In this document: positions 1 to 64,000 of the stretch, piece by piece
Layout: each line of letters starts with the position of its first letter
Position numbering within the stretch: the stretch's first letter is position 1
Assembly: GCF_030551255.1 (NCBI RefSeq)
Contig: NZ_CP130630.1
Span: 7,855,501-7,919,500 of the forward strand
Length of the DNA: 64,000 nt
Reading direction: 5' to 3'
DNA from: Streptomyces sp. NL15-2K
Lineage (GTDB): Bacteria; Actinomycetota; Actinomycetes; Streptomycetales; Streptomycetaceae
Notes under the pieces: model-generated
The model's input: the letters and a program-made list of their open reading frames with translations, nothing else
The model's database searches: none
Told to the model about the DNA's origin: nothing
Translations under genes and position numbers: made by a program

Positions 1-205
1 CCGGCAGCCTCGCGGCGAGCCTGGCGGCCAGCGATCCCGGGCCGCAGCCGAGGTCGAGGAGCAACGGCCGGGACCGGTGGGCCGCGACGTGCTCGACGAC
101 GTCGGCGATGACTCTGAAGCGCTCCTCGCGGGCGATGGCGTAGTGCTCCTGCTGGCGTTCCCAGCGCTCCACCCACAGTTTGGCCGTTTCCATGCTTACG
201 CCCAT
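1..205 (-). CDS. SAM-dependent methyltransferase, N-terminal part (cut by window edge)
   Basis: The minus strand reads an open frame from ATG at 205 (or the in-frame ATG at 193) to the window edge. It contains LLLDLGCGPGSLAARLA, the glycine-rich SAM-binding motif I of class I methyltransferases, at about residues 52-68. Only this N-terminal part is visible, so the substrate cannot be judged. It is the last visible gene of a minus-strand run behind three PLP-enzyme genes. The 81-nt gap before it contains a perfect palindrome, so it may have its own metal-controlled promoter. Confidence 0.75.
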   Translation of the reverse strand, partial: MGVSMETAKLWVERWERQQEHYAIAREERFRVIADVVEHVAAHRSRPLLLDLGCGPGSLAARLAARLP

Positions 206-265
206 GGGTTCGCGTCGCCTCTTCCGTCCGTCGACCGCCGGCTACGCTCAGAACCTATCGACTAT

Positions 266-280
266 TGGAAACGATTTCCA
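266..280. promoter_or_regulatory. Candidate Zur-like operator
   Basis: TGGAAACGATTTCCA is a perfect 6-3-6 palindrome. It lies about 60 bp upstream of the methyltransferase start on the minus strand. AT-rich arms around a central CGA/CGT resemble the zinc-responsive Zur boxes of Streptomyces, and a related dyad lies at 4504-4520. The Zur assignment is inference. Confidence 0.45.
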
Positions 281-286
281 TTCACG

Positions 287-1489
287 CTACTCCTCCAGGG
301 TCGCCAGCACGGTCAGCAGACGGTCGACCTCCCGCACCGTGTTGTACACATGGAGACTCACCCGCACCGAGCCGTCCCGCCTGTCCGCACCGGCCTGGCA
401 CAGACTGTCGGCCCGGACCATGAAGCCTTGGTCGTACAGGATGAAGCCCAGGTCGTCCGACGGGATGTCGCGATGCCGGAAGGTGACGATGCCGTGGCGC
501 CGCTGGACGGCGGAGTCGGCGGCCAGGCTGGCCTGGCAGCCCAGGACCTCGTAGGGGTCCAGGCGGCGGAGCCCCTCGGTGAGCCGGGCCGTGAGGGCCG
601 TGGTCCAGCGCGCGATGCGGTCCGTGCCCGCGGCCTCCAGCCAGTCGAGTGCGGCCTCCAGGGCGGCGATGCCCACGGTGTTGGGGGTGCCGTCCCAGCC
701 GCCGGGCCGGAACTCGGGCCCGCGCCCCGGTGCGTTGCGGGCCCAGACGGCCCCGGAGCCGGGCAGGGCCAGCGCCTTGTGGCCGGAGAAGACCAGGAAG
801 TCCACGTCGAGCCGGTCCACGGACACGGGGAGGTGGCCGATGCTCTGGGCGGCGTCGAGACAGATCGGGACGTCCGGGCCGACGGCCTCGCGGATGCGGT
901 GCACGTTCATGTCGCCGCCGTAGACGTGGTGGACGTGGGTGGCGGCGACGAAGCGGGTGCGCGTGCCGACGGCCCCGGCCAGCGCCCGGTGGTCGTAGTC
1001 GCCGGACGACTCCTGGTACGGCAGCTCCCGCAGGTGCACCGTGACGCCCTGCCGCGCCAGCAGTCGCTGGGCCTCCAGCCAGGGGTCCAGGTTCGCCCGG
1101 TGGTCGGCGAAGGGAACGAGGATCTCGTCGCCGTCCGAGACAAGGCCGGGGAGCCAGTCCCGGGCGACGGTCCGCAGTCCCTCGGTGGTGCCGCTGGTGA
1201 AGTGGACGCCCGAGCGCTCCGGTTCGGGGTCGCCGAGGAACTCCTTGACGCGCTGCCGCGTCCGTTCCACCAGTGCCGTCGTGTGGTTGGCCCACGGATA
1301 GCTGCCGCGCCCGGCGTTGGCGTTGGACGTCGTCAGATACGTCTGTACGGCATCGAGGACGGCCCGCGGCTTCTGCGAGGTGGCCGCGCTGTCCAGGTAG
1401 GCCACATCGGGGTGTGCGGCGATGATCGGGAACTGCTGCCGCAGCTCCCGCTGCCATTCGGCCAGCTCGTTCAGTTCGGTGCCGGGCAC
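287..1489 (-). CDS. Class V aminotransferase / SufS-like cysteine desulfurase
   Basis: A 400-residue fold-type I PLP enzyme of the class V (SufS/Csd) family. Visible features are YLDSAATSQKP near residue 31, the SGTTEG phosphate loop near 99, LDAAQ with the pyridine-binding Asp at 212, and SGHK with the Schiff-base Lys at 238. Near the C-terminus are SLCQ, placed like the SufS active-site cysteine, and a SVRVSLHVYNT segment. Family members remove sulfur from cysteine to form a persulfide; some relatives are C-S lyases. It starts 4 nt after the cysteine synthase-rhodanese gene, so the two are probably translated together and could form a sulfur relay. There is no SufB/C/D gene nearby, so housekeeping Fe-S assembly is unlikely. 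Confidence 0.85.
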   Translation of the reverse strand: MPGTELNELAEWQRELRQQFPIIAAHPDVAYLDSAATSQKPRAVLDAVQTYLTTSNANAGRGSYPWANHTTALVERTRQRVKEFLGDPEPERSGVHFTSGTTEGLRTVARDWLPGLVSDGDEILVPFADHRANLDPWLEAQRLLARQGVTVHLRELPYQESSGDYDHRALAGAVGTRTRFVAATHVHHVYGGDMNVHRIREAVGPDVPICLDAAQSIGHLPVSVDRLDVDFLVFSGHKALALPGSGAVWARNAPGRGPEFRPGGWDGTPNTVGIAALEAALDWLEAAGTDRIARWTTALTARLTEGLRRLDPYEVLGCQASLAADSAVQRRHGIVTFRHRDIPSDDLGFILYDQGFMVRADSLCQAGADRRDGSVRVSLHVYNTVREVDRLLTVLATLEE

Positions 1490-1493
1490 GGAG

Positions 1494-2837
1494 TCAGTCC
1501 CTCACCAGCGGGGCGCCGGCGTCACGCCACGCCACGATCCCACCGGACAGACTGCGCACGTCGGGATGGCCCATGCGGGTCAGCAGCGCGGCATAGCGGG
1601 CCGACTTCTCGCCGATCGGGCAGGCGAGCAGCACCGGCTGCCGTTTGCTGAACGGCAGGCCGCCGCGCAGGAGTTCCTCGAACAGCTCGTCGGCGATGTT
1701 GACCGAGCCGTCGATGTGCAGCACGGCGTACGCGTGCGGCCCGCGCAGGTCGACCACGAGGGGCCGCGGCCGGCCGTCCTCGATCCACCGCCGCGCGTCC
1801 GCCGTGCCGATGACCGTGGCAAGCTGTCGCACCTCGGCATCGGAGAGGGCCGCGGCGGAGTTCTTCCGGGGCGGCCGGCCCAGCAGCTCGGGGCGGCGCT
1901 GCCGTACGTAACTGAGGTAGCTCTCGGCGCGGTCGCAGACGATGAAGACCGCCGTCCGCCGCTCGGCCGCCCCGGCTTCCGCCAGTTCCGCGTCCACCGT
2001 ACGGAGATGGCGTACCGCGCCCTCATAGGCGGCGCCGCCGGTCGGTCCGGCCAGCAGTCCGCAGCGGCGGATCAGCGTCAGCATCCCGTCGATGGCCTCA
2101 CCAGCGGTCACCGACTCGATCGTGTCGTACGTCGCCGGGTCGAACAGGCCCACCTGGTGTACCTCGTCGATGGTGCGGATGCCGGGGATGAAGTCCGACT
2201 TGTGGGCGACGAGCCCGACCACCCGTACGCCGGGGTCCTGTTCGCGCAGTACCCGGGCGACGCCGGTGGAGGAGCCGGCCGTGCCCACGCAGGCGATGAA
2301 CCAGTCCGGCGCCCGCCCGTCCAGGTCCTTGACGATCTCCGGGCCGGTGCCCGTGGCGTGGGCCTCGGTGTTGCGCGGGTTGAAGTACTGGTCGGTGTGC
2401 AGATACGCGTTCTCCGGCCCGGCGAGCGCCTGGTGGAAGCGGGTCAGCGGGTCGTCGGTGTCGGTCGGGTCGAGGCACTCGCTCTGCCCCGGCAGCTCCT
2501 CGATCTCCGCACCGAGCAGCAGGAGCAGTTCCTTGATCTCCGGCACCCGCATCCGGTTGGTGACGCTCTTGAACTTGAGGCCGTGCATCCCCGCGAGCAG
2601 GGCGAGGGCCTTGGCCGTGTTGCCGCTCGACAGCTCCACGACCGTCTCACCGCGCTCCGCCGCCGAGGCGAGAGCGGGGCGGGCCATGTTCCAGGCGGCC
2701 CGGTCCTTGACCGAGCCGAAGGGGTTGAGCATCTCCAGCTTGGCGTACAGGTCGATGTGGCTCAGGCCGTGCACGGCCGGGTCGATCCGCACCAGCGGCG
2801 TGTTGCCGATGGCCTCCGTGATGCTGTCGTACCTCAT
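1494..2837 (-). CDS. Cysteine synthase-like PLP enzyme fused to a rhodanese domain
   Basis: A 447-residue two-domain protein. Residues 1 to about 320 are a fold-type II PLP enzyme of the cysteine synthase/SbnA group: AIGNTPLVR, NPFGSVKDR with the PLP lysine at 44, SSGNTAK at 70-76 and a GTAGSSTG loop. The C-terminal ~110 residues are a rhodanese domain with active-site Cys406 in LLACPIGEKSA. The ATG at 2837 is chosen because the longer open frame upstream overlaps the previous gene deeply, while this start gives a 4-nt stop/start overlap. Relatives make cysteine or 2,3-diaminopropionate-type amino acids from O-activated serine; the rhodanese would carry a persulfide. The exact product is unknown. 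It lies between the Y4yA-type gene and a desulfurase-like gene, which points to sulfur-containing small-molecule synthesis. Confidence 0.85.
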   Translation of the reverse strand: MRYDSITEAIGNTPLVRIDPAVHGLSHIDLYAKLEMLNPFGSVKDRAAWNMARPALASAAERGETVVELSSGNTAKALALLAGMHGLKFKSVTNRMRVPEIKELLLLLGAEIEELPGQSECLDPTDTDDPLTRFHQALAGPENAYLHTDQYFNPRNTEAHATGTGPEIVKDLDGRAPDWFIACVGTAGSSTGVARVLREQDPGVRVVGLVAHKSDFIPGIRTIDEVHQVGLFDPATYDTIESVTAGEAIDGMLTLIRRCGLLAGPTGGAAYEGAVRHLRTVDAELAEAGAAERRTAVFIVCDRAESYLSYVRQRRPELLGRPPRKNSAAALSDAEVRQLATVIGTADARRWIEDGRPRPLVVDLRGPHAYAVLHIDGSVNIADELFEELLRGGLPFSKRQPVLLACPIGEKSARYAALLTRMGHPDVRSLSGGIVAWRDAGAPLVRD

Positions 2838-4333
2838 GAGAACGGTCCCCCCACTCCCGTGATCGGCCAGTACTCCTCGTCCAGGCACCAACGCCAGGAG
2901 TCCCCGTCCCGGGTGACGGCGACCGTGCGGGCTACCGGCTGCCGCTGCGCGTGGTGGGCGTGGAAGTCCATCGCGTAACCGGCGGTGTTCGCGAAGGCCA
3001 GCAGATCTCCCGCGCGTGGCAGCCGGGGCAGGAAGACCTTGCGGCGCGTGATCAAATCGGCCTCCAGGCACAGGTTGCCGGCCAGATAGACCCCCACCGG
3101 TCCGTCGTCGTCGGCGTCGCTCCGCGCTCCAGGGCGGGGGACGAGAACCGGATCGACGAGAACACCGTGCTCCTCCAGGCTCACGTCACCGGCGTTCATG
3201 CCGAGGCGGACCAGAAGGTCACCCGAGTCCTGGCCGGTACGGCGCACGTCGAGCACCCGCGCCAGCGACAGTCCGCACTGGTCGACCAGCGCCCTGCCCG
3301 GTTCGCAGGCGAGGCCGTAGAGGTGCTCCAGGAGCAGGGTGGCCAGCGGCCGGCCCGAGGTGGGGGCGGGGTGGGCCAGCAGTTCGTCGAGGTATCCGGG
3401 TCCCGCGGTGGGCCGGTGGGCCGGGTAGAGCGCCGGCGCCCCGCGCAGTGTGCCGCCCTCGTTGCGCCACCCGTAGCCGTGGCCGCGCCAGGTCATGGCG
3501 GGGCTGGTCCCGAGCACGGCCTCGGCGAGCTCGGTGGTGTAGCGCTCCCACTGACCGGCGTCGGCGACATAACCGACTCCGAAGCCGCCGCCGATGTCGA
3601 TCACGCGCGGGTCCATTCCGCGGGCGCGGCACTCGTCCATGACGGTGACGCAACTCTCCAGGGCTACGGCCTTCTCCGCGACCCCGGTGGTGTCCAGGTG
3701 GTAGGCGACCCCCGTCAACCGGACCGCGTCCCCGTGCCGTTCGACCGCGTCGAGCAGGGCGTCCACCTCCCGCACCGGCGAGCCGAAGCGGCTGCGCCGG
3801 AAGAGCACCCGCGTGCCCGACGCGGCGGACGCGGAGGCTTCGAACTCCGACAGGCGCAGCAGGACGTCCGTCCGGGGCAGGTCGTACTGCCGTATCAGCC
3901 CGGCCAGTTGGTCGAGCTCGGCACGGGAATCGATGTTCACACTGGCGCCTGTGCGGGCGGCCAGCCACAGGAACTCGGGGTCCTTGGGGCCGGTGGCCAT
4001 GATCCGGTCGGAGGTGAAGCCGCACTCCAGCGCGTGCCGCAGCTCGCTCAGCGAGGCCACGTCGATGCCCGCGGCGGCCGGGGCGGTCGCCGTCAGTCGC
4101 CGCGCCAGGCTGGACGCCTGGTTCGCCTTGTGCGCGAAGTACACCCGGCCGGTGAGGTGGTGCTCGCGGTAGACGCCGCGGAACGCCGCGACGTTCTCCA
4201 CGATCCGGTCGGGCACCAGCACGTTGAGCGGTGAGCCGAGGGCGTCGGCGAGGGAGTGGAGAAAGGGCGCGGCTGCCAGCAGCGAGTCGAGCGGTGGCTC
4301 CAGCCGTGGTTGCAGGTACAAGGGCGCACGCAC
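2834..4333 (-). CDS. Y4yA-family PLP-dependent decarboxylase-like enzyme
   Basis: A 499-residue member of the Orn/DAP/Arg decarboxylase group (fold-type III, alanine-racemase-like barrel). Visible are VYFAHKANQASS with the PLP Lys at 69, IDIGGGFGVGY (PLP phosphate loop) and, near the C-terminus, GNLCLEADLI followed by FANTAGYAMDFHA, matching the conserved Cys/Asp and Tyr regions of these decarboxylases. The length fits the Y4yA subfamily, whose substrate is not established. It is the first gene of the minus-strand operon and overlaps the cysteine synthase-rhodanese gene by 4 nt. The region between it and the divergent transporter operon holds two dyads, one Zur-like, so metal control is likely. 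A role in making an amino-acid-derived metallophore is inference. Confidence 0.85.
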   Translation of the reverse strand: MRAPLYLQPRLEPPLDSLLAAAPFLHSLADALGSPLNVLVPDRIVENVAAFRGVYREHHLTGRVYFAHKANQASSLARRLTATAPAAAGIDVASLSELRHALECGFTSDRIMATGPKDPEFLWLAARTGASVNIDSRAELDQLAGLIRQYDLPRTDVLLRLSEFEASASAASGTRVLFRRSRFGSPVREVDALLDAVERHGDAVRLTGVAYHLDTTGVAEKAVALESCVTVMDECRARGMDPRVIDIGGGFGVGYVADAGQWERYTTELAEAVLGTSPAMTWRGHGYGWRNEGGTLRGAPALYPAHRPTAGPGYLDELLAHPAPTSGRPLATLLLEHLYGLACEPGRALVDQCGLSLARVLDVRRTGQDSGDLLVRLGMNAGDVSLEEHGVLVDPVLVPRPGARSDADDDGPVGVYLAGNLCLEADLITRRKVFLPRLPRAGDLLAFANTAGYAMDFHAHHAQRQPVARTVAVTRDGDSWRWCLDEEYWPITGVGGPFS

Positions 4334-4477
4334 GGCAGGTCCCCTTTCCGTGCACCGGCGGCCGCTGCCCCCGGCGGTCGAGCGACACCGTCGAGCGTCG
4401 GCAGCCCCTCAGACAACCGTTCGGGGATCATCATTTCCCGTTGATACGCCTTTAAGCCCGGGAGTTGGCCCAGGGAC

Positions 4478-4492
4478 GGCAATCTCATTGCC
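4478..4492. promoter_or_regulatory. Perfect 6-3-6 palindrome in divergent promoter region
   Basis: GGCAATCTCATTGCC is a perfect 6-bp inverted repeat with a 3-nt centre. It lies between the start of the PLP-enzyme operon (4333, leftward) and the surface-protein operon (4565, rightward). Position and symmetry suggest a regulator-binding site; the regulator is not identified. Confidence 0.35.
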
Positions 4493-4503
4493 AACCATTT
4501 ATG

Positions 4504-4520
4504 AAAACGATTATCGTCTT
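4504..4520. promoter_or_regulatory. Candidate Zur box
   Basis: AAAACGATTATCGTCTT forms an 8-1-8 dyad with one mismatch, and the flanking TGAAAACGATTATCG matches the general form of Streptomyces Zur operators. It is 44 nt upstream of the TTG start at 4565, where it could cover the promoter of the zinc-uptake-like operon and also act on the divergent PLP-enzyme operon. A DNA-binding or zur-mutant expression test is needed to confirm it. Confidence 0.6.
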
Positions 4521-4564
4521 TGTTGTGCCCGAGCGGGCATGAACATGACCCAGGGGGGTTCCCT

Positions 4565-5206
4565 TTGCGTACCCACAGACGCCTGCTGACCGTCACCGGC
4601 ATCGCCGCCGCAGCGCTCGCCACGGCCGGTCTCAACACGTCGGCCTTCGCCGCCACCACACTCGGCAGCGGCCACGTCGACGTCCTCGACGCCGAGTGGG
4701 ACGGCGCCGATCTCCATCTGCACGTCCACGACGAGGAGACCGACACCGAGTACGAGCCGGCGGACGTGACGCTGGCGGTGCCGGCGGCCGCCAGGGTCGC
4801 CAACCCCGGCCACGGCTGGCTGGGAACGGGCAGCCAGGTGTGGCTGCTGCCCGACGACGAACTCGTCGCGGACTCCCGGGGCGTGCTGTTCCCGGGCATC
4901 TCCACCGAGCACCTGGCCACGGGCGTCTTCGCCAACAACACGGTCACCTACCGGCTGGTCAGCGCCACCCGCAACGGCGCCACCACCGAGGACTTCAGCG
5001 TCTACGCGGGCAGCACCCGCTGGTACGACAGCAACACCGCCACCACCTCCTTCAAGTCCAGGACCTTCGGAGTCGGCACCCACAACCACGCCAACTGGGC
5101 CTTCGAAGAGGCCGGTACCTACCAGCTGACCTTCAGGGTCCAGGGCACGGTCGGCGGTGTGACCGAGCAGGCCACCGCGACCTACACGGTCGTCGTCAGC
5201 TCGTGA
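4565..5206 (+). CDS. Secreted choice-of-anchor M / surface-anchored repeat protein
   Basis: A 213-residue secreted protein with one actinobacterial anchored-repeat domain (TIGR03769 type). It starts LRTHRRLLTVTGIAAAALAT, a signal peptide ending near SAFAA, followed by the repeat opening GSGHVDVLDAEWDG and closing with HNHANWAFEEAGTYQLTF, where the His residues are typical of the domain. TTG at 4565 is chosen because a GGGGGG ribosome-binding run lies about 8 nt upstream and the product then begins with a proper signal peptide. There is no sortase motif or C-terminal membrane segment, so it is probably released or held by partners. First gene of the zinc-transport-like operon, behind the candidate Zur box. 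Confidence 0.8.
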   Translation: MRTHRRLLTVTGIAAAALATAGLNTSAFAATTLGSGHVDVLDAEWDGADLHLHVHDEETDTEYEPADVTLAVPAAARVANPGHGWLGTGSQVWLLPDDELVADSRGVLFPGISTEHLATGVFANNTVTYRLVSATRNGATTEDFSVYAGSTRWYDSNTATTSFKSRTFGVGTHNHANWAFEEAGTYQLTFRVQGTVGGVTEQATATYTVVVSS

Positions 5207-6921
5207 TGCGGGCCCTGACGCGCGGCAGACGCGCCTTCACAGCCGCGGCTCTCACCACGGCGACCGCGGTGCTCCTGGGCGCGGCAGGGCTGGCCGCCGC
5301 CGGCGGCGGCGGGCCTGCCCGCGCCGCCGGTGGTGCCGTCGTGCTCGACGAGGGCGAGCTCGATTTCACGCCCCGATTGGTCGACGGGAAGCTGGAGTTG
5401 CGGATCGACGACCGGAGCGGCGGTACGGCGGTCACGCGGGAGCCGTCCGACGTGGTGCTGCACGCGGTGCAGTCGTCCCTGCAGTCCACCCTGGACCCGG
5501 TGGCCACCGCGCTCGGCACGACGAACATGGACACCTGGCAGCTCAACGGCTGGCAGGCGGAGAACATCTTCGCGCCGGAGCCGGGCTGGAACGGCTCCGT
5601 GGCGGGCGGCGACACCGAGGTCACGCTGTCCGGATACGACGGGCCCGGGGACTTCGGTATGGCCACGTACACCCCCGAGATGGACAACGTGGACGCTCCG
5701 GCGATCCCGTACCTCGGCAGTGCCGCGTCCGTTCAGCGCACCTTCACGCTGCCCCGCGACGAGGAACGGCTGCTCCCCATCTGGCAGTTCACCGCGGAAG
5801 GCGTCTACCGGCTGACGTTCACGGTGACCAGCGGCGGCTCCACCGACACCGAGACGCTGGCCGTGGTCGTCGGCGACGACATCGACCCGAAGGACGTACT
5901 GCCGGGCGACGGCTCCACCCCGACACCCCCGACACCCACGGCACCCACGACGCCCCCGACGTCCCCGCCGCCGTCGAGTACCTCGCCCTCGACGAGCCCG
6001 ACGCCCACCGCACCGGCCGCGCACGTCATCGACAACGGCCACCTCGATCTGGCCGCGCGCCCGGTGGACGGCTCGCTGCAGTTCCAGATCAAGGAGGGCA
6101 CGGCCCTCGACCACGAGTGGTACCAGCCCGACGAGGTCGTGCTGCATGTGAAGCCCGCGGCCAGGCGGAAGATCACTGAGGGGTACGAGTTCCTGGGACC
6201 TGTGGGCGCCCCCGTGTGGTGGCTGCCGATCCAGCAGCTCGACGGTCTGATCTGGCCCGGCTGGAGCACCGACCAGTTCAAGAGCTCCGAGATCGACGGC
6301 CGTGTGGCCTTCCGGCTCGATGCCCTCCAGGGACCGGGCGCGTTGCGCGTCTTCGGTGAGGATGCGCTCGGCAAGGTGATCACGCAGGCCGACAGCTCCG
6401 ACGGGCTGCCGGACAGCTTCGACCTGTCCGTACCGACCCACCGCCACACCGTGTGGACCTTCCCCGCCGAGGGCGTCTACCGCACCACCTTCACCGTCAG
6501 CGCCACCCTCGCCGACGGCAGGAAGGTCAGTGACACGGAGACCATCGCCTGGGTGGTCGGGGACGACGTGGACCCGTCGACCGTGAAGCCGGGTGAGGGG
6601 GACGAGCCGACGGCGACTCCGACGGCCGGCCCGCCGGAGTCGGCCTCCCCGCCCCCGACCGTGACGGCGCCCTCGACCGCGTCCCCGCCGGTGTCCGGGT
6701 CCGGCCCGGCCGGCGGCTCGGGCTCGGCGACGGACCCGGGCTCCCAAGGATCCTCCGGAACGAGCGGAGGTTCGTCGACCGGCGGCAGCGGCACCTCGAC
6801 GACCGGCGGCCTCGCCTCCACCGGTGCGCAAGTCACCGTCATCGCGGGCATCGCCCTGGTCGCCCTGCTGGTGGGCGGCGGCGCGGTGTTCTTCGTACGA
6901 CGTCGCCGTACCGCCCAGTGA
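5206..6921 (+). CDS. Sortase-anchored surface protein with two anchored-repeat domains
   Basis: A 571-residue surface protein. An N-terminal signal peptide (to about 40) is followed by two choice-of-anchor repeats, one beginning VLDEGELDFTPR and one beginning VIDNGHLDLAAR. A Pro/Thr/Ser linker separates them and a Gly/Ser-rich stalk follows. LASTG at about 536-540, a hydrophobic helix and a terminal RRRR form a cell-wall sorting signal of the LAxTG class used by class E sortases. Its ATG overlaps the stop of the preceding gene by 1 nt (TGATG). Each repeat ends with His- and Trp-containing segments such as HRHTVWTF, so extracellular metal capture or relay to the ABC lipoprotein is plausible but unproven. 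Confidence 0.85.
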   Translation: MRALTRGRRAFTAAALTTATAVLLGAAGLAAAGGGGPARAAGGAVVLDEGELDFTPRLVDGKLELRIDDRSGGTAVTREPSDVVLHAVQSSLQSTLDPVATALGTTNMDTWQLNGWQAENIFAPEPGWNGSVAGGDTEVTLSGYDGPGDFGMATYTPEMDNVDAPAIPYLGSAASVQRTFTLPRDEERLLPIWQFTAEGVYRLTFTVTSGGSTDTETLAVVVGDDIDPKDVLPGDGSTPTPPTPTAPTTPPTSPPPSSTSPSTSPTPTAPAAHVIDNGHLDLAARPVDGSLQFQIKEGTALDHEWYQPDEVVLHVKPAARRKITEGYEFLGPVGAPVWWLPIQQLDGLIWPGWSTDQFKSSEIDGRVAFRLDALQGPGALRVFGEDALGKVITQADSSDGLPDSFDLSVPTHRHTVWTFPAEGVYRTTFTVSATLADGRKVSDTETIAWVVGDDVDPSTVKPGEGDEPTATPTAGPPESASPPPTVTAPSTASPPVSGSGPAGGSGSATDPGSQGSSGTSGGSSTGGSGTSTTGGLASTGAQVTVIAGIALVALLVGGGAVFFVRRRRTAQ

Positions 6922-7007
6922 AAGCTCCGCGTACGACGGGCCGGCGCCTGGCAGCCACCCGGTCCGTCGTACGCGGCACTGTCGTGTTCGAGAGAAGGAG
7001 GAGCCCC

Positions 7008-8537
7008 ATGCGGGGCCGTCCCAGACGCACCACCATCACCGCAGCCGCCGCGCTCATCGCGTCACTGTCCGGGTGCAGCGGGCTTCAAGCCGGGTCGTCC
7101 GACGCCGAGTTGAGGGTGTCGACGACCACCGGGATCATCGCCGACCTGGTCCGCCAGGTCGGCGGCGACCGTGTCGACGTCACCTCGATCGTGCCGCACC
7201 ACGGCGACCCGCACTCCTATGAGCCGAGCCCCGGCGACGCGGCCAAGGTCGCCAAGGCCGACGTCGTCTTCAGCAACGGGCTGCTGCTCGAAGAGCCCGG
7301 GATCATGAAGATGGTCCACACCAACGCCAGGAAGTCCGCGCCGAAGATCGAGGTGGCCGAGAAGCTGGAGGAGTACGGCGGCACGGTCATGAAGCTGGAG
7401 GAGGACCTCGGGCTCGACGTGCTGTGGCTCGGCTGGGCCGTCGAGGGCGAGGTCGCGGGAGACGGCTCCCAAGTCCGTACGACGGCCACGAAGCTGGAGG
7501 GACCCGGCGAGCTGCGCGTGTATCTCACGGACACGCTCGGTACGCCCAAGGTGTACATCGACTCCGCCGACGGCCTCGGCGACGCCGACTCCTTCACCCT
7601 GCCGCCCGAGGCGCACACGCACGTCAACTGGGCGTTCAGCGCGCCCGGCACGTACCGGCTGACCGTCGAGGGACGGACCGAGACGCTCGACGGGAAGACC
7701 GAGGACATCGGCAGCGGCACCTTCACCTTCACCGTCGGCGACGACGCCGAGGCACCCGGGGCGGCGCGAGTGTTCGACGGCGGGCACGCCGACGTCGCGC
7801 TCAACGCCGAGACCGGGAAGGTGTACGTCCGCGCCGACGACGACACCAGCGGCGAGCCGGAGCGGCTCGCGGCCGAGGACGTGGTGCTCGACGTGCCCGA
7901 CCGGGCCAAGGCGGCCGTACCGAAGGAGGAGCCGTACTCCTTCCTCGGCGAGGCGGGCGACGAGCTGTGGGTGCTGCCGCAGGCAGTGATCGGCAAGCAT
8001 GTGCACGGCGACATGGACCCGCACGCCTGGGAGGACGTCGCCAACGCCGGGGCGTACGTCCGCCGGATCGAGGCCGAGCTGATCAAGGCCGACCCGGACG
8101 GGAAGGCGACGTACGAGAAGAACGCCGCCGCGTATCTGAAGACGCTCGGCGCCCTCGACGAGGAGGTCGCGCACAAGCTCGCGACCGTGCCGGAGAAGAA
8201 CCGGAAGCTGATCACCACGCACGACGCCTTCGGGTACCTCGCGAAGGCGTACGGCATGGAGATCGCCGGTTTCGTCGTGCCCGTGCCCAACCAGGAACCG
8301 AGCGCGGCCGAGGTCGAGGAACTCGGCGACACCATCCGGGAGAAGAAGGTCCCGTCGGTCTTCCTGGAACCCAACCTCGCGGCGCGCGCCGACGTACTGC
8401 GCCGGGTCGCCGAGGACGAGGGAGTCGGGATCTGCACGATCTACGGCGACTCCTTCGACGACAAGGTCCACGACTACGTATCGATGATGCGGCACAACGC
8501 GACCGAGCTCGCCAAGTGCCTGGGGGAGGACGCCTGA
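7008..8537 (+). CDS. ZnuA-like metal-binding lipoprotein with an inserted anchored repeat
   Basis: A 509-residue substrate-binding lipoprotein of the anchored-repeat ABC system (TIGR03772 type). Lipobox SLSGC gives Cys23. The ZnuA fold is split: residues ~30-118 carry VPHHGDPHSYEP (metal His at 64-69) and residues ~330-509 carry HGDMDPHAWED, TTHDAFGYLAKAYG and FLEPN, the other canonical metal-ligand regions of cluster A-I zinc/manganese receptors. Between them, about residues 125-325, lies a surface-repeat domain including EAHTHVNWAFSAPGTYRL and part of a second copy. ATG 7008 is chosen because GAAGGAGG lies just upstream and it gives the lipoprotein signal. The insertion would place a wall-type repeat on the receptor itself. 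Confidence 0.85.
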   Translation: MRGRPRRTTITAAAALIASLSGCSGLQAGSSDAELRVSTTTGIIADLVRQVGGDRVDVTSIVPHHGDPHSYEPSPGDAAKVAKADVVFSNGLLLEEPGIMKMVHTNARKSAPKIEVAEKLEEYGGTVMKLEEDLGLDVLWLGWAVEGEVAGDGSQVRTTATKLEGPGELRVYLTDTLGTPKVYIDSADGLGDADSFTLPPEAHTHVNWAFSAPGTYRLTVEGRTETLDGKTEDIGSGTFTFTVGDDAEAPGAARVFDGGHADVALNAETGKVYVRADDDTSGEPERLAAEDVVLDVPDRAKAAVPKEEPYSFLGEAGDELWVLPQAVIGKHVHGDMDPHAWEDVANAGAYVRRIEAELIKADPDGKATYEKNAAAYLKTLGALDEEVAHKLATVPEKNRKLITTHDAFGYLAKAYGMEIAGFVVPVPNQEPSAAEVEELGDTIREKKVPSVFLEPNLAARADVLRRVAEDEGVGICTIYGDSFDDKVHDYVSMMRHNATELAKCLGEDA

Positions 8538-10126
8538 TGAGGGGCATGCGGAGGACGCGGAGGATTCAGCGGATCGCCGTGACGGTGGTGCTCGCGGCCA
8601 CCCTGGCGGGAGGCGGGGTCGCCGTCGCGGACGACGGTACGGCAGCGGGGCCCGGCCTCGGCCGGATCGCCTACGCGGACGGGGCTCTGACCCTGGACCC
8701 GGCGGACGGCGCCCATGCGATCGAGGTCGGCAGCGCGGACGTGGCGGACGCCTCGGCGCCCGGGTGGGACACCACTGGCGTACCCGGGGGCGCTGTGGCC
8801 GGGGACACGCTGAAGTGGTCCCTGGCCGGGCTTGACGGTCCGGGTGACCTGAAGGTGTACGAGGAGGCGGCCGACGGCGCCGAGGACGCGCCGCTGTTCG
8901 ACAGCGCGGACAGCCTGCCGGACGAGCACGAGCTGCCGGTGGGCCAACGGGGCGAGACCCGCTGGGAGTTCAGCGAGAACGGTACATACCAGGTCATCTT
9001 CACTGCCCAGGCCACGGCGGCGGACGGGCGCGAGCTGTCCGTCGGGACCGTGTACACGGTGGTGGTCGGGGACACGGCGGAGGGGGAGAACACGGCAGAG
9101 GGGGAGGGCACGGCTCCGGATGAGCCGGTGGCCGAGGAGAGCCCCGCCGAGAAAACAGCCGAGGGGACGCGGACTCCGACGGCCGCCGGGAAGGCCGTGA
9201 CGGAGGTGGTCGAGGCCGAGCGGCGCACCGCCCGGGTCGCCACCGCGGCTGCCACCGACGTCGTCTCCGACAAGAAGGTCCTCGACGAGGGCCACGTCGA
9301 CTTCGCCGCCCGCGTCGTCGACGACAAGCTGCAGATCCACATCAAGGACGGCACGGTCTCGGGGAAGACCACCTGGCGGGAGCCCTCCTCCGTGGTCCTG
9401 CACGTCAAGCCCGCGGCGAAGAACACCCTCCCGGCGAGCGAGGAGTTCTCGTTCCTCGGAAAGGGCGGCGACCCTGTGTGGCTGCTCGACCAGGTGCAGC
9501 AGGAGGGGCTGCTGTGGCCCGGCTGGTCGACGGACAACATCGAGGCCGGGGCGACCGAGGGGGGTGTGGAGTTCTCACTCACCAAGGCCGACGGTCCAGG
9601 TACCTACGCGCTCTACACGTACGACGCGATGTCGGGCGCGAACGTCCTGTTCAACAGCAAGGACGGGGTGCCGGACGCCTTCGCCGTGCCCGCCGACACG
9701 CACGCGCACGGCGGATGGGCGTTCACCGAGGAAGGGACGTACCGGCTGACCTTCAGGATGAGCGGCACGCTGGCCGACGGCACGAAGGTCTCCGACACGG
9801 AGACGGTGGCGTTCGCGGTCGGCGACACCGACCCCGGCAAGGTGACGCCGGGGGACGGCTCCGGCAAGGGAACCTCCGGGACCGCCGGGTCCTCCGGTTC
9901 CTCTTCCCCGGGGTCCGCGGGGTCCTCGGATTCCTCGGGCACGGCAGGCTCCGCGTCCGACTCCGGCTCCACGGGCGGCAGTTCGGCCGACGACTCCAGC
10001 GACGGCACGATGGCCTCCACCGGCGCCGGCCAGGCCGTACTCCTGGGCTCGGCCGCCGCCGCCCTCACCGCCGTGGGCGCCGCGTCCTTCCTCGCCGCCC
10101 GGCGAAGGAGGACCGCGCGTGGCTGA
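8537..10126 (+). CDS. Surface protein with two anchored-repeat domains and MASTG sorting signal
   Basis: A 529-residue transporter-associated repeat protein (TIGR03773 type). Signal peptide about 1-32, a first divergent repeat (IAYADGALTLDPADG to VYTVVVGD), a Glu/Thr-rich linker, then a typical repeat from VLDEGHVDFAARVVDDK to VAFAVGD. The Gly/Ser-rich tail ends in MASTG, a hydrophobic stretch and RRRRTARG. The ATG overlaps the previous TGA by 1 nt, so translation is coupled to the receptor gene. Its second repeat is very like the repeat in the 5206-6921 protein, pointing to duplication within the operon. Expected location is the cell surface, working with the receptor. Confidence 0.85.
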   Translation: MRGMRRTRRIQRIAVTVVLAATLAGGGVAVADDGTAAGPGLGRIAYADGALTLDPADGAHAIEVGSADVADASAPGWDTTGVPGGAVAGDTLKWSLAGLDGPGDLKVYEEAADGAEDAPLFDSADSLPDEHELPVGQRGETRWEFSENGTYQVIFTAQATAADGRELSVGTVYTVVVGDTAEGENTAEGEGTAPDEPVAEESPAEKTAEGTRTPTAAGKAVTEVVEAERRTARVATAAATDVVSDKKVLDEGHVDFAARVVDDKLQIHIKDGTVSGKTTWREPSSVVLHVKPAAKNTLPASEEFSFLGKGGDPVWLLDQVQQEGLLWPGWSTDNIEAGATEGGVEFSLTKADGPGTYALYTYDAMSGANVLFNSKDGVPDAFAVPADTHAHGGWAFTEEGTYRLTFRMSGTLADGTKVSDTETVAFAVGDTDPGKVTPGDGSGKGTSGTAGSSGSSSPGSAGSSDSSGTAGSASDSGSTGGSSADDSSDGTMASTGAGQAVLLGSAAAALTAVGAASFLAARRRRTARG

Positions 10127-10862
10127 CAGATCGGACCCGCTGCTGCGGGTCACCGGCGCGACCGTCGTCCTCGGCGGCAGGACCGCCCTGGAGCGGGCCG
10201 ACCTGACCGTCGACGCGGGCGAGCTCGTCGGGCTCATCGGACCCAACGGCGCCGGGAAGACGACTCTCCTGCGGGCCGTCCTCGGGTTGGTGCCGCTGGG
10301 CGGGGGAGAGGTGGCCGTCGAGGGACGGACCGGTCGTAAGGCCGGGCAGCGCATCGGATACGTGCCGCAACGGCACGAGTTCGCCTGGGACTTCCCCATC
10401 GACATCGCGGGAGCGGTTCTCACCGGCCGCACCCGGCAGATGGGCTGGCTGCGCCGCCCGCGCGCGGCGGACCGGGCGGCGGTGGACGAGGCGCTGGAGC
10501 TGACCGGGCTCGCCGAACTGCGCCGGCGGCCCGTCGGTGAGCTGTCCGGCGGCCAGCGGCAGCGGGTCCTGGTGGCCCGCGCCCTGGCCGCCGGCCCGCG
10601 CATCCTGCTCCTGGACGAGCCGTTCACCGGAGTCGACGTACCCACCCAGGAGTTGCTGAACGAGCTGTTCGGCCGGCTGGCCGGGGAAGGCAGGGCGCTG
10701 CTGATGACCACCCACGACCTGGCGGCCGCCGCCCGCACCTGCCACCGGGTGGCGCTGATCAACCGCACGGTCGTCGCCGAGGGCGGCCCCGAACTCCTCG
10801 CCGATCCCGACAAGATGCTGCGGGCGTTCGGCCTGGACCGCGCGATCGGAGCCGTAGCGTGA
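10119..10862 (+). CDS. Anchored-repeat-type metal ABC transporter, ATP-binding subunit
   Basis: A 247-residue ABC ATPase of the ZnuC/MntB-like class. It shows Walker A GPNGAGKT near residue 45, Q-loop PQRHEFAWDFP, signature LSGGQRQRVLVARALA, Walker B ILLLDEP and the H-switch TTHDL. GTG at 10119 overlaps the end of the surface-protein gene by 8 nt and the next gene follows by a 4-nt overlap, so ATPase and permease are co-translated. By family and by its ZnuA-like partner it should energise zinc (or manganese) uptake. Confidence 0.9.
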   Translation: MADRSDPLLRVTGATVVLGGRTALERADLTVDAGELVGLIGPNGAGKTTLLRAVLGLVPLGGGEVAVEGRTGRKAGQRIGYVPQRHEFAWDFPIDIAGAVLTGRTRQMGWLRRPRAADRAAVDEALELTGLAELRRRPVGELSGGQRQRVLVARALAAGPRILLLDEPFTGVDVPTQELLNELFGRLAGEGRALLMTTHDLAAAARTCHRVALINRTVVAEGGPELLADPDKMLRAFGLDRAIGAVA

Positions 10863-11722
10863 TCGAGTTCCTCACGGACCCCTGGCACCTGCCCTTCATG
10901 CAGCGGGCGTTCGCCGTCGCCGCGGTCATCGGCCTGGTGTGCGCAGTGGTGGGCGTGTACGTCGTGCTGCGCGGCATGGCGTTCATCGGCGACGCGGTCG
11001 CCCACTCGGCCTTCCCCGGCGTCGCGCTCGCCTACGCCTTCGAGGGCAACCTCCTCCTCGGCGGCGCCGCGGCCGGCATCACGACGGCCGTGTTGATCGC
11101 CTTCGTCTCCCAGAACCGGCGGCTCAAGGAGGACACCGTCATCGGCGTCTTCTTCGCCTTCGCCTTCGGACTCGGCATCGTCCTGGTCTCCACGCGCGAC
11201 AGCTGGACGACCGACCTGTCCTCCTTCCTCTTCGGGCAGGTCCTCGCGGTCAGCGCGTCGGACGTGTGGTCCGTGGCCGCCATCGGTGCCGTACTCGTGC
11301 TCGTCGTGCTCGCGATCGGCAAGGAACTGGTCGCCGTCAGCCTGGACCGGGAGGCGGCACGTGCCGCGGGCCTGCCCGTGTTCCGGCTCGACCTGGCGCT
11401 CTACGTCGTCGTGACCACGACGATCGTGATGTCCCTGGAAGCGGTCGGCAACATCCTCGTCCTCGCCCTGCTCATCACTCCCGCGGCCGCCGCCCGCATG
11501 CTCACCGAACGGCTCTGGGCGATGACCTTGCTGGCGTCGCTCATCGGCTGCGCCGGAAGCGTCGCGGGCCTGTACGTCTCGTACACCTACGACCTGGCCG
11601 CGGGCGGCTCGGTGGTCGTGGTCCTCACCGGCCTGTTCGTCCTCACCTGGTGCCTGGCACCCCGTCACGGACTGCTCGCCAAGCGCATCCGGCGCCCGGA
11701 TCCCGCCCCCGCCGCACCGTGA
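10859..11722 (+). CDS. Anchored-repeat-type metal ABC transporter, permease subunit
   Basis: A 287-residue ABC-3 (ZnuB/MntC family) permease with about eight hydrophobic segments and the typical opening FMQRAFAVAAVIGLVCAVVG followed by GMAFIGDAVAHSAFPGVAL. GTG 10859 overlaps the ATPase stop. It is the last gene of the six-gene operon that starts at 4565. Zinc is the likeliest substrate because of the receptor motifs and the candidate Zur box; manganese cannot be excluded from sequence. Confidence 0.9.
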   Translation: MIEFLTDPWHLPFMQRAFAVAAVIGLVCAVVGVYVVLRGMAFIGDAVAHSAFPGVALAYAFEGNLLLGGAAAGITTAVLIAFVSQNRRLKEDTVIGVFFAFAFGLGIVLVSTRDSWTTDLSSFLFGQVLAVSASDVWSVAAIGAVLVLVVLAIGKELVAVSLDREAARAAGLPVFRLDLALYVVVTTTIVMSLEAVGNILVLALLITPAAAARMLTERLWAMTLLASLIGCAGSVAGLYVSYTYDLAAGGSVVVVLTGLFVLTWCLAPRHGLLAKRIRRPDPAPAAP

Positions 11723-11829
11723 GGGCCCGACCTGTACCGCTGGCTCCTGAGGAAGGCCACAGAGCTATGGGCCCGCACGTCACCTCCCCAACTCCCCTGC
11801 GATACAGGCACATTGAGGACTGTCTGCTC

Positions 11830-11876
11830 ACTTGAATCATCAAGTACCTTGCCCGTGCCGGTCGTTCGAACCGGCA
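11830..11876 (+). promoter_or_regulatory. Two dyads upstream of the LVIVD gene
   Basis: ACTTGAATCATCAAGT (11830-11845) is a perfect 6-4-6 palindrome and TGCCGGT/ACCGGCA (11856-11862/11870-11876) is a second dyad, both in the leader of the gene starting at 11917. They could be an operator and a leader hairpin. No regulator is recognised. Confidence 0.35.
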
Positions 11877-11916
11877 TGCGCCTCGGGGGACCTGACCAGT
11901 CCCGAGTGGAGGAACC

Positions 11917-13791
11917 ATGCACAACGGCCACAGACGGGCCGCCACCAGCCTTGTCACGGCGATCGCCCTCGCTGTCACCGGCCTCACCGGCACCGCGTAC
12001 GGACACGGCGTCCCCGCCGCGGACGACGGAGTCGACAACGGCGTCGCTCATGACCACGACCACCAGCACGGCGGCGAAGAGGGACACCTCCCGGCCACCG
12101 ACAACAACGTCCGCCTCGTCAGCAAGCTGAAGCTGCCGAACGTCACCGAAGGCAAGATCGCCGACGTCGGCGTCTACAAGGGCTACGCCTACCTCGCCTC
12201 CTGGGGCGGCGTGGGCTGCGACAACACCGGCGTCCACGTCGTCGACATCCGCAAGCCCAGCAAGCCGAAGGTCGCCGGCTTCATCCCGGCGCCGGCCGGC
12301 AGCGCTCCCGGCGAGGGCATACAGACCGTCCGCCTGTCCACGCCCGCCTTCACCGGCGACGTCCTCGTCAGCAACAACGAGGTCTGCGGCGAGGGCGGTG
12401 CCGGCGGCATGAACCTCTACGACGTCACCGATCCCGCCGAGCCCAAGGTGCTGGCCGAGGGCGTCGGCGACTTCACGCTGGGCGGCGAGCAGTCCGAGAA
12501 GGCCAACGACATCCACAGCGTCTTCGCCTGGGACGCCGGCGACAAGGCGTACGCCGTGATCGTCGACAACCTGGAAGCCGTCAACACCGACATCATGGAC
12601 ATCACCGACCCGGCGAAGCCGCGACTCGTCGCGGAGTACGACCTGTCGGAGACGTTCCCGCAGATCGTGCAGGCGGCGCCGGAGAACCTCAAGGAGATCT
12701 TCCTCCACGACATGGTGGTCAAGAAGATCCGCGGCCGTCAGGTGCTGCTGGCCTCGTACTGGGACGGCGGGTACATCGCCGTCGACGTGACCGACCCGAA
12801 GAACATCACGTACCTCGGCGACACCGATTTCACCGACCCCGATCCCGAGGCGGCCGAGAGCGGACTCGACGTGGCTCCCGAAGGCAACGCCCACCAGGCC
12901 GAGTTCACCGGCGACAACCGCTACGTCATCGCCGCCGACGAGGACTTCGCCCCGTACCAGGTCACGGCCCGCAACACCGACGACGACACCACCGTCAACG
13001 CCTCGCAGGGCATCCCCCTGGAAGAGGGCGAGACGATCAGCGGCGGTACGACCTATGTCGGCCTCGCCTGCAACGGCGGCCCGGCCGTCCCGGCGGGCGA
13101 CCCCGCCGCCGTGGACATCGCCGTCGTCGAACGCGGCTCCCACGTCCAGGGCGGCGTGTGCACCTACACCGAGAAGGCCGCCAACATCGAGGCCGCGGGC
13201 GGCTACGACGGGATCCTCGTCGTCAACCGCACCGGCACCGACGCCTGCGACAGCCAGGTCGGCATGACGATCGAGGGCACGCTCCCCACCTTCGGTGTCG
13301 CGCCGCGCGGCCAGGGCTTCGCCGTCTTCGACCAGCCCTACAGCAACGACGACTGCCTCGCCGGCACGGGCCCGGCCACCCTGCCGGTGGACATCGGCAC
13401 CAAGGGCGACCGGCTCACGTTCGCCTCCTCCTTCGACGGCTGGGGCTACGCGCACCTGTACCGCAACGAGCGCGGAAAGATGACCGAGCTGGACACCTAC
13501 GCCATCGACGAGGCCCACGACCCCGAGTACGCCTCCGGCTTCGGCGACCTGTCCATCCACGAGGTCGCCACCTCCCAGGTGCGGCCCGACCTCGCGTACT
13601 TCTCCTACTACGCGGGCGGCTTCCGCGTCGCGAAGATCAAGCACGACAAGCTCGTCGAGGTCGGTCGCTTCATCGACGAGGACGGCAGCAACTTCTGGGG
13701 CGTCCAGGCCTTCAACCACTTCGGAAAGGAGTACGTCGCCGCATCCGACCGCGACTACGGGCTCTACATCTTCCAGTACACCGGCCGCTGA
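11917..13791 (+). CDS. Secreted LVIVD-repeat protein with PA-domain insert and His-rich N-terminus
   Basis: A 624-residue exported protein. A signal peptide (about 1-27) is followed by the metal-binding-looking stretch HDHDHQHGGEEGH. The body has LVIVD/beta-propeller repeats, seen as GVHVVDIRKPSKPKV, GMNLYDVTDPAEPKV, NTDIMDITDPAKPRL and GYIAVDVTDPKNITY. Around residues 370-480 there is a protease-associated (PA) domain with paired Cys segments, and the C-terminal part resumes the propeller. The enzymatic role, if any, is unknown; such proteins are often surface binding proteins. It follows the zinc transporter operon and the His-rich start suggests a metal link, which is inference. It ends just before a strong terminator shared with the convergent DUF305 gene. 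Confidence 0.75.
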   Translation: MHNGHRRAATSLVTAIALAVTGLTGTAYGHGVPAADDGVDNGVAHDHDHQHGGEEGHLPATDNNVRLVSKLKLPNVTEGKIADVGVYKGYAYLASWGGVGCDNTGVHVVDIRKPSKPKVAGFIPAPAGSAPGEGIQTVRLSTPAFTGDVLVSNNEVCGEGGAGGMNLYDVTDPAEPKVLAEGVGDFTLGGEQSEKANDIHSVFAWDAGDKAYAVIVDNLEAVNTDIMDITDPAKPRLVAEYDLSETFPQIVQAAPENLKEIFLHDMVVKKIRGRQVLLASYWDGGYIAVDVTDPKNITYLGDTDFTDPDPEAAESGLDVAPEGNAHQAEFTGDNRYVIAADEDFAPYQVTARNTDDDTTVNASQGIPLEEGETISGGTTYVGLACNGGPAVPAGDPAAVDIAVVERGSHVQGGVCTYTEKAANIEAAGGYDGILVVNRTGTDACDSQVGMTIEGTLPTFGVAPRGQGFAVFDQPYSNDDCLAGTGPATLPVDIGTKGDRLTFASSFDGWGYAHLYRNERGKMTELDTYAIDEAHDPEYASGFGDLSIHEVATSQVRPDLAYFSYYAGGFRVAKIKHDKLVEVGRFIDEDGSNFWGVQAFNHFGKEYVAASDRDYGLYIFQYTGR

Positions 13792-13811
13792 ACACCGATG
13801 TGACGCGGAAC

Positions 13812-13847
13812 GGGCCCCGGAGCCGATTCACCTCGGCTCCGGGGCCC
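13812..13847. terminator. Bidirectional terminator hairpin
   Basis: GGGCCCCGGAGCCGA (13812-13826) pairs perfectly with TCGGCTCCGGGGCCC (13833-13847) around a 6-nt loop. It lies between the convergent LVIVD and DUF305 genes and can serve both. Confidence 0.8.
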
Positions 13848-13872
13848 ACCGACGGGCGCCCGTCGACGGGGA

Positions 13873-14538
13873 TCAGAGCCGGTCGAGGATGCTCCGGAGC
13901 TGCGTGACCTCGGCCGACTGGCCCTTGACGATGTCGCCGGCCATCTTCACGGCGTCGGCGTTCTTGCCGTTCTTCTGCTCGTCCTTGGCCATGGTGATCG
14001 CCCCGTTGTGGTGGTCGATCATCATGTCGGCGAACATCTTGTCGAACTCGGTGCCCTTCATGGCCTTGAGTTCCTCCATGTCCGCGTCGGACATCATGCC
14101 GTCACCGCCGCCGTGGCCGCCGTGGTCCATGCCGGGCATGGACTCCGTCGCGGTCGGCTGCTTCCAGGACTCCAGCCAGCCCTTCATCGTCTTGATCTCG
14201 GGGTCCTGGGCCTTCTCGATCTTCCCGGCGAGGTCCTTGACCTCCGCGTCCGAGGCGCGTCCGTCGGCCAGCCGGGCCATCTCCAGGGCCTGCTCGTGGT
14301 GCGGGATCATCATCTGGGCGAAGGTGACGTCCGCGTCGCTGAAGCTCGCGGATCCGGCCTCGGCGGACGCCGACGCCGACGCGGACGCCGACTCCGAGTC
14401 GCTGCCGCTGCCGTGGTCCATGCCGCTCATGTCGTCGCCACCGCAGGCGGCGAGGAGCAGAGCGCCGACGGCGACAGCGCCCACGGCGGCGGCGCGGCGG
14501 GCGGACTTGCGGCGCGGGGCACGCGTGAAGGAAGTCAT
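13873..14538 (-). CDS. DUF305 (CopM-type) lipoprotein
   Basis: A 221-residue DUF305 lipoprotein. It has a signal with lipobox LLLAAC (Cys32), a Ser/Ala-rich spacer, then the two halves of the ferritin-like DUF305 fold with MMIPHHEQALEMA and, later, MMIDHHNGAITMAKDE. A Met/His-rich insert (SMPGMDHGGHGGGDGMM) and the early MSGMDHG look like copper- or silver-binding motifs. CopM-like relatives bind copper outside the membrane. It is downstream of a DUF6153 gene on the same strand (94-nt gap), a pairing common in Streptomyces, so the two are probably one unit. Confidence 0.85.
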   Translation of the reverse strand: MTSFTRAPRRKSARRAAAVGAVAVGALLLAACGGDDMSGMDHGSGSDSESASASASASAEAGSASFSDADVTFAQMMIPHHEQALEMARLADGRASDAEVKDLAGKIEKAQDPEIKTMKGWLESWKQPTATESMPGMDHGGHGGGDGMMSDADMEELKAMKGTEFDKMFADMMIDHHNGAITMAKDEQKNGKNADAVKMAGDIVKGQSAEVTQLRSILDRL

Positions 14539-14632
14539 GGTCGATTCACCTCATGTGTCGGTTCTTTGGCTGTACGGGCGTACGCGAAGCCGCGGGATCG
14601 CGCGTGGTGCGCGCCCGCGAGAACGGTTCGGC

Positions 14633-15094
14633 CTACAGCCGCAGAACTGACAAACGGGTGAGATCGGGTCCGCGTGGCGGGGGGCTGGGCCGCAGTACGG
14701 CGGCAACCTGCGCCAGAAGCTCCGCCGGCCGTTCCCCGTACCGGGCGAACGCCGACCTGAGGAGCGCGGCGAGCACCCACGCGCCGAACAGGACCGCCAG
14801 ACACAGCGAGAGCATGTCCATGGCCGCGCCGGGCTCATGGCTGGACGACGGGTCCCGGGGATCCGTCGTGTGACTGCTCATGCCCGCCTCGGTGTCGGCC
14901 GGGGAGCTCATGGGGGTGTGGTCCGCGGCGGTCGCGTCCATCGCCGTGGCGTGGGACGCGGTGTTCGTGGCGGAGTCGTGCGAGCTGTCCGGGTGTCCCA
15001 GGGTGTGCATCGTGAAGACGCCGAGGGCGAGGACCACGACGAGCAGCAGGTGCCCGAGGGCGCCTCCTGTGCGTACGTGCCTGCTCGCCGTCAC
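14633..15094 (-). CDS. DUF6153 family membrane protein
   Basis: A 153-residue protein with one hydrophobic segment near the N-terminus (GHLLLVVVLALGVFTMHTLG), a His/Ser/Met/Asp-rich extracytoplasmic loop, and a second hydrophobic segment (DMLSLCLAVLFGAWVLAALL) before a basic cytoplasmic tail. This layout is that of DUF6153 proteins, function unknown. GTG at 15094 is chosen over the longer open frame because AAGGACGGG lies just upstream and the upstream residues are low-complexity Arg/Gly. Located directly upstream of the DUF305 lipoprotein, so a shared role in extracytoplasmic metal handling is likely but unproven. Confidence 0.7.
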   Translation of the reverse strand: MTASRHVRTGGALGHLLLVVVLALGVFTMHTLGHPDSSHDSATNTASHATAMDATAADHTPMSSPADTEAGMSSHTTDPRDPSSSHEPGAAMDMLSLCLAVLFGAWVLAALLRSAFARYGERPAELLAQVAAVLRPSPPPRGPDLTRLSVLRL

Positions 15095-15223
15095 TCCGGT
15101 TCCCGTCCTTCGCCGTTGTGGATCTGCTCTCCGAGAGTACCCAAGGGGTGCGGGCCGCGCCGCGGAAGGGATGCGTCTGCCGGCCCCTGTCGGTCCGCCG
15201 GTGCGGCTGTCATGCCGGTCGAC

Positions 15224-15270
15224 GCCGGTGGTCCGCCAGGGCCCTGTACGGGACCTGGCGGACCACCGGC
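15224..15270 (-). terminator. Terminator of the MFS gene
   Basis: A perfect 17-bp stem (GCCGGTGGTCCGCCAGG at 15224-15240 with its complement at 15254-15270) with a 13-nt loop lies about 40 nt past the MFS stop at 15308. Confidence 0.75.
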
Positions 15271-15307
15271 CGGACATCGCCGCACCTCGGTTCGGCAGCC
15301 CATGCGC

Positions 15308-16771
15308 TCAGACGCCGATCTGCTCGCCCGGTGCCGTCCGCTCGGGCTGCTCCCGGCGGGCGGCGGCCGCGGACTTCTCGGAGCGCATCACCAGGAGGGT
15401 GGTGAGTCCGCCGATCGCGGCGATGACCGCGGCCGCGGTGAACGCCGAGCTGAAGCCGTCGGTCAGGGCGGGCAGGTCACCGAGCCGCCCGGCGCCCTGC
15501 GAGGTGGCCAGGGCGGTGAGCGCGGCCAGTCCGAGGGCCGAGCCGATCTGGTAGGTGGTGTTGACGATTCCGGAGGCCAGGCCGGCCTGCTCGGCCGGGG
15601 CTCCGGACATGGCGGCCATCATCGCCGGGATGTAGGCCAGCGACATGCCGAGCGCGGCGACCAGCGAGGCGGGCAGTACGTCGACCACGAAGGAGCCGCT
15701 CGGCTCCACGGCTGACAGCCACACCAGGCCGAGGGCGAGGACGAGGAGCCCGCCGCCGATCAGTGGCCCGGCGCCGAACCGGGCCAGCAGTCGTGCGGTG
15801 ATCGCGGTCATGAAGACCATGAGCAGCACGGTCATCGGCAGCAGTGCGGCGCCCGAGGCGAACGCCCCGTAGCCGAGGACCTGCTGGAGGTAGAGGTTGA
15901 GGAAGTACCACATCGGGATCCATGCGGCCCCCAGCAGCGTCATGGCCAGGTTGGCCGAGCCGAGCCGCGGTACGCGCCAGATGCCGAGCGGCATCAGCGG
16001 CTGCCGCACGGTCCGCTGGATGACGAAGAACAGGGCCAGCAGGCCGGCGGCGCCGAGGAGTTCCAGCACGGTCTGTGTGGCTCCCCAGCCGGTCTCCGGG
16101 GCGCGTACGACGGCGAAGACGGCGAGGGCGAGACCCGCGGTGACCGCGGCGGCGCCGAGTACGTCGATGGCGCCGCGGCGCGGGGCGACCGCCGGCAGCA
16201 GCCTCGTGGCCGCGAGAGTGGCGGCGCCGATCGGGACGTAGATGATGAACACCCAGGGCCAGCTGAGCCACTCGGTGAAGACGCCGCCGAGGAAGACGCC
16301 GGCGGTGCCGCCCGCGGGGGCCGCGGCGCCGTAGAGGGCCATGGCCTTGCCGAGTTCCTTCGGGTCGTGCGCGAACAGGGTCATCAGCAGGGTCATCGCG
16401 GCCGGGGCGATGAGCGCCCCGCCGACGCCTTGCACGGCGCGGCCGGCGACCTCCACCCACGCGGTCTGGGCGGCCGCCGCGACGATCGATCCGCCGATCA
16501 GCACGGTCCAGCCCGCGGTGAACACCCGGCGGGCGCCGAGCAGGTCGGACAGGCGTCCGCCGAGCAGCAGCAGGCCGCCGAAGGCGATGACGTAGGCGTT
16601 GAAGCCCACTGCAGCTCGCCCTGCGAGAAGCCGAGGTCCTTCTGCATCTCGGGGAGCGCGACCCCGATGATCGAGGTGCGCATGATCACCATGAACTGGG
16701 CGGTGGCGAGCACGGCGAGCGCCCACCAGCGCCGGGGGTTGACGATTGTCTCGCCGAAGCAATTCGGTCAT
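15308..16771 (-). pseudogene. DHA2-type MFS drug transporter with two N-terminal frameshifts
   Basis: The frame encodes a 487-residue MFS pump of the EmrB/QacA type from GFNAYVIAFGGLLLLGGRLS onward, with RAVQGVGGALIAPAA and many membrane helices. Between the start and that point the frame is wrong. The real first helix (WALAVLATAQFMVIMRTSI, then GVALPEMQKDLGFSQGELQW) is read one base shifted. Frame is lost near 16731-16740 in a C-run and regained near 16601-16610, where one base seems missing from TGGGTCTTC. The two indels compensate, so the frame stays open but lacks helix 1. In the shifted frame the family aspartate (MDTSI) is Arg (MRTSI). It may be a dying gene or contain two sequence errors. 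No regulator gene adjoins it. Confidence 0.7.
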
Positions 16772-16843
16772 GTGCCTGGCGCGTTAACGCGCTGTTGCGC
16801 GGGAGTTGGCGGATCAAGGTCTGCAGGCCGCTAGGATCACGGC

Positions 16844-17326
16844 ATGATCACGGCTTGGTCATCCCCGCGCATGGTGCGGGCCCGTTTGTCCGCGGGTCCG
16901 TGGCTTCGCGTGCTGGCCATGGCCGTGCTGCTGTTCGGCGTCGTGTTCACGCACGGACTGCACGGAGAGAGCGTCAAGGGACATCTGGCGACCAGCGCCG
17001 CGGCGCCCGCGCTTGTGTCGCCCGTGCACGTGTCGCCCGTGCACGTGTCGCTCCAAGAGGCTCACGGCGTCACCGACACGGAGGCTCTGTCCCGGCCCGC
17101 CGCGATGGGCGCGCCGCACGAAGGTCACGGCCCGTCGCATCCGAGTGAGCACTGTCTGTCCGGCCAGCCGCCACAGGGACCGGTGGTGACACCGCCCTGC
17201 TTCGCTGCGGCGGTCAGCGAATCGGCCGCTGTCGGGCGAGCCTCGGTCAAGCGTGGCCCCGATGACTCCGTGCTCTTGGCCGCGCCGTCCGCGTCATTGA
17301 GATTGTCCGTGGTTCAGCAGGTCTAG
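16844..17326 (+). CDS. Small membrane-anchored protein with His-rich exterior
   Basis: A 160-residue protein of no recognised family. One N-terminal hydrophobic segment (WLRVLAMAVLLFGVVFTHGL) is followed by a His/Ser/Pro-rich region with the repeat SPVHVSPVHVS, EGHGPSHPSEHC and a second Cys. The overall layout resembles the DUF6153 neighbour. It is divergent from the MFS gene with a 72-nt gap. Extracytoplasmic metal binding is a guess from composition only. Confidence 0.5.
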   Translation: MITAWSSPRMVRARLSAGPWLRVLAMAVLLFGVVFTHGLHGESVKGHLATSAAAPALVSPVHVSPVHVSLQEAHGVTDTEALSRPAAMGAPHEGHGPSHPSEHCLSGQPPQGPVVTPPCFAAAVSESAAVGRASVKRGPDDSVLLAAPSASLRLSVVQQV

Positions 17327-17545
17327 AAGCCGCCGTCCTCCGCTCCCGGCTGTTCCAGCCGGCCCGGCTCAACGGGCGATGAGAACGGTTCGCCGCTCGC
17401 GCGACGACCACGGGGTCCCGCACATCTGACGGGGACCTGACTCTCCCTCGTCGATGCCGTCCCACCCCCCACCCATGCCTGCCGCTGTCCTCCGTCATGG
17501 CCGCCGCCGCCGTGGCCGAGGAGCCGGCGGTCGCACGGAGGACCT

Positions 17546-17977
17546 GTGCCGTCTCACTTCCGTATGCCCACGCACGCCCTGCGGGCCTTGGCCGACCCGC
17601 GCCGGCCGCGTCCATTCGACGCTCTGCTGCGGGCCGTCCTGCTGATGGCGATCGGCCTGTGCGCCCTCGTCCACGGCCCGTCCGAAGAGACGGACCGGCC
17701 GGCACCCGCCGTCCCCGCGGCGGTGGCATCGGTGGCGGGCGAGGGGGTGCCCCACGGACCGCACCGCCACCACCAGGGCGAGGAGTGCGCCCTGGACGGA
17801 GCCGTCCGTACGACCGCCCAGGCTGCTCAACAGCCGCCTGCCGACGCCGCGGCGATGGCCCTCGTCGGTGTCCTCCCGTTGCCGGCAGGGCCGCCCGCAC
17901 ACCGCCGTCCGTACCGGTTCCGCAGACGGCACACGGGCAGAACGGCGCTCGTCCGCACCTCCCGGTGGCGCATCTAG
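17546..17977 (+). CDS. Small His-rich membrane protein
   Basis: A 143-residue protein of unknown family. GTG 17546 follows a GGAGGA ribosome-binding site at 17537-17542, which decides the start. There is one hydrophobic stretch ([19 protein letters not shown]), then [12 protein letters not shown], a short hydrophobic patch and an Arg-rich C-terminus. Together with the preceding gene it looks like a pair of small metal-associated membrane proteins, but only composition supports this. Confidence 0.45.
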
Positions 17978-18113
17978 ACCTCTCGCCCGCAGCCGGGTCC
18001 GCACCCGCTGCCGCGCGACGGCTTCACTCCCCCCGAACGGACGCACCGTCCGGGACGCGGCCGTGGCGCGAGACGAGCATGCACCGCGCATTCATCGAGC
18101 GAGAGCGAAAGAA

Positions 18114-19247
18114 ATGCAGTCAACGCAGTCAACGCAGTCAACGCAGTCAATGCAGTCACTGACGAACACCGCCGCCACGCCCGACCGGTCCGCCCTGTCG
18201 GCATTGGTGGGCAACACGCCCCTGCTGAGGGTGTCCGAGCCGCTGACACCCGCGGACCGCGGCTTCTGGGCGAAGCTGGAGGGCTTCAACCCCGGCGGGA
18301 TCAAGGACCGGCCCGGCCTGCACATGGTCGAGCGGGCCCGCGCCCGGGGCGACCTGCGCCCCGGCGCCCGGATCATCGAGTCCACCAGCGGCACCCTCGG
18401 CCTCGGGCTCGCCCTGGCCGGAATGGTCCACGGCCACCCGGTCACCCTGGTCACCGACCCCGGGCTGGAGATGTCCATGACCCGGCTGCTGACCGCCTAC
18501 GGCGCCCAGGTCAACCTGGTCTCCGAGCCCCACCCCACCGGCGGCTGGCAGCAGGCCCGCCGCGAGCGCGTCGAGCAGTTGATGGCGCAGCACGCCGGCT
18601 CGTGGTGCCCGGACCAGTACAACAACCCGGACAACACCACCGCCTACACCCCGCTCGCCCTGGAGCTGGCGACGGAGATGGGCCACATCGACGTCCTGGT
18701 GTGCAGCGTGGGCACCGGCGGACACTCCGCCGGCGTCTCCCGCGTACTGAAGCAGCTCTACCCCGAGCTGCAGGTGGTCGGCGTCGACGCCATCGGCTCC
18801 ACGATCTTCGGACAGTCGGCCCGACCGCGGCTGATGCGCGGCCTCGGCTCGAGCATCTACCCCCGCAACGTCGCCTACGACACCTTCTCCGAGGTCCATT
18901 GGGTGGCCCCGGCCGAGGCGGTGTGGACCTGCCGCCGACTGGCCACGTCCCACTACGCCACGGGCGGGTGGAGCGTGGGGGCGGTCGCCCTGGTCGCGGG
19001 CTGGCTGGCCCGCACCCTGCCCGAGGACACCCGGATCGCGGCGATCTTCCCCGACGGGCCGCAGCGCTATCTCGGAACGGTGTTCGACGACGACTACTGC
19101 GCCGCCCATGGGCTGCTCGGCTCCCCGCCGGCGCCCGAACCCGAGGTGATCGGCCGGGCGGACGAGAAGGAGGTCACCCGCTGGACCCGGTGCGCCGCCG
19201 TGGCCGACCCGCTCACGCCGGCCGACGCCGCGGAGGAGGGACGGTGA
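18114..19247 (+). CDS. Cysteine synthase-family PLP enzyme
   Basis: A 377-residue fold-type II PLP enzyme. It has [19 protein letters not shown] with the PLP lysine, [12 protein letters not shown] (phosphate loop) and [13 protein letters not shown]. It is longer than CysK and resembles stand-alone relatives used for unusual amino acids. ATG 18114 is chosen because it follows GAGCGAGAGCGAAAG; the product then starts with a repeated [12 protein letters not shown] tract encoded by a 9-nt tandem repeat, which may be a variable start region (a second ATG lies at 18150). The next gene, an MFS transporter, overlaps by 4 nt. The enzyme and transporter together could make and export, or take up, a metallophore-like compound; the y4xP/y4xM genes of rhizobial plasmid pNGR234a are a comparable pair (recalled). 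Confidence 0.8.
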
Positions 19248-20542
19248 AGGGCATCCTCACGCAGGTCCGCACGTACGAACGCAGCGTCCAGCTGTTGATG
19301 GTCAATCAGTTCACCATCAACCTCGGCTTCTACATGCTGATGCCGTACCTGGCCGCCCACCTGTCCGGCACTCTGGGCCTGGCCGGCTGGGTCGTCGGAC
19401 TCGTCCTCGGCATACGGAACTTCAGCCAGCAGGGCATGTTCCTCGTCGGCGGAACGCTGGCCGACCGCCTCGGCTACAAGCCGATGATCGTGGCCGGATG
19501 CGTGCTGCGCACGGCCGGCTTCGCGACCCTCGGCCTGGTCGACTCACTCGCCGCACTGATCGCCGCCTCCGCGGCGACGGGACTTGCCGGGGCGCTGTTC
19601 AACCCGGCGGTCCGGGCTTATCTCGCCGCCGACGCGGGGGAGCGCAGGGTCGAGGCGTTCGCCCTGTTCAACGTCTTCTACCAGGCGGGCATCCTGCTCG
19701 GCCCGCTGGCGGGGATGGTGCTGACCGGCGTTGACTTCCGCGTCACCTGCCTGGTCGCCGCCGGCATCTTCGCGCTGCTGTCCGTCGTGCAGATCCGCGC
19801 GCTGCCCGCCCGGCGGGCCGAGGATTCCCGGGGGAAGGAGAACCAGGACCGGGACGGCGTGCTGTCCCAGTGGCGCGGCATCCTCGCCAACCGGCCGTTC
19901 CTGCTCTTCTCCGGCGCCATGATCGGCTCGTACGTCCTGTCCTTCCAGGTCTATCTCGCGCTGCCGTTGGAAGTGCGCCGGCTCGGTGGTGACGGTGAGT
20001 TCGGTACGGCGGCGGTGGCGGTGCTCTTCGCCGTCTCCGGACTCAGCACGATCCTCGGGCAGACGAGGGTGACCGCCTGGTGCAAGGCCCGGTACGAGCC
20101 GGGTCGGGCGCTGGCTCTGGGGCTGGCCGTCATGGGGGCGGCCTTCCTGCCCTTGCTGATGGCCACCGCCGTGCCCGTTCCCGAGTCCGGCGTGGGACTG
20201 TGGATGCTGGCCGCCGTACCGCCCACGCTCGCCGCGCTCCTGCTGGCGATCGGCACGATGATCGCGTACCCCTTCGAGATGGACACCATCGTCCGCCTCT
20301 CCGGTGACCGTCTCGTCGCCACGCACTACGGGCTCTACAACACCATCTGCGGGGTCGGCATCACCCTCGGCAACCTGCTGACCGGCGCGGCACTCGACGC
20401 GGCCCGCGAGGCGGGCATGCCCGCACTGCCGTGGATCTCACTGGTGGCGCTCGGCCTCGCCTGCGCCGCCGCCCTCTACGGCCTGCACCGCACCGGCCGA
20501 CTGACGACCCCGGCGCCCGAACCGCAGCCCGCCGTCGCCTGA
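19244..20542 (+). CDS. MFS transporter paired with cysteine synthase-like enzyme
   Basis: A 432-residue, 12-helix-type major facilitator. It has a [17 protein letters not shown] loop 2-3 motif A and a central cytoplasmic linker ([15 protein letters not shown]). GTG 19244 overlaps the PLP-enzyme stop (GTGA), and GGAGGAGGG lies 6-12 nt upstream, so the longer upstream frame is rejected. Substrate is unknown; export of the product of the coupled PLP enzyme is the natural guess. A strong terminator follows its stop. Confidence 0.85.
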
Positions 20543-20561
20543 TCCACCACCGTTCCAGGAC

Positions 20562-20593
20562 CAGGGGCGGGCGCCGCACGGCGCCCGCCCCTG
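20562..20593 (+). terminator. Terminator after the PLP-enzyme/MFS operon
   Basis: CAGGGGCGGGCGCCG (20562-20576) pairs perfectly with CGGCGCCCGCCCCTG (20579-20593), a 15-bp GC-rich stem 20 nt past the MFS stop. Confidence 0.8.
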
Positions 20594-20660
20594 ACGGGCC
20601 GCGCCGTCCGCCGGTAGAGCTCAATGCCCACCCGGCGGGCGGCGTCGGTCGATGTCCTGC

Positions 20661-20893
20661 TCAGTCTTCGCCCACCACGGTCAGGTCGTCGCCCAGGGCG
20701 GCGGCGATCCGGGCGGCGCGGGAGTGATCGTCCAGTCGGCGGGTGAGGTAGGCGCAGGCGTGGTGGTGCCGCAGCGACCACCAGGCGGCGGAGCCGCCGA
20801 TCCCGCCCTAGGCGATCTTGCCCTTGTCGCGTACGAAGCCCGGCGTCCACGTGATGCGGGCGCCGAAGACCTCGTCGAAGTCGGTGACTTGGG
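20661..20893 (-). pseudogene. Serine beta-lactamase-like hydrolase, 3' remnant
   Basis: The minus strand reads GARITWTPGFVRDKGKIA, an in-frame TAG at 20808-20810, then GGIGGSAAWWSLRHHHACAY and a tail ending VGED. This resembles the C-terminal part of class C/serine hydrolase family proteins of Streptomyces. The N-terminal catalytic part is absent: the arsC gene begins immediately beyond. It is a broken fragment left at the edge of the arsenic cluster. Confidence 0.55.
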
Positions 20894-20908
20894 TATGTGC
20901 GTGGCCGT

Positions 20909-20950
20909 GCTCATGCCTGGGGCTCCGGCGCTCATGCCTGGGGCTCCGGC
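20909..20950. repeat. Two tandem 21-bp units at the arsC 3' end
   Basis: The 21-bp unit beginning GCTCATGCCTGGGGCTCC occurs at 20909-20929 and again at 20930-20950 without change. It spans the arsC stop codon, so each copy carries a stop in the arsC frame. It looks like a recent slippage duplication. Confidence 0.85.
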
Positions 20951-21345
20951 GCGATCTCCTTGATCAGGCCCTCGACCAGCACCTTGATCTCGTCCCGGAT
21001 CGGCCGCACGGCCTCGACGCCCTGGCCCGCCGGGTCCTCCAGCGTCCAGTCCAGGTACCGCTTGCCGGGGAAGACCGGGCAGGTGTCGCCGCAGCCCATG
21101 GTGATGCAGACGTCCGACTCCTTCACCGCGTCCACGGTGAGCATCTTCGGGACCTCGGCGGAGATGTCGATGCCGACCTCGCGCATGGCCTCGACGGCGG
21201 CCGGGTTGACGCCCGCGCCCGGGTTGGAGCCGGCGGAGCGGACCTCGACACGGTCCCCGGCCAGGTGGGTCAGCCACGCGGCGGCCATCTGGGAACGGCC
21301 GGCGTTGTGGACACAGACGAAGAGCACAGAGGGCTTGTCGGACAT
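20932..21345 (-). CDS. arsC: Arsenate reductase (low-Mr phosphatase fold)
   Basis: A 137-residue arsenate reductase of the LMW-tyrosine-phosphatase fold. VLFVCVHNAGRSQMA holds the C-x5-R P-loop (Cys11), and the redox cysteines appear in CITMGCGDTCPVFPG followed by KRYLDWTLEDP. It reduces arsenate to arsenite using cellular thiols. The family normally ends about here; the last residues are doubled by the 21-bp repeat. It is divergent from arsR with a palindromic operator between. Confidence 0.9.
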   Translation of the reverse strand: MSDKPSVLFVCVHNAGRSQMAAAWLTHLAGDRVEVRSAGSNPGAGVNPAAVEAMREVGIDISAEVPKMLTVDAVKESDVCITMGCGDTCPVFPGKRYLDWTLEDPAGQGVEAVRPIRDEIKVLVEGLIKEIAPEPQA

Positions 21346-21407
21346 CAGGAGGTCTCTCTTGATCTCGCGCCTGGCAGGCGGCAGAGGAGGGCACTCACAT
21401 CAGCACC

Positions 21408-21428
21408 CAGTGGTGTCAGTCACCACTG
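21408..21428. promoter_or_regulatory. Candidate ArsR operator between arsC and arsR
   Basis: CAGTGGTG (21408-21415) and CACCACTG (21421-21428) form a perfect 8-5-8 dyad. It lies 62 nt from arsC and 19 nt from the arsR start, so ArsR bound there could silence both. Several TCAGT/ACTGA half-sites surround it. Confidence 0.6.
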
Positions 21429-21446
21429 ATGTGACAGTATCAGCGC

Positions 21447-21761
21447 ATGCTGACGTCAGTCGACACTGATCTGATGCGGGTCCTGGCGGACCCGCTCCGC
21501 CTCCGGATCGTCACCTTGCTCGCCAAGGAGACGCTCTGCAGCACGCACCTGATCGAGGAGACGGGGGCCAGACAGACCAACCTCTCCAACCATCTGAAGG
21601 TGCTGCGCGAGGCAGGGGTCGTGGAGACCGAGCCCTGCGGCCGGTTCACCTACTACCGGCTCAAGTCCGACGTCATCGCCGCCCTCGCCGGTCAGTTCGC
21701 CGACCTCGCGGAGACCGCGCGCGCCACCGCCGAGAACAACGTCAAGCGGTCCTGCCCCTGA
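21447..21761 (+). CDS. arsR: ArsR/SmtB-family repressor
   Basis: A 104-residue winged-helix repressor. DPLRLRIVTLLA, then the recognition helix ARQTNLSNHLKVLREAGVVE and the wing PCGRFTYYRL. Cysteines at ETLCSTHL, at EPCGRF and in the C-terminal KRSCP are candidates for arsenite binding; the classical ELCVCD motif is absent. It should sense As(III)/Sb(III) and control arsC, itself and the downstream channel and flavoprotein genes. Confidence 0.88.
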   Translation: MLTSVDTDLMRVLADPLRLRIVTLLAKETLCSTHLIEETGARQTNLSNHLKVLREAGVVETEPCGRFTYYRLKSDVIAALAGQFADLAETARATAENNVKRSCP

Positions 21762-21797
21762 CACCCGCCCCTGCGGCGACCGCACCGAGGAGTCCTG

Positions 21798-22580
21798 TTG
21801 ACCGCCACCGAGGCCACCGAGCACGACAGAGCCGGGGAATCCGCCATGACCCCCGGCGCCGAGCCGCAGCCCGCGCCGGGTGCCACACCGCCGCGTAACC
21901 CCCTGGTCGCCCGCGCCGCCGCCGAACTCATCGGCACGGCGCTGCTGGTGGCGGTCGTGGTCGGCTCCGGCATCCAGGCCACCGACCTGACCAAGGACGT
22001 CGGCCTGCAGCTGCTGGCCAACTCCACGGCCACCGTCTTCGGCCTCGGCATCCTGATCCTCCTGCTCGGCCCGGTCTCCGGCGCGCATTTCAACCCGGTG
22101 GTCACCCTGGCCGAGTGGTGGACGGCGCGGCGCGGGGGCGCCGGGGTCACCCTGCGCGAGGCCGCGGTGTACGTGCCCGCACAGATCGTCGGCGCGATCG
22201 CGGGCGCCATCCTGGCGGACGCGATGTTCGGCAGGCCGCTGGTGGAGTGGTCGACACACGACCGGTCGGCGGGGCACCTGTTGCTGGGCGAGGTCGTCGC
22301 CACGGCCGGCCTGATCCTGCTGATCTTCGGCCTGGTCCGCACCGACCAGCTGCGCTTCGCCCCGGTGGCCGTCGCCTCGTACATCGGCGCGGCCTACTGG
22401 TTCACCTCGTCGACGTCGTTCGCCAACCCGGCGGTGACCATCGGCCGCGCCTTCACCGACACCTTCGCGGGTATCGCGCCGGGTTCGGTCCTGGGCTTCA
22501 TCGGCATGCAGATCGTCGGTGGCGTGGTCGGGCTGGCGCTGGTGGCCCTCATCTTCATGCGCGGACGATCGGCCGAGTGA
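21798..22580 (+). CDS. Aquaporin-family (MIP) channel, probable arsenite channel
   Basis: A 260-residue six-helix MIP channel. The two NPA-type boxes are GAHFNPVVTLAEW (NPV, a variant) and FANPAVTIGRAF. TTG 21798 follows GAGGAG with good spacing; the first ~35 residues are a hydrophilic tail. In ars operons AqpS-like channels let arsenite leave the cell down its gradient after arsenate reduction, which fits its place after arsR. It overlaps the flavoprotein gene by 4 nt. Glycerol or water transport is the alternative. Confidence 0.85.
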   Translation: MTATEATEHDRAGESAMTPGAEPQPAPGATPPRNPLVARAAAELIGTALLVAVVVGSGIQATDLTKDVGLQLLANSTATVFGLGILILLLGPVSGAHFNPVVTLAEWWTARRGGAGVTLREAAVYVPAQIVGAIAGAILADAMFGRPLVEWSTHDRSAGHLLLGEVVATAGLILLIFGLVRTDQLRFAPVAVASYIGAAYWFTSSTSFANPAVTIGRAFTDTFAGIAPGSVLGFIGMQIVGGVVGLALVALIFMRGRSAE

Positions 22581-23635
22581 CCGACAGGACGCAGGTGGTG
22601 GTGATCGGCGGCGGCCAAGCGGGGCTCGCGGCCGGCTACCACCTGCGCCGCCTCGGCCTCGACTTCGTCGTCCTCGACGCCCAGACCACGCCGGGCGGCG
22701 CCTGGCAGCACGCCTGGGACTCACTGCGTCTGTTCTCCCCGGCCGCGTACTCCTCGCTGCCCGGGCGTCTCATGCCGGCGCAGAGCGGCGAGACCTACCC
22801 CGACGCGCAGCACGTGGTGGAGTACCTCGCCGACTACGAGAGTCGCTACGAACTTCCCGTCGAGCGGCCGGTACGAGTCCTCGGCGTCCGTCGAGACCGC
22901 CAACTCCTGCGGGTGGAGACGGACTTCGGCACCTGGCACGCCCGCGCGGTAATCAGCGCGACCGGCTCCTGGTGGCGGCCCTTCCTCCCCGCTGTCCCCG
23001 GCCGCGCGGCCTTCGAAGCCCGGCAGTTGCACACGGTGGAGTACCGCACCCCCGCCGACTTCGCAGGCCAACGCGTGATCGTGGTGGGCGGGGGAAACTC
23101 CGGCGCCCAGATCGCCGCCGACCTGGCGTACGACACGGACCTGACCTGGGTGACCCATCGCTCGCCGCACTTCCTCGCCGACGACATCGACGGGCGTGCC
23201 CTGTTCGACGCTGCCACCGCCCGCCGCCGTGCTCTGGAGGAGGGGCGCACGGACACGGGCGGCGTCGCCTCGCTCGGCGACATCGTCGCCGTCCCGCCCG
23301 TACGCAAGGCCCGAGACCGCGGCCTCCTGAAGGCCGGCCCGATGTTCTCTCGTCTCGTCCCCGGCGGCGTCGAGTGGGCCGACGGCTCCCGCGCCGCGGC
23401 CGACGCGATCATCTGGTGTACCGGCTTCCGCTCGGCCTTGTCCCACCTCGCCCCGCTTCAACTCCGCGGACACCGCGGCCACATCGCCACCCACGGCACG
23501 CGAGCCGTGGACGAGCCACGCCTGCACCTGCTCGGCTACGGCGACTGGACCGGACCCGCCTCCGCGACGCTCATCGGTGTGGGCCGCCCGGCCCGGGACG
23601 CGGCCCGTGAGGTCGCGGGCATGCTGCGGGCTTGA
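22577..23635 (+). CDS. arsO: ArsO-like flavin-dependent monooxygenase
   Basis: A 352-residue FAD/NAD(P) oxidoreductase. It has the FAD motif VVVIGGGQAGLAAGYHL at the N-terminus, the NADPH motif VIVVGGGNSGAQIAADL in the middle and the ATG-type ISATGSWWRP and IIWCTGFR segments. GTG 22577 overlaps the channel stop. ArsO proteins are ars-operon flavoproteins of incompletely known chemistry. A thioredoxin-reductase-like role is possible, but the CxxC is absent. Confidence 0.78.
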   Translation: MTDRTQVVVIGGGQAGLAAGYHLRRLGLDFVVLDAQTTPGGAWQHAWDSLRLFSPAAYSSLPGRLMPAQSGETYPDAQHVVEYLADYESRYELPVERPVRVLGVRRDRQLLRVETDFGTWHARAVISATGSWWRPFLPAVPGRAAFEARQLHTVEYRTPADFAGQRVIVVGGGNSGAQIAADLAYDTDLTWVTHRSPHFLADDIDGRALFDAATARRRALEEGRTDTGGVASLGDIVAVPPVRKARDRGLLKAGPMFSRLVPGGVEWADGSRAAADAIIWCTGFRSALSHLAPLQLRGHRGHIATHGTRAVDEPRLHLLGYGDWTGPASATLIGVGRPARDAAREVAGMLRA

Positions 23636-23661
23636 CCTTCCAGTCGACTCGAAGGTTTACG
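23632..23661 (+). promoter_or_regulatory. MerR-type promoter/operator
   Basis: ACCTTC (23635-23640) and GAAGGT (23651-23656) form a dyad between a -35-like TTGACC (23632-23637) and a -10-like TTTACG starting at 23656, with a spacer near 18-19 bp. This overlong spacer with a central dyad is the hallmark of MerR-activated promoters. It overlaps the stop codon of the preceding gene and would drive the merR-like pseudogene. Confidence 0.55.
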
Positions 23662-23669
23662 TTCGAGGC

Positions 23670-24078
23670 ATGAGCGCTATGCGGATATCCCAGCTGGCCG
23701 AACGCTCCGGGATTCCGGCGTCCACGCTGCGGTTCTGAGAGACGGCCGGGCTCCTGCCGGCCGAGCGCACCGCGTCCGGCCACCGCGCCTACGACGAGGA
23801 GTCGGTGGAGCGCCCGGCGTTCATCTCCTCCGCCGAGCTGCTGGGGCTCGCACTGGAAGACATCCGCGACCTGCTCGACGTGCCGGACGGTGGTGGAACT
23901 GTCACCTGTCCGCCCGCCGACCCAGGCCCGGATGCCCGCGAAGGCGGGGGACCGTGGCGGGAGGCACCGGTGGCCTGCCCCCCCGGGCGGCGACGAACTG
24001 GGGGAGCGGACCGCGCAGTGGCGAGCCCTGGTCGCCCGGGCCACCGAGCATCAGGAGGTCCCGGACGGGTGCGCCTGA
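23670..24078 (+). pseudogene. MerR-family regulator, nonsense and frameshift mutated
   Basis: The start is typical of MerR regulators: MRISQLAERSGIPASTLRF, where the next codon is TGA (23736-23738) instead of the usual Tyr of RFYE. Reading on gives ETAGLLPAERTASGHRAY and a dimerisation helix. The frame is then lost around 23880-23960 and resumes shifted as LGERTAQWRALVARATEHQE, ending in DGCA. So it has one nonsense codon and at least one indel. It sits in the arsenic cluster and keeps an intact-looking MerR promoter. Confidence 0.75.
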
Positions 24079-24091
24079 CCGTCCCCAGTAC

Positions 24092-24331
24092 CAGCGCGGC
24101 CCGGTCGGGCCGCCTCGGCGACGTGGCGGCCGTCATCCCCGTCTACGGCGACTTCCTGATCGTCATGGCCTTCACTGGCCCCTCGCCCTCGCCCTGCCCG
24201 ACGAGCTGGCCGTCGCCGCGGTCGTCGTGGTCGCCCAGACCCTCGTCGAGGTCATCGGCATGGTCGCCTACGTACGCCTCATCCCCCGCCTCGTCCCGGA
24301 ACCGGACCGGGCACAGGTCACGGCCGGTTGA
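24092..24331 (+). pseudogene. Membrane permease C-terminal fragment, possibly arsenite efflux
   Basis: Two pieces in different frames read RLGDVAAVIPVYGDFLIVMA and LALALPDELAVAAVVVVAQ, then TLVEVIGMVAYVRLIPRLV, ending at 24331. They look like the last two membrane helices of a bile-acid-symporter-superfamily permease. Position suggests a former arsenite pump, but the family assignment is tentative. It abuts the dead MerR gene without promoter or start, so it is a deletion remnant. Confidence 0.35.
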
Positions 24332-24356
24332 GGATGGCGCAGATCCCGCCCTCGGA

Positions 24357-24500
24357 TCACGGATGGGGACCGGTCATGCGGCCCGCCGCCGACTGACCGT
24401 CGGCCTCGAACGTCGCGCTGCCTTCGTCGATGCGCGCCCGGTAGATCGCCAGGACCTCGTCAGCAGCCTCGGCGGACACGGAGCGGGACACACTCGCCGC
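24357..24500 (-). pseudogene. GNAT acetyltransferase N-terminal fragment
   Basis: The minus strand reads AADEVLAIYRARIDEGSATF and EADGQS, matching the start of phosphinothricin/ArsN-type GNAT acetyltransferases (usual form AIYxxGIDEGxATFE), then runs into unrelated sequence and stops after about 50 residues. It follows the second arsR on the same strand. Too short to function. Confidence 0.4.
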
Positions 24501-24547
24501 AGGGACCGAGGTGGATACGGCGGCGCTCCCCCTGTTCCGGGTCGTGG

Positions 24548-24931
24548 TCAGGCCGCGATCGGAGTGATGGTCAGCAGCTTGCCCATCGCGGCCAGCACGG
24601 ACGGCTCGACGCGGTAGTAGACCCAAGTGCCGCGCCGCTCGGAGGTCAGCAGCCCGGCCTCCTTCAGCTTCTTCAGGTGGTGGGAAACGGTCGGCTGGGA
24701 GACACCCACGTCGGAGATGTCGCACACGCACGCCTCACCGCCCTCGTGCGAAGCCACCAGCGAGAACAGCCGCAGGCGCACCGGATCGCCCAGCGCCTTG
24801 AACATCCGCGCGGCCGTCTCGGCCTCCTCCGCGGTGAACGGGCGCTCGGTCAGCGGCGGGCAGCACGGCGCCACGCCCTGGTCGGCGGGCTCCAGCAGCG
24901 GCAGCACCTTCGTATTCGACCTATTCGACAT
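24548..24931 (-). CDS. ArsR/SmtB-family repressor with Cys-x-Cys sensor
   Basis: A 127-residue ArsR regulator. KALGDPVRLRLFSLVASHEG is followed by ACVCDISDVGVSQPTVSHHL, which holds the ELCVCD-type alpha-3 As(III) site, and then the wing GTWVYYRV. CC in APCCPP near the N-terminus may add ligands. ATG 24931 is chosen over a longer frame because the first coherent family sequence starts there. It is divergent from the flavoprotein-ArsI pair, with dyads in between. Confidence 0.85.
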   Translation of the reverse strand: MSNRSNTKVLPLLEPADQGVAPCCPPLTERPFTAEEAETAARMFKALGDPVRLRLFSLVASHEGGEACVCDISDVGVSQPTVSHHLKKLKEAGLLTSERRGTWVYYRVEPSVLAAMGKLLTITPIAA

Positions 24932-24936
24932 ACATC

Positions 24937-24948
24937 TATGTTGACATA
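24937..24948. promoter_or_regulatory. Candidate operator of the second ArsR
   Basis: TATGTTGACATA is a 5-2-5 palindrome immediately upstream of the arsR start at 24931. A related TATGTTGAC sequence occurs at 25086-25094 in front of the divergent flavoprotein gene, so one repressor could cover both promoters. Confidence 0.5.
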
Positions 24949-25073
24949 CGTCGAACCAGCGGCGCGAGGGCCGCAAGGCCCCAGCCTCGGACAGGGTGGC
25001 GACACTCCACGGCTGGCCCGCAATCTGCCCGCGCACGGATCCGAGCCGATCAGGCTCAACCTGTCCAGCAGAT

Positions 25074-25103
25074 TCGATAAGTGCCTATGTTGACGCCTAT
25101 CGA
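25074..25103. promoter_or_regulatory. Inverted TCGATA/TATCGA half-sites before the flavoprotein gene
   Basis: TCGATA (25074-25079) and TATCGA (25098-25103) face each other around an 18-nt centre that contains CTATGTTGAC, shared with the arsR operator. It is a plausible second regulatory site 60 nt before the GTG at 25163. Confidence 0.35.
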
Positions 25104-25162
25104 TACAGGTGCCATCCTGGCCAGGCAAGCCATCGACGAATGTCGAAACAAGAGGGAGTCCC

Positions 25163-26545
25163 GTGGCCGTGTCCATCAACAGCGTGCCCACCACCGACCA
25201 GCTGCCCGTCGTGGTCATCGGAGCCGGGCCGACCGGCCTGGCCGCCGCCGCCCACCTCATCGAGCGGGACATCGAACCGCTGGTGCTGGAAGCCGGACCG
25301 TCGGCCGGCAACGCCGTACGTGGCTGGGCGCACGTGCGCCTGTTCTCCCCCTGGGCCGAGATCACCGCCCCCGCCGCCGAGAAGCTGCTCGCCCCGACCG
25401 GCTGGGCCCGCCCCGACGGGGCTACCTACCCCACCGGCGGCGACTGGGCCGAGCACTACCTCCAGCCGCTCGCCGACGTCCTCGGCGACAAGGTCCGCTA
25501 CGGCGCGACCGTGACCGGCGTGGCCCGCGCGGGGCGCGACCGCATCGTCGACTCGGGCCGTGACGAGCAGCCCTTCACCGTGCACATCCAGTCCGCCGAC
25601 GGCCACGAGGAGCGAATCACCGCCCGCGCCGTCATCGACGCCTCCGGCACCTGGTCCACCCCCAGCCCTGCGGGCGCCAACGGCCTGCCCGCCCTCGGCG
25701 AGAAGTCGGCGGCCGACCGCATCTCCTACCGAGTCCCCGACCTCACCGACCCCGCCGTACGCGCTCGCTACGCGGGCAAGCGCACCGCGGTCGTCGGCTC
25801 CGGCGCCTCCGCCTTCACCGCCCTGGCCCACCTCGCGGACCTGGCCAAGGACGAGCCGGGCACGCACGCGATGTGGATTCTGCGCCGCGGGATCACCGGC
25901 TCCACGTACGGCGGCGGCGAGGCCGACCAACTGGCTGCCCGCGGCGCCCTCGGCCTGCGCGCCAAGGCCGCCGTCGAGAACGGATACGCGAGCGCGGCCA
26001 CCGGCTTCCGCACCGAGTCCGTCGAGCGCGACGCCGACGGCCGGCTGGTTCTGGCCGCCGAGGACGGCCGCCGCCTCGACCCGGTCGACGAGGTCATCGT
26101 CCTGACCGGCTTCCGCCCGGACCTGTCCTTCCTCTCCGAGCTCCGCCTCGGCCTCGACGAGCGCCTCCAGGCCCCGACCGCCCTTGCCCCGCTCATCGAC
26201 CCCAATATCCACTCCTGCGGCACCGTCTATCCGCACGGCGTGAACGAGCTGTCCCACCCGGAACAGGGCGTCTACCTGGTCGGCATGAAGTCCTACGGCC
26301 GCGCGCCGACCTTCCTGGCGATGACCGGCTACGAGCAGGTCCGCTCCATCACCGCAGCCATCGCCGGAGACCGCGAGGCCGCCGAGCGCGTGGAACTGAC
26401 CCTGCCGGAGACCGGAGTATGCGGCGGGGCCGGCCTGTTCGACGACCCCGACGCGGCCCAGGCCGGCGCGGGCGGCGGCTGCTGCGCGGCCCCGGCCACC
26501 CTGCAGATCGGCATCGGCGCCCCGGTCTCCTCCGGCGGCTGCTGA
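25163..26545 (+). CDS. FAD-dependent oxidoreductase of the ArsI operon
   Basis: A 460-residue flavoprotein. VVVIGAGPTGLAAAAHLIE binds FAD, TAVVGSGASAFTALAHL is the second nucleotide motif, and VIVLTGFRPDLSFL is the C-terminal ATG-like segment. The tail has GVCGGAGLF, GGGCCAAP and a terminal SSGGC, cysteine motifs suited to thiol-reactive metalloids. GTG 25163 follows GAGGGAG. It is 35 nt ahead of the ArsI/CadI-like gene and the two form one operon. Likely role is oxidation or reduction of an arsenical; the substrate is unproven. Confidence 0.8.
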   Translation: MAVSINSVPTTDQLPVVVIGAGPTGLAAAAHLIERDIEPLVLEAGPSAGNAVRGWAHVRLFSPWAEITAPAAEKLLAPTGWARPDGATYPTGGDWAEHYLQPLADVLGDKVRYGATVTGVARAGRDRIVDSGRDEQPFTVHIQSADGHEERITARAVIDASGTWSTPSPAGANGLPALGEKSAADRISYRVPDLTDPAVRARYAGKRTAVVGSGASAFTALAHLADLAKDEPGTHAMWILRRGITGSTYGGGEADQLAARGALGLRAKAAVENGYASAATGFRTESVERDADGRLVLAAEDGRRLDPVDEVIVLTGFRPDLSFLSELRLGLDERLQAPTALAPLIDPNIHSCGTVYPHGVNELSHPEQGVYLVGMKSYGRAPTFLAMTGYEQVRSITAAIAGDREAAERVELTLPETGVCGGAGLFDDPDAAQAGAGGGCCAAPATLQIGIGAPVSSGGC

Positions 26546-26580
26546 GCCGCCAGCCCACCCCTTCTGACAGGAGGTACGCC

Positions 26581-27051
26581 ATGTCCCGCGTGCAACTCGC
26601 CCTCCGCGTCCCCGATCTCGACGCGTCCGTCGCCTTCTACAGCAAGCTGTTCGGCACCGGACCCGCCAAACTCCGCGCCGGCTATGCCAACTTCGCCATC
26701 GCCGAGCCCCCGCTCAAGCTCGTCCTGATCGAGGGCACGCCGGGCGAGGAAACGCGTATGGACCACCTCGGCGTCGAGGTCGACAGCACCGAGGCCGTCC
26801 ACGCCGCCACCGCCCGCCTGAACAAGTCCGGCCTGGCCACCGACGAGGAGAACGACACCACCTGCTGCTACGCCCTCCAGGACAAGGTCTGGGTCCACGG
26901 CCCCGGCCAGGAACCCTGGGAGGTCTACGTCGTCAAGGCCGACGCCGACACCCTGGCCAAGGAACAGGGCAGCACCTGCTGCACCGGCCCGGCCGACACC
27001 GCCGTCACCGTCGCCGCGAAGGAACCGTCCGCCGCGGGCGGCTGCTGCTGA
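26581..27051 (+). CDS. arsI: ArsI/CadI-family C-As lyase (VOC fold)
   Basis: A 156-residue vicinal-oxygen-chelate protein. It begins MSRVQLALRVPDLDASVAFY, has MDHLGVEV with a metal His, TTCCYALQDKVWVHGPGQ with the vicinal Cys pair that binds trivalent organoarsenicals, and EPWEVYVVK with the metal Glu. The tail has further Cys pairs (STCCTG, GGCC). AGGAGGTACGCC precedes the ATG. Family members break the C-As bond of trivalent methyl- and aryl-arsenicals. It completes a small organoarsenical module with the flavoprotein and the Cys-x-Cys ArsR. Confidence 0.85.
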   Translation: MSRVQLALRVPDLDASVAFYSKLFGTGPAKLRAGYANFAIAEPPLKLVLIEGTPGEETRMDHLGVEVDSTEAVHAATARLNKSGLATDEENDTTCCYALQDKVWVHGPGQEPWEVYVVKADADTLAKEQGSTCCTGPADTAVTVAAKEPSAAGGCC

Positions 27052-27239
27052 TCCGCCGATGACCAACCTCCACACCAGCGAGGCCGCGACCGGTACGGGA
27101 GACCGCTCGCGGCCTCGCGCCCACCCTGCGCGCCACCCCGATCACCAGCTGGAGCAATCGTCTACCGCGCCTTCACGGCCCTCAACGCCCGGATCACTGC
27201 CGACACCAGTTGGTCGTCGGCCGCCATCACCAGTGCCTC

Positions 27240-27545
27240 CCGATGCGGATCAGTCGGCGGTGCAGCTCGTCCACTACGCCGCGGCCGCCGCGGTCCAGTG
27301 CCGGCGCACCAGATCGGCGTTCAGGTGCGCCCGCAGGTCAGCAGCGGACTGTGCCTCGCGGACGACCCGCTCGTACATGAGAAGCAGGTCGGCTTCGTCG
27401 GCGAGGTCGTATTCGTAGTGCGAGCCCCAGTCGATGTGCCGGGGCAGGGTCACGGCGCCGGAGGTCGGCCCGACCAGTTCGTCGAGCGACTCCGGAAGCG
27501 CGTAGATCCTGGCTGCGGCGTACCTGCTGATACGCCCAGCATGCC
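27240..27545 (-). pseudogene. Degenerate copy of the AbiEii-linked module (copy 1)
   Basis: The minus strand encodes SRYAAARIYALPESLDELVG, HIDWGSHYEYDLADEADLLL and AQSAADLRAHLNADLVRRHW, then jumps to TAAAAA and stops at 27274. Compared with the copy at 56663-56983, about 26 residues before the end are deleted. Beyond it the next gene keeps only DELHRRLIRIG (12 codons) of an AbiEii-type nucleotidyltransferase before unrelated sequence. No proper start is seen. This is a truncated repeat of the module near 56.7 kb. Confidence 0.6.
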
Positions 27546-27849
27546 TCAACCCGGTGCACCGTGGTACCGACGCTCGCACCCGCCGCGGGGCGACGGGCTG
27601 AGCACAAACGTGCCAGTCACTGGCCCGTGAAACTGCGTCGTCGACGCTCGCTGTGGCGGCGAAGGCATGGTGAGTCATGGTGCGGAACCGGCCACGCCAG
27701 GACCGGGCGTGACCAGCGGCGACGGAAGCCGTGCCGAACGTCCGATAATCCGGAACCGTCAACCGTGCGTGGCCGAATGCCCTCTTGTCGGGGGATGTTC
27801 GAATGAATCAGCCGGGCAGTCATGCCGCGCCGATCAAGAGGAGGCGGGC

Positions 27850-28101
27850 ATGAACTCAAACGAACATCAAACCGGTGCCACACCGGACCCCAAGCAGACA
27901 CCGGACCAGTCTCCGGCGCAGCCGCCCATTGAAAAACCCCAAGACCGCGGTAGCGCGTGCGGGCCATCCGCGCCGGCCTGGCCCAGGGCGCCAGCCCCCG
28001 CTGCTGACCTGTCGTCAGGGCCCAACGTACTTGCCCCCGAGCGACGGTGGTGGTGGTCGTGGTCCTCCGCCACCGGCACTAATGGGCGGTACGTGTGGTG
28101 A
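27850..28101 (+). CDS. Small hypothetical protein
   Basis: ATG 27850 follows an excellent AAGAGGAGG ribosome-binding site. The product is 83 residues, starts MNSNEHQTGATPDPKQTPDQ and is Pro/Gln-rich. It then turns into Ala/Pro- and Trp-rich sequence that does not look conserved. It overlaps the 3' end of the convergent acetyltransferase gene by 23 nt. It may be the N-terminal stub of a frameshifted small protein. Confidence 0.4.
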   Translation: MNSNEHQTGATPDPKQTPDQSPAQPPIEKPQDRGSACGPSAPAWPRAPAPAADLSSGPNVLAPERRWWWSWSSATGTNGRYVW

Positions 28102-28678
28102 GGTCCTCGTCCGTGATGGGGCGGACCACCCGGCAAGGGGTTCCGACCGCGACGGTCATCGGGGGAATGCTGCGGCTGACGATGCTGCCGGCGCCGATGA
28201 CCGACCCATATCCGATACGGACGCCGGGCAGGACCACCGCGTTGCTGCCGATCCACACCTTGTCCTCGATCACGATCGGTTCGGAGAACCGTCCGAAGTC
28301 AGCGCGTCGTGAGGGATGCACCGGGTGTCCCGTTGTGGTCAGTGTCACGCTGGGCGCGATCATGACACCGTTGCCTATGCGGATGTCCACGTCGTCTACG
28401 AACGTGAGGTTCACGTTCCCGAAGAAGTCGTCGCCGATGTGGACGTTGCTGCCGAACCCGGCGTGGAACGGCGGCAGCAGCACCGTGCGTTCACCGACCG
28501 AGCCGAAGATCGCGACGAGCAGCGATCGACGTTTCTCCGTTTCGTTCGGTGGTGTGTGGTTGTACTCGAAGATCTCCTCGGTGCGGCGCCGAGGGGCCAG
28601 GAAGGCCGCTTCCGACTCGGTGTAGACGAGCCCCTTGGCGATGCGGGCCAGGACTTCTTCCTCGTGAGCATGCGTCAC
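28079..28678 (-). CDS. Sugar O-acetyltransferase (maltose/NodL type)
   Basis: A 199-residue left-handed beta-helix acetyltransferase. The N-terminal maltose-acetyltransferase domain (ARIAKGLVYTESEAAFLAPR) is followed by hexapeptide repeats (VHIGDDFFGNVNLTFVDD, VRIGYGSVIGAGSIVSRS) and the catalytic His in LTTTGHPVHPSRR. GTG 28678 is preferred (AAGGGAG upstream); an in-frame start at 28732 would add 18 residues. It transfers acetyl from acetyl-CoA to a sugar hydroxyl. Its neighbours are remnants, so no pathway can be inferred. Confidence 0.82.
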   Translation of the reverse strand: MTHAHEEEVLARIAKGLVYTESEAAFLAPRRRTEEIFEYNHTPPNETEKRRSLLVAIFGSVGERTVLLPPFHAGFGSNVHIGDDFFGNVNLTFVDDVDIRIGNGVMIAPSVTLTTTGHPVHPSRRADFGRFSEPIVIEDKVWIGSNAVVLPGVRIGYGSVIGAGSIVSRSIPPMTVAVGTPCRVVRPITDEDLTTRTAH

Positions 28679-28750
28679 AGCGGAACGCTCCCTTCGTTTG
28701 GGTCGGCGCCGAACCTCGGAGGCGTTTGTCACCTACGGTGGACAGCGCGT

Positions 28751-29078
28751 TCATCGGCGGATCGTTGCGATGAGGCGTCGTAGCGCGGCGTGGGCGGGTG
28801 GGCCCCAGGTGGCCTTGCCGCCCGGGCGGCCATGAAGGCCGGCCTCTCCGATGAGGATGCCGCTGAGGGCTGTCAGCACCGCCCAGCCGCGGGCCCGGCG
28901 CAGGGTCGCGGCGTCCACCACCGGCTGGTAGACGTCGTGGAAGCGGTCGGCGGCCCCGTCCGGCAGCAGTATCCAAGGGGCGGCGACCTGCTCGGGGACG
29001 ACCGGCCAGGTCGGGGTGCTGGTCGAGCAGCAGATCCCGGACCAGATCTGCGGTGATGTCGATCTCGGTATGGGTCAT
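28751..29078 (-). pseudogene. Aminoglycoside phosphotransferase-like gene, internally deleted
   Basis: From ATG 29078 the frame reads MTHTEIDITADLVRDLLLDQ and HPDLAGRP, an APH-family N-terminus. Then, in a different frame, comes VVPEQVAAPWILLPDGAADR, ending GPPAHAALRRLIATIRR at 28751. The catalytic middle (about 200 residues) is missing, so it is a deletion remnant. Confidence 0.65.
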
Positions 29079-29363
29079 GCGGAGCCACGGTAGTCGGACG
29101 CTGACCCGGGCGTTTGTGACGCCCAGCACTCAGTGCCGCTCACCATCCTCACTTCCTGAACTGGGCATTGCACGGCAATGCCCGTCGGCGCCTGGTTCCC
29201 CCTCGGCCGTCCTGCGAAGGGAGGAAGAGACACAGGCTGGCATCATCGGTGCGGGCCAGGTTTGGTGGGGATTGCCTCCACGCCCCTTTCTTGGCACCTG
29301 CCTTGCCGAGAGCCGTACGCCGGAGGCCGCCCCTGGGCGACCGGCGCGCGGACCTGCGGCTCG

Positions 29364-31922
29364 TCACCGCCAGATGGACTTCAGCTGCCACGCCTGCATG
29401 TGGTCGAGGGTGGCGGTGCCGCCTTCGGCGAAGACGTCGACGCCGGTGCTGGAGGGGTCGGGGAAGATCTGGTCGGTGATCACCGCTTCGCCATTGCCGC
29501 CGAAGACCTCGACGGACGACCAGTCGACGAGGATGCGTAGCTTGACCTTGCCGTTCTTGGGCTTCAAGGGTGCGGTCTGGACGCCGGGGAAGGTGCTGTT
29601 GAAGTCGCCGACGCCGGAGCGGGTGCGGTCGACGTACAGCTCCTGGGTCGTGGTGTCGTAGCCGATGACGGTCTCCTCGCCGCCTGCGCCGGTGCGAACC
29701 TTGAGGCCGAAGCGTTCGGCGTCCTTGAGGGAGAAGGTGGCCTCGATGTCGAGGGCCTTGCCCTTGGTCGCGCGGCTGATCAGCGGCTTGGAGGTGCTCC
29801 TGACGGTGACGCCGGACGCCGTCGCCGGGCGCTTCTCCCGGAGGGACTCCAGGCTGCCCACCGGCTTGCTGGTCAGCCGGGTCTGGCCGTTGATCGTGCG
29901 CAGTGCCATTTCCCGGGGAACGCTCTGCGCGCTGCGCCAGGGAGAGGTGGGGATGGACTGGCCGTAGTCCCAGTTGTTCATCCAGCCGATCATGTAGCGC
30001 TTGCCGCCCGGTGCGTTCTCCCAGGACACCGCCGCGTAGTAGTCCTTGCCGTAGTCGGTCCAGTCGGCGCGCTGTACGACGGACTTGGCGCGCGTTTCAG
30101 CGGCGGTGAACTGGTCGGCGAGGATGTGGCCCCAGCCGACGGTGTTCATGTCGACGATCTGGATCTGCGCCTTCTTGCCGACGTACGGGCGCATGTCGAA
30201 GGAGGCCCAGTCCAGGGTCTCGCTGTCGGCGCCGGTGGCGCTGCGGACGACCTCGCCGTCGACGATCAGGTTGACGGACGTCTCCTGCGAGACGCGCTGG
30301 GCCTGGCTGTCGGACAGCACGACATGGTCGACGTTGAGGTGGCCCCAGCCGCCGGTGTTGTCGTCGACGATCCTGATCTGTGCCTGCTGGCCGGCGAGGT
30401 CGCCGACGTCCCAGGAAGCCCAGTTGAGCGCCTCGGCGTCCTTCCCGGTCGCGCTGCGGACTACTTGGCCGTCCACGAGGAGCTCGACGGCGGTGGGGTT
30501 GTCGGAGCCGGCCGGGTGATTGCCGCCGCCGATGAGGAAGTTGATGTGCTTCTTGTCGATGGTGAACTCGGGCGACGTGAGCGTGCCGGTGGTGGAGTCG
30601 CCGTTCAGGAAGGTGTTGACCAGCCCGTCTCCCAGGAAGCCGGATACCTGCCCCTGGCCGGGGAGGGTGCCGGTGGCCGGTGCGGTGCCGAAGGCGTCCC
30701 CGGTCGCCGTCCAGTCGCCGTAGGTTCCGCCTTCGAAGTCGGCGAGGACCGTGCCCTCGGGCGGAGTCGTGTCCAGGACGGTTCCGGCCTCGTGCGGGTG
30801 CCGCCCGCCACCGATCTTGAAGTTCAGGTAGGGACTGTCCACGGTGAAGGAGGGAGAGGTGAGGATCCCGGTAGCGCCGTCACCGCCGTGGAAGCTGTTG
30901 GCGAGGCCCTTGCCGTCGAAGCCCTCGACGGCCCCCTGCCCGTCCACCGCCCCGGCTGCCGGTCCCTGACCGAACGCGGTGCCCGTGGTAGTCCACGCAC
31001 CGAAGCCGGCGCTCTCGAAATCCTGCACCGCCGTGCCGGTGGGTGGTGTGTAGGTGCCCTTGTCCTCGGCGGTGAACTTTTTGCCGTCGAAGTCGCCGAT
31101 GAAGTACTGCGAGCCCGAACCGCCCGCGATACCACCGGGGTTGATGTTGACGACCAGGACCCACTTGATGTTGTTCTTGTCCCCGTCGACGGCGAGGGGG
31201 AACAGGTCGGGGCACTCCCACACGCCGCCCGTCGCACCGGCCGGCCCGAACTCACTTTGCAGCTTCCAGTCCTTGAGGTTCTTCGACGAGTAGAACTGCA
31301 CCTTGTGCTCGGCGGACAGCGACACCGTCATCAGCCAGCTCTTTGTCGGCGCGTACCACTGGACCTTGGGATCGCGGAAGTTGGTGGAGCCGATGTCGAT
31401 GACGGGATTGCCCTGGTACTTGGTCCAGGTGCGGCCGCGGTCGGTGCTGTAGGCGAGCGACTGGGCCTGCTTGCCGCCGTTCTTGTAGGCGCTGGTGTAG
31501 ATCGCCACCATGGGCGGGTTGTTCTTCGTGCCGAACCCGGTGGTGTTGTTCCAGTCGACGACCGCGCTGCCGGAGAACACCATCTCCTCGTCGTCGTGCG
31601 ACAGGGCGAGCGGCAACTCCTCCCAGTGCACGAGATCCTTGCTCACCGCATGCCCCCAGGACATGTCGCCCCACGAGTTGCCGTTGGGGTTGTACTGGTA
31701 GAAGAGGTGGTACTCGCCCTTGTAGTAGACGAGGCCGTTGGGGTCGTTCATCCAGTTCTTCTCCGGAGTGAAGTGGAACTGGGGTCTGTAGGTCTCGGTG
31801 TACGGCGGGATGTCGGCAGCGACGGCCTGGGGGGCGAGCGGGGCGGCCGACAGGGCGCAGACGGTCGCCACCGCCGCCATCATCCGTATGCGGGCATGCC
31901 GGGATACGCGAACAGAGCTCAT
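29364..31922 (-). CDS. Secreted GH32 levanase / fructan beta-fructosidase with nested inserts
   Basis: An 852-residue exported glycoside hydrolase. Signal peptide about 1-36. GH32 catalytic motifs: NWMNDPNG (nucleophile Asp60), NFRDPKVQW, and WECPDLFP (acid/base Glu). The five-bladed propeller is interrupted after GSQYFIGDFDGKKF by about 330 residues and resumes at DWTDYGKDYYAAVSWENAPG. The insert holds two copies of a beta-sandwich module, the second nested inside the first. The C-terminal GH32 sandwich ends the protein. ATG 31922 follows AGGAG. It should cut fructose from levan or inulin outside the cell, feeding the importer encoded to its right. The divergent LacI gene is the likely repressor. 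Confidence 0.9.
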   Translation of the reverse strand: MSSVRVSRHARIRMMAAVATVCALSAAPLAPQAVAADIPPYTETYRPQFHFTPEKNWMNDPNGLVYYKGEYHLFYQYNPNGNSWGDMSWGHAVSKDLVHWEELPLALSHDDEEMVFSGSAVVDWNNTTGFGTKNNPPMVAIYTSAYKNGGKQAQSLAYSTDRGRTWTKYQGNPVIDIGSTNFRDPKVQWYAPTKSWLMTVSLSAEHKVQFYSSKNLKDWKLQSEFGPAGATGGVWECPDLFPLAVDGDKNNIKWVLVVNINPGGIAGGSGSQYFIGDFDGKKFTAEDKGTYTPPTGTAVQDFESAGFGAWTTTGTAFGQGPAAGAVDGQGAVEGFDGKGLANSFHGGDGATGILTSPSFTVDSPYLNFKIGGGRHPHEAGTVLDTTPPEGTVLADFEGGTYGDWTATGDAFGTAPATGTLPGQGQVSGFLGDGLVNTFLNGDSTTGTLTSPEFTIDKKHINFLIGGGNHPAGSDNPTAVELLVDGQVVRSATGKDAEALNWASWDVGDLAGQQAQIRIVDDNTGGWGHLNVDHVVLSDSQAQRVSQETSVNLIVDGEVVRSATGADSETLDWASFDMRPYVGKKAQIQIVDMNTVGWGHILADQFTAAETRAKSVVQRADWTDYGKDYYAAVSWENAPGGKRYMIGWMNNWDYGQSIPTSPWRSAQSVPREMALRTINGQTRLTSKPVGSLESLREKRPATASGVTVRSTSKPLISRATKGKALDIEATFSLKDAERFGLKVRTGAGGEETVIGYDTTTQELYVDRTRSGVGDFNSTFPGVQTAPLKPKNGKVKLRILVDWSSVEVFGGNGEAVITDQIFPDPSSTGVDVFAEGGTATLDHMQAWQLKSIWR

Positions 31923-31991
31923 GGTGTCTCCTAGTCCCGCGGCTCGTCGGCGCAGCGCTGACTGCGGCCCCGGCGCGGACGGACCGAAAAA

Positions 31992-32037
31992 TGACACCCC
32001 AGCGGCGTCGACGTCCACGCAGCCGACTGGGGTGTCA
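31992..32037. promoter_or_regulatory. 11-bp inverted repeat upstream of levanase
   Basis: TGACACCCCAG (31992-32002) and CTGGGGTGTCA (32027-32037) are perfect inverted copies 24 nt apart, 70-115 nt upstream of the levanase start. They could be paired operator sites for looping or a leader hairpin. Confidence 0.5.
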
Positions 32038-32048
32038 ACGACGACTTG

Positions 32049-32062
32049 TGTCATCGATGACA
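32049..32062. promoter_or_regulatory. Candidate LacI-family operator
   Basis: TGTCATCGATGACA is a perfect 14-bp palindrome with central CG, the general form of LacI-family operators. It lies between the divergent levanase and LacI genes. Confidence 0.55.
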
Positions 32063-32341
32063 GCGAGTGCCCGATTATGAAGGGCAATCCGGCCGGTGCG
32101 TCAACGGTTCGGGCGCGATTGGCCCGGGACGGGCCTGCGGTCCGTCGGGCGTCGTCGGCGGTCGGCAGCCGCCCCAACGAGTTCGGTCATGGCGGGTTGG
32201 GGTCGGCAACCGCGCAGGTCAGAGCGGTGGCTTGGGTGGCAACCGGCAGGCTTCTGCGGCATCGTGCGAGACCGAGATCGGCCGCATTAACGAGTTGTTT
32301 CCGGGGTGTTGACCGGTCGGGCCTTTCGGTGCTTCACTTCC

Positions 32342-32389
32342 GGGACCGGTACCGAAACCGGTTCCGGGACCGATGTCGGTACCGGTCCC
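32342..32389. promoter_or_regulatory. 14-bp perfect inverted repeat before lacI
   Basis: GGGACCGGTACCGA (32342-32355) is repeated inverted at 32376-32389, with the palindrome AACCGGTT (32356-32363) and further ACCG/CGGT units between. It is 75 nt before the LacI-family start and may be an autoregulatory site or an RNA hairpin. Confidence 0.5.
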
Positions 32390-32463
32390 ACAGGGCTCTG
32401 TACGATCGGCTCTTCGGTGCGGGAGGAAGTCTTCCGCCTCTGCGTGAAGGGAGGGGAGGTGAC

Positions 32464-33471
32464 ATGGGAGTCACTATCGCCGACGTGGCCGCGCGGGCCG
32501 GGGTCAGCAAGACGACGGTCTCGCGGGTGCTGAATGCCAAGGGCGAGATCAGCGAGGACACCGTCTCGAAGGTCCGCGAGGCGATCTCGGAGCTCGGCTA
32601 TGTGCCGAGCGCCGGGGCAGTGGGACTCGCACGCGGCACGACACAGATGATCGGCATGCTGGTCCCTGACATGGCCTGGGTCTGGGCCGGCATAGTGCAG
32701 GCGGTTGTCGAGACCCTGGAGACCGAGGGCTTCGGACTGCGCATGCTGACCGTGAACGGCGGTGAGGAGTCACTGCGCAGGCTGGGCCTGCAGGTCGCCG
32801 CCAAGTCGTTCGACGGTCTGCTGGTGATAGAGCCCGAGGGGACCCTGGCAGCCATCACGGAACTGCACGAAGCCGGACTGCCGGTGGTGCTGATCGACGA
32901 CCGCTTCCAGCGGCCGGGATTCCCCTACGTGGCCACCACCAACCGGGAGGGCGGTGAGCAGGCGGCGCGCCACCTGCTGGACCTCGGCCGCCGTCGCCCG
33001 CTGGTGGTGACCGGTCCCGACGAGTACGGCTGCACCCGGGAACGGCTGGGCGGCTTCGTCGACGTCTATGCGCAGGCCGGGATCGAGCTCGACCCGCGCA
33101 GCATCATCGGCGGTGACTTCTTGTTCGACACAGCCCGGAGCGCGGTCGCGCAAGCCGTCGCGGACGGCGTGGAGTTCGACGCGGTCTTCGGGCACAACGA
33201 CCCCTCGGCGGCCGGCGTGCTCGCGGCCTTGCACGAGGCCGGCCTGCGGATTCCGCAGGATGTCGCCGTGGTGGGGTTCGATGACGTCGAGCTGGCGTCG
33301 TACACCTATCCGGCGCTGACCACCATCCGCCAGCCGATGCGGGAAATGGGTGAGGCGGCGGCGCGTCTGCTGCTGGACCACGTGCGGAGATCGCCGGAGG
33401 CGGCCTCCTCGCGCATCGTTCCCACCAGCCTCGTGGTCCGTGGCTCGACGTTAGAGCCGAGCTCGAACTGA
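32464..33471 (+). CDS. LacI-family transcriptional repressor
   Basis: A 335-residue regulator. The N-terminal headpiece VTIADVAARAGVSKTTVSRV (HTH) and hinge region are followed by a periplasmic-binding-protein-like domain (GMLVPDMAWVWAGIVQAVVE, VVGFDDVELASYTYPALTTI). ATG 32464 follows GGGAGGGGAGG. By position between the levanase and the ABC importer it should repress both until a fructo-oligosaccharide or other sugar binds. Confidence 0.9.
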   Translation: MGVTIADVAARAGVSKTTVSRVLNAKGEISEDTVSKVREAISELGYVPSAGAVGLARGTTQMIGMLVPDMAWVWAGIVQAVVETLETEGFGLRMLTVNGGEESLRRLGLQVAAKSFDGLLVIEPEGTLAAITELHEAGLPVVLIDDRFQRPGFPYVATTNREGGEQAARHLLDLGRRRPLVVTGPDEYGCTRERLGGFVDVYAQAGIELDPRSIIGGDFLFDTARSAVAQAVADGVEFDAVFGHNDPSAAGVLAALHEAGLRIPQDVAVVGFDDVELASYTYPALTTIRQPMREMGEAAARLLLDHVRRSPEAASSRIVPTSLVVRGSTLEPSSN

Positions 33472-33866
33472 CGCCACGTCATCGCGATGCGCACCTGATG
33501 GCGCCTCGCGGCCGGGCGGTGCGTTGCCGGTGACGCACCGCTTCCCGTCTCCTTGAAACCTCGGCGAACCTCTTCGGACTCGCCTACCCGCAACTCAGGG
33601 CGGCTGCGCCTGCGTTCGCGCGGCACCGCCCCCATGCATTTCCGCCCGCGCGTTCCCGATCCGGGACACCGAAGGGGCGCCTGGCGCACCCCGCCCGGCC
33701 GCTACCCACTCCGCGTCGGACGCTCCCACCGCGACCCGCGAGGACCCCCGTCGCCGCTGTCAGCACAGACGCTGCCCACTCGTGGGTCGGCCCATCCGGG
33801 CGCCCGCCCCTTCCTACCCTTCGCCGCCCCCCGCGCCTGTCTCGCTCAACGGCAAGGAGCCGCATC
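33472..33866 (+). other. Gene-free leader between lacI and the sugar importer
   Basis: A 395-bp stretch without a credible gene. Open frames here have no codon-bias support. No strong dyad or terminator was found; it presumably contains the importer promoter. Confidence 0.5.
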
Positions 33867-35165
33867 ATGCGTATCACCACCCGTCACGCCGTCAGAACCG
33901 TCCAGACCCTGTGCGTCACCGTCACGGCAGCCCTACTGGCCACCGGCTGCGGCCGGAGCGAGGATTCCGGCCCCGGCAACGATGCCCCCGCCGAGATCGG
34001 CGCGGGCAAGGCCAAGGGGACGGTGGTCATGTGGTCCATGGGCGACCCCGACGACGACCTGAAGGAGCTGGCCAAGAAGTTCGAGCAGGAGAACCCGGAC
34101 GCAGACGTCAAGATCACCGCGGTCCCGTGGGACGGCGCCCACGACAAGCTGACCACCGCGATAGCCGGCGGCAACACACCGGACATGTCCATGGTGGGCA
34201 GCACCTGGATGGCCGAGATGGCCGCCTTGAACGGCTTCCAGGCCACCCCGACATCGATCAAGTCGTCGGACTTCTACCCCGGTCAGTGGGACACCACCAA
34301 GTACAAGAACACCCCCTACGGCGTCCCGTTCATCGCCGACACCCAAGCGGTCTACTACCGGACCGATCTCACGGCCAAGGCCGGTATCAAGGGCGCCCTG
34401 GCCGGCGACTGGGACGGATACCTGAAGGACCTCAAGGCCATCCAGGCCACCGCCGGCAAGGAGAACCCCAAGCTGCGCCACGCCAGCGGGCTGGTGATGG
34501 GCTTCAACTCCTGGATCTTCTGGCTGCCGATGGTCTGGCGGCAGGGCGGTGACATCTACGACTCCAAGACCGGAAAGTTCACCTTCGACACGCCCGAGGT
34601 CGCCAAGGCGCTGGAGAACTACGCAAGCGTTCCGAAGCAGGGCCTGGCGCCGACCGACAGGGCGGACAACGTGCAGGAGTTCCAGGACGGGCTGACCGCC
34701 GTCTACCAGGAGGGCGCGTGGGCCGGCGGCACCTTCCACAAGGACTCCCCGCAGCTGGACGGCAAGTGGAAGACCATGCCGATGCCGTACACCAAGCAAC
34801 CCGCCGGGTTCGCCGGCGGCACCGACCTGGCGGTGTTCAAGGAGGCCAAGAACCCCGACGCGGCATGGAAGTTCGCCCAGTTCCTGACCGAGCCCGCCAA
34901 CCTCGCGACCTATTCCAAGGCCACCGGCAGCCTGCCTCCTTCGCCCCAGGCGTGGACCGAGGGGAAGCTGACCGAGGACGAGAACATGAAGGCGTTCGCC
35001 GAGCAGCTCGAGGTCAGCAAGGCGCCGCCCGCCATCACGACCTGGCAGCAGATCGCCGACACCATCGACTCCGAACTGGAGAAGCTGACCCTCGGCAAGG
35101 CCACCGTCGCCGAGGTGCAGAAGACGCTGCAGTCCAAGGCCACCAGCATCGGCACCGGCCGCTGA
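33867..35165 (+). CDS. Sugar ABC transporter substrate-binding lipoprotein
   Basis: A 432-residue cluster B (CUT1) binding protein. Signal with lipobox LLATGC (Cys28). MWSMGDPDDDLKELAKKFEQ and TTAIAGGNTPDMSMVGSTWM are typical of the MalE-like fold. It is a secreted lipoprotein that hands an oligosaccharide to the two permeases downstream. No ATPase gene is present in the cluster; CUT1 systems of Streptomyces commonly share the MsiK ATPase encoded elsewhere. Confidence 0.9.
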   Translation: MRITTRHAVRTVQTLCVTVTAALLATGCGRSEDSGPGNDAPAEIGAGKAKGTVVMWSMGDPDDDLKELAKKFEQENPDADVKITAVPWDGAHDKLTTAIAGGNTPDMSMVGSTWMAEMAALNGFQATPTSIKSSDFYPGQWDTTKYKNTPYGVPFIADTQAVYYRTDLTAKAGIKGALAGDWDGYLKDLKAIQATAGKENPKLRHASGLVMGFNSWIFWLPMVWRQGGDIYDSKTGKFTFDTPEVAKALENYASVPKQGLAPTDRADNVQEFQDGLTAVYQEGAWAGGTFHKDSPQLDGKWKTMPMPYTKQPAGFAGGTDLAVFKEAKNPDAAWKFAQFLTEPANLATYSKATGSLPPSPQAWTEGKLTEDENMKAFAEQLEVSKAPPAITTWQQIADTIDSELEKLTLGKATVAEVQKTLQSKATSIGTGR

Positions 35166-35199
35166 GCGCCGCCGCCATGAGCACTCCTCGTACGGACGG

Positions 35200-36186
35200 A
35201 TGACATCCATGTCCACGAAAACGCTCCCCGAGCGGGGCGACACCCACGAGCAGGGCACCGCACGGCCGGAACAGAACCCCGGTCACCGGCGCTTCGCGGT
35301 CCGGGGCACGGCGCGCGGCAGGCAGGCCCGGGCCGCCTGGATGCTCGCCGCCCCGTTCCTCGCGCTGTTCGCGGCCTTCATGCTGCTGCCGGTGGTGTGG
35401 TCGCTGCTGATGGGCCTGACCGACACCAAGAGTTCGGACCTGCGTACGCCGCTGAACGTGTCGTTCGTCGGCTTCGACAACTACGTACGCCTCTTTGAGG
35501 ACCCGCAGTTTTTCACGGCCCTGCGCAACACGGCCGTGTTCGTCCTGGTGGCCCTGCCCCTGACCCTGGCCGCCGGGCTCGCGGCGGCGGTTGCCCTCGA
35601 CCGGGGCATCCGCCGCTTCCGGGCCGTCTTCCGGGTCGGCTTCTACCTGCCGGTGATCACCAGCATCGTGGCCGTCGCCGTGGTGTGGAAGACGCTCCTG
35701 GAACCTCGCGCGGGACTGGTGAACCTCGTCCTGGGCTGGTTCGGGATCGACGGTCCGGCCTGGCTGGCCGACACCCGCTTCGCCCTGCCCGTCATGATCG
35801 TGATGGCGGTGTGGCGCAACCTCGGCACCGTCATGATCATCATGCTGGCGGGTCTGCAGTCCGTCCCCCAGTCCCTGATGGAAGCGGCCGAACTCGACGG
35901 CGCCGGGGCATGGCAGCGGTTCTGGCGGGTCACCTTCCCGCTCCTGCGGCCGGCCCTGCTGCTGACCGCCGTGACCACGGGCATCGGCTATCTGCAGTTC
36001 TTCGACGAGCCGTTCGTCATGACCGACGGCGGACCGCTGGACTCCACGCTGTCGGCGACGTTGTACGCCTACAAACAGTTCGGCAACGGCAACTACGAGA
36101 TGGCGTCGGCCGCCGGCTACGTCATCTTCGTCCTCATCGTCGCGCTGACCGTGCTGCAGTTCCGCGTGCTGCGAGACAAGGACTGA
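35200..36186 (+). CDS. Sugar ABC transporter permease (MalF type)
   Basis: A 328-residue CUT1 permease with six hydrophobic segments. The EAA loop reads MEAAELDGAGAWQRFWRVTF. The N-terminal ~45 residues are hydrophilic. ATG 35200 is used; ATG 35209 is an equally possible start. It lies 34 nt after the binding-protein gene and 6 nt before the second permease. Confidence 0.9.
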   Translation: MTSMSTKTLPERGDTHEQGTARPEQNPGHRRFAVRGTARGRQARAAWMLAAPFLALFAAFMLLPVVWSLLMGLTDTKSSDLRTPLNVSFVGFDNYVRLFEDPQFFTALRNTAVFVLVALPLTLAAGLAAAVALDRGIRRFRAVFRVGFYLPVITSIVAVAVVWKTLLEPRAGLVNLVLGWFGIDGPAWLADTRFALPVMIVMAVWRNLGTVMIIMLAGLQSVPQSLMEAAELDGAGAWQRFWRVTFPLLRPALLLTAVTTGIGYLQFFDEPFVMTDGGPLDSTLSATLYAYKQFGNGNYEMASAAGYVIFVLIVALTVLQFRVLRDKD

Positions 36187-36192
36187 TGCCTC

Positions 36193-37080
36193 ATGAGCAC
36201 CCTCTCCACTCTCCGAACGCCACAACCGGGCACGGACCGCGCCCTGAGGCGCCGCCGCATCCGCCAGAACTGGGGCCAGCCCTGGCTGTACCTACCGCTC
36301 GCCGGCGCCCTGCTGCTGATGATCGCGCCGTTCCTGTGGATGCTGTCCGGGTCGTTCAAGCCCGAGGCCGACATCCGCAGGGTCCCGCCCGTCCTGATAC
36401 CCACGGCGCCCACGACCGCCAACTACGGCGAGCTGTTCAGCACGCTCGACTTCACGAGCATGTTCGCCAACTCCGTGATCGTGGCCCTCGCCGTCACCGC
36501 GGGCAACCTCATCTTCTGCTCGATGCTCGGATACGCCCTGGCCAAGCTGGAGTTCCGCGGGCAGCGCGCCGTTTTCCTGCTGGTCATGGGGACGCTCATG
36601 ATCCCCGGCCTGGTCACCTTCGTCCCGCTGTACGTGCTGGTGGCCAACATGCAGCTGACCGGCTCCTTGCTCGGGCTGATCCTGCCGTTCCTGGCCACGC
36701 CCTTCGGGGTGTTCCTGATGCGGCAGTTCATCTCCACCCTGCCCGACGAACTCATCGACGCCGCCCGCGTCGACGGCTGCCGCGAACTGGCCATCTTCGC
36801 GAAGATCATCCTGCCGTTGACCAAACCGGCCCTCGCCACGCTGGGGATCATCACCTTCCTCGGCTCCTGGAACAACTTCCTGTGGCCCCTGGTCGTGGCC
36901 CAGAACGAGAGCCAGTACACCCTCCCCGTCGGACTCGCCCTGGCCAGCAGCGGACAGTCCTTCACCCGCTTCGGCATCCTGCTCGCCGGCGCCATGGTCG
37001 TCCTGCTGCCGGTGATGATCGTGTTCCTCCTCTTCCAGCGCCAGTTCGTGGCCGGTATCGCCACGACCGGCCTGAAGTGA
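36193..37080 (+). CDS. Sugar ABC transporter permease (MalG type)
   Basis: A 295-residue CUT1 permease with six hydrophobic segments. The EAA loop is IDAARVDGCRELAIFAKIIL, followed by PLTKPALATLGIITFLGSWN. It pairs with the preceding MalF-type protein to form the channel. The next gene, GH3, follows after 165 nt. Confidence 0.9.
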   Translation: MSTLSTLRTPQPGTDRALRRRRIRQNWGQPWLYLPLAGALLLMIAPFLWMLSGSFKPEADIRRVPPVLIPTAPTTANYGELFSTLDFTSMFANSVIVALAVTAGNLIFCSMLGYALAKLEFRGQRAVFLLVMGTLMIPGLVTFVPLYVLVANMQLTGSLLGLILPFLATPFGVFLMRQFISTLPDELIDAARVDGCRELAIFAKIILPLTKPALATLGIITFLGSWNNFLWPLVVAQNESQYTLPVGLALASSGQSFTRFGILLAGAMVVLLPVMIVFLLFQRQFVAGIATTGLK

Positions 37081-37245
37081 CGCCCCGGCTTCTGCCCCGC
37101 CGCCCTCTGCGGCATTGGTCCCGCCCGGGGCGGCGGACGGACGGCCCGCGAGGCCCACCGCAGCAGGCGGTGGCGTCGCTGCGGCGAAGCGCTCGCCGTC
37201 GCCCATCAACTCTGATCTGTGACGACTCATCTCTTGGAGAACACC

Positions 37246-39543
37246 GTGGGACAGCCGGTCCACTCTGCCGTGTACCTGGATCCGGAAGCGTCCGTGGAAG
37301 CGAGAACCGACGACTTGCTGTCCCGGATGACCCTGCCGGAGAAGGTCGGGCAGTTGCTGATGCTCGACGGACAACACGGGGACCTGGCGGACATCGTGTC
37401 GGCCAAGCTGGCCGGATCGGTCCTGCATGTGTCGCCCGAGCTGATGCCGCAGGCCATGGAACTGGCCCGGCAGACACGTCTCGGCATTCCGCTGCTGACC
37501 GCCGACGACGGCATCCACGGTCACTCGTTCTGGCCGGGGGCGACCATCTTCCCGACCCAGCTGGCCATGGCCTGCTCCTGGGATGCCTCCCTGCTCCACC
37601 GGGTCGCCCGTGCGGCCGCGACCGAGATCGCGGCGACCGGAATCCACGGGACGTTCTCCCCGGTGCTGTGTATCACCCGGGACCTGCGCTGGGGCCGGAT
37701 CAACGAGACGTTCGGCGAGGACCCGTTCCTGATCGGTGAACTCGGGGCGGCGATGGTGCGGGGCTATCAGGGTGAGAGCCTCAGCGACCCGACAGGCGTG
37801 CTGGCGTACGCCAAGCATTTCGCGGGCTACTCCGAAACCCTGGGCGGGCGCGACGCGAGCGAAGCCGAACTCAGCCCGCGCAAGCTGCGCTCATGGTTCC
37901 TGCCCCCCTTCGAGCAGGCGGTACGTGCCGGCTGCCGCGGCTTCATGCTCGGCTACCAGTCCATCGACGGGGTGCCCATCACCGCGAACGAGTGGCTGAT
38001 CAACGACGTGCTCAAGGGCGAGTGGGGCTTCACCGGGACGCTGGTGACCGATTGGGACAACGTCGGCCGGATGGTCTACGACCAGCGGACCTGCGCCGAC
38101 TACGCCGAGGCGGCGGCGGTCGCCGTCTCCTCCGGCAATGACCTCATCATGGCCACGCCGCAGTTCTTCGAGGGCGCGCAGGAGGCAGTCGCGCGCGGCC
38201 TGGTCGAGGAAAAACAGATCGATGACGCGGTACGGCGGGTTCTGCGGCTGAAGTTCGAGCTCGGGCTCTTCGAGGACCCGCGCACTCCTGACCCCGAGCG
38301 GCAGGCGCGGGTGATCGGCTGCCGCGAACACGCCGACCTCAACCTTGAGACCGCCCGACGCTCCCTGGTGCTGCTGCGCAACGAGGGCATCCTGCCCCTC
38401 GAAGGCGGGCTGACCCCGGAGGGAACGGGTCGCGCCGTGAGCCAGGGTACGCCGCGGACGATCGCGGTCATCGGCCCCAACGCCGACAGCACGGAGGCCA
38501 TGCTCGGCGACTGGGCGGGCGCCACCGGCCAGGTCCCATGGATGCCCGAAGGACATCCACGCGAGTCGGTGGAGACGGTGCTCGACGGCCTTCGCGCCGT
38601 CGCACCCGCCGAGTGGACCATCACGTACGCCCGCGGTGCCGACATCGCGAGCCCCGACCAGGACACCGGGTGGTCCACCGGGCCCGACGGCCAACCGCAG
38701 CCGCCCGTTTTCGCCCCCGCCCCGGTCGACCAGGCACAACTTCGGGAGGCCATCGCCGCCGCAGAGGCCGCCGACTACGCCGTCGTGGTCGTGGGGGACA
38801 CCATCGACCTCACCGGCGAGGTGCGTTCCACGGCCACGCTCGACCTCCAGGGAAGTCAGATCGCACTGCTGGACGCGGTCGCCGCCACCGGAACACCGAT
38901 GATCGTCGTACTCGCTCAGTCCAAGCCGAGTACCCTCCCGGACTCGGCACTGAACGCGGCGGCACTCATCGAGGCGTTCAACCCGGGCATGCGCGGCGGC
39001 CGCGCCATCGCCGAACTCCTCCTCGGACTCACCGAACCCAGCGGCCGACTCCCACTCTCCTTCGCACGCCACGTCGGACAGCAACCGGTCTTCTACAACC
39101 AGGTGCGAGGCCAGCACGGGAACCGCTACGCGGACCTCACCCAGGACCCGATGTTCGCGTTCGGCGAGGGCCTCTCCTACACCACCGTCACCTACTCCGA
39201 CCTTGTCGTGCACGACCTCGACGTCCCCGCCGACGGCACCGTCGACGCCACCGTACGACTCACCAACACAGGCAGCCGTCCGGCCCTGGAAACGGTCCAG
39301 GCATACATCAGCGACCTGACCACCAGCGTCACCTGGGCCGAGCAGGAGCTGAAGGCGTTCACCCAGGTCGAAATCCCTCCCGGCGAAAGCCTGGACGTCC
39401 ACATCGGCGTCCCTGCCGTGCAGTGCTCACTCGTCACAGCCGACAACCGCCGAGTGGTCGAACCAGGTGAGTTCGCACTCCGCGTCGGCCCCAGCTCACG
39501 ACGGGAGCAGCAGCTGAGCGCAGGATTCCGCATCCGGACTTGA
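37246..39543 (+). CDS. GH3 family beta-glucosidase-like hydrolase
   Basis: A 765-residue intracellular GH3 enzyme with no signal peptide. The (beta/alpha)8 domain shows FSPVLCITRDLRWGRINETF and LVTDWDNVG, whose Asp269 matches the GH3 nucleophile. The second domain has NPGMRGGRAIAELLLG, and a fibronectin-III-like domain closes the protein (VTVRLTNTGSRPALETVQAY-like). GTG 37246 is preferred because GGAG lies 7 nt upstream; GTG 37219 would add nine residues without a binding site. It probably cleaves imported beta-linked glucosides, working with the secreted GH30. Confidence 0.85.
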   Translation: MGQPVHSAVYLDPEASVEARTDDLLSRMTLPEKVGQLLMLDGQHGDLADIVSAKLAGSVLHVSPELMPQAMELARQTRLGIPLLTADDGIHGHSFWPGATIFPTQLAMACSWDASLLHRVARAAATEIAATGIHGTFSPVLCITRDLRWGRINETFGEDPFLIGELGAAMVRGYQGESLSDPTGVLAYAKHFAGYSETLGGRDASEAELSPRKLRSWFLPPFEQAVRAGCRGFMLGYQSIDGVPITANEWLINDVLKGEWGFTGTLVTDWDNVGRMVYDQRTCADYAEAAAVAVSSGNDLIMATPQFFEGAQEAVARGLVEEKQIDDAVRRVLRLKFELGLFEDPRTPDPERQARVIGCREHADLNLETARRSLVLLRNEGILPLEGGLTPEGTGRAVSQGTPRTIAVIGPNADSTEAMLGDWAGATGQVPWMPEGHPRESVETVLDGLRAVAPAEWTITYARGADIASPDQDTGWSTGPDGQPQPPVFAPAPVDQAQLREAIAAAEAADYAVVVVGDTIDLTGEVRSTATLDLQGSQIALLDAVAATGTPMIVVLAQSKPSTLPDSALNAAALIEAFNPGMRGGRAIAELLLGLTEPSGRLPLSFARHVGQQPVFYNQVRGQHGNRYADLTQDPMFAFGEGLSYTTVTYSDLVVHDLDVPADGTVDATVRLTNTGSRPALETVQAYISDLTTSVTWAEQELKAFTQVEIPPGESLDVHIGVPAVQCSLVTADNRRVVEPGEFALRVGPSSRREQQLSAGFRIRT

Positions 39544-39608
39544 AGACCGCGTATGGACCTGAAGGCCGCATCCAGATCTGAAGACCGCATACGGGCTTGA
39601 AGACCCCC
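39541..39608 (+). repeat. 19-bp tandem repeat overlapping the GH3 stop
   Basis: Units starting TGAAG at 39541, 39560, 39579 and 39598 follow each other with an exact 19-nt period (first unit TGAAGACCGCGTATGGACC; the last is partial). The TGA of the first unit is the GH3 stop codon. The repeat leads straight into the terminator hairpin. Confidence 0.8.
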
Positions 39609-39655
39609 GCCCCGCCGGCCTGCCGCCCCGCCAAATCGAGGGCCGGCGGGGCGGG
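39606..39655 (+). terminator. Terminator between GH3 and GH32
   Basis: CCCGCCCCGCCGGCC (39606-39620) pairs perfectly with GGCCGGCGGGGCGGG (39641-39655), a 15-bp stem with a 20-nt loop, 30 nt before the next start. Confidence 0.65.
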
Positions 39656-39684
39656 TTCCATCTGAAACACCGAAAGGCACGCGT

Positions 39685-41160
39685 GTGTCCACCACACCCC
39701 GCGATCCGCACCGCCCCGTGGCGCACCTGCGCCCGCCCCGCAACTGGATCAACGACCCCAACGGGCTGGTCTTCCATGACGGCCACTACCACGTGTGCTA
39801 CCAGTACAACCCGTACGGCGCGACCCACGCGAACCTGCACTGGGGCCACTTCCGCAGCCCCGACCTGCTGACCTGGGAGCCGCTGCCGATCGCCCTGTCC
39901 CCAACCCCAGGTGGCCTGGACGCCGACGGCTGCTTCTCCGGCAACGCCGTCTCCGACGGCGAACGGCTGGTCGCCTTCTACTCCGCGCACCGCGAGGACC
40001 GCTCGCCCCAGCACCAGCCGGTCACCTCCGCCGTCTCCGACGACGGCGGCAGAAGCTTCCACCCGCGGGGCGAACTGCTCATCGCCGAGCTGCCCGAGGG
40101 CTGCACCATGTACCGCGACCCCTACGTCTGGCAGGACGGCGACGGCTGGCGGATGCTGGTCGGCGCCGCCCTCGCGGACGGCCGCGCCGCTGCTCTGCTC
40201 TACGACTCGCCCGATCTGGAGACCTGGACCTACCGGGGGCCCTTCGCGGCCCGCCGTCCGGAGCCCATCGGTGGTACCGACCTGCTTACCGGCGAGGGCT
40301 GGGAATGCCCCCAGTACCTCCCGGCACCCGACGGACCCGGCGCCCTCATCCTCAGCACATGGACCGAACCCACCGGCCCGCAGAGTGTCGCAGCCCTGAT
40401 CGGCGAAGAACACGAGGGGCAGTTCAATGCCGGCCCGGCGGTGCCCGCCGACTATGGCCCCGACTACTACGCACCCGCCCTGCTGCGCGCACCGGGCAAC
40501 CGGTGGCTGCTGTGGGGCTGGTCGTGGGAAGCCCGCGACGAAGCCTGGGCCGTCGCGGACGGATGGGCCGGGGTCCTCACCCTGCCCCGCGAGATCCATG
40601 TCGACGATGGCGGCACGCTGCGTCAGCAGCCCGCCACCGAGCTGCTCGCCCTGCGCGGCGACCACACCATCCACGCTGCAGGCGCGACGCACGGCCCGCA
40701 GCCGGTGGAACTCGGCAGCGTGGGCCGGGCCTTCGACCTGACGGCCCGCCTGGAGCAGACCGCTGGAAACGCCGGTCTGCGGCTGCTCACCACCCCGGAC
40801 GGCTCCGAATACCTCGACATCCGCCTCGATGCCGACGCGGGCGAACTGGTCGTCGACCGTGACCACGCCTCACTGGACCCCCGGGCCCGCGGCGGTTCCC
40901 ACCGGATGCCCTGCCCGGCAGACCGGGCTGTCGACCTGCGCGTCGTCGTCGACCACTCCATCGCCGAAGTCTTCCTGATCACCACCGGCCAGGTCCTCAC
41001 CCTGCGCTTCTACCCCACAGGGCAGAGCCCGTGGCGACTTCAGGCCCGCACCGCCCCGGGTACGCGCCTCGGCTTCGCGGTCGACGCGTGGGGACTGCAC
41101 CCGCTCGTGATCAAGGAGCCGAGCACCGGCGTCGCAGAGTCGGCGCCGGCGTCGCCGTAG
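39685..41160 (+). CDS. GH32 beta-fructosidase, non-secreted
   Basis: A 491-residue GH32 enzyme without signal peptide. RNWINDPNGLVF carries the nucleophile Asp, MYRDPYVW the RDP motif and GWECPQYLP the acid/base Glu. A C-terminal beta-sandwich follows. Length and motifs match sucrose-6-phosphate hydrolase/invertase-like enzymes. It should split fructo-oligosaccharides after import. GTG 39685 follows GAAAGGC. A decayed paralogue lies at 44.5 kb. Confidence 0.88.
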   Translation: MSTTPRDPHRPVAHLRPPRNWINDPNGLVFHDGHYHVCYQYNPYGATHANLHWGHFRSPDLLTWEPLPIALSPTPGGLDADGCFSGNAVSDGERLVAFYSAHREDRSPQHQPVTSAVSDDGGRSFHPRGELLIAELPEGCTMYRDPYVWQDGDGWRMLVGAALADGRAAALLYDSPDLETWTYRGPFAARRPEPIGGTDLLTGEGWECPQYLPAPDGPGALILSTWTEPTGPQSVAALIGEEHEGQFNAGPAVPADYGPDYYAPALLRAPGNRWLLWGWSWEARDEAWAVADGWAGVLTLPREIHVDDGGTLRQQPATELLALRGDHTIHAAGATHGPQPVELGSVGRAFDLTARLEQTAGNAGLRLLTTPDGSEYLDIRLDADAGELVVDRDHASLDPRARGGSHRMPCPADRAVDLRVVVDHSIAEVFLITTGQVLTLRFYPTGQSPWRLQARTAPGTRLGFAVDAWGLHPLVIKEPSTGVAESAPASP

Positions 41161-41252
41161 AACCGACTCCAACCGGTCGATCCCCCACCTCGGCACTGTG
41201 TCCCACCCGCTCTCCCAAGTACTGAACAAGCAGGTCCGAAGGAGGATCTTCC

Positions 41253-44189
41253 ATGAGCTCATACGGTCTCGGACGACGCCAGTTCCTGGCCACCGCAGTC
41301 GGTGTCGCCGCCGCCTGGACCCAGATTTCCGGGAACGCCATCGCCGCCCCGCAGCTGAAGCAAGCCTCACGTGACAATTCCGTCCGTGTGTGGCTGACGG
41401 ACGTATCGGCCGGCAAGTGGGTCGCCGGTCAGGACGATGTGCTGTTCAAGGCGAGGAGAACGGCCAACCCGCTGACGATCAAGATCGACGACAGCGTCAA
41501 GTACCAGAAGGTCCAAGGCTTCGGCGCGGCCATGACCGACTCCTCCGCCTGGCTCATCGACAAGCTGTCCCCTGCCGAGCGGACCAAGCTGATGAAGGAG
41601 CTGTTCGATCCCTCGAAGGGAATCGGCCTCAGCCTGCTCCGCTCGCCGATGGGCGCCACGGATTTCAACGCGTCCGGGAACTACTCCTACAACGACATGC
41701 CCGCGGGCCAAACGGACCCGACGCTGTCCAACTTCTCCATCCAGCATGACGTGCCGTACATCATTCCGGCCTTGCGGCAGGCTCTCTCGCTCAACCCGTC
41801 CATCAAGGTCATGGCCAACCCGTGGAGCCCACCAGGCTGGATGAAGACCTCCGACTCCATGATCGGAGGCACTCTCAAGAGCGAGTACACCTCCGCGCTC
41901 GCCGACTACTTCGTCAAGTTCATCCAAGCCTATGGCGAAGCCGGCGTGCCCATCTCCTACATTTCCCCGCAGAACGAACCCATGGGTACGCCCACCTGGC
42001 CCGGGATGTTCCTGTCCGCGTATCAGGAAGCCGATTTGATTCAGGAGATCGGCAAGGCGTTCGAAGCCAACGGAATCTCCACGAAGATCCTGGCTTGGGA
42101 CCACAACTGGGACGTGCCCTCGTATCCGGAGACGATTTTCAGCGACCCCGCAGCCTCCAAGTACACCGCGGGAACCGGGTGGCACATCTACAGCGGCAAC
42201 CCGAACTACCAGACGCTGGTCCACAACGACTACCCGAGCAAGGAAACGTTCATCACGGAAGCCACCGGAGGCGTTTGGCAGGACAGCGACCAGACAGCGT
42301 TCAGCGAAGCACTGGGTACGTGGATCATCAACGGAACGCGCAACTGGGCGAACGGGGTGATGCTGTGGAACATCGCACTCGACCCCGATCGGGGCCCGCT
42401 CAACAGCGACACGGCCGGCATACCCATGCTGCGGGGGTTGCTCACGATCGACCCGGCCGACGGGCGGGTGACCTACAACGTGGACTACCACGCCCTCGCT
42501 CACGCCAGCAGGTTCGTCAAGCCCGGAGCACGCCGGATCTACTCGAACACCTTCGGGGAAGGCAGCATAGAGAACGTCGCGTTCCAGAACCCGGACGGAT
42601 CGAAGGTCCTGATCGCGCACAACTCGGGCAGCGCGGCGAAGACCTTCAGCGTCGCGGACGGGACCCACTCGTTCGACTACACCCTGAACGCCGGCGACGC
42701 CGTCACCTTCACGTACTCCGGGCCTGCGCAGAGCGGCCGTACCCCCGCAGCGACCAAGGTCTCGGACCCGACACACGACTTCACGTTCAAGTCGGCATCC
42801 GGCCCGGTCACCGTCACGTACGACCCGGCACTGCTGCTCTACCAGAACTCCATCCGTACCGGAAACAAGCTGGTCACGTACTCCCTTCCGATCGGAGCTT
42901 CCGTCCAGACGACCGGAAGGGCGCTGAGCCGTAGCAAATGGACCGCCACGGCTTCCGCGCAGCCGGATTGGGGTGTGGCCGCGAACGCGATCGACGGCGA
43001 CATCAACACCAGGTGGAGTCTCGGGCACGGGACGACGAGCGGCGACTGGTTCCAGATCGACCTGGGGAGCCCCACGAGCTTCAACAAAATCGTCTTCGAC
43101 ACCGGCGTGAACAATTCTTTCGACTACGTCACCAAGTATCAGATCTACGTTTCGAACGACGGAGTCGATTGGGGCAGCGCGATTGCGAGCGGCAGCGGGG
43201 GCATTGGCAAGATAGCCGTCACGTTGCCGACCCGAACGGCACAGTACATTCGCATCGTCAGTACTGCGCCATCCGGTTTCTGGTGGGCCATCGGCGACAT
43301 CGAGGTGTACGGGTCTGCGCATGGAACCGGATCGATCACAGCTCCGGCAGCGATACCGAACGGCCTCCAGCTGAAGAACTGGACCAGCAAGGAAGGGGAG
43401 CAGGTCACCGTAGCATTCAACGGGACCACCGACAGCAAGAGTTTCAAGATATCCACCGACGGCTCGTACACCTATACGCTGCCGAGCGGGACTTCGGCGA
43501 TGTTCACGACCAAGAAGCTGTCGAGCTTCCCGTCGCCGACCTTCAGCGATTTCAAGCCGGAACGAGGCATGCCGCGCTCCAAGTTCACGATCCGCGGTTC
43601 TGGTTTCGGTGATGCACAGGGGCTGGGTACGGCGTATTTCGGATCGAGCTATGCCGAAATAGACACCTGGTCGGACACGAGCATCAGCGCCTACGTCCCG
43701 AGGGGGCTTCCAGCGGGGAAGGTCACGGTTTCCGTGAAGGGGGCCAGCGGAGCAGACGCAGGTGGATCATCGTTCGACGTCATAGATCTTGGTCCTGCGC
43801 TGCCGCGGACGGGCTGGACCGCAAAGGCTTCGGACGCAAGCCAGTGGGATGCGCCCGGAAACATGCTCGACGGTAATTCCGACACTCGGTACAGCTCCGG
43901 AACAGGGCAGTACGACGGCCTCTGGATCCAAGTGGACATGGGACAAACGCAGATCTTCAGCAAGATCGTTTTGGATGTCGGCGGCAGTGTCAGCGACTAT
44001 GCGCGAAGCGCAGACGTATACGTATCCATGGACGGAACCGACTGGACCAAGGTTTCTTCCGTAGCGGACGGCCAACGAGTCCACCTGATTTCCTTCCCGA
44101 CGCAAACAGCTCGCTACATCAAGGTCGTCAATACCGGAAACGTTGCGCGTAGCTGGTGGTCAGTCGCAGAATTCAACGCCTACAACTGA
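41253..44189 (+). CDS. Secreted GH30 beta-1,6-glucanase-like enzyme with discoidin and IPT domains
   Basis: A 978-residue exported protein. The Tat-like signal has RRQFLATAVGVAAA. GH30 catalytic domain to about residue 490: YISPQNEPMGTP with acid/base Glu242 and ETFITEATGG with nucleophile Glu336, plus VQGFGAAMTDSSAWLI. Residues about 555-690 and 855-978 are F5/8-type C (discoidin) domains (both with ANAIDGDINTRW- or NMLDGNSDTRY-type motifs). Between them are a beta-sandwich and an IPT/TIG domain (FSDFKPERGMPRSKFTIRGS). GH30 subfamily 3 enzymes cut beta-1,6-glucans of fungal walls. AAGGAGG precedes the ATG. Its codons are less G/C-biased than its neighbours', hinting at transfer. Confidence 0.88.
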   Translation: MSSYGLGRRQFLATAVGVAAAWTQISGNAIAAPQLKQASRDNSVRVWLTDVSAGKWVAGQDDVLFKARRTANPLTIKIDDSVKYQKVQGFGAAMTDSSAWLIDKLSPAERTKLMKELFDPSKGIGLSLLRSPMGATDFNASGNYSYNDMPAGQTDPTLSNFSIQHDVPYIIPALRQALSLNPSIKVMANPWSPPGWMKTSDSMIGGTLKSEYTSALADYFVKFIQAYGEAGVPISYISPQNEPMGTPTWPGMFLSAYQEADLIQEIGKAFEANGISTKILAWDHNWDVPSYPETIFSDPAASKYTAGTGWHIYSGNPNYQTLVHNDYPSKETFITEATGGVWQDSDQTAFSEALGTWIINGTRNWANGVMLWNIALDPDRGPLNSDTAGIPMLRGLLTIDPADGRVTYNVDYHALAHASRFVKPGARRIYSNTFGEGSIENVAFQNPDGSKVLIAHNSGSAAKTFSVADGTHSFDYTLNAGDAVTFTYSGPAQSGRTPAATKVSDPTHDFTFKSASGPVTVTYDPALLLYQNSIRTGNKLVTYSLPIGASVQTTGRALSRSKWTATASAQPDWGVAANAIDGDINTRWSLGHGTTSGDWFQIDLGSPTSFNKIVFDTGVNNSFDYVTKYQIYVSNDGVDWGSAIASGSGGIGKIAVTLPTRTAQYIRIVSTAPSGFWWAIGDIEVYGSAHGTGSITAPAAIPNGLQLKNWTSKEGEQVTVAFNGTTDSKSFKISTDGSYTYTLPSGTSAMFTTKKLSSFPSPTFSDFKPERGMPRSKFTIRGSGFGDAQGLGTAYFGSSYAEIDTWSDTSISAYVPRGLPAGKVTVSVKGASGADAGGSSFDVIDLGPALPRTGWTAKASDASQWDAPGNMLDGNSDTRYSSGTGQYDGLWIQVDMGQTQIFSKIVLDVGGSVSDYARSADVYVSMDGTDWTKVSSVADGQRVHLISFPTQTARYIKVVNTGNVARSWWSVAEFNAYN

Positions 44190-44449
44190 CCTCGGGCTTT
44201 CATGTAGGGCGACCGTTGGCCTTGCCCCCGACGCAGAGGAAGTGCCTCTGGCCAGCGAGGACAGGGATTGCTGATGTCCTTGTTCCCGCAGTGGCTGGAG
44301 GCACCTACCGGATGAAGGATGCGCTCGGCTGTGACTGCCAGGCCGATACAGGGATGCTTCGCGCACAGCGGACCGTGCTCGGGCTGGTGCCCTCCGAGGG
44401 CACTGGACGCGATCCGGAAGGCTCGCTGCTGCAACGGGTCTGGTCACTG

Positions 44450-44700
44450 GGGCGGCGACGCTTCGACCTCGACCTACTGGGGTCCCTCGACGCGCGTACG
44501 AAGGAGTCCGTCGGCAGCGTCGGCCAGCACACCGGCGAGGGCTGGGACTGTCCCCAGTACCTCCCGGCGGCCTCGGCACCCCGGCGCCCTCACCCTCAGC
44601 GCCTGTAACTACGACGACAGCGCCAGGTGCGTCGCCGCCCTGGCCGGTGCCCGGCGCCCTCGCCGGTGTGCTGGCCGACGCTCAGCCCATCGCCGGGATA
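44450..44700 (+). pseudogene. GH32 remnant
   Basis: One frame reads HTGEGWDCPQYLPAAS, matching TGEGWECPQYLP of the GH32 at 39685. A shifted frame continues GALTLSACNYDDSARCVAAL. Upstream sequence is too degenerate to align by eye. This is a fragment of a second GH32 gene; it lies in the 540-bp space before rpoA. Confidence 0.6.
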
Positions 44701-44729
44701 ACGGCACGGTCTGCACGTCAGCACAGCGT

Positions 44730-45752
44730 TCAGTACTGCTCGGTCTCCACGAAACCGGCGTCCGTGTCATTGTTCGCGCCGAAGGCGTCGGCAGCGTGGG
44801 TGGGGTCGAATCCGGGCGGGCTGTCCTTGAGGCCCAAGCCCAGGCCGGCCAGCTTCGCCTTGACCTCGTCGATGGACTTCGCACCGAAGTTACGGATGTC
44901 CATAAGGTCGGCCTCGGAGCGCGCCAGGAGCTCGCCCACGGAGTGGACGCCCTCGCGCTTGAGGCAGTTGTACGACCGAACGGTGAGCTCCAGCTCCTCG
45001 ATCGGCAGGGCGAGATCGGCGGCGAGGGCGGCGTCCGTGGGGGACGGGCCCATGTCGATGCCCTCGGCGTCGATGTTGAGCTCACGGGCCAGCCCGAACA
45101 GCTCGACCAGGGTCTTACCGGCGGAGGCCATCGCGTCACGCGGACGCATCGCCTGCTTGGTCTCGACGTCGACGATCAGCTTGTCGAAGTCGGTGCGCTG
45201 CTCGACACGGGTCGCCTCGACCTTGTACGTGACCTTCAGAACGGGCGAGTAGATCGAGTCGACCGGGATACGGCCGATCTCCTGGCCGACCTGCTTGTTC
45301 TGCACGGCGGAGACGTAACCGCGGCCACGCTCGACCGTCAGCTCCATCTCGAGCTGGCCCTTGCCGTTGAGCGTGGCGAGGACGCGGTCGGGGTTGTGCA
45401 CTTCGACACCGGCCGGGGGTGCGATGTCGGCGGCGGTGACGAGACCCGGGCCCTGCTTGCGCAGGTACATCACGACGGGCTCGTCGTGCTCGGACGACAC
45501 GACGAGCTGCTTGATGTTCAGGATCAGGTCGGTGACGTCCTCCTTGACGCCCGGCACGGTGGTGAACTCGTGCAGCACGCCGTCGACGCGGATGGATGTG
45601 ACAGCCGCACCGGGGATCGACGACAGGAGGGTGCGGCGAAGGGAGTTGCCGAGGGTGTAACCGAAGCCCGGCTCCAGCGGCTCGATCACGAACCGGGAGC
45701 GGAACTCGTCGACGACCTCTTCGGTCAGGGACGGACGCTGAGCAATCAGCAC
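44730..45752 (-). CDS. rpoA: DNA-directed RNA polymerase alpha subunit, solitary extra copy
   Basis: A complete 340-residue alpha subunit. The N-terminal assembly domain ([39 protein letters not shown]) and the C-terminal DNA/activator-binding domain ([38 protein letters not shown]) are both intact. GTG 45752 follows GGAGGCAACACCTC. The main rpoA of Streptomyces lies between rpsD and rplQ; neither is here. The neighbours are a GH30 gene, a GH32 remnant and a half-tRNA repeat. It is therefore a second alpha gene. From memory most substitutions relative to the usual protein are in the C-terminal half. It could assemble alternative polymerase or be a recent duplicate; no terminator was seen within 50 nt. 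Confidence 0.93.
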
Positions 45753-46175
45753 GAGGTGTTGCCTCCAGTGGTTTGGCGCCCGCTATGTAACGCCGTAGGC
45801 ACCACGAAGGGTACGGGCCATACGGGCGATACGGTCTCCGCACAGGCCGAACCGCCCGTCTCCCCAACTCAGCCAGGAGGCTTCGGGCCCCGTCCCGCCC
45901 CCCACGGCCGTTCTGCTTTGCTCGCGTCCAGCTCGCGTCCAGCTCTCGGGCGCGCAGGACGGCCAGGGCTGGGCTGTTCCATCACGCGACGACGACGCTG
46001 GGGTGCAAGCCCGGCCGCCGGTACTCGAAGTACCACCGCAGCGGCTGGGACCGCGCACCGTCCAACCACCTTCGAAGGACGGGGAGATCGCCACCGCTGT
46101 CCTGCGCGTTCACGCTCCGACGCTAGAGACGACAATTCATGCAGGTCACACGCTCGTTTTGGCATGCACGCAAAA
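45753..46175 (-). other. Upstream region of solitary rpoA, no gene seen
   Basis: A 423-bp stretch lacking a credible coding frame. It should hold the rpoA promoter, as there is no upstream co-oriented gene. The last part (from about 46130) begins the segment that is also found near 57.3 kb. Confidence 0.5.
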
Positions 46176-46205
46176 CTCCCGACCTGTATTTCTGCAGGTC
46201 AGGAG
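46176..46205 (-). terminator. Hairpin next to the left half-tRNA
   Basis: CTCC-C-GACCTG (46176-46186) pairs with CAGGTC-A-GGAG (46195-46205), followed in the minus direction by AAAA/TTTT context. It sits where the terminator of a tRNA gene would be, and a counterpart lies at 57332-57365. Confidence 0.5.
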
Positions 46206-46216
46206 CTTTTTCCGGA

Positions 46217-46286
46217 GTGCCCCCGGCAGGATTCGAACCTGCGCACACGGCTCCGGAGGCCGGACAGTTCCCAGACGTTTTCGCAG
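46217..46286 (-). repeat. tRNA-Arg(CCG) 3' half, left copy (attachment-site-like)
   Basis: On the minus strand this reads GGCCTCCGGAGCCGTGTGCG, then the T-arm GGTTCGAATCC and an acceptor GGGGGCAC. That is the 3' half of tRNA-Arg(CCG) from the anticodon stem on. The 5' half is absent and replaced by other sequence. 47 bp (46217-46263) are identical to 57375-57421, then after one mismatch 22 more bp match. 3' tRNA halves are classical integrase attachment cores. Confidence 0.75.
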
Positions 46287-46480
46287 TTCAGCAGGCTATC
46301 TGACGGAATGTTAGCCCCGTCGTCCGTGCATGTCCCGCGATCTGGAAATATCCTATTCTGACCTGCTTGCCTCGATTGCATTGTCCCGGGGATCCTCGGT
46401 GCCAGCCTGCGGAGTACCCGGAAATAGATTCGGCAGCCCCTGCTGTTGAGTGTCGGCCACACCGGCTGCATGGAGGGGCG

Positions 46481-47132
46481 GTGCCGGACCTGAAGCTCTA
46501 CAAATGCCGAGGCCGATGTGCAGAGCATCGTCGAGGGCAACATGGAGAAGCTGCTCGAGGTCCGGTTCCTGGCGAGCGAGTGCAGCACCGGCCCGGTCCA
46601 CGGCGGTCGGATCGACTCGCTGGGCCTCGACGAGAACGGGGCGCCGGTGGTCGTGGCGCACAAACGCGGCACTGACGCCGGCGTGATCCATCAGGGCCTC
46701 TACTGCATGGCGTGGCTGGTGCACCACCAGGCAGAGTTCCGGCACCTCGTCCGCGACCGGCTCGGGCCCGCCGTCGCGGCCCAGGTGTTGTGGAGTGCGC
46801 CCAGGCTGATCTGTATCGTCGGCGGCTTCACCCGCGACGTGCACACCGTACGCGAGCACCGGCGCTGCAAGCATCGACCCGGTGCCCTTCCCTTTTGGGC
46901 ACCGAACAGAAGCAGTACCGGGCGTACCAAGAGGTTGCGGAACTTCGCCTGCCCCCCCAGAGGCAAGAAGCTCCTCGTTCACCTGAAGGCCGACGCCGGC
47001 GAGGTCGAGCTGATCCCCGGTCACCCGGGATGTGACGGGGCTTGCACACCACGGCACGGGCGACCTGGAAGTGCTGAGCGGGACGTGGAGCGAACTGTGG
47101 ACCTGTTCCGGGTCAGCTACGCCGCGGTGTAG
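46481..47132 (+). pseudogene. DUF5655/endonuclease-like gene, decayed
   Basis: GTG 46481 begins VPDLKLYK, then the frame shifts. The downstream frame reads NMEKLLEVRFLASECSTGPV and GGRIDSLGLDENGAPVVVAH, then MAWLVHHQAEFRHLVRDRLG, followed by a large internal deletion and a tail ending LFRVSYAAV. From memory this matches Streptomyces DUF5655/nuclease-like proteins of about 300 residues. The start of a second copy appears at 57573. Confidence 0.6.
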
Positions 47133-47506
47133 CCGTCCGCTGCGTCCGTGACAGAGGGCGCGGGACTGTGCGCTTGTGGCTGACCTGGTGATCGTGCCTT
47201 CCGGCGTACGGGCAGGTAGTGGCGGTGGACCATCAATGATGCGCGCGATCGCCGGTTTGGCCAACCGGCGATCTGCGGCTATATTCCGCGCTCCTTCGGC
47301 AGTGCCGCCGACTTGAGCGCAATCACGATCAGGGACTCATTTCGAGGGTGCAGCACCGTGCGTACTTCGTGTCACGGGATTGAGGGGCGTGGTCGAAGAG
47401 GGCGCGCAGGGTGAGGGATTCCTCGAGGAACTTCTACGCCAACCGAGTGGTGAACACCGAATTCCTGGATTCCTGATAGTCCCGAGCCCTGGCAAGACGC
47501 TGGGTC
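47133..47506. other. Gene-free stretch with a hairpin
   Basis: No credible gene in 374 bp. A perfect 10-bp stem, ATCGCCGGTT (47248-47257) with AACCGGCGAT (47263-47272) around a 5-nt loop, could end transcription from either side. Confidence 0.5.
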
Positions 47507-47920
47507 TCAGATCTTGATGACGGTAACGCGTGCGCCGCACAGCGCGATGAGGTCCTCGGGGCCGGAGGTGAGGATTGTGACGGGTCCGGTCGCGGCGAGG
47601 GCGGTGGCGCCGAGCATGGCGTCGATGGCGTACTTGTGGCCGTGCAGGCCGGCGTCGGCGAGCAGGGTGGCGGCGTGGCGGGCGATGGGCTCGGTGACCG
47701 GCTCGACGACGAGGCGGGAGAGGGTCCACTCCAAGGCTGGACGGTTGATGCGGGGGTGGACCACCTCGACGAGTGTGGCCGCGGACGTGATCACCCGAAG
47801 GTCGTCGGCGCGGGCCAGGGCGAGCCAGCCGGTGACGGTGCGGTCGCGCAGCACGGCCTTGGCCAGTCCTTCGCTGTCGAGGACGAGCGTGCCGCCGGGG
47901 ACGGCTGGGGAGCGGGTCAC
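47507..47920 (-). CDS. vapC: PIN-domain toxin (VapC family)
   Basis: A 137-residue PIN-domain protein. Acidic residues of the Mg2+-dependent RNase site are visible in TLVLDSEGLAKAVL, in AATLVEVVHP and in KYAIDAMLGATALA. GTG 47920 overlaps the upstream antitoxin stop by 4 nt (GTGA), the usual toxin-antitoxin arrangement. VapC enzymes cleave tRNA or rRNA when freed from antitoxin. Located inside the half-tRNA-bounded segment, it may stabilise that segment. Confidence 0.85.
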   Translation of the reverse strand: MTRSPAVPGGTLVLDSEGLAKAVLRDRTVTGWLALARADDLRVITSAATLVEVVHPRINRPALEWTLSRLVVEPVTEPIARHAATLLADAGLHGHKYAIDAMLGATALAATGPVTILTSGPEDLIALCGARVTVIKI

Positions 47921-48180
47921 GCGGCGTCCGCCCCGCTCTGCGTCTGCCGGGGGCGGGCCTGGTGGAGCTGGTCGCGCAGGGCCTGGATCTCCTCGTCGGT
48001 GACGGGCCCGTGTTCGGCTTCGGCGACGGCGATGAGTTCGTTGAGGTTGTCGCGTTCGATCTGGCGGGCGACGGCGGCGGCGACGTAGGCGGACAGCCCG
48101 GAGGGGCCGCTGCGGGCCTTGGCGGCTTCGGCGATGTCGCGGGGCATGGTGATCGAGTACTTGCCGGTAGGGTCACTCAT
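47917..48180 (-). CDS. vapB: Antitoxin of the VapBC-like pair
   Basis: An 87-residue protein starting MSDPTGKYSITMPRDIAEAA, a ribbon-helix-helix-like DNA-binding opening, followed by a long charged helix (VARQIERDNLNELIAVAEAE) that would wrap the toxin. A direct repeat GGTAG/GGATAGGTAG lies directly upstream of the ATG at 48180 and may be the autoregulatory operator. Confidence 0.78.
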   Translation of the reverse strand: MSDPTGKYSITMPRDIAEAAKARSGPSGLSAYVAAAVARQIERDNLNELIAVAEAEHGPVTDEEIQALRDQLHQARPRQTQSGADAA

Positions 48181-48319
48181 GCTACCTATCCTACCTTTAA
48201 TCCTCCCCGTAAGGGTGCCTTGCCGGCTCCCTGTTTCCAGGTCAGGGCAGCGTGGCTTCTGGGACGCCATTGCTCCGATGGGCGTACGCGTTCACCTGGG
48301 TAGAAAGGTGGTGGGCGCC

Positions 48320-49698
48320 ATGAGGAATGCGGCATTCCCGGTGCATGGAGTGCCCAAGAGGAGACGCGCTGGAAGAACCGTGATCGCTGGGCCGCGCGGC
48401 AACGGCCACGTCGCGATCGCAGCGGCAGATGTCCGGGAGCTGGCCGATGTGTTCGGTGCCGAACTGGTCCGTTCCGTCCGGGACTGCGCAGCCCGTGAGC
48501 AGGATCGCGTGGTTACTGGCTGTGGCTCGGCTCGCGGACGCGCGGTCGGCGTCAGCTGGTACGCCTTCGCGCTCGAGTATCTGGACATGCGCTGGCCGAA
48601 GATCGCGGCGAAGACCCGGAGCGAGACCAACGAGGCCCTGTGCGCGATCACCCAGGCGATGCTTCGCGACGTACGGGGCCGCCCGAGCGACGAGCTGCTG
48701 CGCCGCACGCTGCGGGACTGGGCGTTCGTCGTGCCCCGGCCCGAGCCGCGGAGCATGCCGACCGATGTGCGCCTCGCACTGCGCTGGGTGGCGGGCGCCT
48801 CACGCCCGCTGACCGACATGCTGGATCCGGCCGTGATGCGGGCCGTGCTGGAGGTCCTGCGCCTGAAGCAGGACGGCACGGTGGCAGCGGCCGAGACCCA
48901 GCGGCACAAGCGCATGACCCTGGTCAACGCGGTGGGCTACGCCATCGAGCAGCGCCAGCTGCCCGCCGACCCGCTTGCCTCCATCAAGTGGCGCATCGTC
49001 CAGACCGTCAAGCAGGTCGATCCGCGGGTGGTCGCCAACCCTGCCCAAGCCCGCTCCCTGCTCTGTGCCGTCTCCTACGTCGGCAGTTACGAGCGGGCTC
49101 GCGGACGGCGGCTGGTCGGGCTGTTCGGCGGCATGTACTACGCGGGCTGCGGCCCGAGGAAGCGGTCGCGGTGACCCTGCCGGATTGCCTCCTGCCGACT
49201 GAGGGCTGGGGCAGGGTGACCCTGCACATCACTCGGCCCCAGGCGGGCAAGAAGTGGACCGACACCGGACGGCTTCATGACGAGCGTGGTCTGAAAGATC
49301 GCCCGCCGGGCGAAACCCGTCCGGTGCCGCTGCCGCCGGAGCTGGTGGCACTGTGGCGGGAGAGCATCGACACCTTCGGCACCGCCGACGACGGGCGGCT
49401 GTTCTTCAACGAGCGCGGCGGCATTGCCGCCTCCGGCACGTACGACCGTGTCTGGCACGAGGCCCGCGAACTCGCCTTCCTGCCCGACCTGGTGGCATCC
49501 CCGCTCGCGGCCCGCCCCTACGACCTGCGCCACTCAGCTCTGTCCACGTGGCTGAACGCTGGCGTCGACCCCACCGAGGTCGCCGAACGTGCCGGCAACA
49601 GCGTCGAGGTCCTCATGACTCGCTACGCCAAGTGCCTGTACGGGCGGCAGGAGATCGCCAACCAGCGCATCGAGCAACTCCTGCACGAGTACGCGTAG
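48320..49698 (+). pseudogene. Tyrosine-type integrase, frameshifted in the catalytic domain
   Basis: ATG 48320 opens a phage/ICE-type integrase: core-binding region (TRSETNEALCAITQAMLRDV) and start of the catalytic domain (GRRLVGLFGGMYYAG). At about 49145 one base is missing: GGGCTGCGGCCC reads GCGP, where GLRPEEA, holding the first catalytic Arg, is expected. The next frame gives LRPEEAVAVTLPDCLLPTEG, then YDLRHSALSTWLNAGVDPTE (Arg-His box), VAERAGNSVEVLMTRYAKCL (catalytic Tyr) and stops at 49698. One indel thus inactivates it. It is the only integrase in the window and lies within the repeat-bounded segment, the most likely source of the half-tRNA copies. Confidence 0.82.
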
Positions 49699-49858
49699 CA
49701 CACAGACTGCGGTCACCGCCCGAGATCTTCTGACACTCACCTCGTCTGCCACAAGACCAGCGCGTCGGCCGCGCGGACTTGGTGCGGGGGGCCGAGGAGG
49801 ACCATGATGCCGTGCCGCCGGGGAGGGGCGCGCGAACGATCGAACTTAGGCCCCGTCC

Positions 49859-50446
49859 TCAGTTTTCAACACTGGCTGCTCCTTTTTCGGCTGACTCGGC
49901 TCGTACGGCGGATTCCAGGGTGCCGTCCAGGTGGATTCCCCGGAACGAGGCCCACGCCACGAGTGCGCTGCCGCACACCACGGAGCAGTCGGCGAGGTTG
50001 AAGACTGGCCAGTGCGGCAGCTGGATCCAGTCCACGACATGCCCCTGCCATGGAGAGGGCGCGCGGAATATCCGGTCGATCAGACTCCCCGCGGCACCGG
50101 CCATGATCAGCCCGAAGGAGACTGCCCAGACGGGGGTGCGGATCCGGGGCGACACCACCAGCATGGCGATGAGCACCCCAATTTTCACCGTGGTAAAGAA
50201 CCACGTTTCACCCTGACCGAAGGAGAACCCTCCGCCGGAATTAAAGACCAGCGTGAATTTCAGAAGCCCGCCGAGTGTCTGCGTCGGATCAGTGACCGAG
50301 AAATGCGTCAACGCTATCTGCTTTGTGGCTAGATCCGCCGTCAGCAGCGTGAGCACCACTGCCGTCATAATTCCAAGCCGTCGAGGCATGGCGTCGGGGG
50401 GCAAGGAAGCTTCTTGGATAAACTTTGGGCGCCGTAAGCCAGTCAT
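49859..50446 (-). CDS. lspA: Lipoprotein signal peptidase II
   Basis: A 195-residue four-helix LspA. VFNSGGGFSFGQG matches the conserved NxGxaF box. The two catalytic aspartates are in GAAGSLIDRIF and PVFNLADCSVV. It cleaves the signal peptide of lipid-modified prolipoproteins in the membrane. It is probably an extra copy, since the housekeeping lspA of Streptomyces lies next to rluD-type genes. The ATG overlaps the stop of an aminotransferase remnant. Confidence 0.88.
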   Translation of the reverse strand: MTGLRRPKFIQEASLPPDAMPRRLGIMTAVVLTLLTADLATKQIALTHFSVTDPTQTLGGLLKFTLVFNSGGGFSFGQGETWFFTTVKIGVLIAMLVVSPRIRTPVWAVSFGLIMAGAAGSLIDRIFRAPSPWQGHVVDWIQLPHWPVFNLADCSVVCGSALVAWASFRGIHLDGTLESAVRAESAEKGAASVEN

Positions 50447-50700
50447 GGGAGCATTGTAGGCGAGGATCGCCTGAAAGTTTTGGCGAGCCGTATTAGGCCC
50501 TCCTCGATCCCCTCAGGGGTGTGCGCGGTGAATGACATCCGCAGGGTTGCCGGGTCGGCCGGGCCCGCGAAGAACGGGGCGCCGGGGACGTACGCGACGC
50601 CATGGGCCACGGCCCGGGACAGGAAATTCCCAGCAAATGCGAAGACGTTTCGATCTGCGGCTCACGGCCTGCAACAATTCTTCGAACCCGTCGGTGGCAG
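50443..50700 (-). pseudogene. PLP aminotransferase C-terminal remnant
   Basis: The minus strand reads NFLSRAVAHGVAYVPGAPFF, AGPADPATLRMSFTAHTPEG and IEEGLIRLAKTFRRSSPTML, the C-terminus of a class I/II (2-aminoadipate transaminase-like) enzyme. Upstream the frame is broken and the PLP-binding part is absent. Its stop overlaps the lspA start (ATGA), so the two were once coupled. Confidence 0.65.
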
Positions 50701-50891
50701 GAAGCCACCTTGAGCCGGGGTTAAATACATGGCTGCTCGTCAGGTCGGCCCCGGCTTCCGGGCAGCCGCGTTCATCGTGCCCCACCCGGTCGGGTGGTCG
50801 GGACGGACCTGCACCGGACCCGGGCCGTTGCAGAAGGAAATCGCACGAACACGTTGGACGCACCGCGAACCGAACGAATACGTTCAAGGGC

Positions 50892-52022
50892 ATGGGTGAT
50901 GTCCGTCGTCGGCGCTTGATCATGCTCGATGTGCTGGCCGCACTCGGATTCGTACTGCTCCCGCAGGTGTCGCTGCTGCGGCCGGCCATGAGCGCCGAGG
51001 TGAGCGGCGGCACCGTATGGCTGCTGTCGCTGAGCACCGCGCTGCCTCTGATCGCCCGGCGGCTGTGGCCCGTGCCGGTCTTCGTGTTCGTCCTGACCGC
51101 CGCTTGCGTGGCGTCGGCCGTCGGTGTCGGACCGCCCCCGTTTTTCGCCGCCGCCTACGCCCTGTACACGGTGGCCACGACGAGGCGGCGGCAACCAAGG
51201 CTGTCCGCAGTTCTCATCGCCGGGCAGTGCGCGGTGGGCGCGGCCCTGCTCACGGTGACGGGAGGGCAGAGCTACCAGGGTGGGACCCAGGCAGTGCAGG
51301 TCGTGTTCGGACTGCTCGTCCTCGGCGCCACTTGGGCGGCGGGATCGGCGGTCAGAGAGCGGCGGGAGAGCATACGGCGTGCCATCGAGCAGGCGGCCGA
51401 GCAGGCGAAGGTCGAGGAACGCCTGCGCATCGCCCGCGACATCCACGACGTCGTCACGCACAGCGTGGGCCTGATCGCAGTCCGGGCCGGGATCGCCAAC
51501 CATGTGGTCGCCAGCCACCCGAAGGAGGCGCGGGAAGCCCTGACGATGATCGAGGACGTGGCCCGCGGTGCGCTGCGCGACATGCGGGCCACCCTCAAGG
51601 TACTGCGCCGGGACCAGGAGGGCGCTCAGGACCTTAGGCCGGTTCTCGGGCTGTCGGACCTTCCCTCCCTGGTCCAGTCGGCGGAGGCGGCGGGCGTGCG
51701 GGTGGACCTGCGGTCTCGCGGCACGGAGGAACCTCCGGACGGTGTCGCGCTGTCCGCGTTCCGGATCGTCCAGGAGGCGCTGACCAACGTCATCAAACAC
51801 GCCGCGCCGACCCGCTGCCGGGTGCACCTCACCGCGGAGCGGGGCACGTTGACGATCGACGTGGCCGACGAGGGCCCCGGGCCCGGGAAACGGCCGAGCG
51901 TGCCCGGCGGCCAGATGGGCCTCGTCGGGATGAAAGAGCGGGTCGCCGCGCACGGCGGCACCCTCAGCGCCGGACCGAGGCCGGGCGGCGGTTTCCGGGT
52001 CCTGGCGACGCCGCCGTACTGA
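50892..52022 (+). CDS. Two-component sensor histidine kinase (HisKA_3)
   Basis: A 376-residue NarL-group kinase. Four to five hydrophobic segments in the first 150 residues, then RIARDIHDVVTHSVGLIAVR with phospho-His185, and the ATPase domain (VQEALTNVIKHA, DEGPGPGK, GLVGMKERVAAHGG). ATG 50892 is used; the frame is open further upstream without good codons. It most likely phosphorylates the LuxR-type regulator at 55658; the two bracket the lasso genes and resemble the regulator pair of MS-271/siamycin-type clusters. Confidence 0.87.
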   Translation: MGDVRRRRLIMLDVLAALGFVLLPQVSLLRPAMSAEVSGGTVWLLSLSTALPLIARRLWPVPVFVFVLTAACVASAVGVGPPPFFAAAYALYTVATTRRRQPRLSAVLIAGQCAVGAALLTVTGGQSYQGGTQAVQVVFGLLVLGATWAAGSAVRERRESIRRAIEQAAEQAKVEERLRIARDIHDVVTHSVGLIAVRAGIANHVVASHPKEAREALTMIEDVARGALRDMRATLKVLRRDQEGAQDLRPVLGLSDLPSLVQSAEAAGVRVDLRSRGTEEPPDGVALSAFRIVQEALTNVIKHAAPTRCRVHLTAERGTLTIDVADEGPGPGKRPSVPGGQMGLVGMKERVAAHGGTLSAGPRPGGGFRVLATPPY

Positions 52023-52143
52023 GCCGGACTCATTCGTACCGGGCGGACTCATCCGCAAGTATGGCTTCGGCCCCGCGAAGGCCGTCCGGTAGTCCCGACC
52101 CGGGACCGATGCTGCCGGCGGGACGCCCGATGAGACTCACCAT

Positions 52144-53043
52144 GTGATTGACGTCCAGAACTTGACCAAGCGGTACGAGCAGAAGACCGTCGTGGACCTC
52201 ACCTTCACGGTGCGGTCCGGGGCCGTCACGGGATTCCTCGGCCCCAACGGAGCCGGGAAGTCCACGACGATGCGGATGATGCTCGGCCTCACCCGCCCGG
52301 ACACCGGATCCGTACGTATCGACGGGCGTGCCTATCACGAACTGCGGTACCCGGTCCGGCATGTTGGTGCCCTGCTGGAGACATCGGCCCCGCATCGCAG
52401 CCTGACCGCCGCCGACCACCTGTTGTGGCTCGCGCAGAGCAACCGGATCGCCCGGCAACGGGTCGGAGAGGTCCTGGAGATGGTCGGCCTGACGGACGCG
52501 GCCCGGCGGCGGATCGGCACGTTCTCCCTGGGGATGGGCCAGCGACTCGGCTTGGCCGCGGCGCTGCTCGGCGACCCGCCCGTCCTGGTGCTCGACGAGC
52601 CGGTCAACGGCCTTGACGCAGAGGGAATCCGGTGGCTGCGCGAACTGCTGCGCGCGATGGCCGCCGAAGGCCGGACCGTCCTCGTCTCCAGCCACCTGAT
52701 GACCGAGATGTCCATGGTCGCGGACCATCTGATCGTCATCAGCCGCGGGCAGCTCCTCGCGGAGACCAGCATGTCGGACTTCATCCAACGCCACGGACGT
52801 ACGTACGTACGCGTGCGGACACCGGAACCGCTGCGGCTCAACAGGGAACTGGAACGGAAGGGAGCCTCGCTGAGGCTCGCATCGGACGGCAGCCTGGAAG
52901 TCGGCGGCATGTCGGCGGCCGAGATCAACCGGTTGGCCGCGGCCAACGGGCTCTCGCTCGAAGAGCTGAGCACCCACACGGGATCCCTTGAGGACACCTT
53001 TCTCGAGCTCATCGGCAAGGGAGGAAGGAACACCCATGTCTGA
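52144..53043 (+). CDS. ABC transporter ATPase (lasso-locus exporter/immunity)
   Basis: A 299-residue ATPase of the BcrA-like DRI class. Walker A FLGPNGAGKSTT, signature FSLGMGQRLGLAAALLG, Walker B VLVLDEPVNGLD, H-switch VSSHLM, and a ~90-residue C-terminal extension. It overlaps the permease gene by 8 nt. Together they probably export, or protect against, the lasso peptide. Confidence 0.88.
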   Translation: MIDVQNLTKRYEQKTVVDLTFTVRSGAVTGFLGPNGAGKSTTMRMMLGLTRPDTGSVRIDGRAYHELRYPVRHVGALLETSAPHRSLTAADHLLWLAQSNRIARQRVGEVLEMVGLTDAARRRIGTFSLGMGQRLGLAAALLGDPPVLVLDEPVNGLDAEGIRWLRELLRAMAAEGRTVLVSSHLMTEMSMVADHLIVISRGQLLAETSMSDFIQRHGRTYVRVRTPEPLRLNRELERKGASLRLASDGSLEVGGMSAAEINRLAAANGLSLEELSTHTGSLEDTFLELIGKGGRNTHV

Positions 53044-53788
53044 GACAGTCGCGGCCATCCGGGCTGAGTTCACCAAGCTGCGAGGCGTCCGCGGCACGTT
53101 CATCGCGCTGTTGCTGTTCGTTCCCGTCAGCGTCCTCATCGCCGCCCTGGGCGGCTGGTCCACGAAGGGCGCGATCGAATCCGACAGCCCTGGGCTTCGC
53201 TCCGACTTCACCCCGGAGCAGGCTGGCCTGGACGGCATCCTCTACGGCCAACTCGCCCTGATCGTGTTCGGAGTGCTCATCGTCTCCAGCGAGTACGCGT
53301 CGGGCATGATGCGGGTCTCGCTGCTCGCCGTGCCCCGGCGAGGCCGGCTCTACGCGGCGAAGATGGCCGTCACCGCTGTCGCCGCCGCGGCCATCGCGAT
53401 CCCCGTCACCGTCGTCAGCTACCTGGTTACCCAGCTCGCCCTGGGATCCTACGGCGCCGCGATCGACGCGAGCGGCGTCCCCGGCGCCCTGGCCGGCGCG
53501 GTGGTCTACCTGATGCTGATGAGCCTGTTCGCGGCGGGTGTGGCCGCGATGGCCCGCAGCGCCATCCTGCCGCTGGCCACTCTGCTCCCGATGGTGCTCG
53601 CCGGAACCCAGATCCTTTCCGTCATCGGAGCGACGAGGGAGGTGGCGCGGTACTTTCCCGACCAGGCCGGCATGCGGATGCTCGACGTCGACTCGAACGA
53701 CGCGCACACCGGATTCGCGGTGCTGCTCGTGTGGACCGTGGCGGCGCTGGCCGCGGGCTACTTCCGGCACAGTCGCTGGGACGCGTGA
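53036..53788 (+). CDS. ABC-2 type permease (lasso-locus exporter/immunity)
   Basis: A 250-residue protein with six hydrophobic segments. AAIRAEFTKLRGVRGTFIAL is the classic start of ABC-2 permeases of the BcrB type. ATG 53036 follows GGAGGAAGG and overlaps the ATPase stop. It ends 115 nt before the lasso precursor gene. Confidence 0.88.
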   Translation: MSETVAAIRAEFTKLRGVRGTFIALLLFVPVSVLIAALGGWSTKGAIESDSPGLRSDFTPEQAGLDGILYGQLALIVFGVLIVSSEYASGMMRVSLLAVPRRGRLYAAKMAVTAVAAAAIAIPVTVVSYLVTQLALGSYGAAIDASGVPGALAGAVVYLMLMSLFAAGVAAMARSAILPLATLLPMVLAGTQILSVIGATREVARYFPDQAGMRMLDVDSNDAHTGFAVLLVWTVAALAAGYFRHSRWDA

Positions 53789-53903
53789 CGGGACTGGCAT
53801 GAGGCATGTGCCCCATGCCTGTGGGACATGTCGCTCCGTAGGTTCCCAGACAGATCAAGGGCCGAACAGGTCGGCCCGAACGATCTGACCACTGGGACGA
53901 ACC

Positions 53904-54032
53904 ATGTCCGCGATCTACGAGCCCCCCGCCCTTCAGGAAGTTGGCGACTTCGACGAGCTCGCCAAGTGCCTCGGCGTCGGAAGCTGCGAGGACTTCGCTG
54001 GCTGCGGTTACGCCGTCGTCTGCTTCTGGTGA
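53904..54032 (+). CDS. Siamycin-family class I lasso peptide precursor
   Basis: A 42-residue peptide too short for routine gene calling. The 21-residue leader MSAIYEPPALQEVGDFDELA-K has the YxxPxLxxxGxF motif bound by lasso recognition (RRE) proteins. The 21-residue core starts CLGVGSCEDF and ends AGCGYAVVCFW: Cys1 for the macrolactam with Asp9, and Cys7, Cys13 and Cys19 which with Cys1 make two disulfides. This is the siamycin/aborycin/MS-271 scaffold. Differences from siamycin I as remembered are Asn8 to Glu and Ile17 to Val. The residue two before the core is Ala, where lasso leaders nearly always have Thr. The biosynthetic genes downstream are broken. Confidence 0.93.
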   Translation: MSAIYEPPALQEVGDFDELAKCLGVGSCEDFAGCGYAVVCFW

Positions 54033-54038
54033 TCACAC

Positions 54039-54070
54039 CGGTGCCGGTGCGCTCGGGCGCACCGGCACCG
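54039..54070 (+). terminator. Attenuator hairpin after the precursor gene
   Basis: CGGTGCCGGTGCG (54039-54051) pairs perfectly with CGCACCGGCACCG (54058-54070) with a 6-nt loop, starting 7 nt after the precursor stop. Such hairpins let RiPP loci make more precursor mRNA than enzyme mRNA. Confidence 0.75.
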
Positions 54071-54089
54071 CCCGGGGAACGAGGCGACA

Positions 54090-54712
54090 TGGAATTCGTA
54101 GTTCTTCCGGACTGCCCGGCCGGTGTCCGACTGGCCGCGGACCTGCGGGCGGCACACCGGATCTATCACGCGTCGGGGCGGCCCTGGATTGTGGGTGACT
54201 GGCCCCAGGACGAGGTCACGGTGGTCGAAGCGGACCCGCGGCGGATGGTGCTGCTGGGACACACCTGGCTGGACGAGACGGCCACGACGGCCGCGCTCGG
54301 CCGGATGCGCTCGCTCCACGACGTGGATACGGCGCGTCCCGGCTGCCAGGGCTCTTTCATCTGACGGCTTCGATGGACAGCAGGACCCGGGTCCAGGGCT
54401 CGGTCGCCGGCGTACGACAGATCTTCACCGCCGTGGTCGACGGGGTCACGGTGGCGGCGAGCGGCATGGAGCCGCTGCTGCGGTTCACCGGCGCAAGCCT
54501 CGACGAGACGGTGCTGGCCGCCCGCCTGCTGGTGCCCGGCGGAGTGCCCTGGCCGCTAGCTTTGAGGCCTGTCCACCGGGGTATCGACCCGCTCGGCACC
54601 GGGCACTGGCTCGAACTGGACGCCGACGGCCGGTCGCGACAGATACGTTGGTGGAAGCTGCCGGAGGCGTCCCTCTCGCTGGCACAGGGCGCAGAGGCGA
54701 ACCCACTGCGGT
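54090..54712 (+). pseudogene. Lasso cyclase (asparagine-synthetase-like) N-terminal remnant
   Basis: ATG 54090 begins MEFVVLPDCPAGVRLAADLR; then HASGRPWIVGDWPQDEVTVV and VLLGHTWLDETATTAALGRM, the glutaminase-like N-terminal half of lasso macrolactam synthetases. Around 54325-54345 the frame slips (RPGCQGSFI then stop) and resumes one base off as RLPGLFHLTASMDSRT, continuing to LDADGRSRQIRWWKLPEASL. At about 54712 cyclase sequence ends and CapA-like sequence begins. The whole ATP-pyrophosphatase domain that forms the isopeptide bond is missing. It cannot be active. Confidence 0.8.
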
Positions 54713-54730
54713 ACAGCACGACCGCTGCAG

Positions 54731-55529
54731 GTGACGCCCGCTCAGATGGACGTGCTCCGGCAGATCGACGGGGCTACGGGCCCGGCGGGCCGAGGCGCGC
54801 ACGCTGCTCGGTTTCGATCCCGCCATGCCCTCGCCCGACCGGCTCACCCTGTTCGCCACGCGCTTCCAGGCCGCGGACACACCAGGCTTCACCACCACCT
54901 GCGACCCGAAGGACCTCGACGAGATCTCCCAGTGGGTGGTCGAGGCCCGGCGCCGTGCGGACCTCGTCATGGTCAGCGTGCACTCCCACGAGCTCGGCCC
55001 GACGCCGGAGACACCCGGCGAATTCCTGCGCGAGTTCGCCCACCGGATGATCGACGAGGGCGCCGACATCGTGGTTGGACACGGCCCGCACCTCCTCCGC
55101 GGCGTGGAGCTCTACCGGCAGAAACCGATCTTCTACAGCCTGAGAAACATCGTCAGCCAGATCGAACGCGCCGACCGGGTCCCCGCCGAGGACTACGCGA
55201 GGGTCGCCGCGGGCGAACAGCTCACACCAGGACGGTACTTCGCCGAACTCGTCGCTCACGGCCGTCGGCTGTTCGCCCCGCACCGCCAGTACTGGCAGTC
55301 GCTCGTGCCGGTGCTCACGTTCGACGACGGCGCGCTCGTTGGCGCCCGCCTCCACCCGATCGAACTGGGTTTCGGCCAGCCGGTTCACCGCCGGGACCGC
55401 CCGCGTTTGGCAGGCCCGGTCGACGCCAAGGACATCCTCACCGACTTCGCCCGGCTTGCGGAGCCGTACGGCGCCACCGTCACGGTCGGGGACAGGGGGG
55501 CGGGTGAGTTGGTGATCGACGGGTCGTGA
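54731..55529 (+). pseudogene. CapA/MslH-like peptide epimerase, C-terminal remnant with frameshift
   Basis: From GTG 54731 the frame reads MTPAQMDVLRQIDGATG, shifts near 54775, and continues RRAEARTLLGFDPAMPSPDR through DLVMVSVHSHELGPTPETPG, IVVGHGPHLLRGVELYRQKP and IFYSLRNIV to a stop at 55529. These are the C-terminal metal-binding motifs of the CapA/PGA_cap metallophosphatase fold, to which the C-terminal Trp epimerase MslH of MS-271 belongs. The N-terminal half is missing, fused by a deletion to the cyclase remnant. An in-frame ATG at 54825 could still give a 234-residue partial protein. Confidence 0.75.
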
Positions 55530-55657
55530 CATCCGCGGGACGCCTCGCCCTGGCTGCTTTCGTCTCAACAGCTCGTGGGCGCAAAGCAGTTGAGAAAACG
55601 GAACTGCTAAAATCGCGGATCCGATGGCCCCGATGAGCAGCGTGCGAGGAATGCGGA

Positions 55658-56332
55658 ATGACTGAGGCGGTCCGGGTGCTGATCGCGGACGATCAGGCGC
55701 TGTTGCGCGGGGGCTTCCGTGTCCTCATTGATTCGACACCCGGAATGGAGGTGATAGGCGAGGTGGGGAACGGCGCCAGGGCAGTGGAACTCGCCCGGGA
55801 ACTCAAACCGGACGTCGTCCTGATGGATCTGCGCATGCCCGTCATGGACGGCATCGCGGCCACGCGGGAGATCTGCTCCGACGAGACGATGGCCGGTGTA
55901 CGGGTACTGGCCCTCACGATGTTCGACATGGACGACTACGTCTACCCGGCCCTTCAGGCGGGCGCGAGCGGATTCATGCTGAAGGACGCCTCGCCGTCCG
56001 ACCTGCTCGCCGGCATTCGCGTCATCGCCACCGGCGAGGGTGTACTGGCACCCACGGTCACGCGCCGCCTCATTGCGAACTTCTCCCGTAGCGACGAAAC
56101 GGCTCGGTCGGCCCCGCGGCTCGTCGGGCTCACCAAGCGGGAACAGGAGGTGCTCGTGCTGATCGCGAACGGATTGTCGAACGCCGAGATCTCCCAGCAA
56201 CTGGTGGTCAGCCTGCCAACCGTGAAGACCCATGTGAGCAGCCTCCTTTCCAAGCTGCATGCCCGCGACCGCGCCCAACTGGTCATCATCGCCTATGAAA
56301 GCGGCCTTGCCGAGCGCGGGATGCCGACCTGA
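55658..56332 (+). CDS. NarL/LuxR-family response regulator
   Basis: A 224-residue regulator. Receiver domain with DDQALLRGGF, phospho-acceptor Asp57 in VLMDLRMP and LKDASPSDLL; LuxR HTH with LTKREQEVLVLIANGLSNAE and VKTHVSSLLSKL. It is probably the partner of the kinase at 50892, with the lasso genes between them, as in siamycin-type clusters. It appears intact although the enzymes are broken, so it may now control the exporter only. Confidence 0.88.
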   Translation: MTEAVRVLIADDQALLRGGFRVLIDSTPGMEVIGEVGNGARAVELARELKPDVVLMDLRMPVMDGIAATREICSDETMAGVRVLALTMFDMDDYVYPALQAGASGFMLKDASPSDLLAGIRVIATGEGVLAPTVTRRLIANFSRSDETARSAPRLVGLTKREQEVLVLIANGLSNAEISQQLVVSLPTVKTHVSSLLSKLHARDRAQLVIIAYESGLAERGMPT

Positions 56333-56489
56333 GGGTGCGTAGAGAATTTGCGAGACGACGGTCCGCAAAGGCGTGTTCGAGCTGGAGGCCGGTGGAGCGC
56401 CGCTGGGGCGCGTGCGCCGCCTGTACGGACGGGCCGCGATGGTCAACCAGCGCATCCAGGCATTGAGCGTCTCCCAGCCCACAGGCCCC

Positions 56490-56663
56490 TGCGGGCATCT
56501 TCGCGGTGGCCCGGTTGATCGGGGCGAGGAGGTCGACGTCGTTACTGACCCGGTTGACGATCGGGTGGGCTTGGACGGAGTAGCCGCCTGCAAGGGCGTA
56601 GCCGAAGTCGTCGGCGAGGGCGTCGAGCCTGATGCGGATCAGTCGGCAGTGCAACTCGTCCAC
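56490..56663 (-). pseudogene. AbiEii-type nucleotidyltransferase, 5' fragment
   Basis: GTG 56663 opens MDELHCRLIRIRLDALADDF, GYALAGGYSVQAHPIVNRVS and NDVDLLAPINRATAKMP, the N-terminal nucleotidyltransferase motif region of AbiEii/MenT-like toxins (GGY and the DVDL metal aspartates). After about 57 residues the sequence departs from the family. It overlaps the upstream gene by 1 nt. Confidence 0.6.
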
Positions 56664-56983
56664 TACGCCGCGGCTGCCGCAGGTGCCAGCTCGGGAAAGC
56701 GGGTCTGCCAGGCCGCATGGGCCGGAGCGGGCAGGAACAGGTCCGTCCAGTGCCGGCGCAACAGACTGGCGTTCAGGTGTGCCCGCAGGTCAGCGGCGGA
56801 CTGGGCCTCACGGATGACCCGCTCGTACATCAGGAGCAGGTCGGCATCGTCGGCGAGGTCGTATTCATAGCGCGGGCCCCAGTCGATGTGCCGGGACAGG
56901 GTCACGGCGCCGGAGGCCAGCCCGACCAACTCGTCGAGCGACTCCGGAAGCGCGTAGATCCTGGCTGCGGCGTACCTGCTCAA
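56663..56983 (-). CDS. Conserved protein coupled to AbiEii-type gene (copy 2 of module)
   Basis: A ~106-residue protein: SRYAAARIYALPESLDELVG, YEYDLADDADLLLMYERVIR, LLRRHWTDLFLPAPAHAAWQ, ending PAAAAA. It is probably the small partner of the AbiEii-type nucleotidyltransferase that follows by a 1-nt overlap. The start is uncertain: TTG 56983 is in frame, while the ATG at 56994 (MLGT then stop) looks like the original start lost to an indel. A deleted copy lies at 27240-27545. Confidence 0.5.
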   Translation of the reverse strand: MSRYAAARIYALPESLDELVGLASGAVTLSRHIDWGPRYEYDLADDADLLLMYERVIREAQSAADLRAHLNASLLRRHWTDLFLPAPAHAAWQTRFPELAPAAAAA

Positions 56984-57331
56984 GTGCCCAGCATGCCGTG
57001 AGCCGTTGCGTCGTGGTACCGACGCTCGCATCCGACGCGGCGACGGGCTGCCCACGGCATGCCAAGCACTGGCCCCGCCAAAGTCAAACGGCCCGTTTCT
57101 CCGTGTGCCTTCCGACCGCCCTCGTCGGAAAACATGCAGGTCACAGTAGGTTTCCTCCGGCGACGGTGCTGCCTTGCGGCTCTCCGTCCCGCAAATAGCC
57201 CACGCAAGGCGATTTTGCGGGATCGGATATTTGGGATTCCATCTGTGTGGCGCCGCAAAGCCGCAGGTCGAAGGCTCATCGGACTGAGTGGTTATGGCCA
57301 AGTAGGCCGTGCGTTTTGGCATGCACAAGAA

Positions 57332-57365
57332 AGGCCCTGACCGGCGTTTCCGCTGGTCAGGGCCT
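57332..57365 (-). terminator. Hairpin next to the right half-tRNA
   Basis: AGGCCCTGACC (57332-57342) pairs perfectly with GGTCAGGGCCT (57355-57365). In the minus direction it lies just past the tRNA-Arg 3' end, where a tRNA terminator belongs. It corresponds to the weaker hairpin at 46176-46205. Confidence 0.7.
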
Positions 57366-57374
57366 AAATTTCCG

Positions 57375-57444
57375 GTGCCCCCGGCAGGATTCGAACCTGC
57401 GCACACGGCTCCGGAGGCCGGGCAGTTCCCAGACGTTTTCGCAG
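57375..57444 (-). repeat. tRNA-Arg(CCG) 3' half, right copy (attachment-site-like)
   Basis: Same 3' tRNA half as at 46217, 69 of 70 positions identical. The 5' half is again missing. Similarity of the flanks goes further: GTTTTGGCATGCAC on the left and, on the right, a run through CCGCGA, TGGAAAT and GACCTGCTT up to the start of a DUF5655-like gene. So a whole junction, not only the core, occurs twice. Confidence 0.75.
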
Positions 57445-57572
57445 GTCAGTGGGCCACCTGGCGGAGCGTTAGCCTTCCGGTCCCGCGTACGTCCCGCGAC
57501 TTGGAAATGTCATAATTTGACCTGCTTACCTAGATTGCTGCTGAGCGTCGGCCACACTGGCTGCAGCGGTGT

Positions 57573-57672
57573 CGAAGCAGAGTCTTGTCGAGGCCAACAT
57601 GGAGGCACTGCTCCGGGGTCCGCTTCCTGGCGACCGAGTACAGCTCCGGTCCGGCTCGGTGCCGGCCGTCGT
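57573..57672 (+). pseudogene. DUF5655-like gene, 5' scrap
   Basis: About 100 bp match the start of the pseudogene at 46481: NMEALL and, one frame over, GVRFLATEYSSGP correspond to NMEKLLEVRFLASECSTGP. The similarity ends at the EamA gene. It is a deletion remnant of the right junction copy. Confidence 0.5.
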
Positions 57673-58661
57673 CACAAGGCCCTCTGGGGCTCGGACTGCG
57701 CAGCCGCTCGACTCTCGCCCACTTCCTGCGGGGTCCGTTCCTCAGGCTTGCCCCGCATGCGTGACACCGCGACCCCGGACAGACAGAGGAGCCCGCCGAG
57801 GAGGGACAGCCAGCCGGGCACCTCGCCGAGGAACAGCCACGACATGACGATGACGAGCACCGGCACGGCGTACGTCGTGGCACCCATCTTCCCGGCAGTG
57901 GTTCGCGATATCGCATACGCCCATGTGCTGAACGCCAGCGCCGTGGGGAAGACGCCCAGGTACACCACCTGCAGCGTCGCGGACGCGGGGGCCCGGCTCA
58001 CCTCCGTCGCGAACCGACCTGCGAATGGCAGGCATGCCAGCGCCCCGACGAGCGCGCCGAACGTCGTCACCTGGAGCGGGGTGGCGTGCTTCAATGTCGG
58101 CTTCTGCAGTACGACACCCACTGCGTACACCACCGCCGCGAGCAGACACATCAGCACACCGACGACGGATGCCTCTTCTCCGCTGGAGGTGGCCAGTCCG
58201 ACGATCACGGCCCCGACGAACGAGACCGCCACGCCCGCCATCAGCCGGGGTGGAAAGCCCTCCTTCAGCAGCCATCCGCCCAGCAGCGCCATCAGGATCG
58301 GCCCGATGTTGACGATCATCGCGGCCGTGCCGGCGTCCACCTCTCGCTCGCCCCAGTTCAAGGCGACCATGTACGCGCCGAACCACAGGATCCCCGAGGT
58401 GGCGATGCCGAGCCACGTTTCGCGGGGCGGGAATCCCTCGCGCCGGACGAGCAGAATGGCGAGCAGCACGACCGAGGCCACCGCCAGCCTCCCGAAGGCG
58501 AGTGGGCCCGGTTCGAAATGCTCGGCGGAGCTGCGAATGGAGATGAATGACGATGCCCACAGCACCACGGTGACCGAGGCGGCGACGAGTGCGCGGCCAT
58601 CCGTCCCGGCCGGGGGCCGCGTCTCACCGGCCACCGCTGCTATTTCCGCCTGCCGACTCAA
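57672..58661 (-). CDS. EamA/DMT-family transporter
   Basis: A 329-residue protein with ten predicted hydrophobic segments in two EamA halves (WASSFISIRSSAEHFEPGPL in the first, TAGKMGATTYAVPVLVIVMS in the second). TTG 58661 is preferred since GGAGG lies 8 nt upstream; an in-frame TTG at 58676 overlaps that site. Exports or imports an unknown metabolite. It is co-oriented with the XRE regulator, 46 nt downstream of it, so probably in its operon and possibly linked to the adjacent biosynthetic cluster. Confidence 0.85.
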   Translation of the reverse strand: MSRQAEIAAVAGETRPPAGTDGRALVAASVTVVLWASSFISIRSSAEHFEPGPLAFGRLAVASVVLLAILLVRREGFPPRETWLGIATSGILWFGAYMVALNWGEREVDAGTAAMIVNIGPILMALLGGWLLKEGFPPRLMAGVAVSFVGAVIVGLATSSGEEASVVGVLMCLLAAVVYAVGVVLQKPTLKHATPLQVTTFGALVGALACLPFAGRFATEVSRAPASATLQVVYLGVFPTALAFSTWAYAISRTTAGKMGATTYAVPVLVIVMSWLFLGEVPGWLSLLGGLLCLSGVAVSRMRGKPEERTPQEVGESRAAAQSEPQRAL

Positions 58662-58707
58662 GATTGTTTCCTCCAAGACAGATACTCTGAAGTGTCGTCG
58701 AATAGAG

Positions 58708-59502
58708 TCATTGTCGTTCCTGGCTGCGAGGCGTCGCCGAGTCGGACTCGGGTAACAGGAGCACGTAGCGGAGATCCTGCCGATAGGCGGGAAGCAGAAC
58801 CTGTGATGTGACGACTATGTCCCCCGACGCCACATGCGGGATTCGCAGTCGGAAACTATTTCTCTGGCGATAGGCTATGACCTTCGCGTCCTGCTCCCAC
58901 AGTCGCCGGCATTCACGGTCCTGGAGCACCTCGTCGAGTATTTCCCCGAGTTGCCTGTTGTTGCGACTTGTTGCCAGAGAGAATCGCAGCTGGGCGAGAT
59001 AGAGCGCGGCGTGCCGGGGCCATTCGGTGATCTGTTCGCGAGCCGTCGGCGTGGTGAGAGCCCAACGCAGGAGATTCGCTTCAGGCTCCCGGACCCAAGG
59101 AAACCACGTCGCCATGGGGCCCGTGTAGTCGAGCATGTTCCACGCGTGGTCGACGACATAGGCGGGGTATTGCTCATGAGTGGCGAGCAGGTGCGTGAGT
59201 GTGGCGAGGGCCTGTTCCTGTCCCTCCGGTCCCGGTGCGACCGGATCGGCATTCACGTGCACATGCCGGTACAGGGCCAAGCGTTCGTCCAGACCGAGTG
59301 CCAGTGCGTCGGAGAGGCGCTGCAACGTCTCGGGAGTGAGCGGTGCCCCCATGTCGCTCTCCAGATTGCGGTACCAGCGTTCGCTCACCTCCATGCGCTC
59401 GGCGACCTCTCTTTGGGGAAGCGGCCTGCCGCGCTGCAATTTCTTTCCCGCCACCGCCCGCCAAGCGCGTAATAAGTCCGGGAGCTTAGTGGTGTGGTAC
59501 AC
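58708..59502 (-). CDS. XRE-family regulator with MmyB-type ligand domain
   Basis: A 264-residue regulator. HTH_XRE at about 10-80 (LPQREVAERMEVSERWYRNL), then an MmyB-like ligand-binding domain (YPAYVVDHAWNMLDYTGPMA, RLRIPHVASGDIVVTSQVLL). GTG 59502 follows AGGGGGG at about 10 nt. Divergent from the NRPS-PKS operon with a 397-bp region between; likely controls the EamA gene and perhaps the cluster. Confidence 0.85.
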   Translation of the reverse strand: MYHTTKLPDLLRAWRAVAGKKLQRGRPLPQREVAERMEVSERWYRNLESDMGAPLTPETLQRLSDALALGLDERLALYRHVHVNADPVAPGPEGQEQALATLTHLLATHEQYPAYVVDHAWNMLDYTGPMATWFPWVREPEANLLRWALTTPTAREQITEWPRHAALYLAQLRFSLATSRNNRQLGEILDEVLQDRECRRLWEQDAKVIAYRQRNSFRLRIPHVASGDIVVTSQVLLPAYRQDLRYVLLLPESDSATPRSQERQ

Positions 59503-59899
59503 CGGCTGAAATACCCCCCTGTTGTAGCAATCAGAGACCGAGGCGCAACGACGGCCCTGCCGAAATGAGCCCGAGCAGCCCACCCGTATGCTATCGGATG
59601 CGCAGAACCGCGCACTGTGACCTTCAGCACGACGGTCTGTGATCGTACTGATGGTAACCGGCAAATATTTACCGGTCAGCGGTCGTGGGGTTAGTGCGGC
59701 TGTCGGCCGGGGCATCATTGGGGCCGCACTGCCCGAGCTGTCTCATTTGTGCAAATTAATTCAGGGTTGACGGCATCCGGAGATCCGCCCCTCGGATATT
59801 GCGCGGCATATTTTTGCCGCTTGACGCTGGTTGAATCCCGCTGCAAGCATCGAAGCCAGTTCCCCTATTCGCCGCACTTCTCAAGTTGGAGAGTAATTC
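59503..59899. other. Divergent promoter region of the NRPS-PKS cluster
   Basis: No gene in 397 bp, and A/T content is higher than around it. ACCGG (59657-59661) and CCGGT (59672-59676) flank an AT-rich centre, CAAATATTTA, an operator-like dyad. Promoters in both directions are expected here. Confidence 0.45.
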
Positions 59900-61735
59900 G
59901 TGCAGACGGTCGACGGCCTGTTGCAGCGGGCGTGTGAGAAATTCGCTGACGCGACCGCAACCAGCTCCGCTTCAGAAGCCCTTTCATATACCGAACTCCT
60001 GTCGCGCGCCCGGAAAGTGGCGGACGACCTGCGAGCGCAGGGCATCGGGCCCGGCGACGCCGTCGGCATTCTCGGTCGACGCAGCGCGTCGGTGATCGTG
60101 GCCGTCTTCGGTGTGTGGATTTCTGGGGGGATCGTCATGCTCGTCGATGACGCACTGCCGGATGTGCGTCGGCAGACCATGCTGGACTCCGGTCACGCGC
60201 GGGCGACCGTCGACTGCGCGAACGGCCACCAAATCGCTTTGCGGCCCGGCTCCGGGCCCACGGACGCAGGCGGTCCGGCCGGGATTCTCGACAACGAGGA
60301 CTACGCCTATATCGCCTTCACCTCAGGGTCCACGGGGAAGCCCAAGGCGATCGTCGGAAGCCACACGGGGTTGTCCCGGTTCCTGGAATGGCAGTCCGGC
60401 GAATTCGACATCGGTCCGCAGGATCGATTCGCCCATCTCACCAACCTGTCTTTCGACGTCTGGTTCCGAGACGCCCTGACGCCCCTGATCTCGGGCGCCA
60501 CACTGTGTATTCCGGATGAACGGCACCTCGACGCCACCGGAGTACGGGAGTTCCTGCGCAGCGAGGAGATCACGGGCTTCCACCTGGTCCCCTCGCTCGG
60601 CAAGGTATGGATGTCCGGCCTCACGGAGAGCGATCCGACGGCGAGCGTCCGGTTGTCCTTCTTCGCGGGCGAGCCTCTGGACGGCGCCCTGGTCAGCAGG
60701 TGGCAGGATCTCTTTCCGAACTGCCAGGTGGTCAACCTCTACGGCCCGACCGAGACGACACTGGCCCAGCACTTCCACCGGGTGCCGCACCGGCCGGCCG
60801 CCGGCATCCAGCCGGTGGGCCGCAACCTCCCCCAGTCGCGCAGCCGTGTCCTGGACGAGGACAGGAAGCCCTGCGCCGACGGTGTCGCCGGGGAGATCCA
60901 CATCGTGGCGGAGCACCCCTCGTACGGCTATCTGGTCGACGGCCGGATCGTCTCGCCGTTCGTCGAACTCCACCTCGACGGGGAGCGGGTCCTCGCCTAC
61001 CCGACCGGGGATCTCGGGCGGCGCGGCGCGGACGGCGACCTGGAGATCCTCGGCCGGGCGGACGACCAGATCAAGATCGCGGGCGTCCGGATCGAACTGC
61101 AGGAGGTGCGCTCCGCGATCCAGTCCCACCCCAGCGTCCGCGATGTCTTCGTCTGTGCGCAGGAGGACCGGTTCACCAAGTTCATCGTCGCGGTCGTCGA
61201 GGGGGACGCGACGGCCGAACGGGAACTGCGCGACTACCTGGGCGGGCGTCTGATGAGCGCGATGCTGCCCTCCGCCTACCTCTTTCTCCCCGAACTGCCC
61301 AAGCTCCCCAACGGGAAGATCGACCGTAAGGCGCTGTCCGAGACCGCTCGCGCCCATGTGCAGGCCCGGGCCCGGCACGCGGCCGACGAGGGACCGTCGG
61401 GTCCGAAGGCCCGGTCGGTCGCCGACCGGCTGGAGCGGATCTGGCTCTCCGTGGCCGGTGGCGGAGCCACCTCCCTGGCCGACCGTGAGTCGAACTTCTT
61501 CGACGTGGGAGGGACCTCGCTGACCATCGTCGTCCTCCACTCCGAGATCCAGAGCGAGTTCGGTGTGCGGTTCCCGATGGTCCGCCTCTTCGAGCACGCC
61601 TCCTTCAACGCGCAGCGCAGGTTCCTCGAGTCCATGACGAAGCAGCCGCGCAAGCGCGTACCGGGCACCTCGGCGGCCACGGCGCGCGCCGCACGCAGCC
61701 GCGTCCTGACGGCCAGGCGCGCCCGCCGGACCTGA
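59900..61735 (+). CDS. NRPS loading-type protein: adenylation domain and carrier domain
   Basis: A 611-residue A-PCP protein. Adenylation motifs: A3 FTSGSTGKPKA at 140-150, A4 region LSFDVWFRDAL, A5 NLYGPTETT, A7 YPTGDLGRRG, A8 GRADDQIKIAGVRIELQEV, A10 PNGKIDRKAL. A carrier domain follows with FFDVGGTSL, whose Ser540 takes the phosphopantetheine arm. There is no condensation domain, so it would activate a starter amino acid and pass it to the KS of the next protein. The amino acid cannot be predicted with confidence. GTG 59900 follows GGAGAG. Confidence 0.9.
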   Translation: MQTVDGLLQRACEKFADATATSSASEALSYTELLSRARKVADDLRAQGIGPGDAVGILGRRSASVIVAVFGVWISGGIVMLVDDALPDVRRQTMLDSGHARATVDCANGHQIALRPGSGPTDAGGPAGILDNEDYAYIAFTSGSTGKPKAIVGSHTGLSRFLEWQSGEFDIGPQDRFAHLTNLSFDVWFRDALTPLISGATLCIPDERHLDATGVREFLRSEEITGFHLVPSLGKVWMSGLTESDPTASVRLSFFAGEPLDGALVSRWQDLFPNCQVVNLYGPTETTLAQHFHRVPHRPAAGIQPVGRNLPQSRSRVLDEDRKPCADGVAGEIHIVAEHPSYGYLVDGRIVSPFVELHLDGERVLAYPTGDLGRRGADGDLEILGRADDQIKIAGVRIELQEVRSAIQSHPSVRDVFVCAQEDRFTKFIVAVVEGDATAERELRDYLGGRLMSAMLPSAYLFLPELPKLPNGKIDRKALSETARAHVQARARHAADEGPSGPKARSVADRLERIWLSVAGGGATSLADRESNFFDVGGTSLTIVVLHSEIQSEFGVRFPMVRLFEHASFNAQRRFLESMTKQPRKRVPGTSAATARAARSRVLTARRARRT

Positions 61736-61844
61736 GACGCGCCGCCCGCGCGAGTGGTCCCTGACCGTCGCCTCCGCACCGCACCGACTCGCCCCGCACC
61801 GCAGTGACCTGTCCCCGCACAGCACCGCACCGTACGGACCAAGG

Positions 61845-64000
61845 ATGAACATGGACAATGATGACGAGCTGATCGCGATCGTCTCGATGGAATGCCGACT
61901 GCCCCAGGCCGACGACGTCGACGCATTCTGGCAGAAGCTGGTGAACGGCGAGAGCGCCATCAGGGATCTCACGGACGCGGAGGTCGCGTCCGCCGGGGTG
62001 CCGACGGGGCAACGGTCGCGCCCGGACCATGTGAAGCGGGCCGGAGTCCTGGAAGGCGTCGCCGAGTTCGACTCCACGTACTTCGGATACTCGCCGCGCG
62101 AGGCGGACGTCCTCGACGTCCAGCAGCGCCTCATGCTCCAGTCGTCAGTGTCGCTGCTGGAGCGGGCCAACATCGATCCGCAGCGCACCCAGCAGCGGAT
62201 CGGTGTGTTCGCCGGCTCGGGAATGAGTACCTACCTCTTCGGGGCACTCCGCCGCCGCGACCTGGTCGACTCGCTCGGCGAGATGGTCGTCCGACACGGC
62301 AACGACAAGGACTTCCTGGCCACCCGGATCTCCTACAAGCTGAATCTGCGCGGGCCCAGCGTGAACGTGCAGACGGCGTGCTCGACCGGTCTCGTCGCCG
62401 TCCACTCGGCCGTGCAGAGCCTGCTCCTGAACGAGTGCGACGCGGCCATCGCGGGCGCGGTGCACATACGGGTGCCGCAGGAGTCCGGATACCAGTACCA
62501 GGTCGGCGGGGTGCTCTCGCCGGACGGCGTCTGCCGCCCGCTCGGCGCCGAGGCCAACGGCACGCTGTTCACCAACGGCCTCGGCCTCGTCCTGCTGAAG
62601 CGGCTGCGCGACGCGATCGCCGACGGCGACGACGTGCACGCGGTGATCGCCGGTTCTGCGGTGAACAATGACGGTGCGGAGAAGGTGAGTTTCACCGCCC
62701 CGAGCGTCTCGGGCCAGGTCGGAGTGCTCAGCGACGCCCTCCAGGTCTCCGGCGCCAAGCAGACGGACATCACCTACATCGAGGCGCACGGCACCGGGAC
62801 CGCGCTCGGAGATCCCATCGAGATCGAGGCGATCAAGCAGGCGTACGGCCTCGACGGCGCCCGGTGCGGAATCGGTTCCCTCAAGGGCAACTTCGGGCAC
62901 CTCAACATCGCGGCCGGCATCATCGGGCTGATCAAGGCGGCCCTGGTCCTGAAGCACAAGTACGTGCCGCCGACGGTGAACGTCGGCGAGGTCAACCCCG
63001 CGCTCGAACTGGACGGTTCACGCTACTTCGTGACCACCGAGGGGCACCCGCTCGACGGTGACGGAGACACCTGGGCGGGCGTCAGCGCGTTCGGCATGGG
63101 CGGCACCAACGGCCACGTCATCCTGAAGAGCTTCGAGCAGACGCCGGCCGAGCCCGCGGCACCCGCCGACGGCCCCAGCATCCTCACCTTCTCGGCGCGG
63201 TCCGAGGCCGCCCTGCGCGGCCAGGCGACCGCACTGGCACAGCATCTCGCCGCGCACCCGGAGGGTTCGCTCGCCGAGTACGCGTACACGCTGCGCGAGG
63301 GAAGGACACGGCACCCCTACCGGGCATCGCTGGCCGCGGTCGACCGGGCAGAGGCGGTCTCCCGTCTGAAGGCCGGGCGGTACCACCGGGGAGCCGAGGC
63401 GGACTCCGACGAGATCGCGTTCGTCTTCGCGGGCCAGGGAACGCAGCGCGGGGCGATGGGAGCCGTACTCGCCACGAAGAACGAGCGCTTCGCCCGCCGG
63501 CTCGACGAGGCGACCGCCGCGGTGAACGAGCACATGGACTTCGACGTGAACACGTACCTCGGGTCCGACGGCCAGGTGGACAGCATCGACACCTCGGTGG
63601 CGCAGCCGCTCCTGTTCGCCGTCGAGTACGCGCTGGCGGCCACCCTCATCGACTCGGGCGTCCGGCCCCGGTACGTCCTGGGACACAGCCTCGGCGAGAT
63701 CGTCGCCGCGACCGTCGCGGGCGTGTTCGACCTGCGGTCGGCCGCGGCGCTCGTCGTGACGCGGGCGCGGCTCATGGGACGCTGCGAGACCGGGGCGATG
63801 CTCGCCGTCGATCGCCTGGAGCCCTTCGCGGACCTGCTGGACGGCGGCTCCCTGGTGGTCGCGGCGGCCAACTCCCCGCAGCAGCACGTGTTGTCCGGCA
63901 GCCACGAGGCCATCGACGCGGCTGCCGCGCTCGCCGTCGACGCCGGTGTCCACCACCAGCGACTGGCGACATCGCACGCGTTTCACTCGCCGCTCATGCG
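61845..64000 (+). CDS. Type I polyketide synthase, KS-AT part (runs off the window)
   Basis: At least 718 residues with no stop before the window edge. Ketosynthase: VQTACSTGLVAVHSAVQ (active Cys, TACSTG variant), EAHGTGTALGDP (His) and LKGNFGHLNIAAGI (His). Acyltransferase begins FVFAGQGTQRGAMG, has active-site Ser in VLGHSLGEIVAA and ends at ATSHAFHSPLM, whose AFHS favours malonyl-CoA over YASH-type methylmalonyl domains. ATG 61845 follows CCAAGGA; ATG 61851 is also possible. It would extend the aminoacyl unit from the upstream A-PCP protein by one ketide. Confidence 0.92.
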   Translation, partial: MNMDNDDELIAIVSMECRLPQADDVDAFWQKLVNGESAIRDLTDAEVASAGVPTGQRSRPDHVKRAGVLEGVAEFDSTYFGYSPREADVLDVQQRLMLQSSVSLLERANIDPQRTQQRIGVFAGSGMSTYLFGALRRRDLVDSLGEMVVRHGNDKDFLATRISYKLNLRGPSVNVQTACSTGLVAVHSAVQSLLLNECDAAIAGAVHIRVPQESGYQYQVGGVLSPDGVCRPLGAEANGTLFTNGLGLVLLKRLRDAIADGDDVHAVIAGSAVNNDGAEKVSFTAPSVSGQVGVLSDALQVSGAKQTDITYIEAHGTGTALGDPIEIEAIKQAYGLDGARCGIGSLKGNFGHLNIAAGIIGLIKAALVLKHKYVPPTVNVGEVNPALELDGSRYFVTTEGHPLDGDGDTWAGVSAFGMGGTNGHVILKSFEQTPAEPAAPADGPSILTFSARSEAALRGQATALAQHLAAHPEGSLAEYAYTLREGRTRHPYRASLAAVDRAEAVSRLKAGRYHRGAEADSDEIAFVFAGQGTQRGAMGAVLATKNERFARRLDEATAAVNEHMDFDVNTYLGSDGQVDSIDTSVAQPLLFAVEYALAATLIDSGVRPRYVLGHSLGEIVAATVAGVFDLRSAAALVVTRARLMGRCETGAMLAVDRLEPFADLLDGGSLVVAAANSPQQHVLSGSHEAIDAAAALAVDAGVHHQRLATSHAFHSPLM

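What the first reader, a model, noticed from the sequence alone, without database searches (positions are those of the whole stretch)
53904..55529. A gutted siamycin-family lasso peptide locus with an intact precursor
The 42-residue precursor has a canonical lasso leader and a four-cysteine siamycin-type core. Kinase, response regulator, ABC exporter and attenuator are intact, but the cyclase keeps only its N-terminal half, the leader-recognition and protease genes are absent, and a CapA-type epimerase remnant is fused to the cyclase scrap. It is a snapshot of decay: one deletion took the ATP-dependent cyclase half, RRE, protease and the front of the epimerase. The core is a new natural variant that could be made by enzymes from a related complete cluster.
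Basis: partly seen in the sequence, partly recalled or inferred. Interest (0 to 1): 0.82.

Follow-up and report, generated by a model that had tools for sequence, protein, structure and literature searches.

The report
Gutted siamycin cluster keeps resistance module
A soil Streptomyces has lost the genes that make a siamycin-type antibiotic but kept the sensor, regulator and pump beside them, and relatives have done the same, which suggests that non-producers hold on to the protection.

Summary
The locus is real: a siamycin-type lasso cluster gutted by one 5,462-bp deletion (window 54698/54699), mapped against a complete cluster 87-88% identical (MAG Bin2.31). Lost are two thirds of the cyclase, B1, B2, transporter D3/D4, oxidoreductases E/F and the front of epimerase H; regulator R1 is missing too. 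Three small indels break the remnants further. The precursor differs from the complete cluster's only by Thr(-2) to Ala, at a leader residue important for processing, so its core is not unique here. The locus was probably reported in 2020 as 'siamycin N2' of strain NL15-2K.
New is the pattern. Of 392 Streptomyces genomes 14 carry the siamycin-type D2 permease of the kinase-D1-D2-regulator module; 7 of these lack full H and C. None has a siamycin-type cyclase without the module. Six of 13 gutted loci hold different biosynthetic scraps; the tree needs 8 changes of state, 5 forced by well-supported branches. R1 is gone in 12 of 12 gutted loci with flank (one keeps a 45-bp scrap) and present in 13 of 13 complete ones. 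The module evolves under constraint. Most likely it is a retained siamycin-sensing self-protection module; resistance is untested.

The parts
50892..52022 (+). sensor histidine kinase (MslG/HumG/AboG type), intact
   Evidence: HisKA_3 + HATPase_c + DUF7134; 83% identical to L048 kinase, 96% to S. europaeiscabiei; start chosen by comparison with relatives
52144..53043 (+). ABC transporter ATPase D1, intact; proposed self-protection pump
   Evidence: ABC_tran; best NCBIfam TIGR03740 lantibiotic protection ABC ATPase, 199.9 bits, below its cut-off 309.75; 89% to L048
53036..53788 (+). ABC transporter permease D2, intact
   Evidence: ABC2_membrane_4; 84% to L048; siamycin-type D2 in 14 of 392 genus genomes
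53803..53819 (.). inverted repeat GGCATG-N5-CATGCC upstream of the precursor gene, possible operator
   Evidence: read in the sequence; same in L038; binding not tested
53904..54032 (+). precursor A, 42 aa; core CLGVGSCEDFAGCGYAVVCFW; leader Thr(-2) replaced by Ala
   Evidence: NF033521; one amino-acid difference from L038/L048 A
54040..54069 (+). hairpin between A and C (attenuator-like)
54089..54698 (+). cyclase C remnant: first third, frame ended at 54362 by a 1-bp deletion
   Evidence: aligned to L038 2413-3023
54698..54699 (.). deletion junction; 5,462 bp absent relative to the complete cluster
   Evidence: blastn: window 51699-54698 = L038 1-3023, window 54699-56332 = L038 8486-10088; no clear microhomology
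54699..55529 (+). epimerase H remnant (last ~278 of 440 codons), with 1-bp insertion and 8-bp deletion near its start
   Evidence: NF038314 443 bits, profile 207-438/439; alignment
55658..56332 (+). response regulator R2 (LuxR/NarL type), intact
   Evidence: Response_reg + GerE; 91% to L048

Best explanation
The locus is a dead siamycin-type lasso cluster. One illegitimate deletion of 5,462 bp removed most of the cyclase, B1, B2, exporter D3/D4, disulfide enzymes E/F and the front of H; regulator R1 is also gone. The precursor is at most a translated, unprocessable leftover, because its processing enzymes are missing and its leader has lost Thr(-2). What remains functional is kinase G, ABC pump D1/D2 and response regulator R2. 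Inferred mechanism: G senses siamycin-class peptide (or its effect on lipid II), R2 induces D1/D2, and D1/D2 removes the peptide from the membrane. The strain would then be a non-producer that keeps protection against neighbours' siamycins. The split also predicts that in complete clusters D1/D2 is the immunity pump and D3/D4 the exporter. Shown: deletion, lesions, recurrence, conservation of the module. Inferred: sensing, resistance, pump roles.
For: Deletion and lesions. Recurrence: 14 of 392 genus genomes have a siamycin-type D2 (399-487 bits, next 203); 7 have full H and the same 7 have a siamycin-type C (>=969 bits, next 570); the other 7, this genome included, keep the module, whole or damaged, without them. 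In the pattern-based scan of species genomes 14 of 22 loci are complete and 8 gutted. Physical biosynthetic scraps with different ends in 6 of 13 distinct gutted loci: window, L042, L047, L054, L062, L064. Tree of 27 loci: 8 changes of state at least, 5 forced by starred branches. R1 in 13 of 13 complete loci with left flank held, 0 of 12 gutted, and a 45-bp scrap of the R1 end in L047, so loss happened on both sides of the kept module. dN/dS medians, complete-complete vs gutted-complete (7 of 13 gutted loci used, pairs with dS under 0.7): kinase 0.350/0.365, D1 0.325/0.310, D2 0.375/0.364, R2 0.167/0.164; sister gutted pair window-L062 0.31, 0.14, 0.32 (155 codons), 0.25. No siamycin-type B2 or C elsewhere in the genome.
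Against: The module is broken in 3 of 13 gutted loci: D2 frameshifted in L062, kinase and D1 truncated in L097, kinase and D2 cut and D1 absent in L061, so it too can decay. dN/dS of gutted-complete pairs includes time before the loss, and the sister pair L099-L061 has kinase dN/dS 0.72 over the 202 codons left. L060, L065 and L100 show no trace of biosynthetic genes and may never have had them; L045, L061, L097 and L099 show none beyond the stretch before R2. D1 falls below the cut-off of the lantibiotic-protection model. No resistance data exist; PMC7168211 says D1-D4 should all export. Precursor A differs from L048's by 1 nonsynonymous and 8 synonymous codons, and the H remnant has dN/dS 0.225, both like living genes: the loss may simply be recent, so the module of this very strain has had little time to decay.
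Confidence: 0.65

Rival explanations
1. Plain decay: a recent deletion killed the cluster and the remaining module is a passive remnant on its way out.
For: Three small indels in the remnants; Thr(-2)Ala; module broken in 3 of 13 gutted loci; closest relative S. europaeiscabiei (L062) has lost the A start codon and has a frameshifted D2.
Against: Module genes found whole and in one frame in 10 of 13 gutted loci, dN/dS as in complete loci, and no genome of 392 has a siamycin-type C without the module, so loss is one-sided.
Confidence: 0.22
2. The kinase-D1-D2-R2 module is an older, general cell-envelope-stress operon that captured a lasso cluster; loci without core are partly the ancestral state, and its ligand is not specifically siamycin.
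For: L060, L065, L100 carry the module without any trace of core genes; related D2 permeases (~180-200 bits) are common in the genus (254 of 392 genomes have a match at E<=1e-50). State changes on an unrooted tree do not tell gain from loss.
Against: Scraps of A, C, D3 or H in 6 gutted loci show loss there, and a scrap of R1 in one; the 14 siamycin-type D2 stand 196 bits above the rest.
Confidence: 0.3
3. The precursor is matured in trans by another RiPP enzyme set in the genome.
For: A divergent B2-like/asparagine-synthetase-like pair exists at G000:C1:3997541-3999425 (L110).
Against: That pair has its own quite different precursors, scores below the lasso B2 cut-off (20.9 vs 33), no siamycin-type B2 or C elsewhere, and Thr(-2) is Ala.
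Confidence: 0.03
4. Assembly collapse hides a complete gene set.
For: None found.
Confidence: 0.01

Closest known systems
'siamycin N2' of Streptomyces sp. NL15-2K (PMC7168211, section 2.4)
   Same: precursor of siamycin type, missing genes, truncated C; contig sizes of the window's genome (12,347,483; 38,342; 11,596) match NL15-2K (12,368,159-bp chromosome, 38 kb terminal repeat, 11,584-bp plasmid; PMC11812412)
   Different: identity is inferred, not shown letter for letter; the text read gives no deletion map, no Thr(-2)Ala, no remark on the kept module or its recurrence (figures not seen)
MS-271, aborycin, specialicin, humidimycin clusters
   Same: gene order G-D1-D2-A-C-B1-B2-D3-D4-E-F-H-R2 with divergent R1, as in complete loci here and, down to D4, in the part of Table 1 of PMC6409603 seen
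   Different: those are complete; here C to H is deleted and R1 absent
complete cluster of MAG Streptomyces sp. Bin2.31 (L048, JABFVM010000430.1)
   Same: identical 21-residue core, 87-88% DNA identity
   Different: complete, with Thr(-2)
orphan immunity loci of bacteriocins and lantibiotics (recalled)
   Same: immunity/sensing genes outlive the biosynthetic genes
   Different: no such case for lasso peptides showed in the listings of my searches; function not tested

Membership tests
class I (siamycin-type) lasso peptide cluster, functional | precursor with YxxPxL leader motif | tested here: met
   NF033521 25.6 bits over cut-off 19
class I (siamycin-type) lasso peptide cluster, functional | Thr at leader position -2 | tested here: not met
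   Ala here; Thr in all 13 other distinct full siamycin-type precursors among the loci scanned; the dead A remnant of L062 has Ile
class I (siamycin-type) lasso peptide cluster, functional | core with Cys1, Cys7, Asp9, Cys13, Cys19 | tested here: met
class I (siamycin-type) lasso peptide cluster, functional | cyclase C with ATP-dependent asparagine-synthetase domain | tested here: not met
   first third only, frame broken; none elsewhere of siamycin type
class I (siamycin-type) lasso peptide cluster, functional | B1 and B2 | tested here: not met
   absent from locus; no siamycin-type B2 in genome, best E 0.03; B1 searched only at the locus
class I (siamycin-type) lasso peptide cluster, functional | MslH epimerase | tested here: not met
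   C-terminal remnant, 443 bits against cut-off 700
two-component/ABC self-protection module | kinase, regulator, ATPase and permease adjacent and intact | tested here: met
   R2 lies 1.9 kb past D2, behind the remnants
two-component/ABC self-protection module | membership of the lantibiotic-protection ATPase family | tested here: not met
   TIGR03740 is the best hit but 199.9 bits is below its cut-off 309.75
two-component/ABC self-protection module | confers resistance to siamycin-class peptide | not testable with these tools
   needs MIC assay

The most novel reading that the evidence does not exclude
Siamycin-type clusters are repeatedly stripped, by separate loss of R1 and of the A-to-H core, down to a four-gene sense-and-protect cassette (G-D1-D2-R2) that is selected in non-producers; this identifies D1/D2 as the siamycin immunity pump and makes such cassettes a marker of siamycin exposure in soil.
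Probability: 0.5. Interest if true: 0.65.

Novelty: new member of a known kind. Interest (0 to 1): 0.5.

Why it matters
Siamycin I binds lipid II (PMC7168211, passage). How producers protect themselves is stated only presumptively in the passages I read. Recurrent gutting acts as a natural dissection: it separates the genes needed to make the peptide (R1, A, C, B1, B2, D3, D4, E, F, H) from those worth keeping without it (G, D1, D2, R2). That gives a direct, cheap test of which pump is immunity and which is export, and of whether soil non-producers carry ready-made protection against a lipid II binder.

Tried and rejected
Trans-acting enzymes: PF13471 in the own genome gave two sub-cut-off hits. 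One (L110) lies in a divergent RiPP-like locus with its own precursors and was rejected as a maturation source. The open frame at the other (L111) reads like an acetyltransferase (my reading, no family search). The only other C hit (C1:1475075, 26%) is an ordinary asparagine synthase/amidotransferase.

The plasmid search with the locus gave 236 records, 20 seen; the best cover about 20% of the query, by kinase, regulator or transporter genes where annotated.

dN/dS of the C remnant was not used: its best tblastn stretch ran past the frameshift. In that table most ABC2 rows with a gutted locus compare D1 with D3 and were ignored.

The tree label is not clustered beyond chance (126 and 143 of 500 shuffles as low), as expected for scattered loss, but the tree cannot show direction. 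The kinase was missing from three complete rows (L046, L040, L037) and D1 from L061. Loci left out of the tree as duplicates or near copies: L034, L035, L036, L038, L039, L043, L057, L058, L098, L101.

Ascertainment: loci came in through D2, so D2 retention is by construction; the searches with H and C were the reverse check.

R1: L046 and L045 left out because their contigs end too close to the kinase; L037 and L040 because no left flank was fetched. Five of the 13 complete loci supplied the R1 queries. In most gutted loci the R1 query also met R2 at 25-37% identity; in L042 it met nothing, for no reason that I know; intact R1 genes of complete loci were found at 57% or more.

The paper search for the core sequence found nothing, but figures are not searchable, and siamycin N2 is drawn in one.

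Full report
What is there. The precursor gene lies at 53904-54032 and encodes MSAIYEPPALQEVGDFDELAK|CLGVGSCEDFAGCGYAVVCFW. Upstream on the same strand are a histidine kinase (50892-52022), an ABC ATPase (52144-53043) and an ABC permease (53036-53788). Downstream are a cyclase remnant, an epimerase remnant and a response regulator (55658-56332). In the gene names of the abo/hum papers these are G, D1, D2, A, (C), (H), R2 (PMC6409603 and PMC7168211; passages read).

Deletion. The closest complete cluster is in a Streptomyces MAG (L038/L048; G001, 79% complete). The blastn match falls in two blocks: window 51699-54698 to L038 1-3023 (88%) and window 54699-56332 to L038 8486-10088 (87%). So 5,462 bp are missing at one joint. 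The piece held the last two thirds of C, B1, B2, D3, D4, E, F and the first 485 bp of H. Further lesions: a 1-bp deletion in the C remnant that ends its frame at 54362, and a 1-bp insertion and an 8-bp deletion near the start of the H remnant.

Precursor. Against the complete cluster's precursor there is one amino-acid difference, Thr(-2) to Ala, and 8 synonymous codons. All 13 other distinct full siamycin-type precursors in the loci scanned have Thr there. Passages of PMC10368454 call that Thr critical for processing, although Ile, Val and putative Ala at -2 are reported elsewhere. The core with Glu8 is identical in the complete MAG cluster, so it is a natural product candidate there, predicted at m/z 2163.843 [M+H]+ (the same formula gives 2177.8588 for humidimycin, as published).

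Prior art. Section 2.4 of PMC7168211 (read) names 'siamycin N2' in Streptomyces sp. NL15-2K and says the pathway lacks the genes needed and has a truncated C. The window's genome has contigs of 12,347,483, 38,342 and 11,596 bp. NL15-2K is described as a 12,368,159-bp chromosome with 38 kb terminal repeats and an 11,584-bp plasmid (PMC11812412, first part read). I infer that this is the same strain; I could not compare letters.

No enzymes in trans. In the own genome the siamycin-type B2 query gave nothing better than E 0.03. The C query found only the local remnants and an ordinary asparagine synthase. A divergent B2-like plus asparagine-synthetase-like pair exists at C1:3997541-3999425 with its own precursors. 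B1 was not sought genome-wide.

The pattern. I searched 392 genus genomes three times. D2 of siamycin type: 14 of 392, separated by 196 bits from the next. Full H: 7 of 392. Siamycin-type C: 7 of 392, the same seven; the window's remnant scored 226 bits. So half of the genomes with a siamycin-type D2 have no full biosynthetic set, and none of the siamycin-type sets lacks the module. A scan of 84,980 species genomes with two peptide patterns from D2 gave 22 loci, 14 complete and 8 gutted. Merged without duplicates, 13 gutted loci are in hand, the window included.

Loss, not absence. Six of the 13 keep physical biosynthetic scraps with different ends: window (A, C, H), L062 S. europaeiscabiei (A, H), L064 (start of A), L042 (H), L047 S. 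hirsutus (D3, H), L054 (end of H). L062 shares the window's chromosomal site, and its deletion runs between two copies of an 8-bp repeat that the window still shows (53991-53998 and 55443-55450); it may be an extension of the window's deletion or a separate event. A tree of the module from 27 loci needs at least 8 changes of state, 5 of them forced by well-supported branches. L060, L065 and L100 have no trace and may never have had the core.

Two-sided loss. R1, transcribed away from the kinase, is present in 13 of 13 complete loci whose left flank is held and in 0 of 12 gutted ones. In S. hirsutus (L047) a 45-bp piece of the R1 end, 89% identical to L048, is left upstream of the kinase (E 2e-10), while D3 and H scraps lie on the other side of G-D1-D2. 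One contiguous deletion cannot remove R1 and the core and leave G-D1-D2 between them. This is the best single argument that the module was kept because it is useful.

Constraint. dN/dS of G, D1, D2 and R2 in gutted-complete pairs is close to that of complete-complete pairs (7 of 13 gutted and 13 of 14 complete loci, pairs with dS under 0.7). The four genes are found whole and in one frame in 10 of 13 gutted loci; the exceptions are L061, L062 and L097. Against: the H remnant of the window is also still conserved (dN/dS 0.225), so its loss is recent, and the kinase piece of L061 is relaxed (0.72 against L099). A kinase promoter-like stretch (TTGGAC, spacer, TACGTT or TAGGTT just before the start codon) is exact in its first hexamer in 12 of 18 loci aligned, gutted and complete alike (my reading).

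Mechanism, with status. Shown by sequence: deletion, lesions, recurrence, conservation. Inferred: G and R2 sense siamycin-class peptide and induce D1/D2, which protects the cell; D3/D4, whole in no gutted locus, is the exporter. D1's best family match is the lantibiotic-protection ATPase model, but below cut-off. PMC7168211 states that D1-D4 should export and that MslG and MslR2 raise and MslR1 lowers MS-271 yield (passages), which fits R1 being a production-only regulator.

Verdict. The locus itself is a dead, probably already noticed siamycin cluster. The recurrent reduction to a four-gene cassette is the part worth testing; four literature searches for it (top rows of the listings only, open-licence papers only) showed no description.

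Noticed in passing
L110 (G000:C1:3990000-4006000), 7062-13304: A second, divergent lasso-like locus: two tandem small precursors with Cys pattern C-x6-C-x5-CC-x4-C-x4-C (knottin-like, recalled pattern) and leader LQQH(M/L)(F/Y)xEPT, then a B2-like protein (20.9 bits, below cut-off 33), an SGGLSS asparagine-synthetase-like protein without family hit, a MauE-like protein (below cut-off) with a CPAC motif and an S9 peptidase. Six more precursors were found; the synthetase relative occurs in 1 of 99 other genomes searched.
   Followed up: partly
L044 (G000:C1:8729002-8730300): Full-length CapA-family paralogue of MslH (213 bits, below cut-off 700) with no siamycin-type gene around it in 17 kb.
   Followed up: partly
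L041 (G177:C3:193796-211098): Divergent MslH relative (494 bits) without the siamycin module in 17 kb; may belong to another epimerised RiPP.
   Followed up: no
window 48119-49698: Tyrosine-recombinase-like remnant apparently split by frameshifts, near the left edge of the lasso locus (read from ORFs, no family search).
   Followed up: no
window 53803-53819: Inverted repeat GGCATG-N5-CATGCC between D2 and the precursor, kept in the complete relative; possible regulator site.
   Followed up: no
window 59900-61735: 611-aa ORF that reads like an adenylation plus carrier protein (NRPS-like), only.
   Followed up: no
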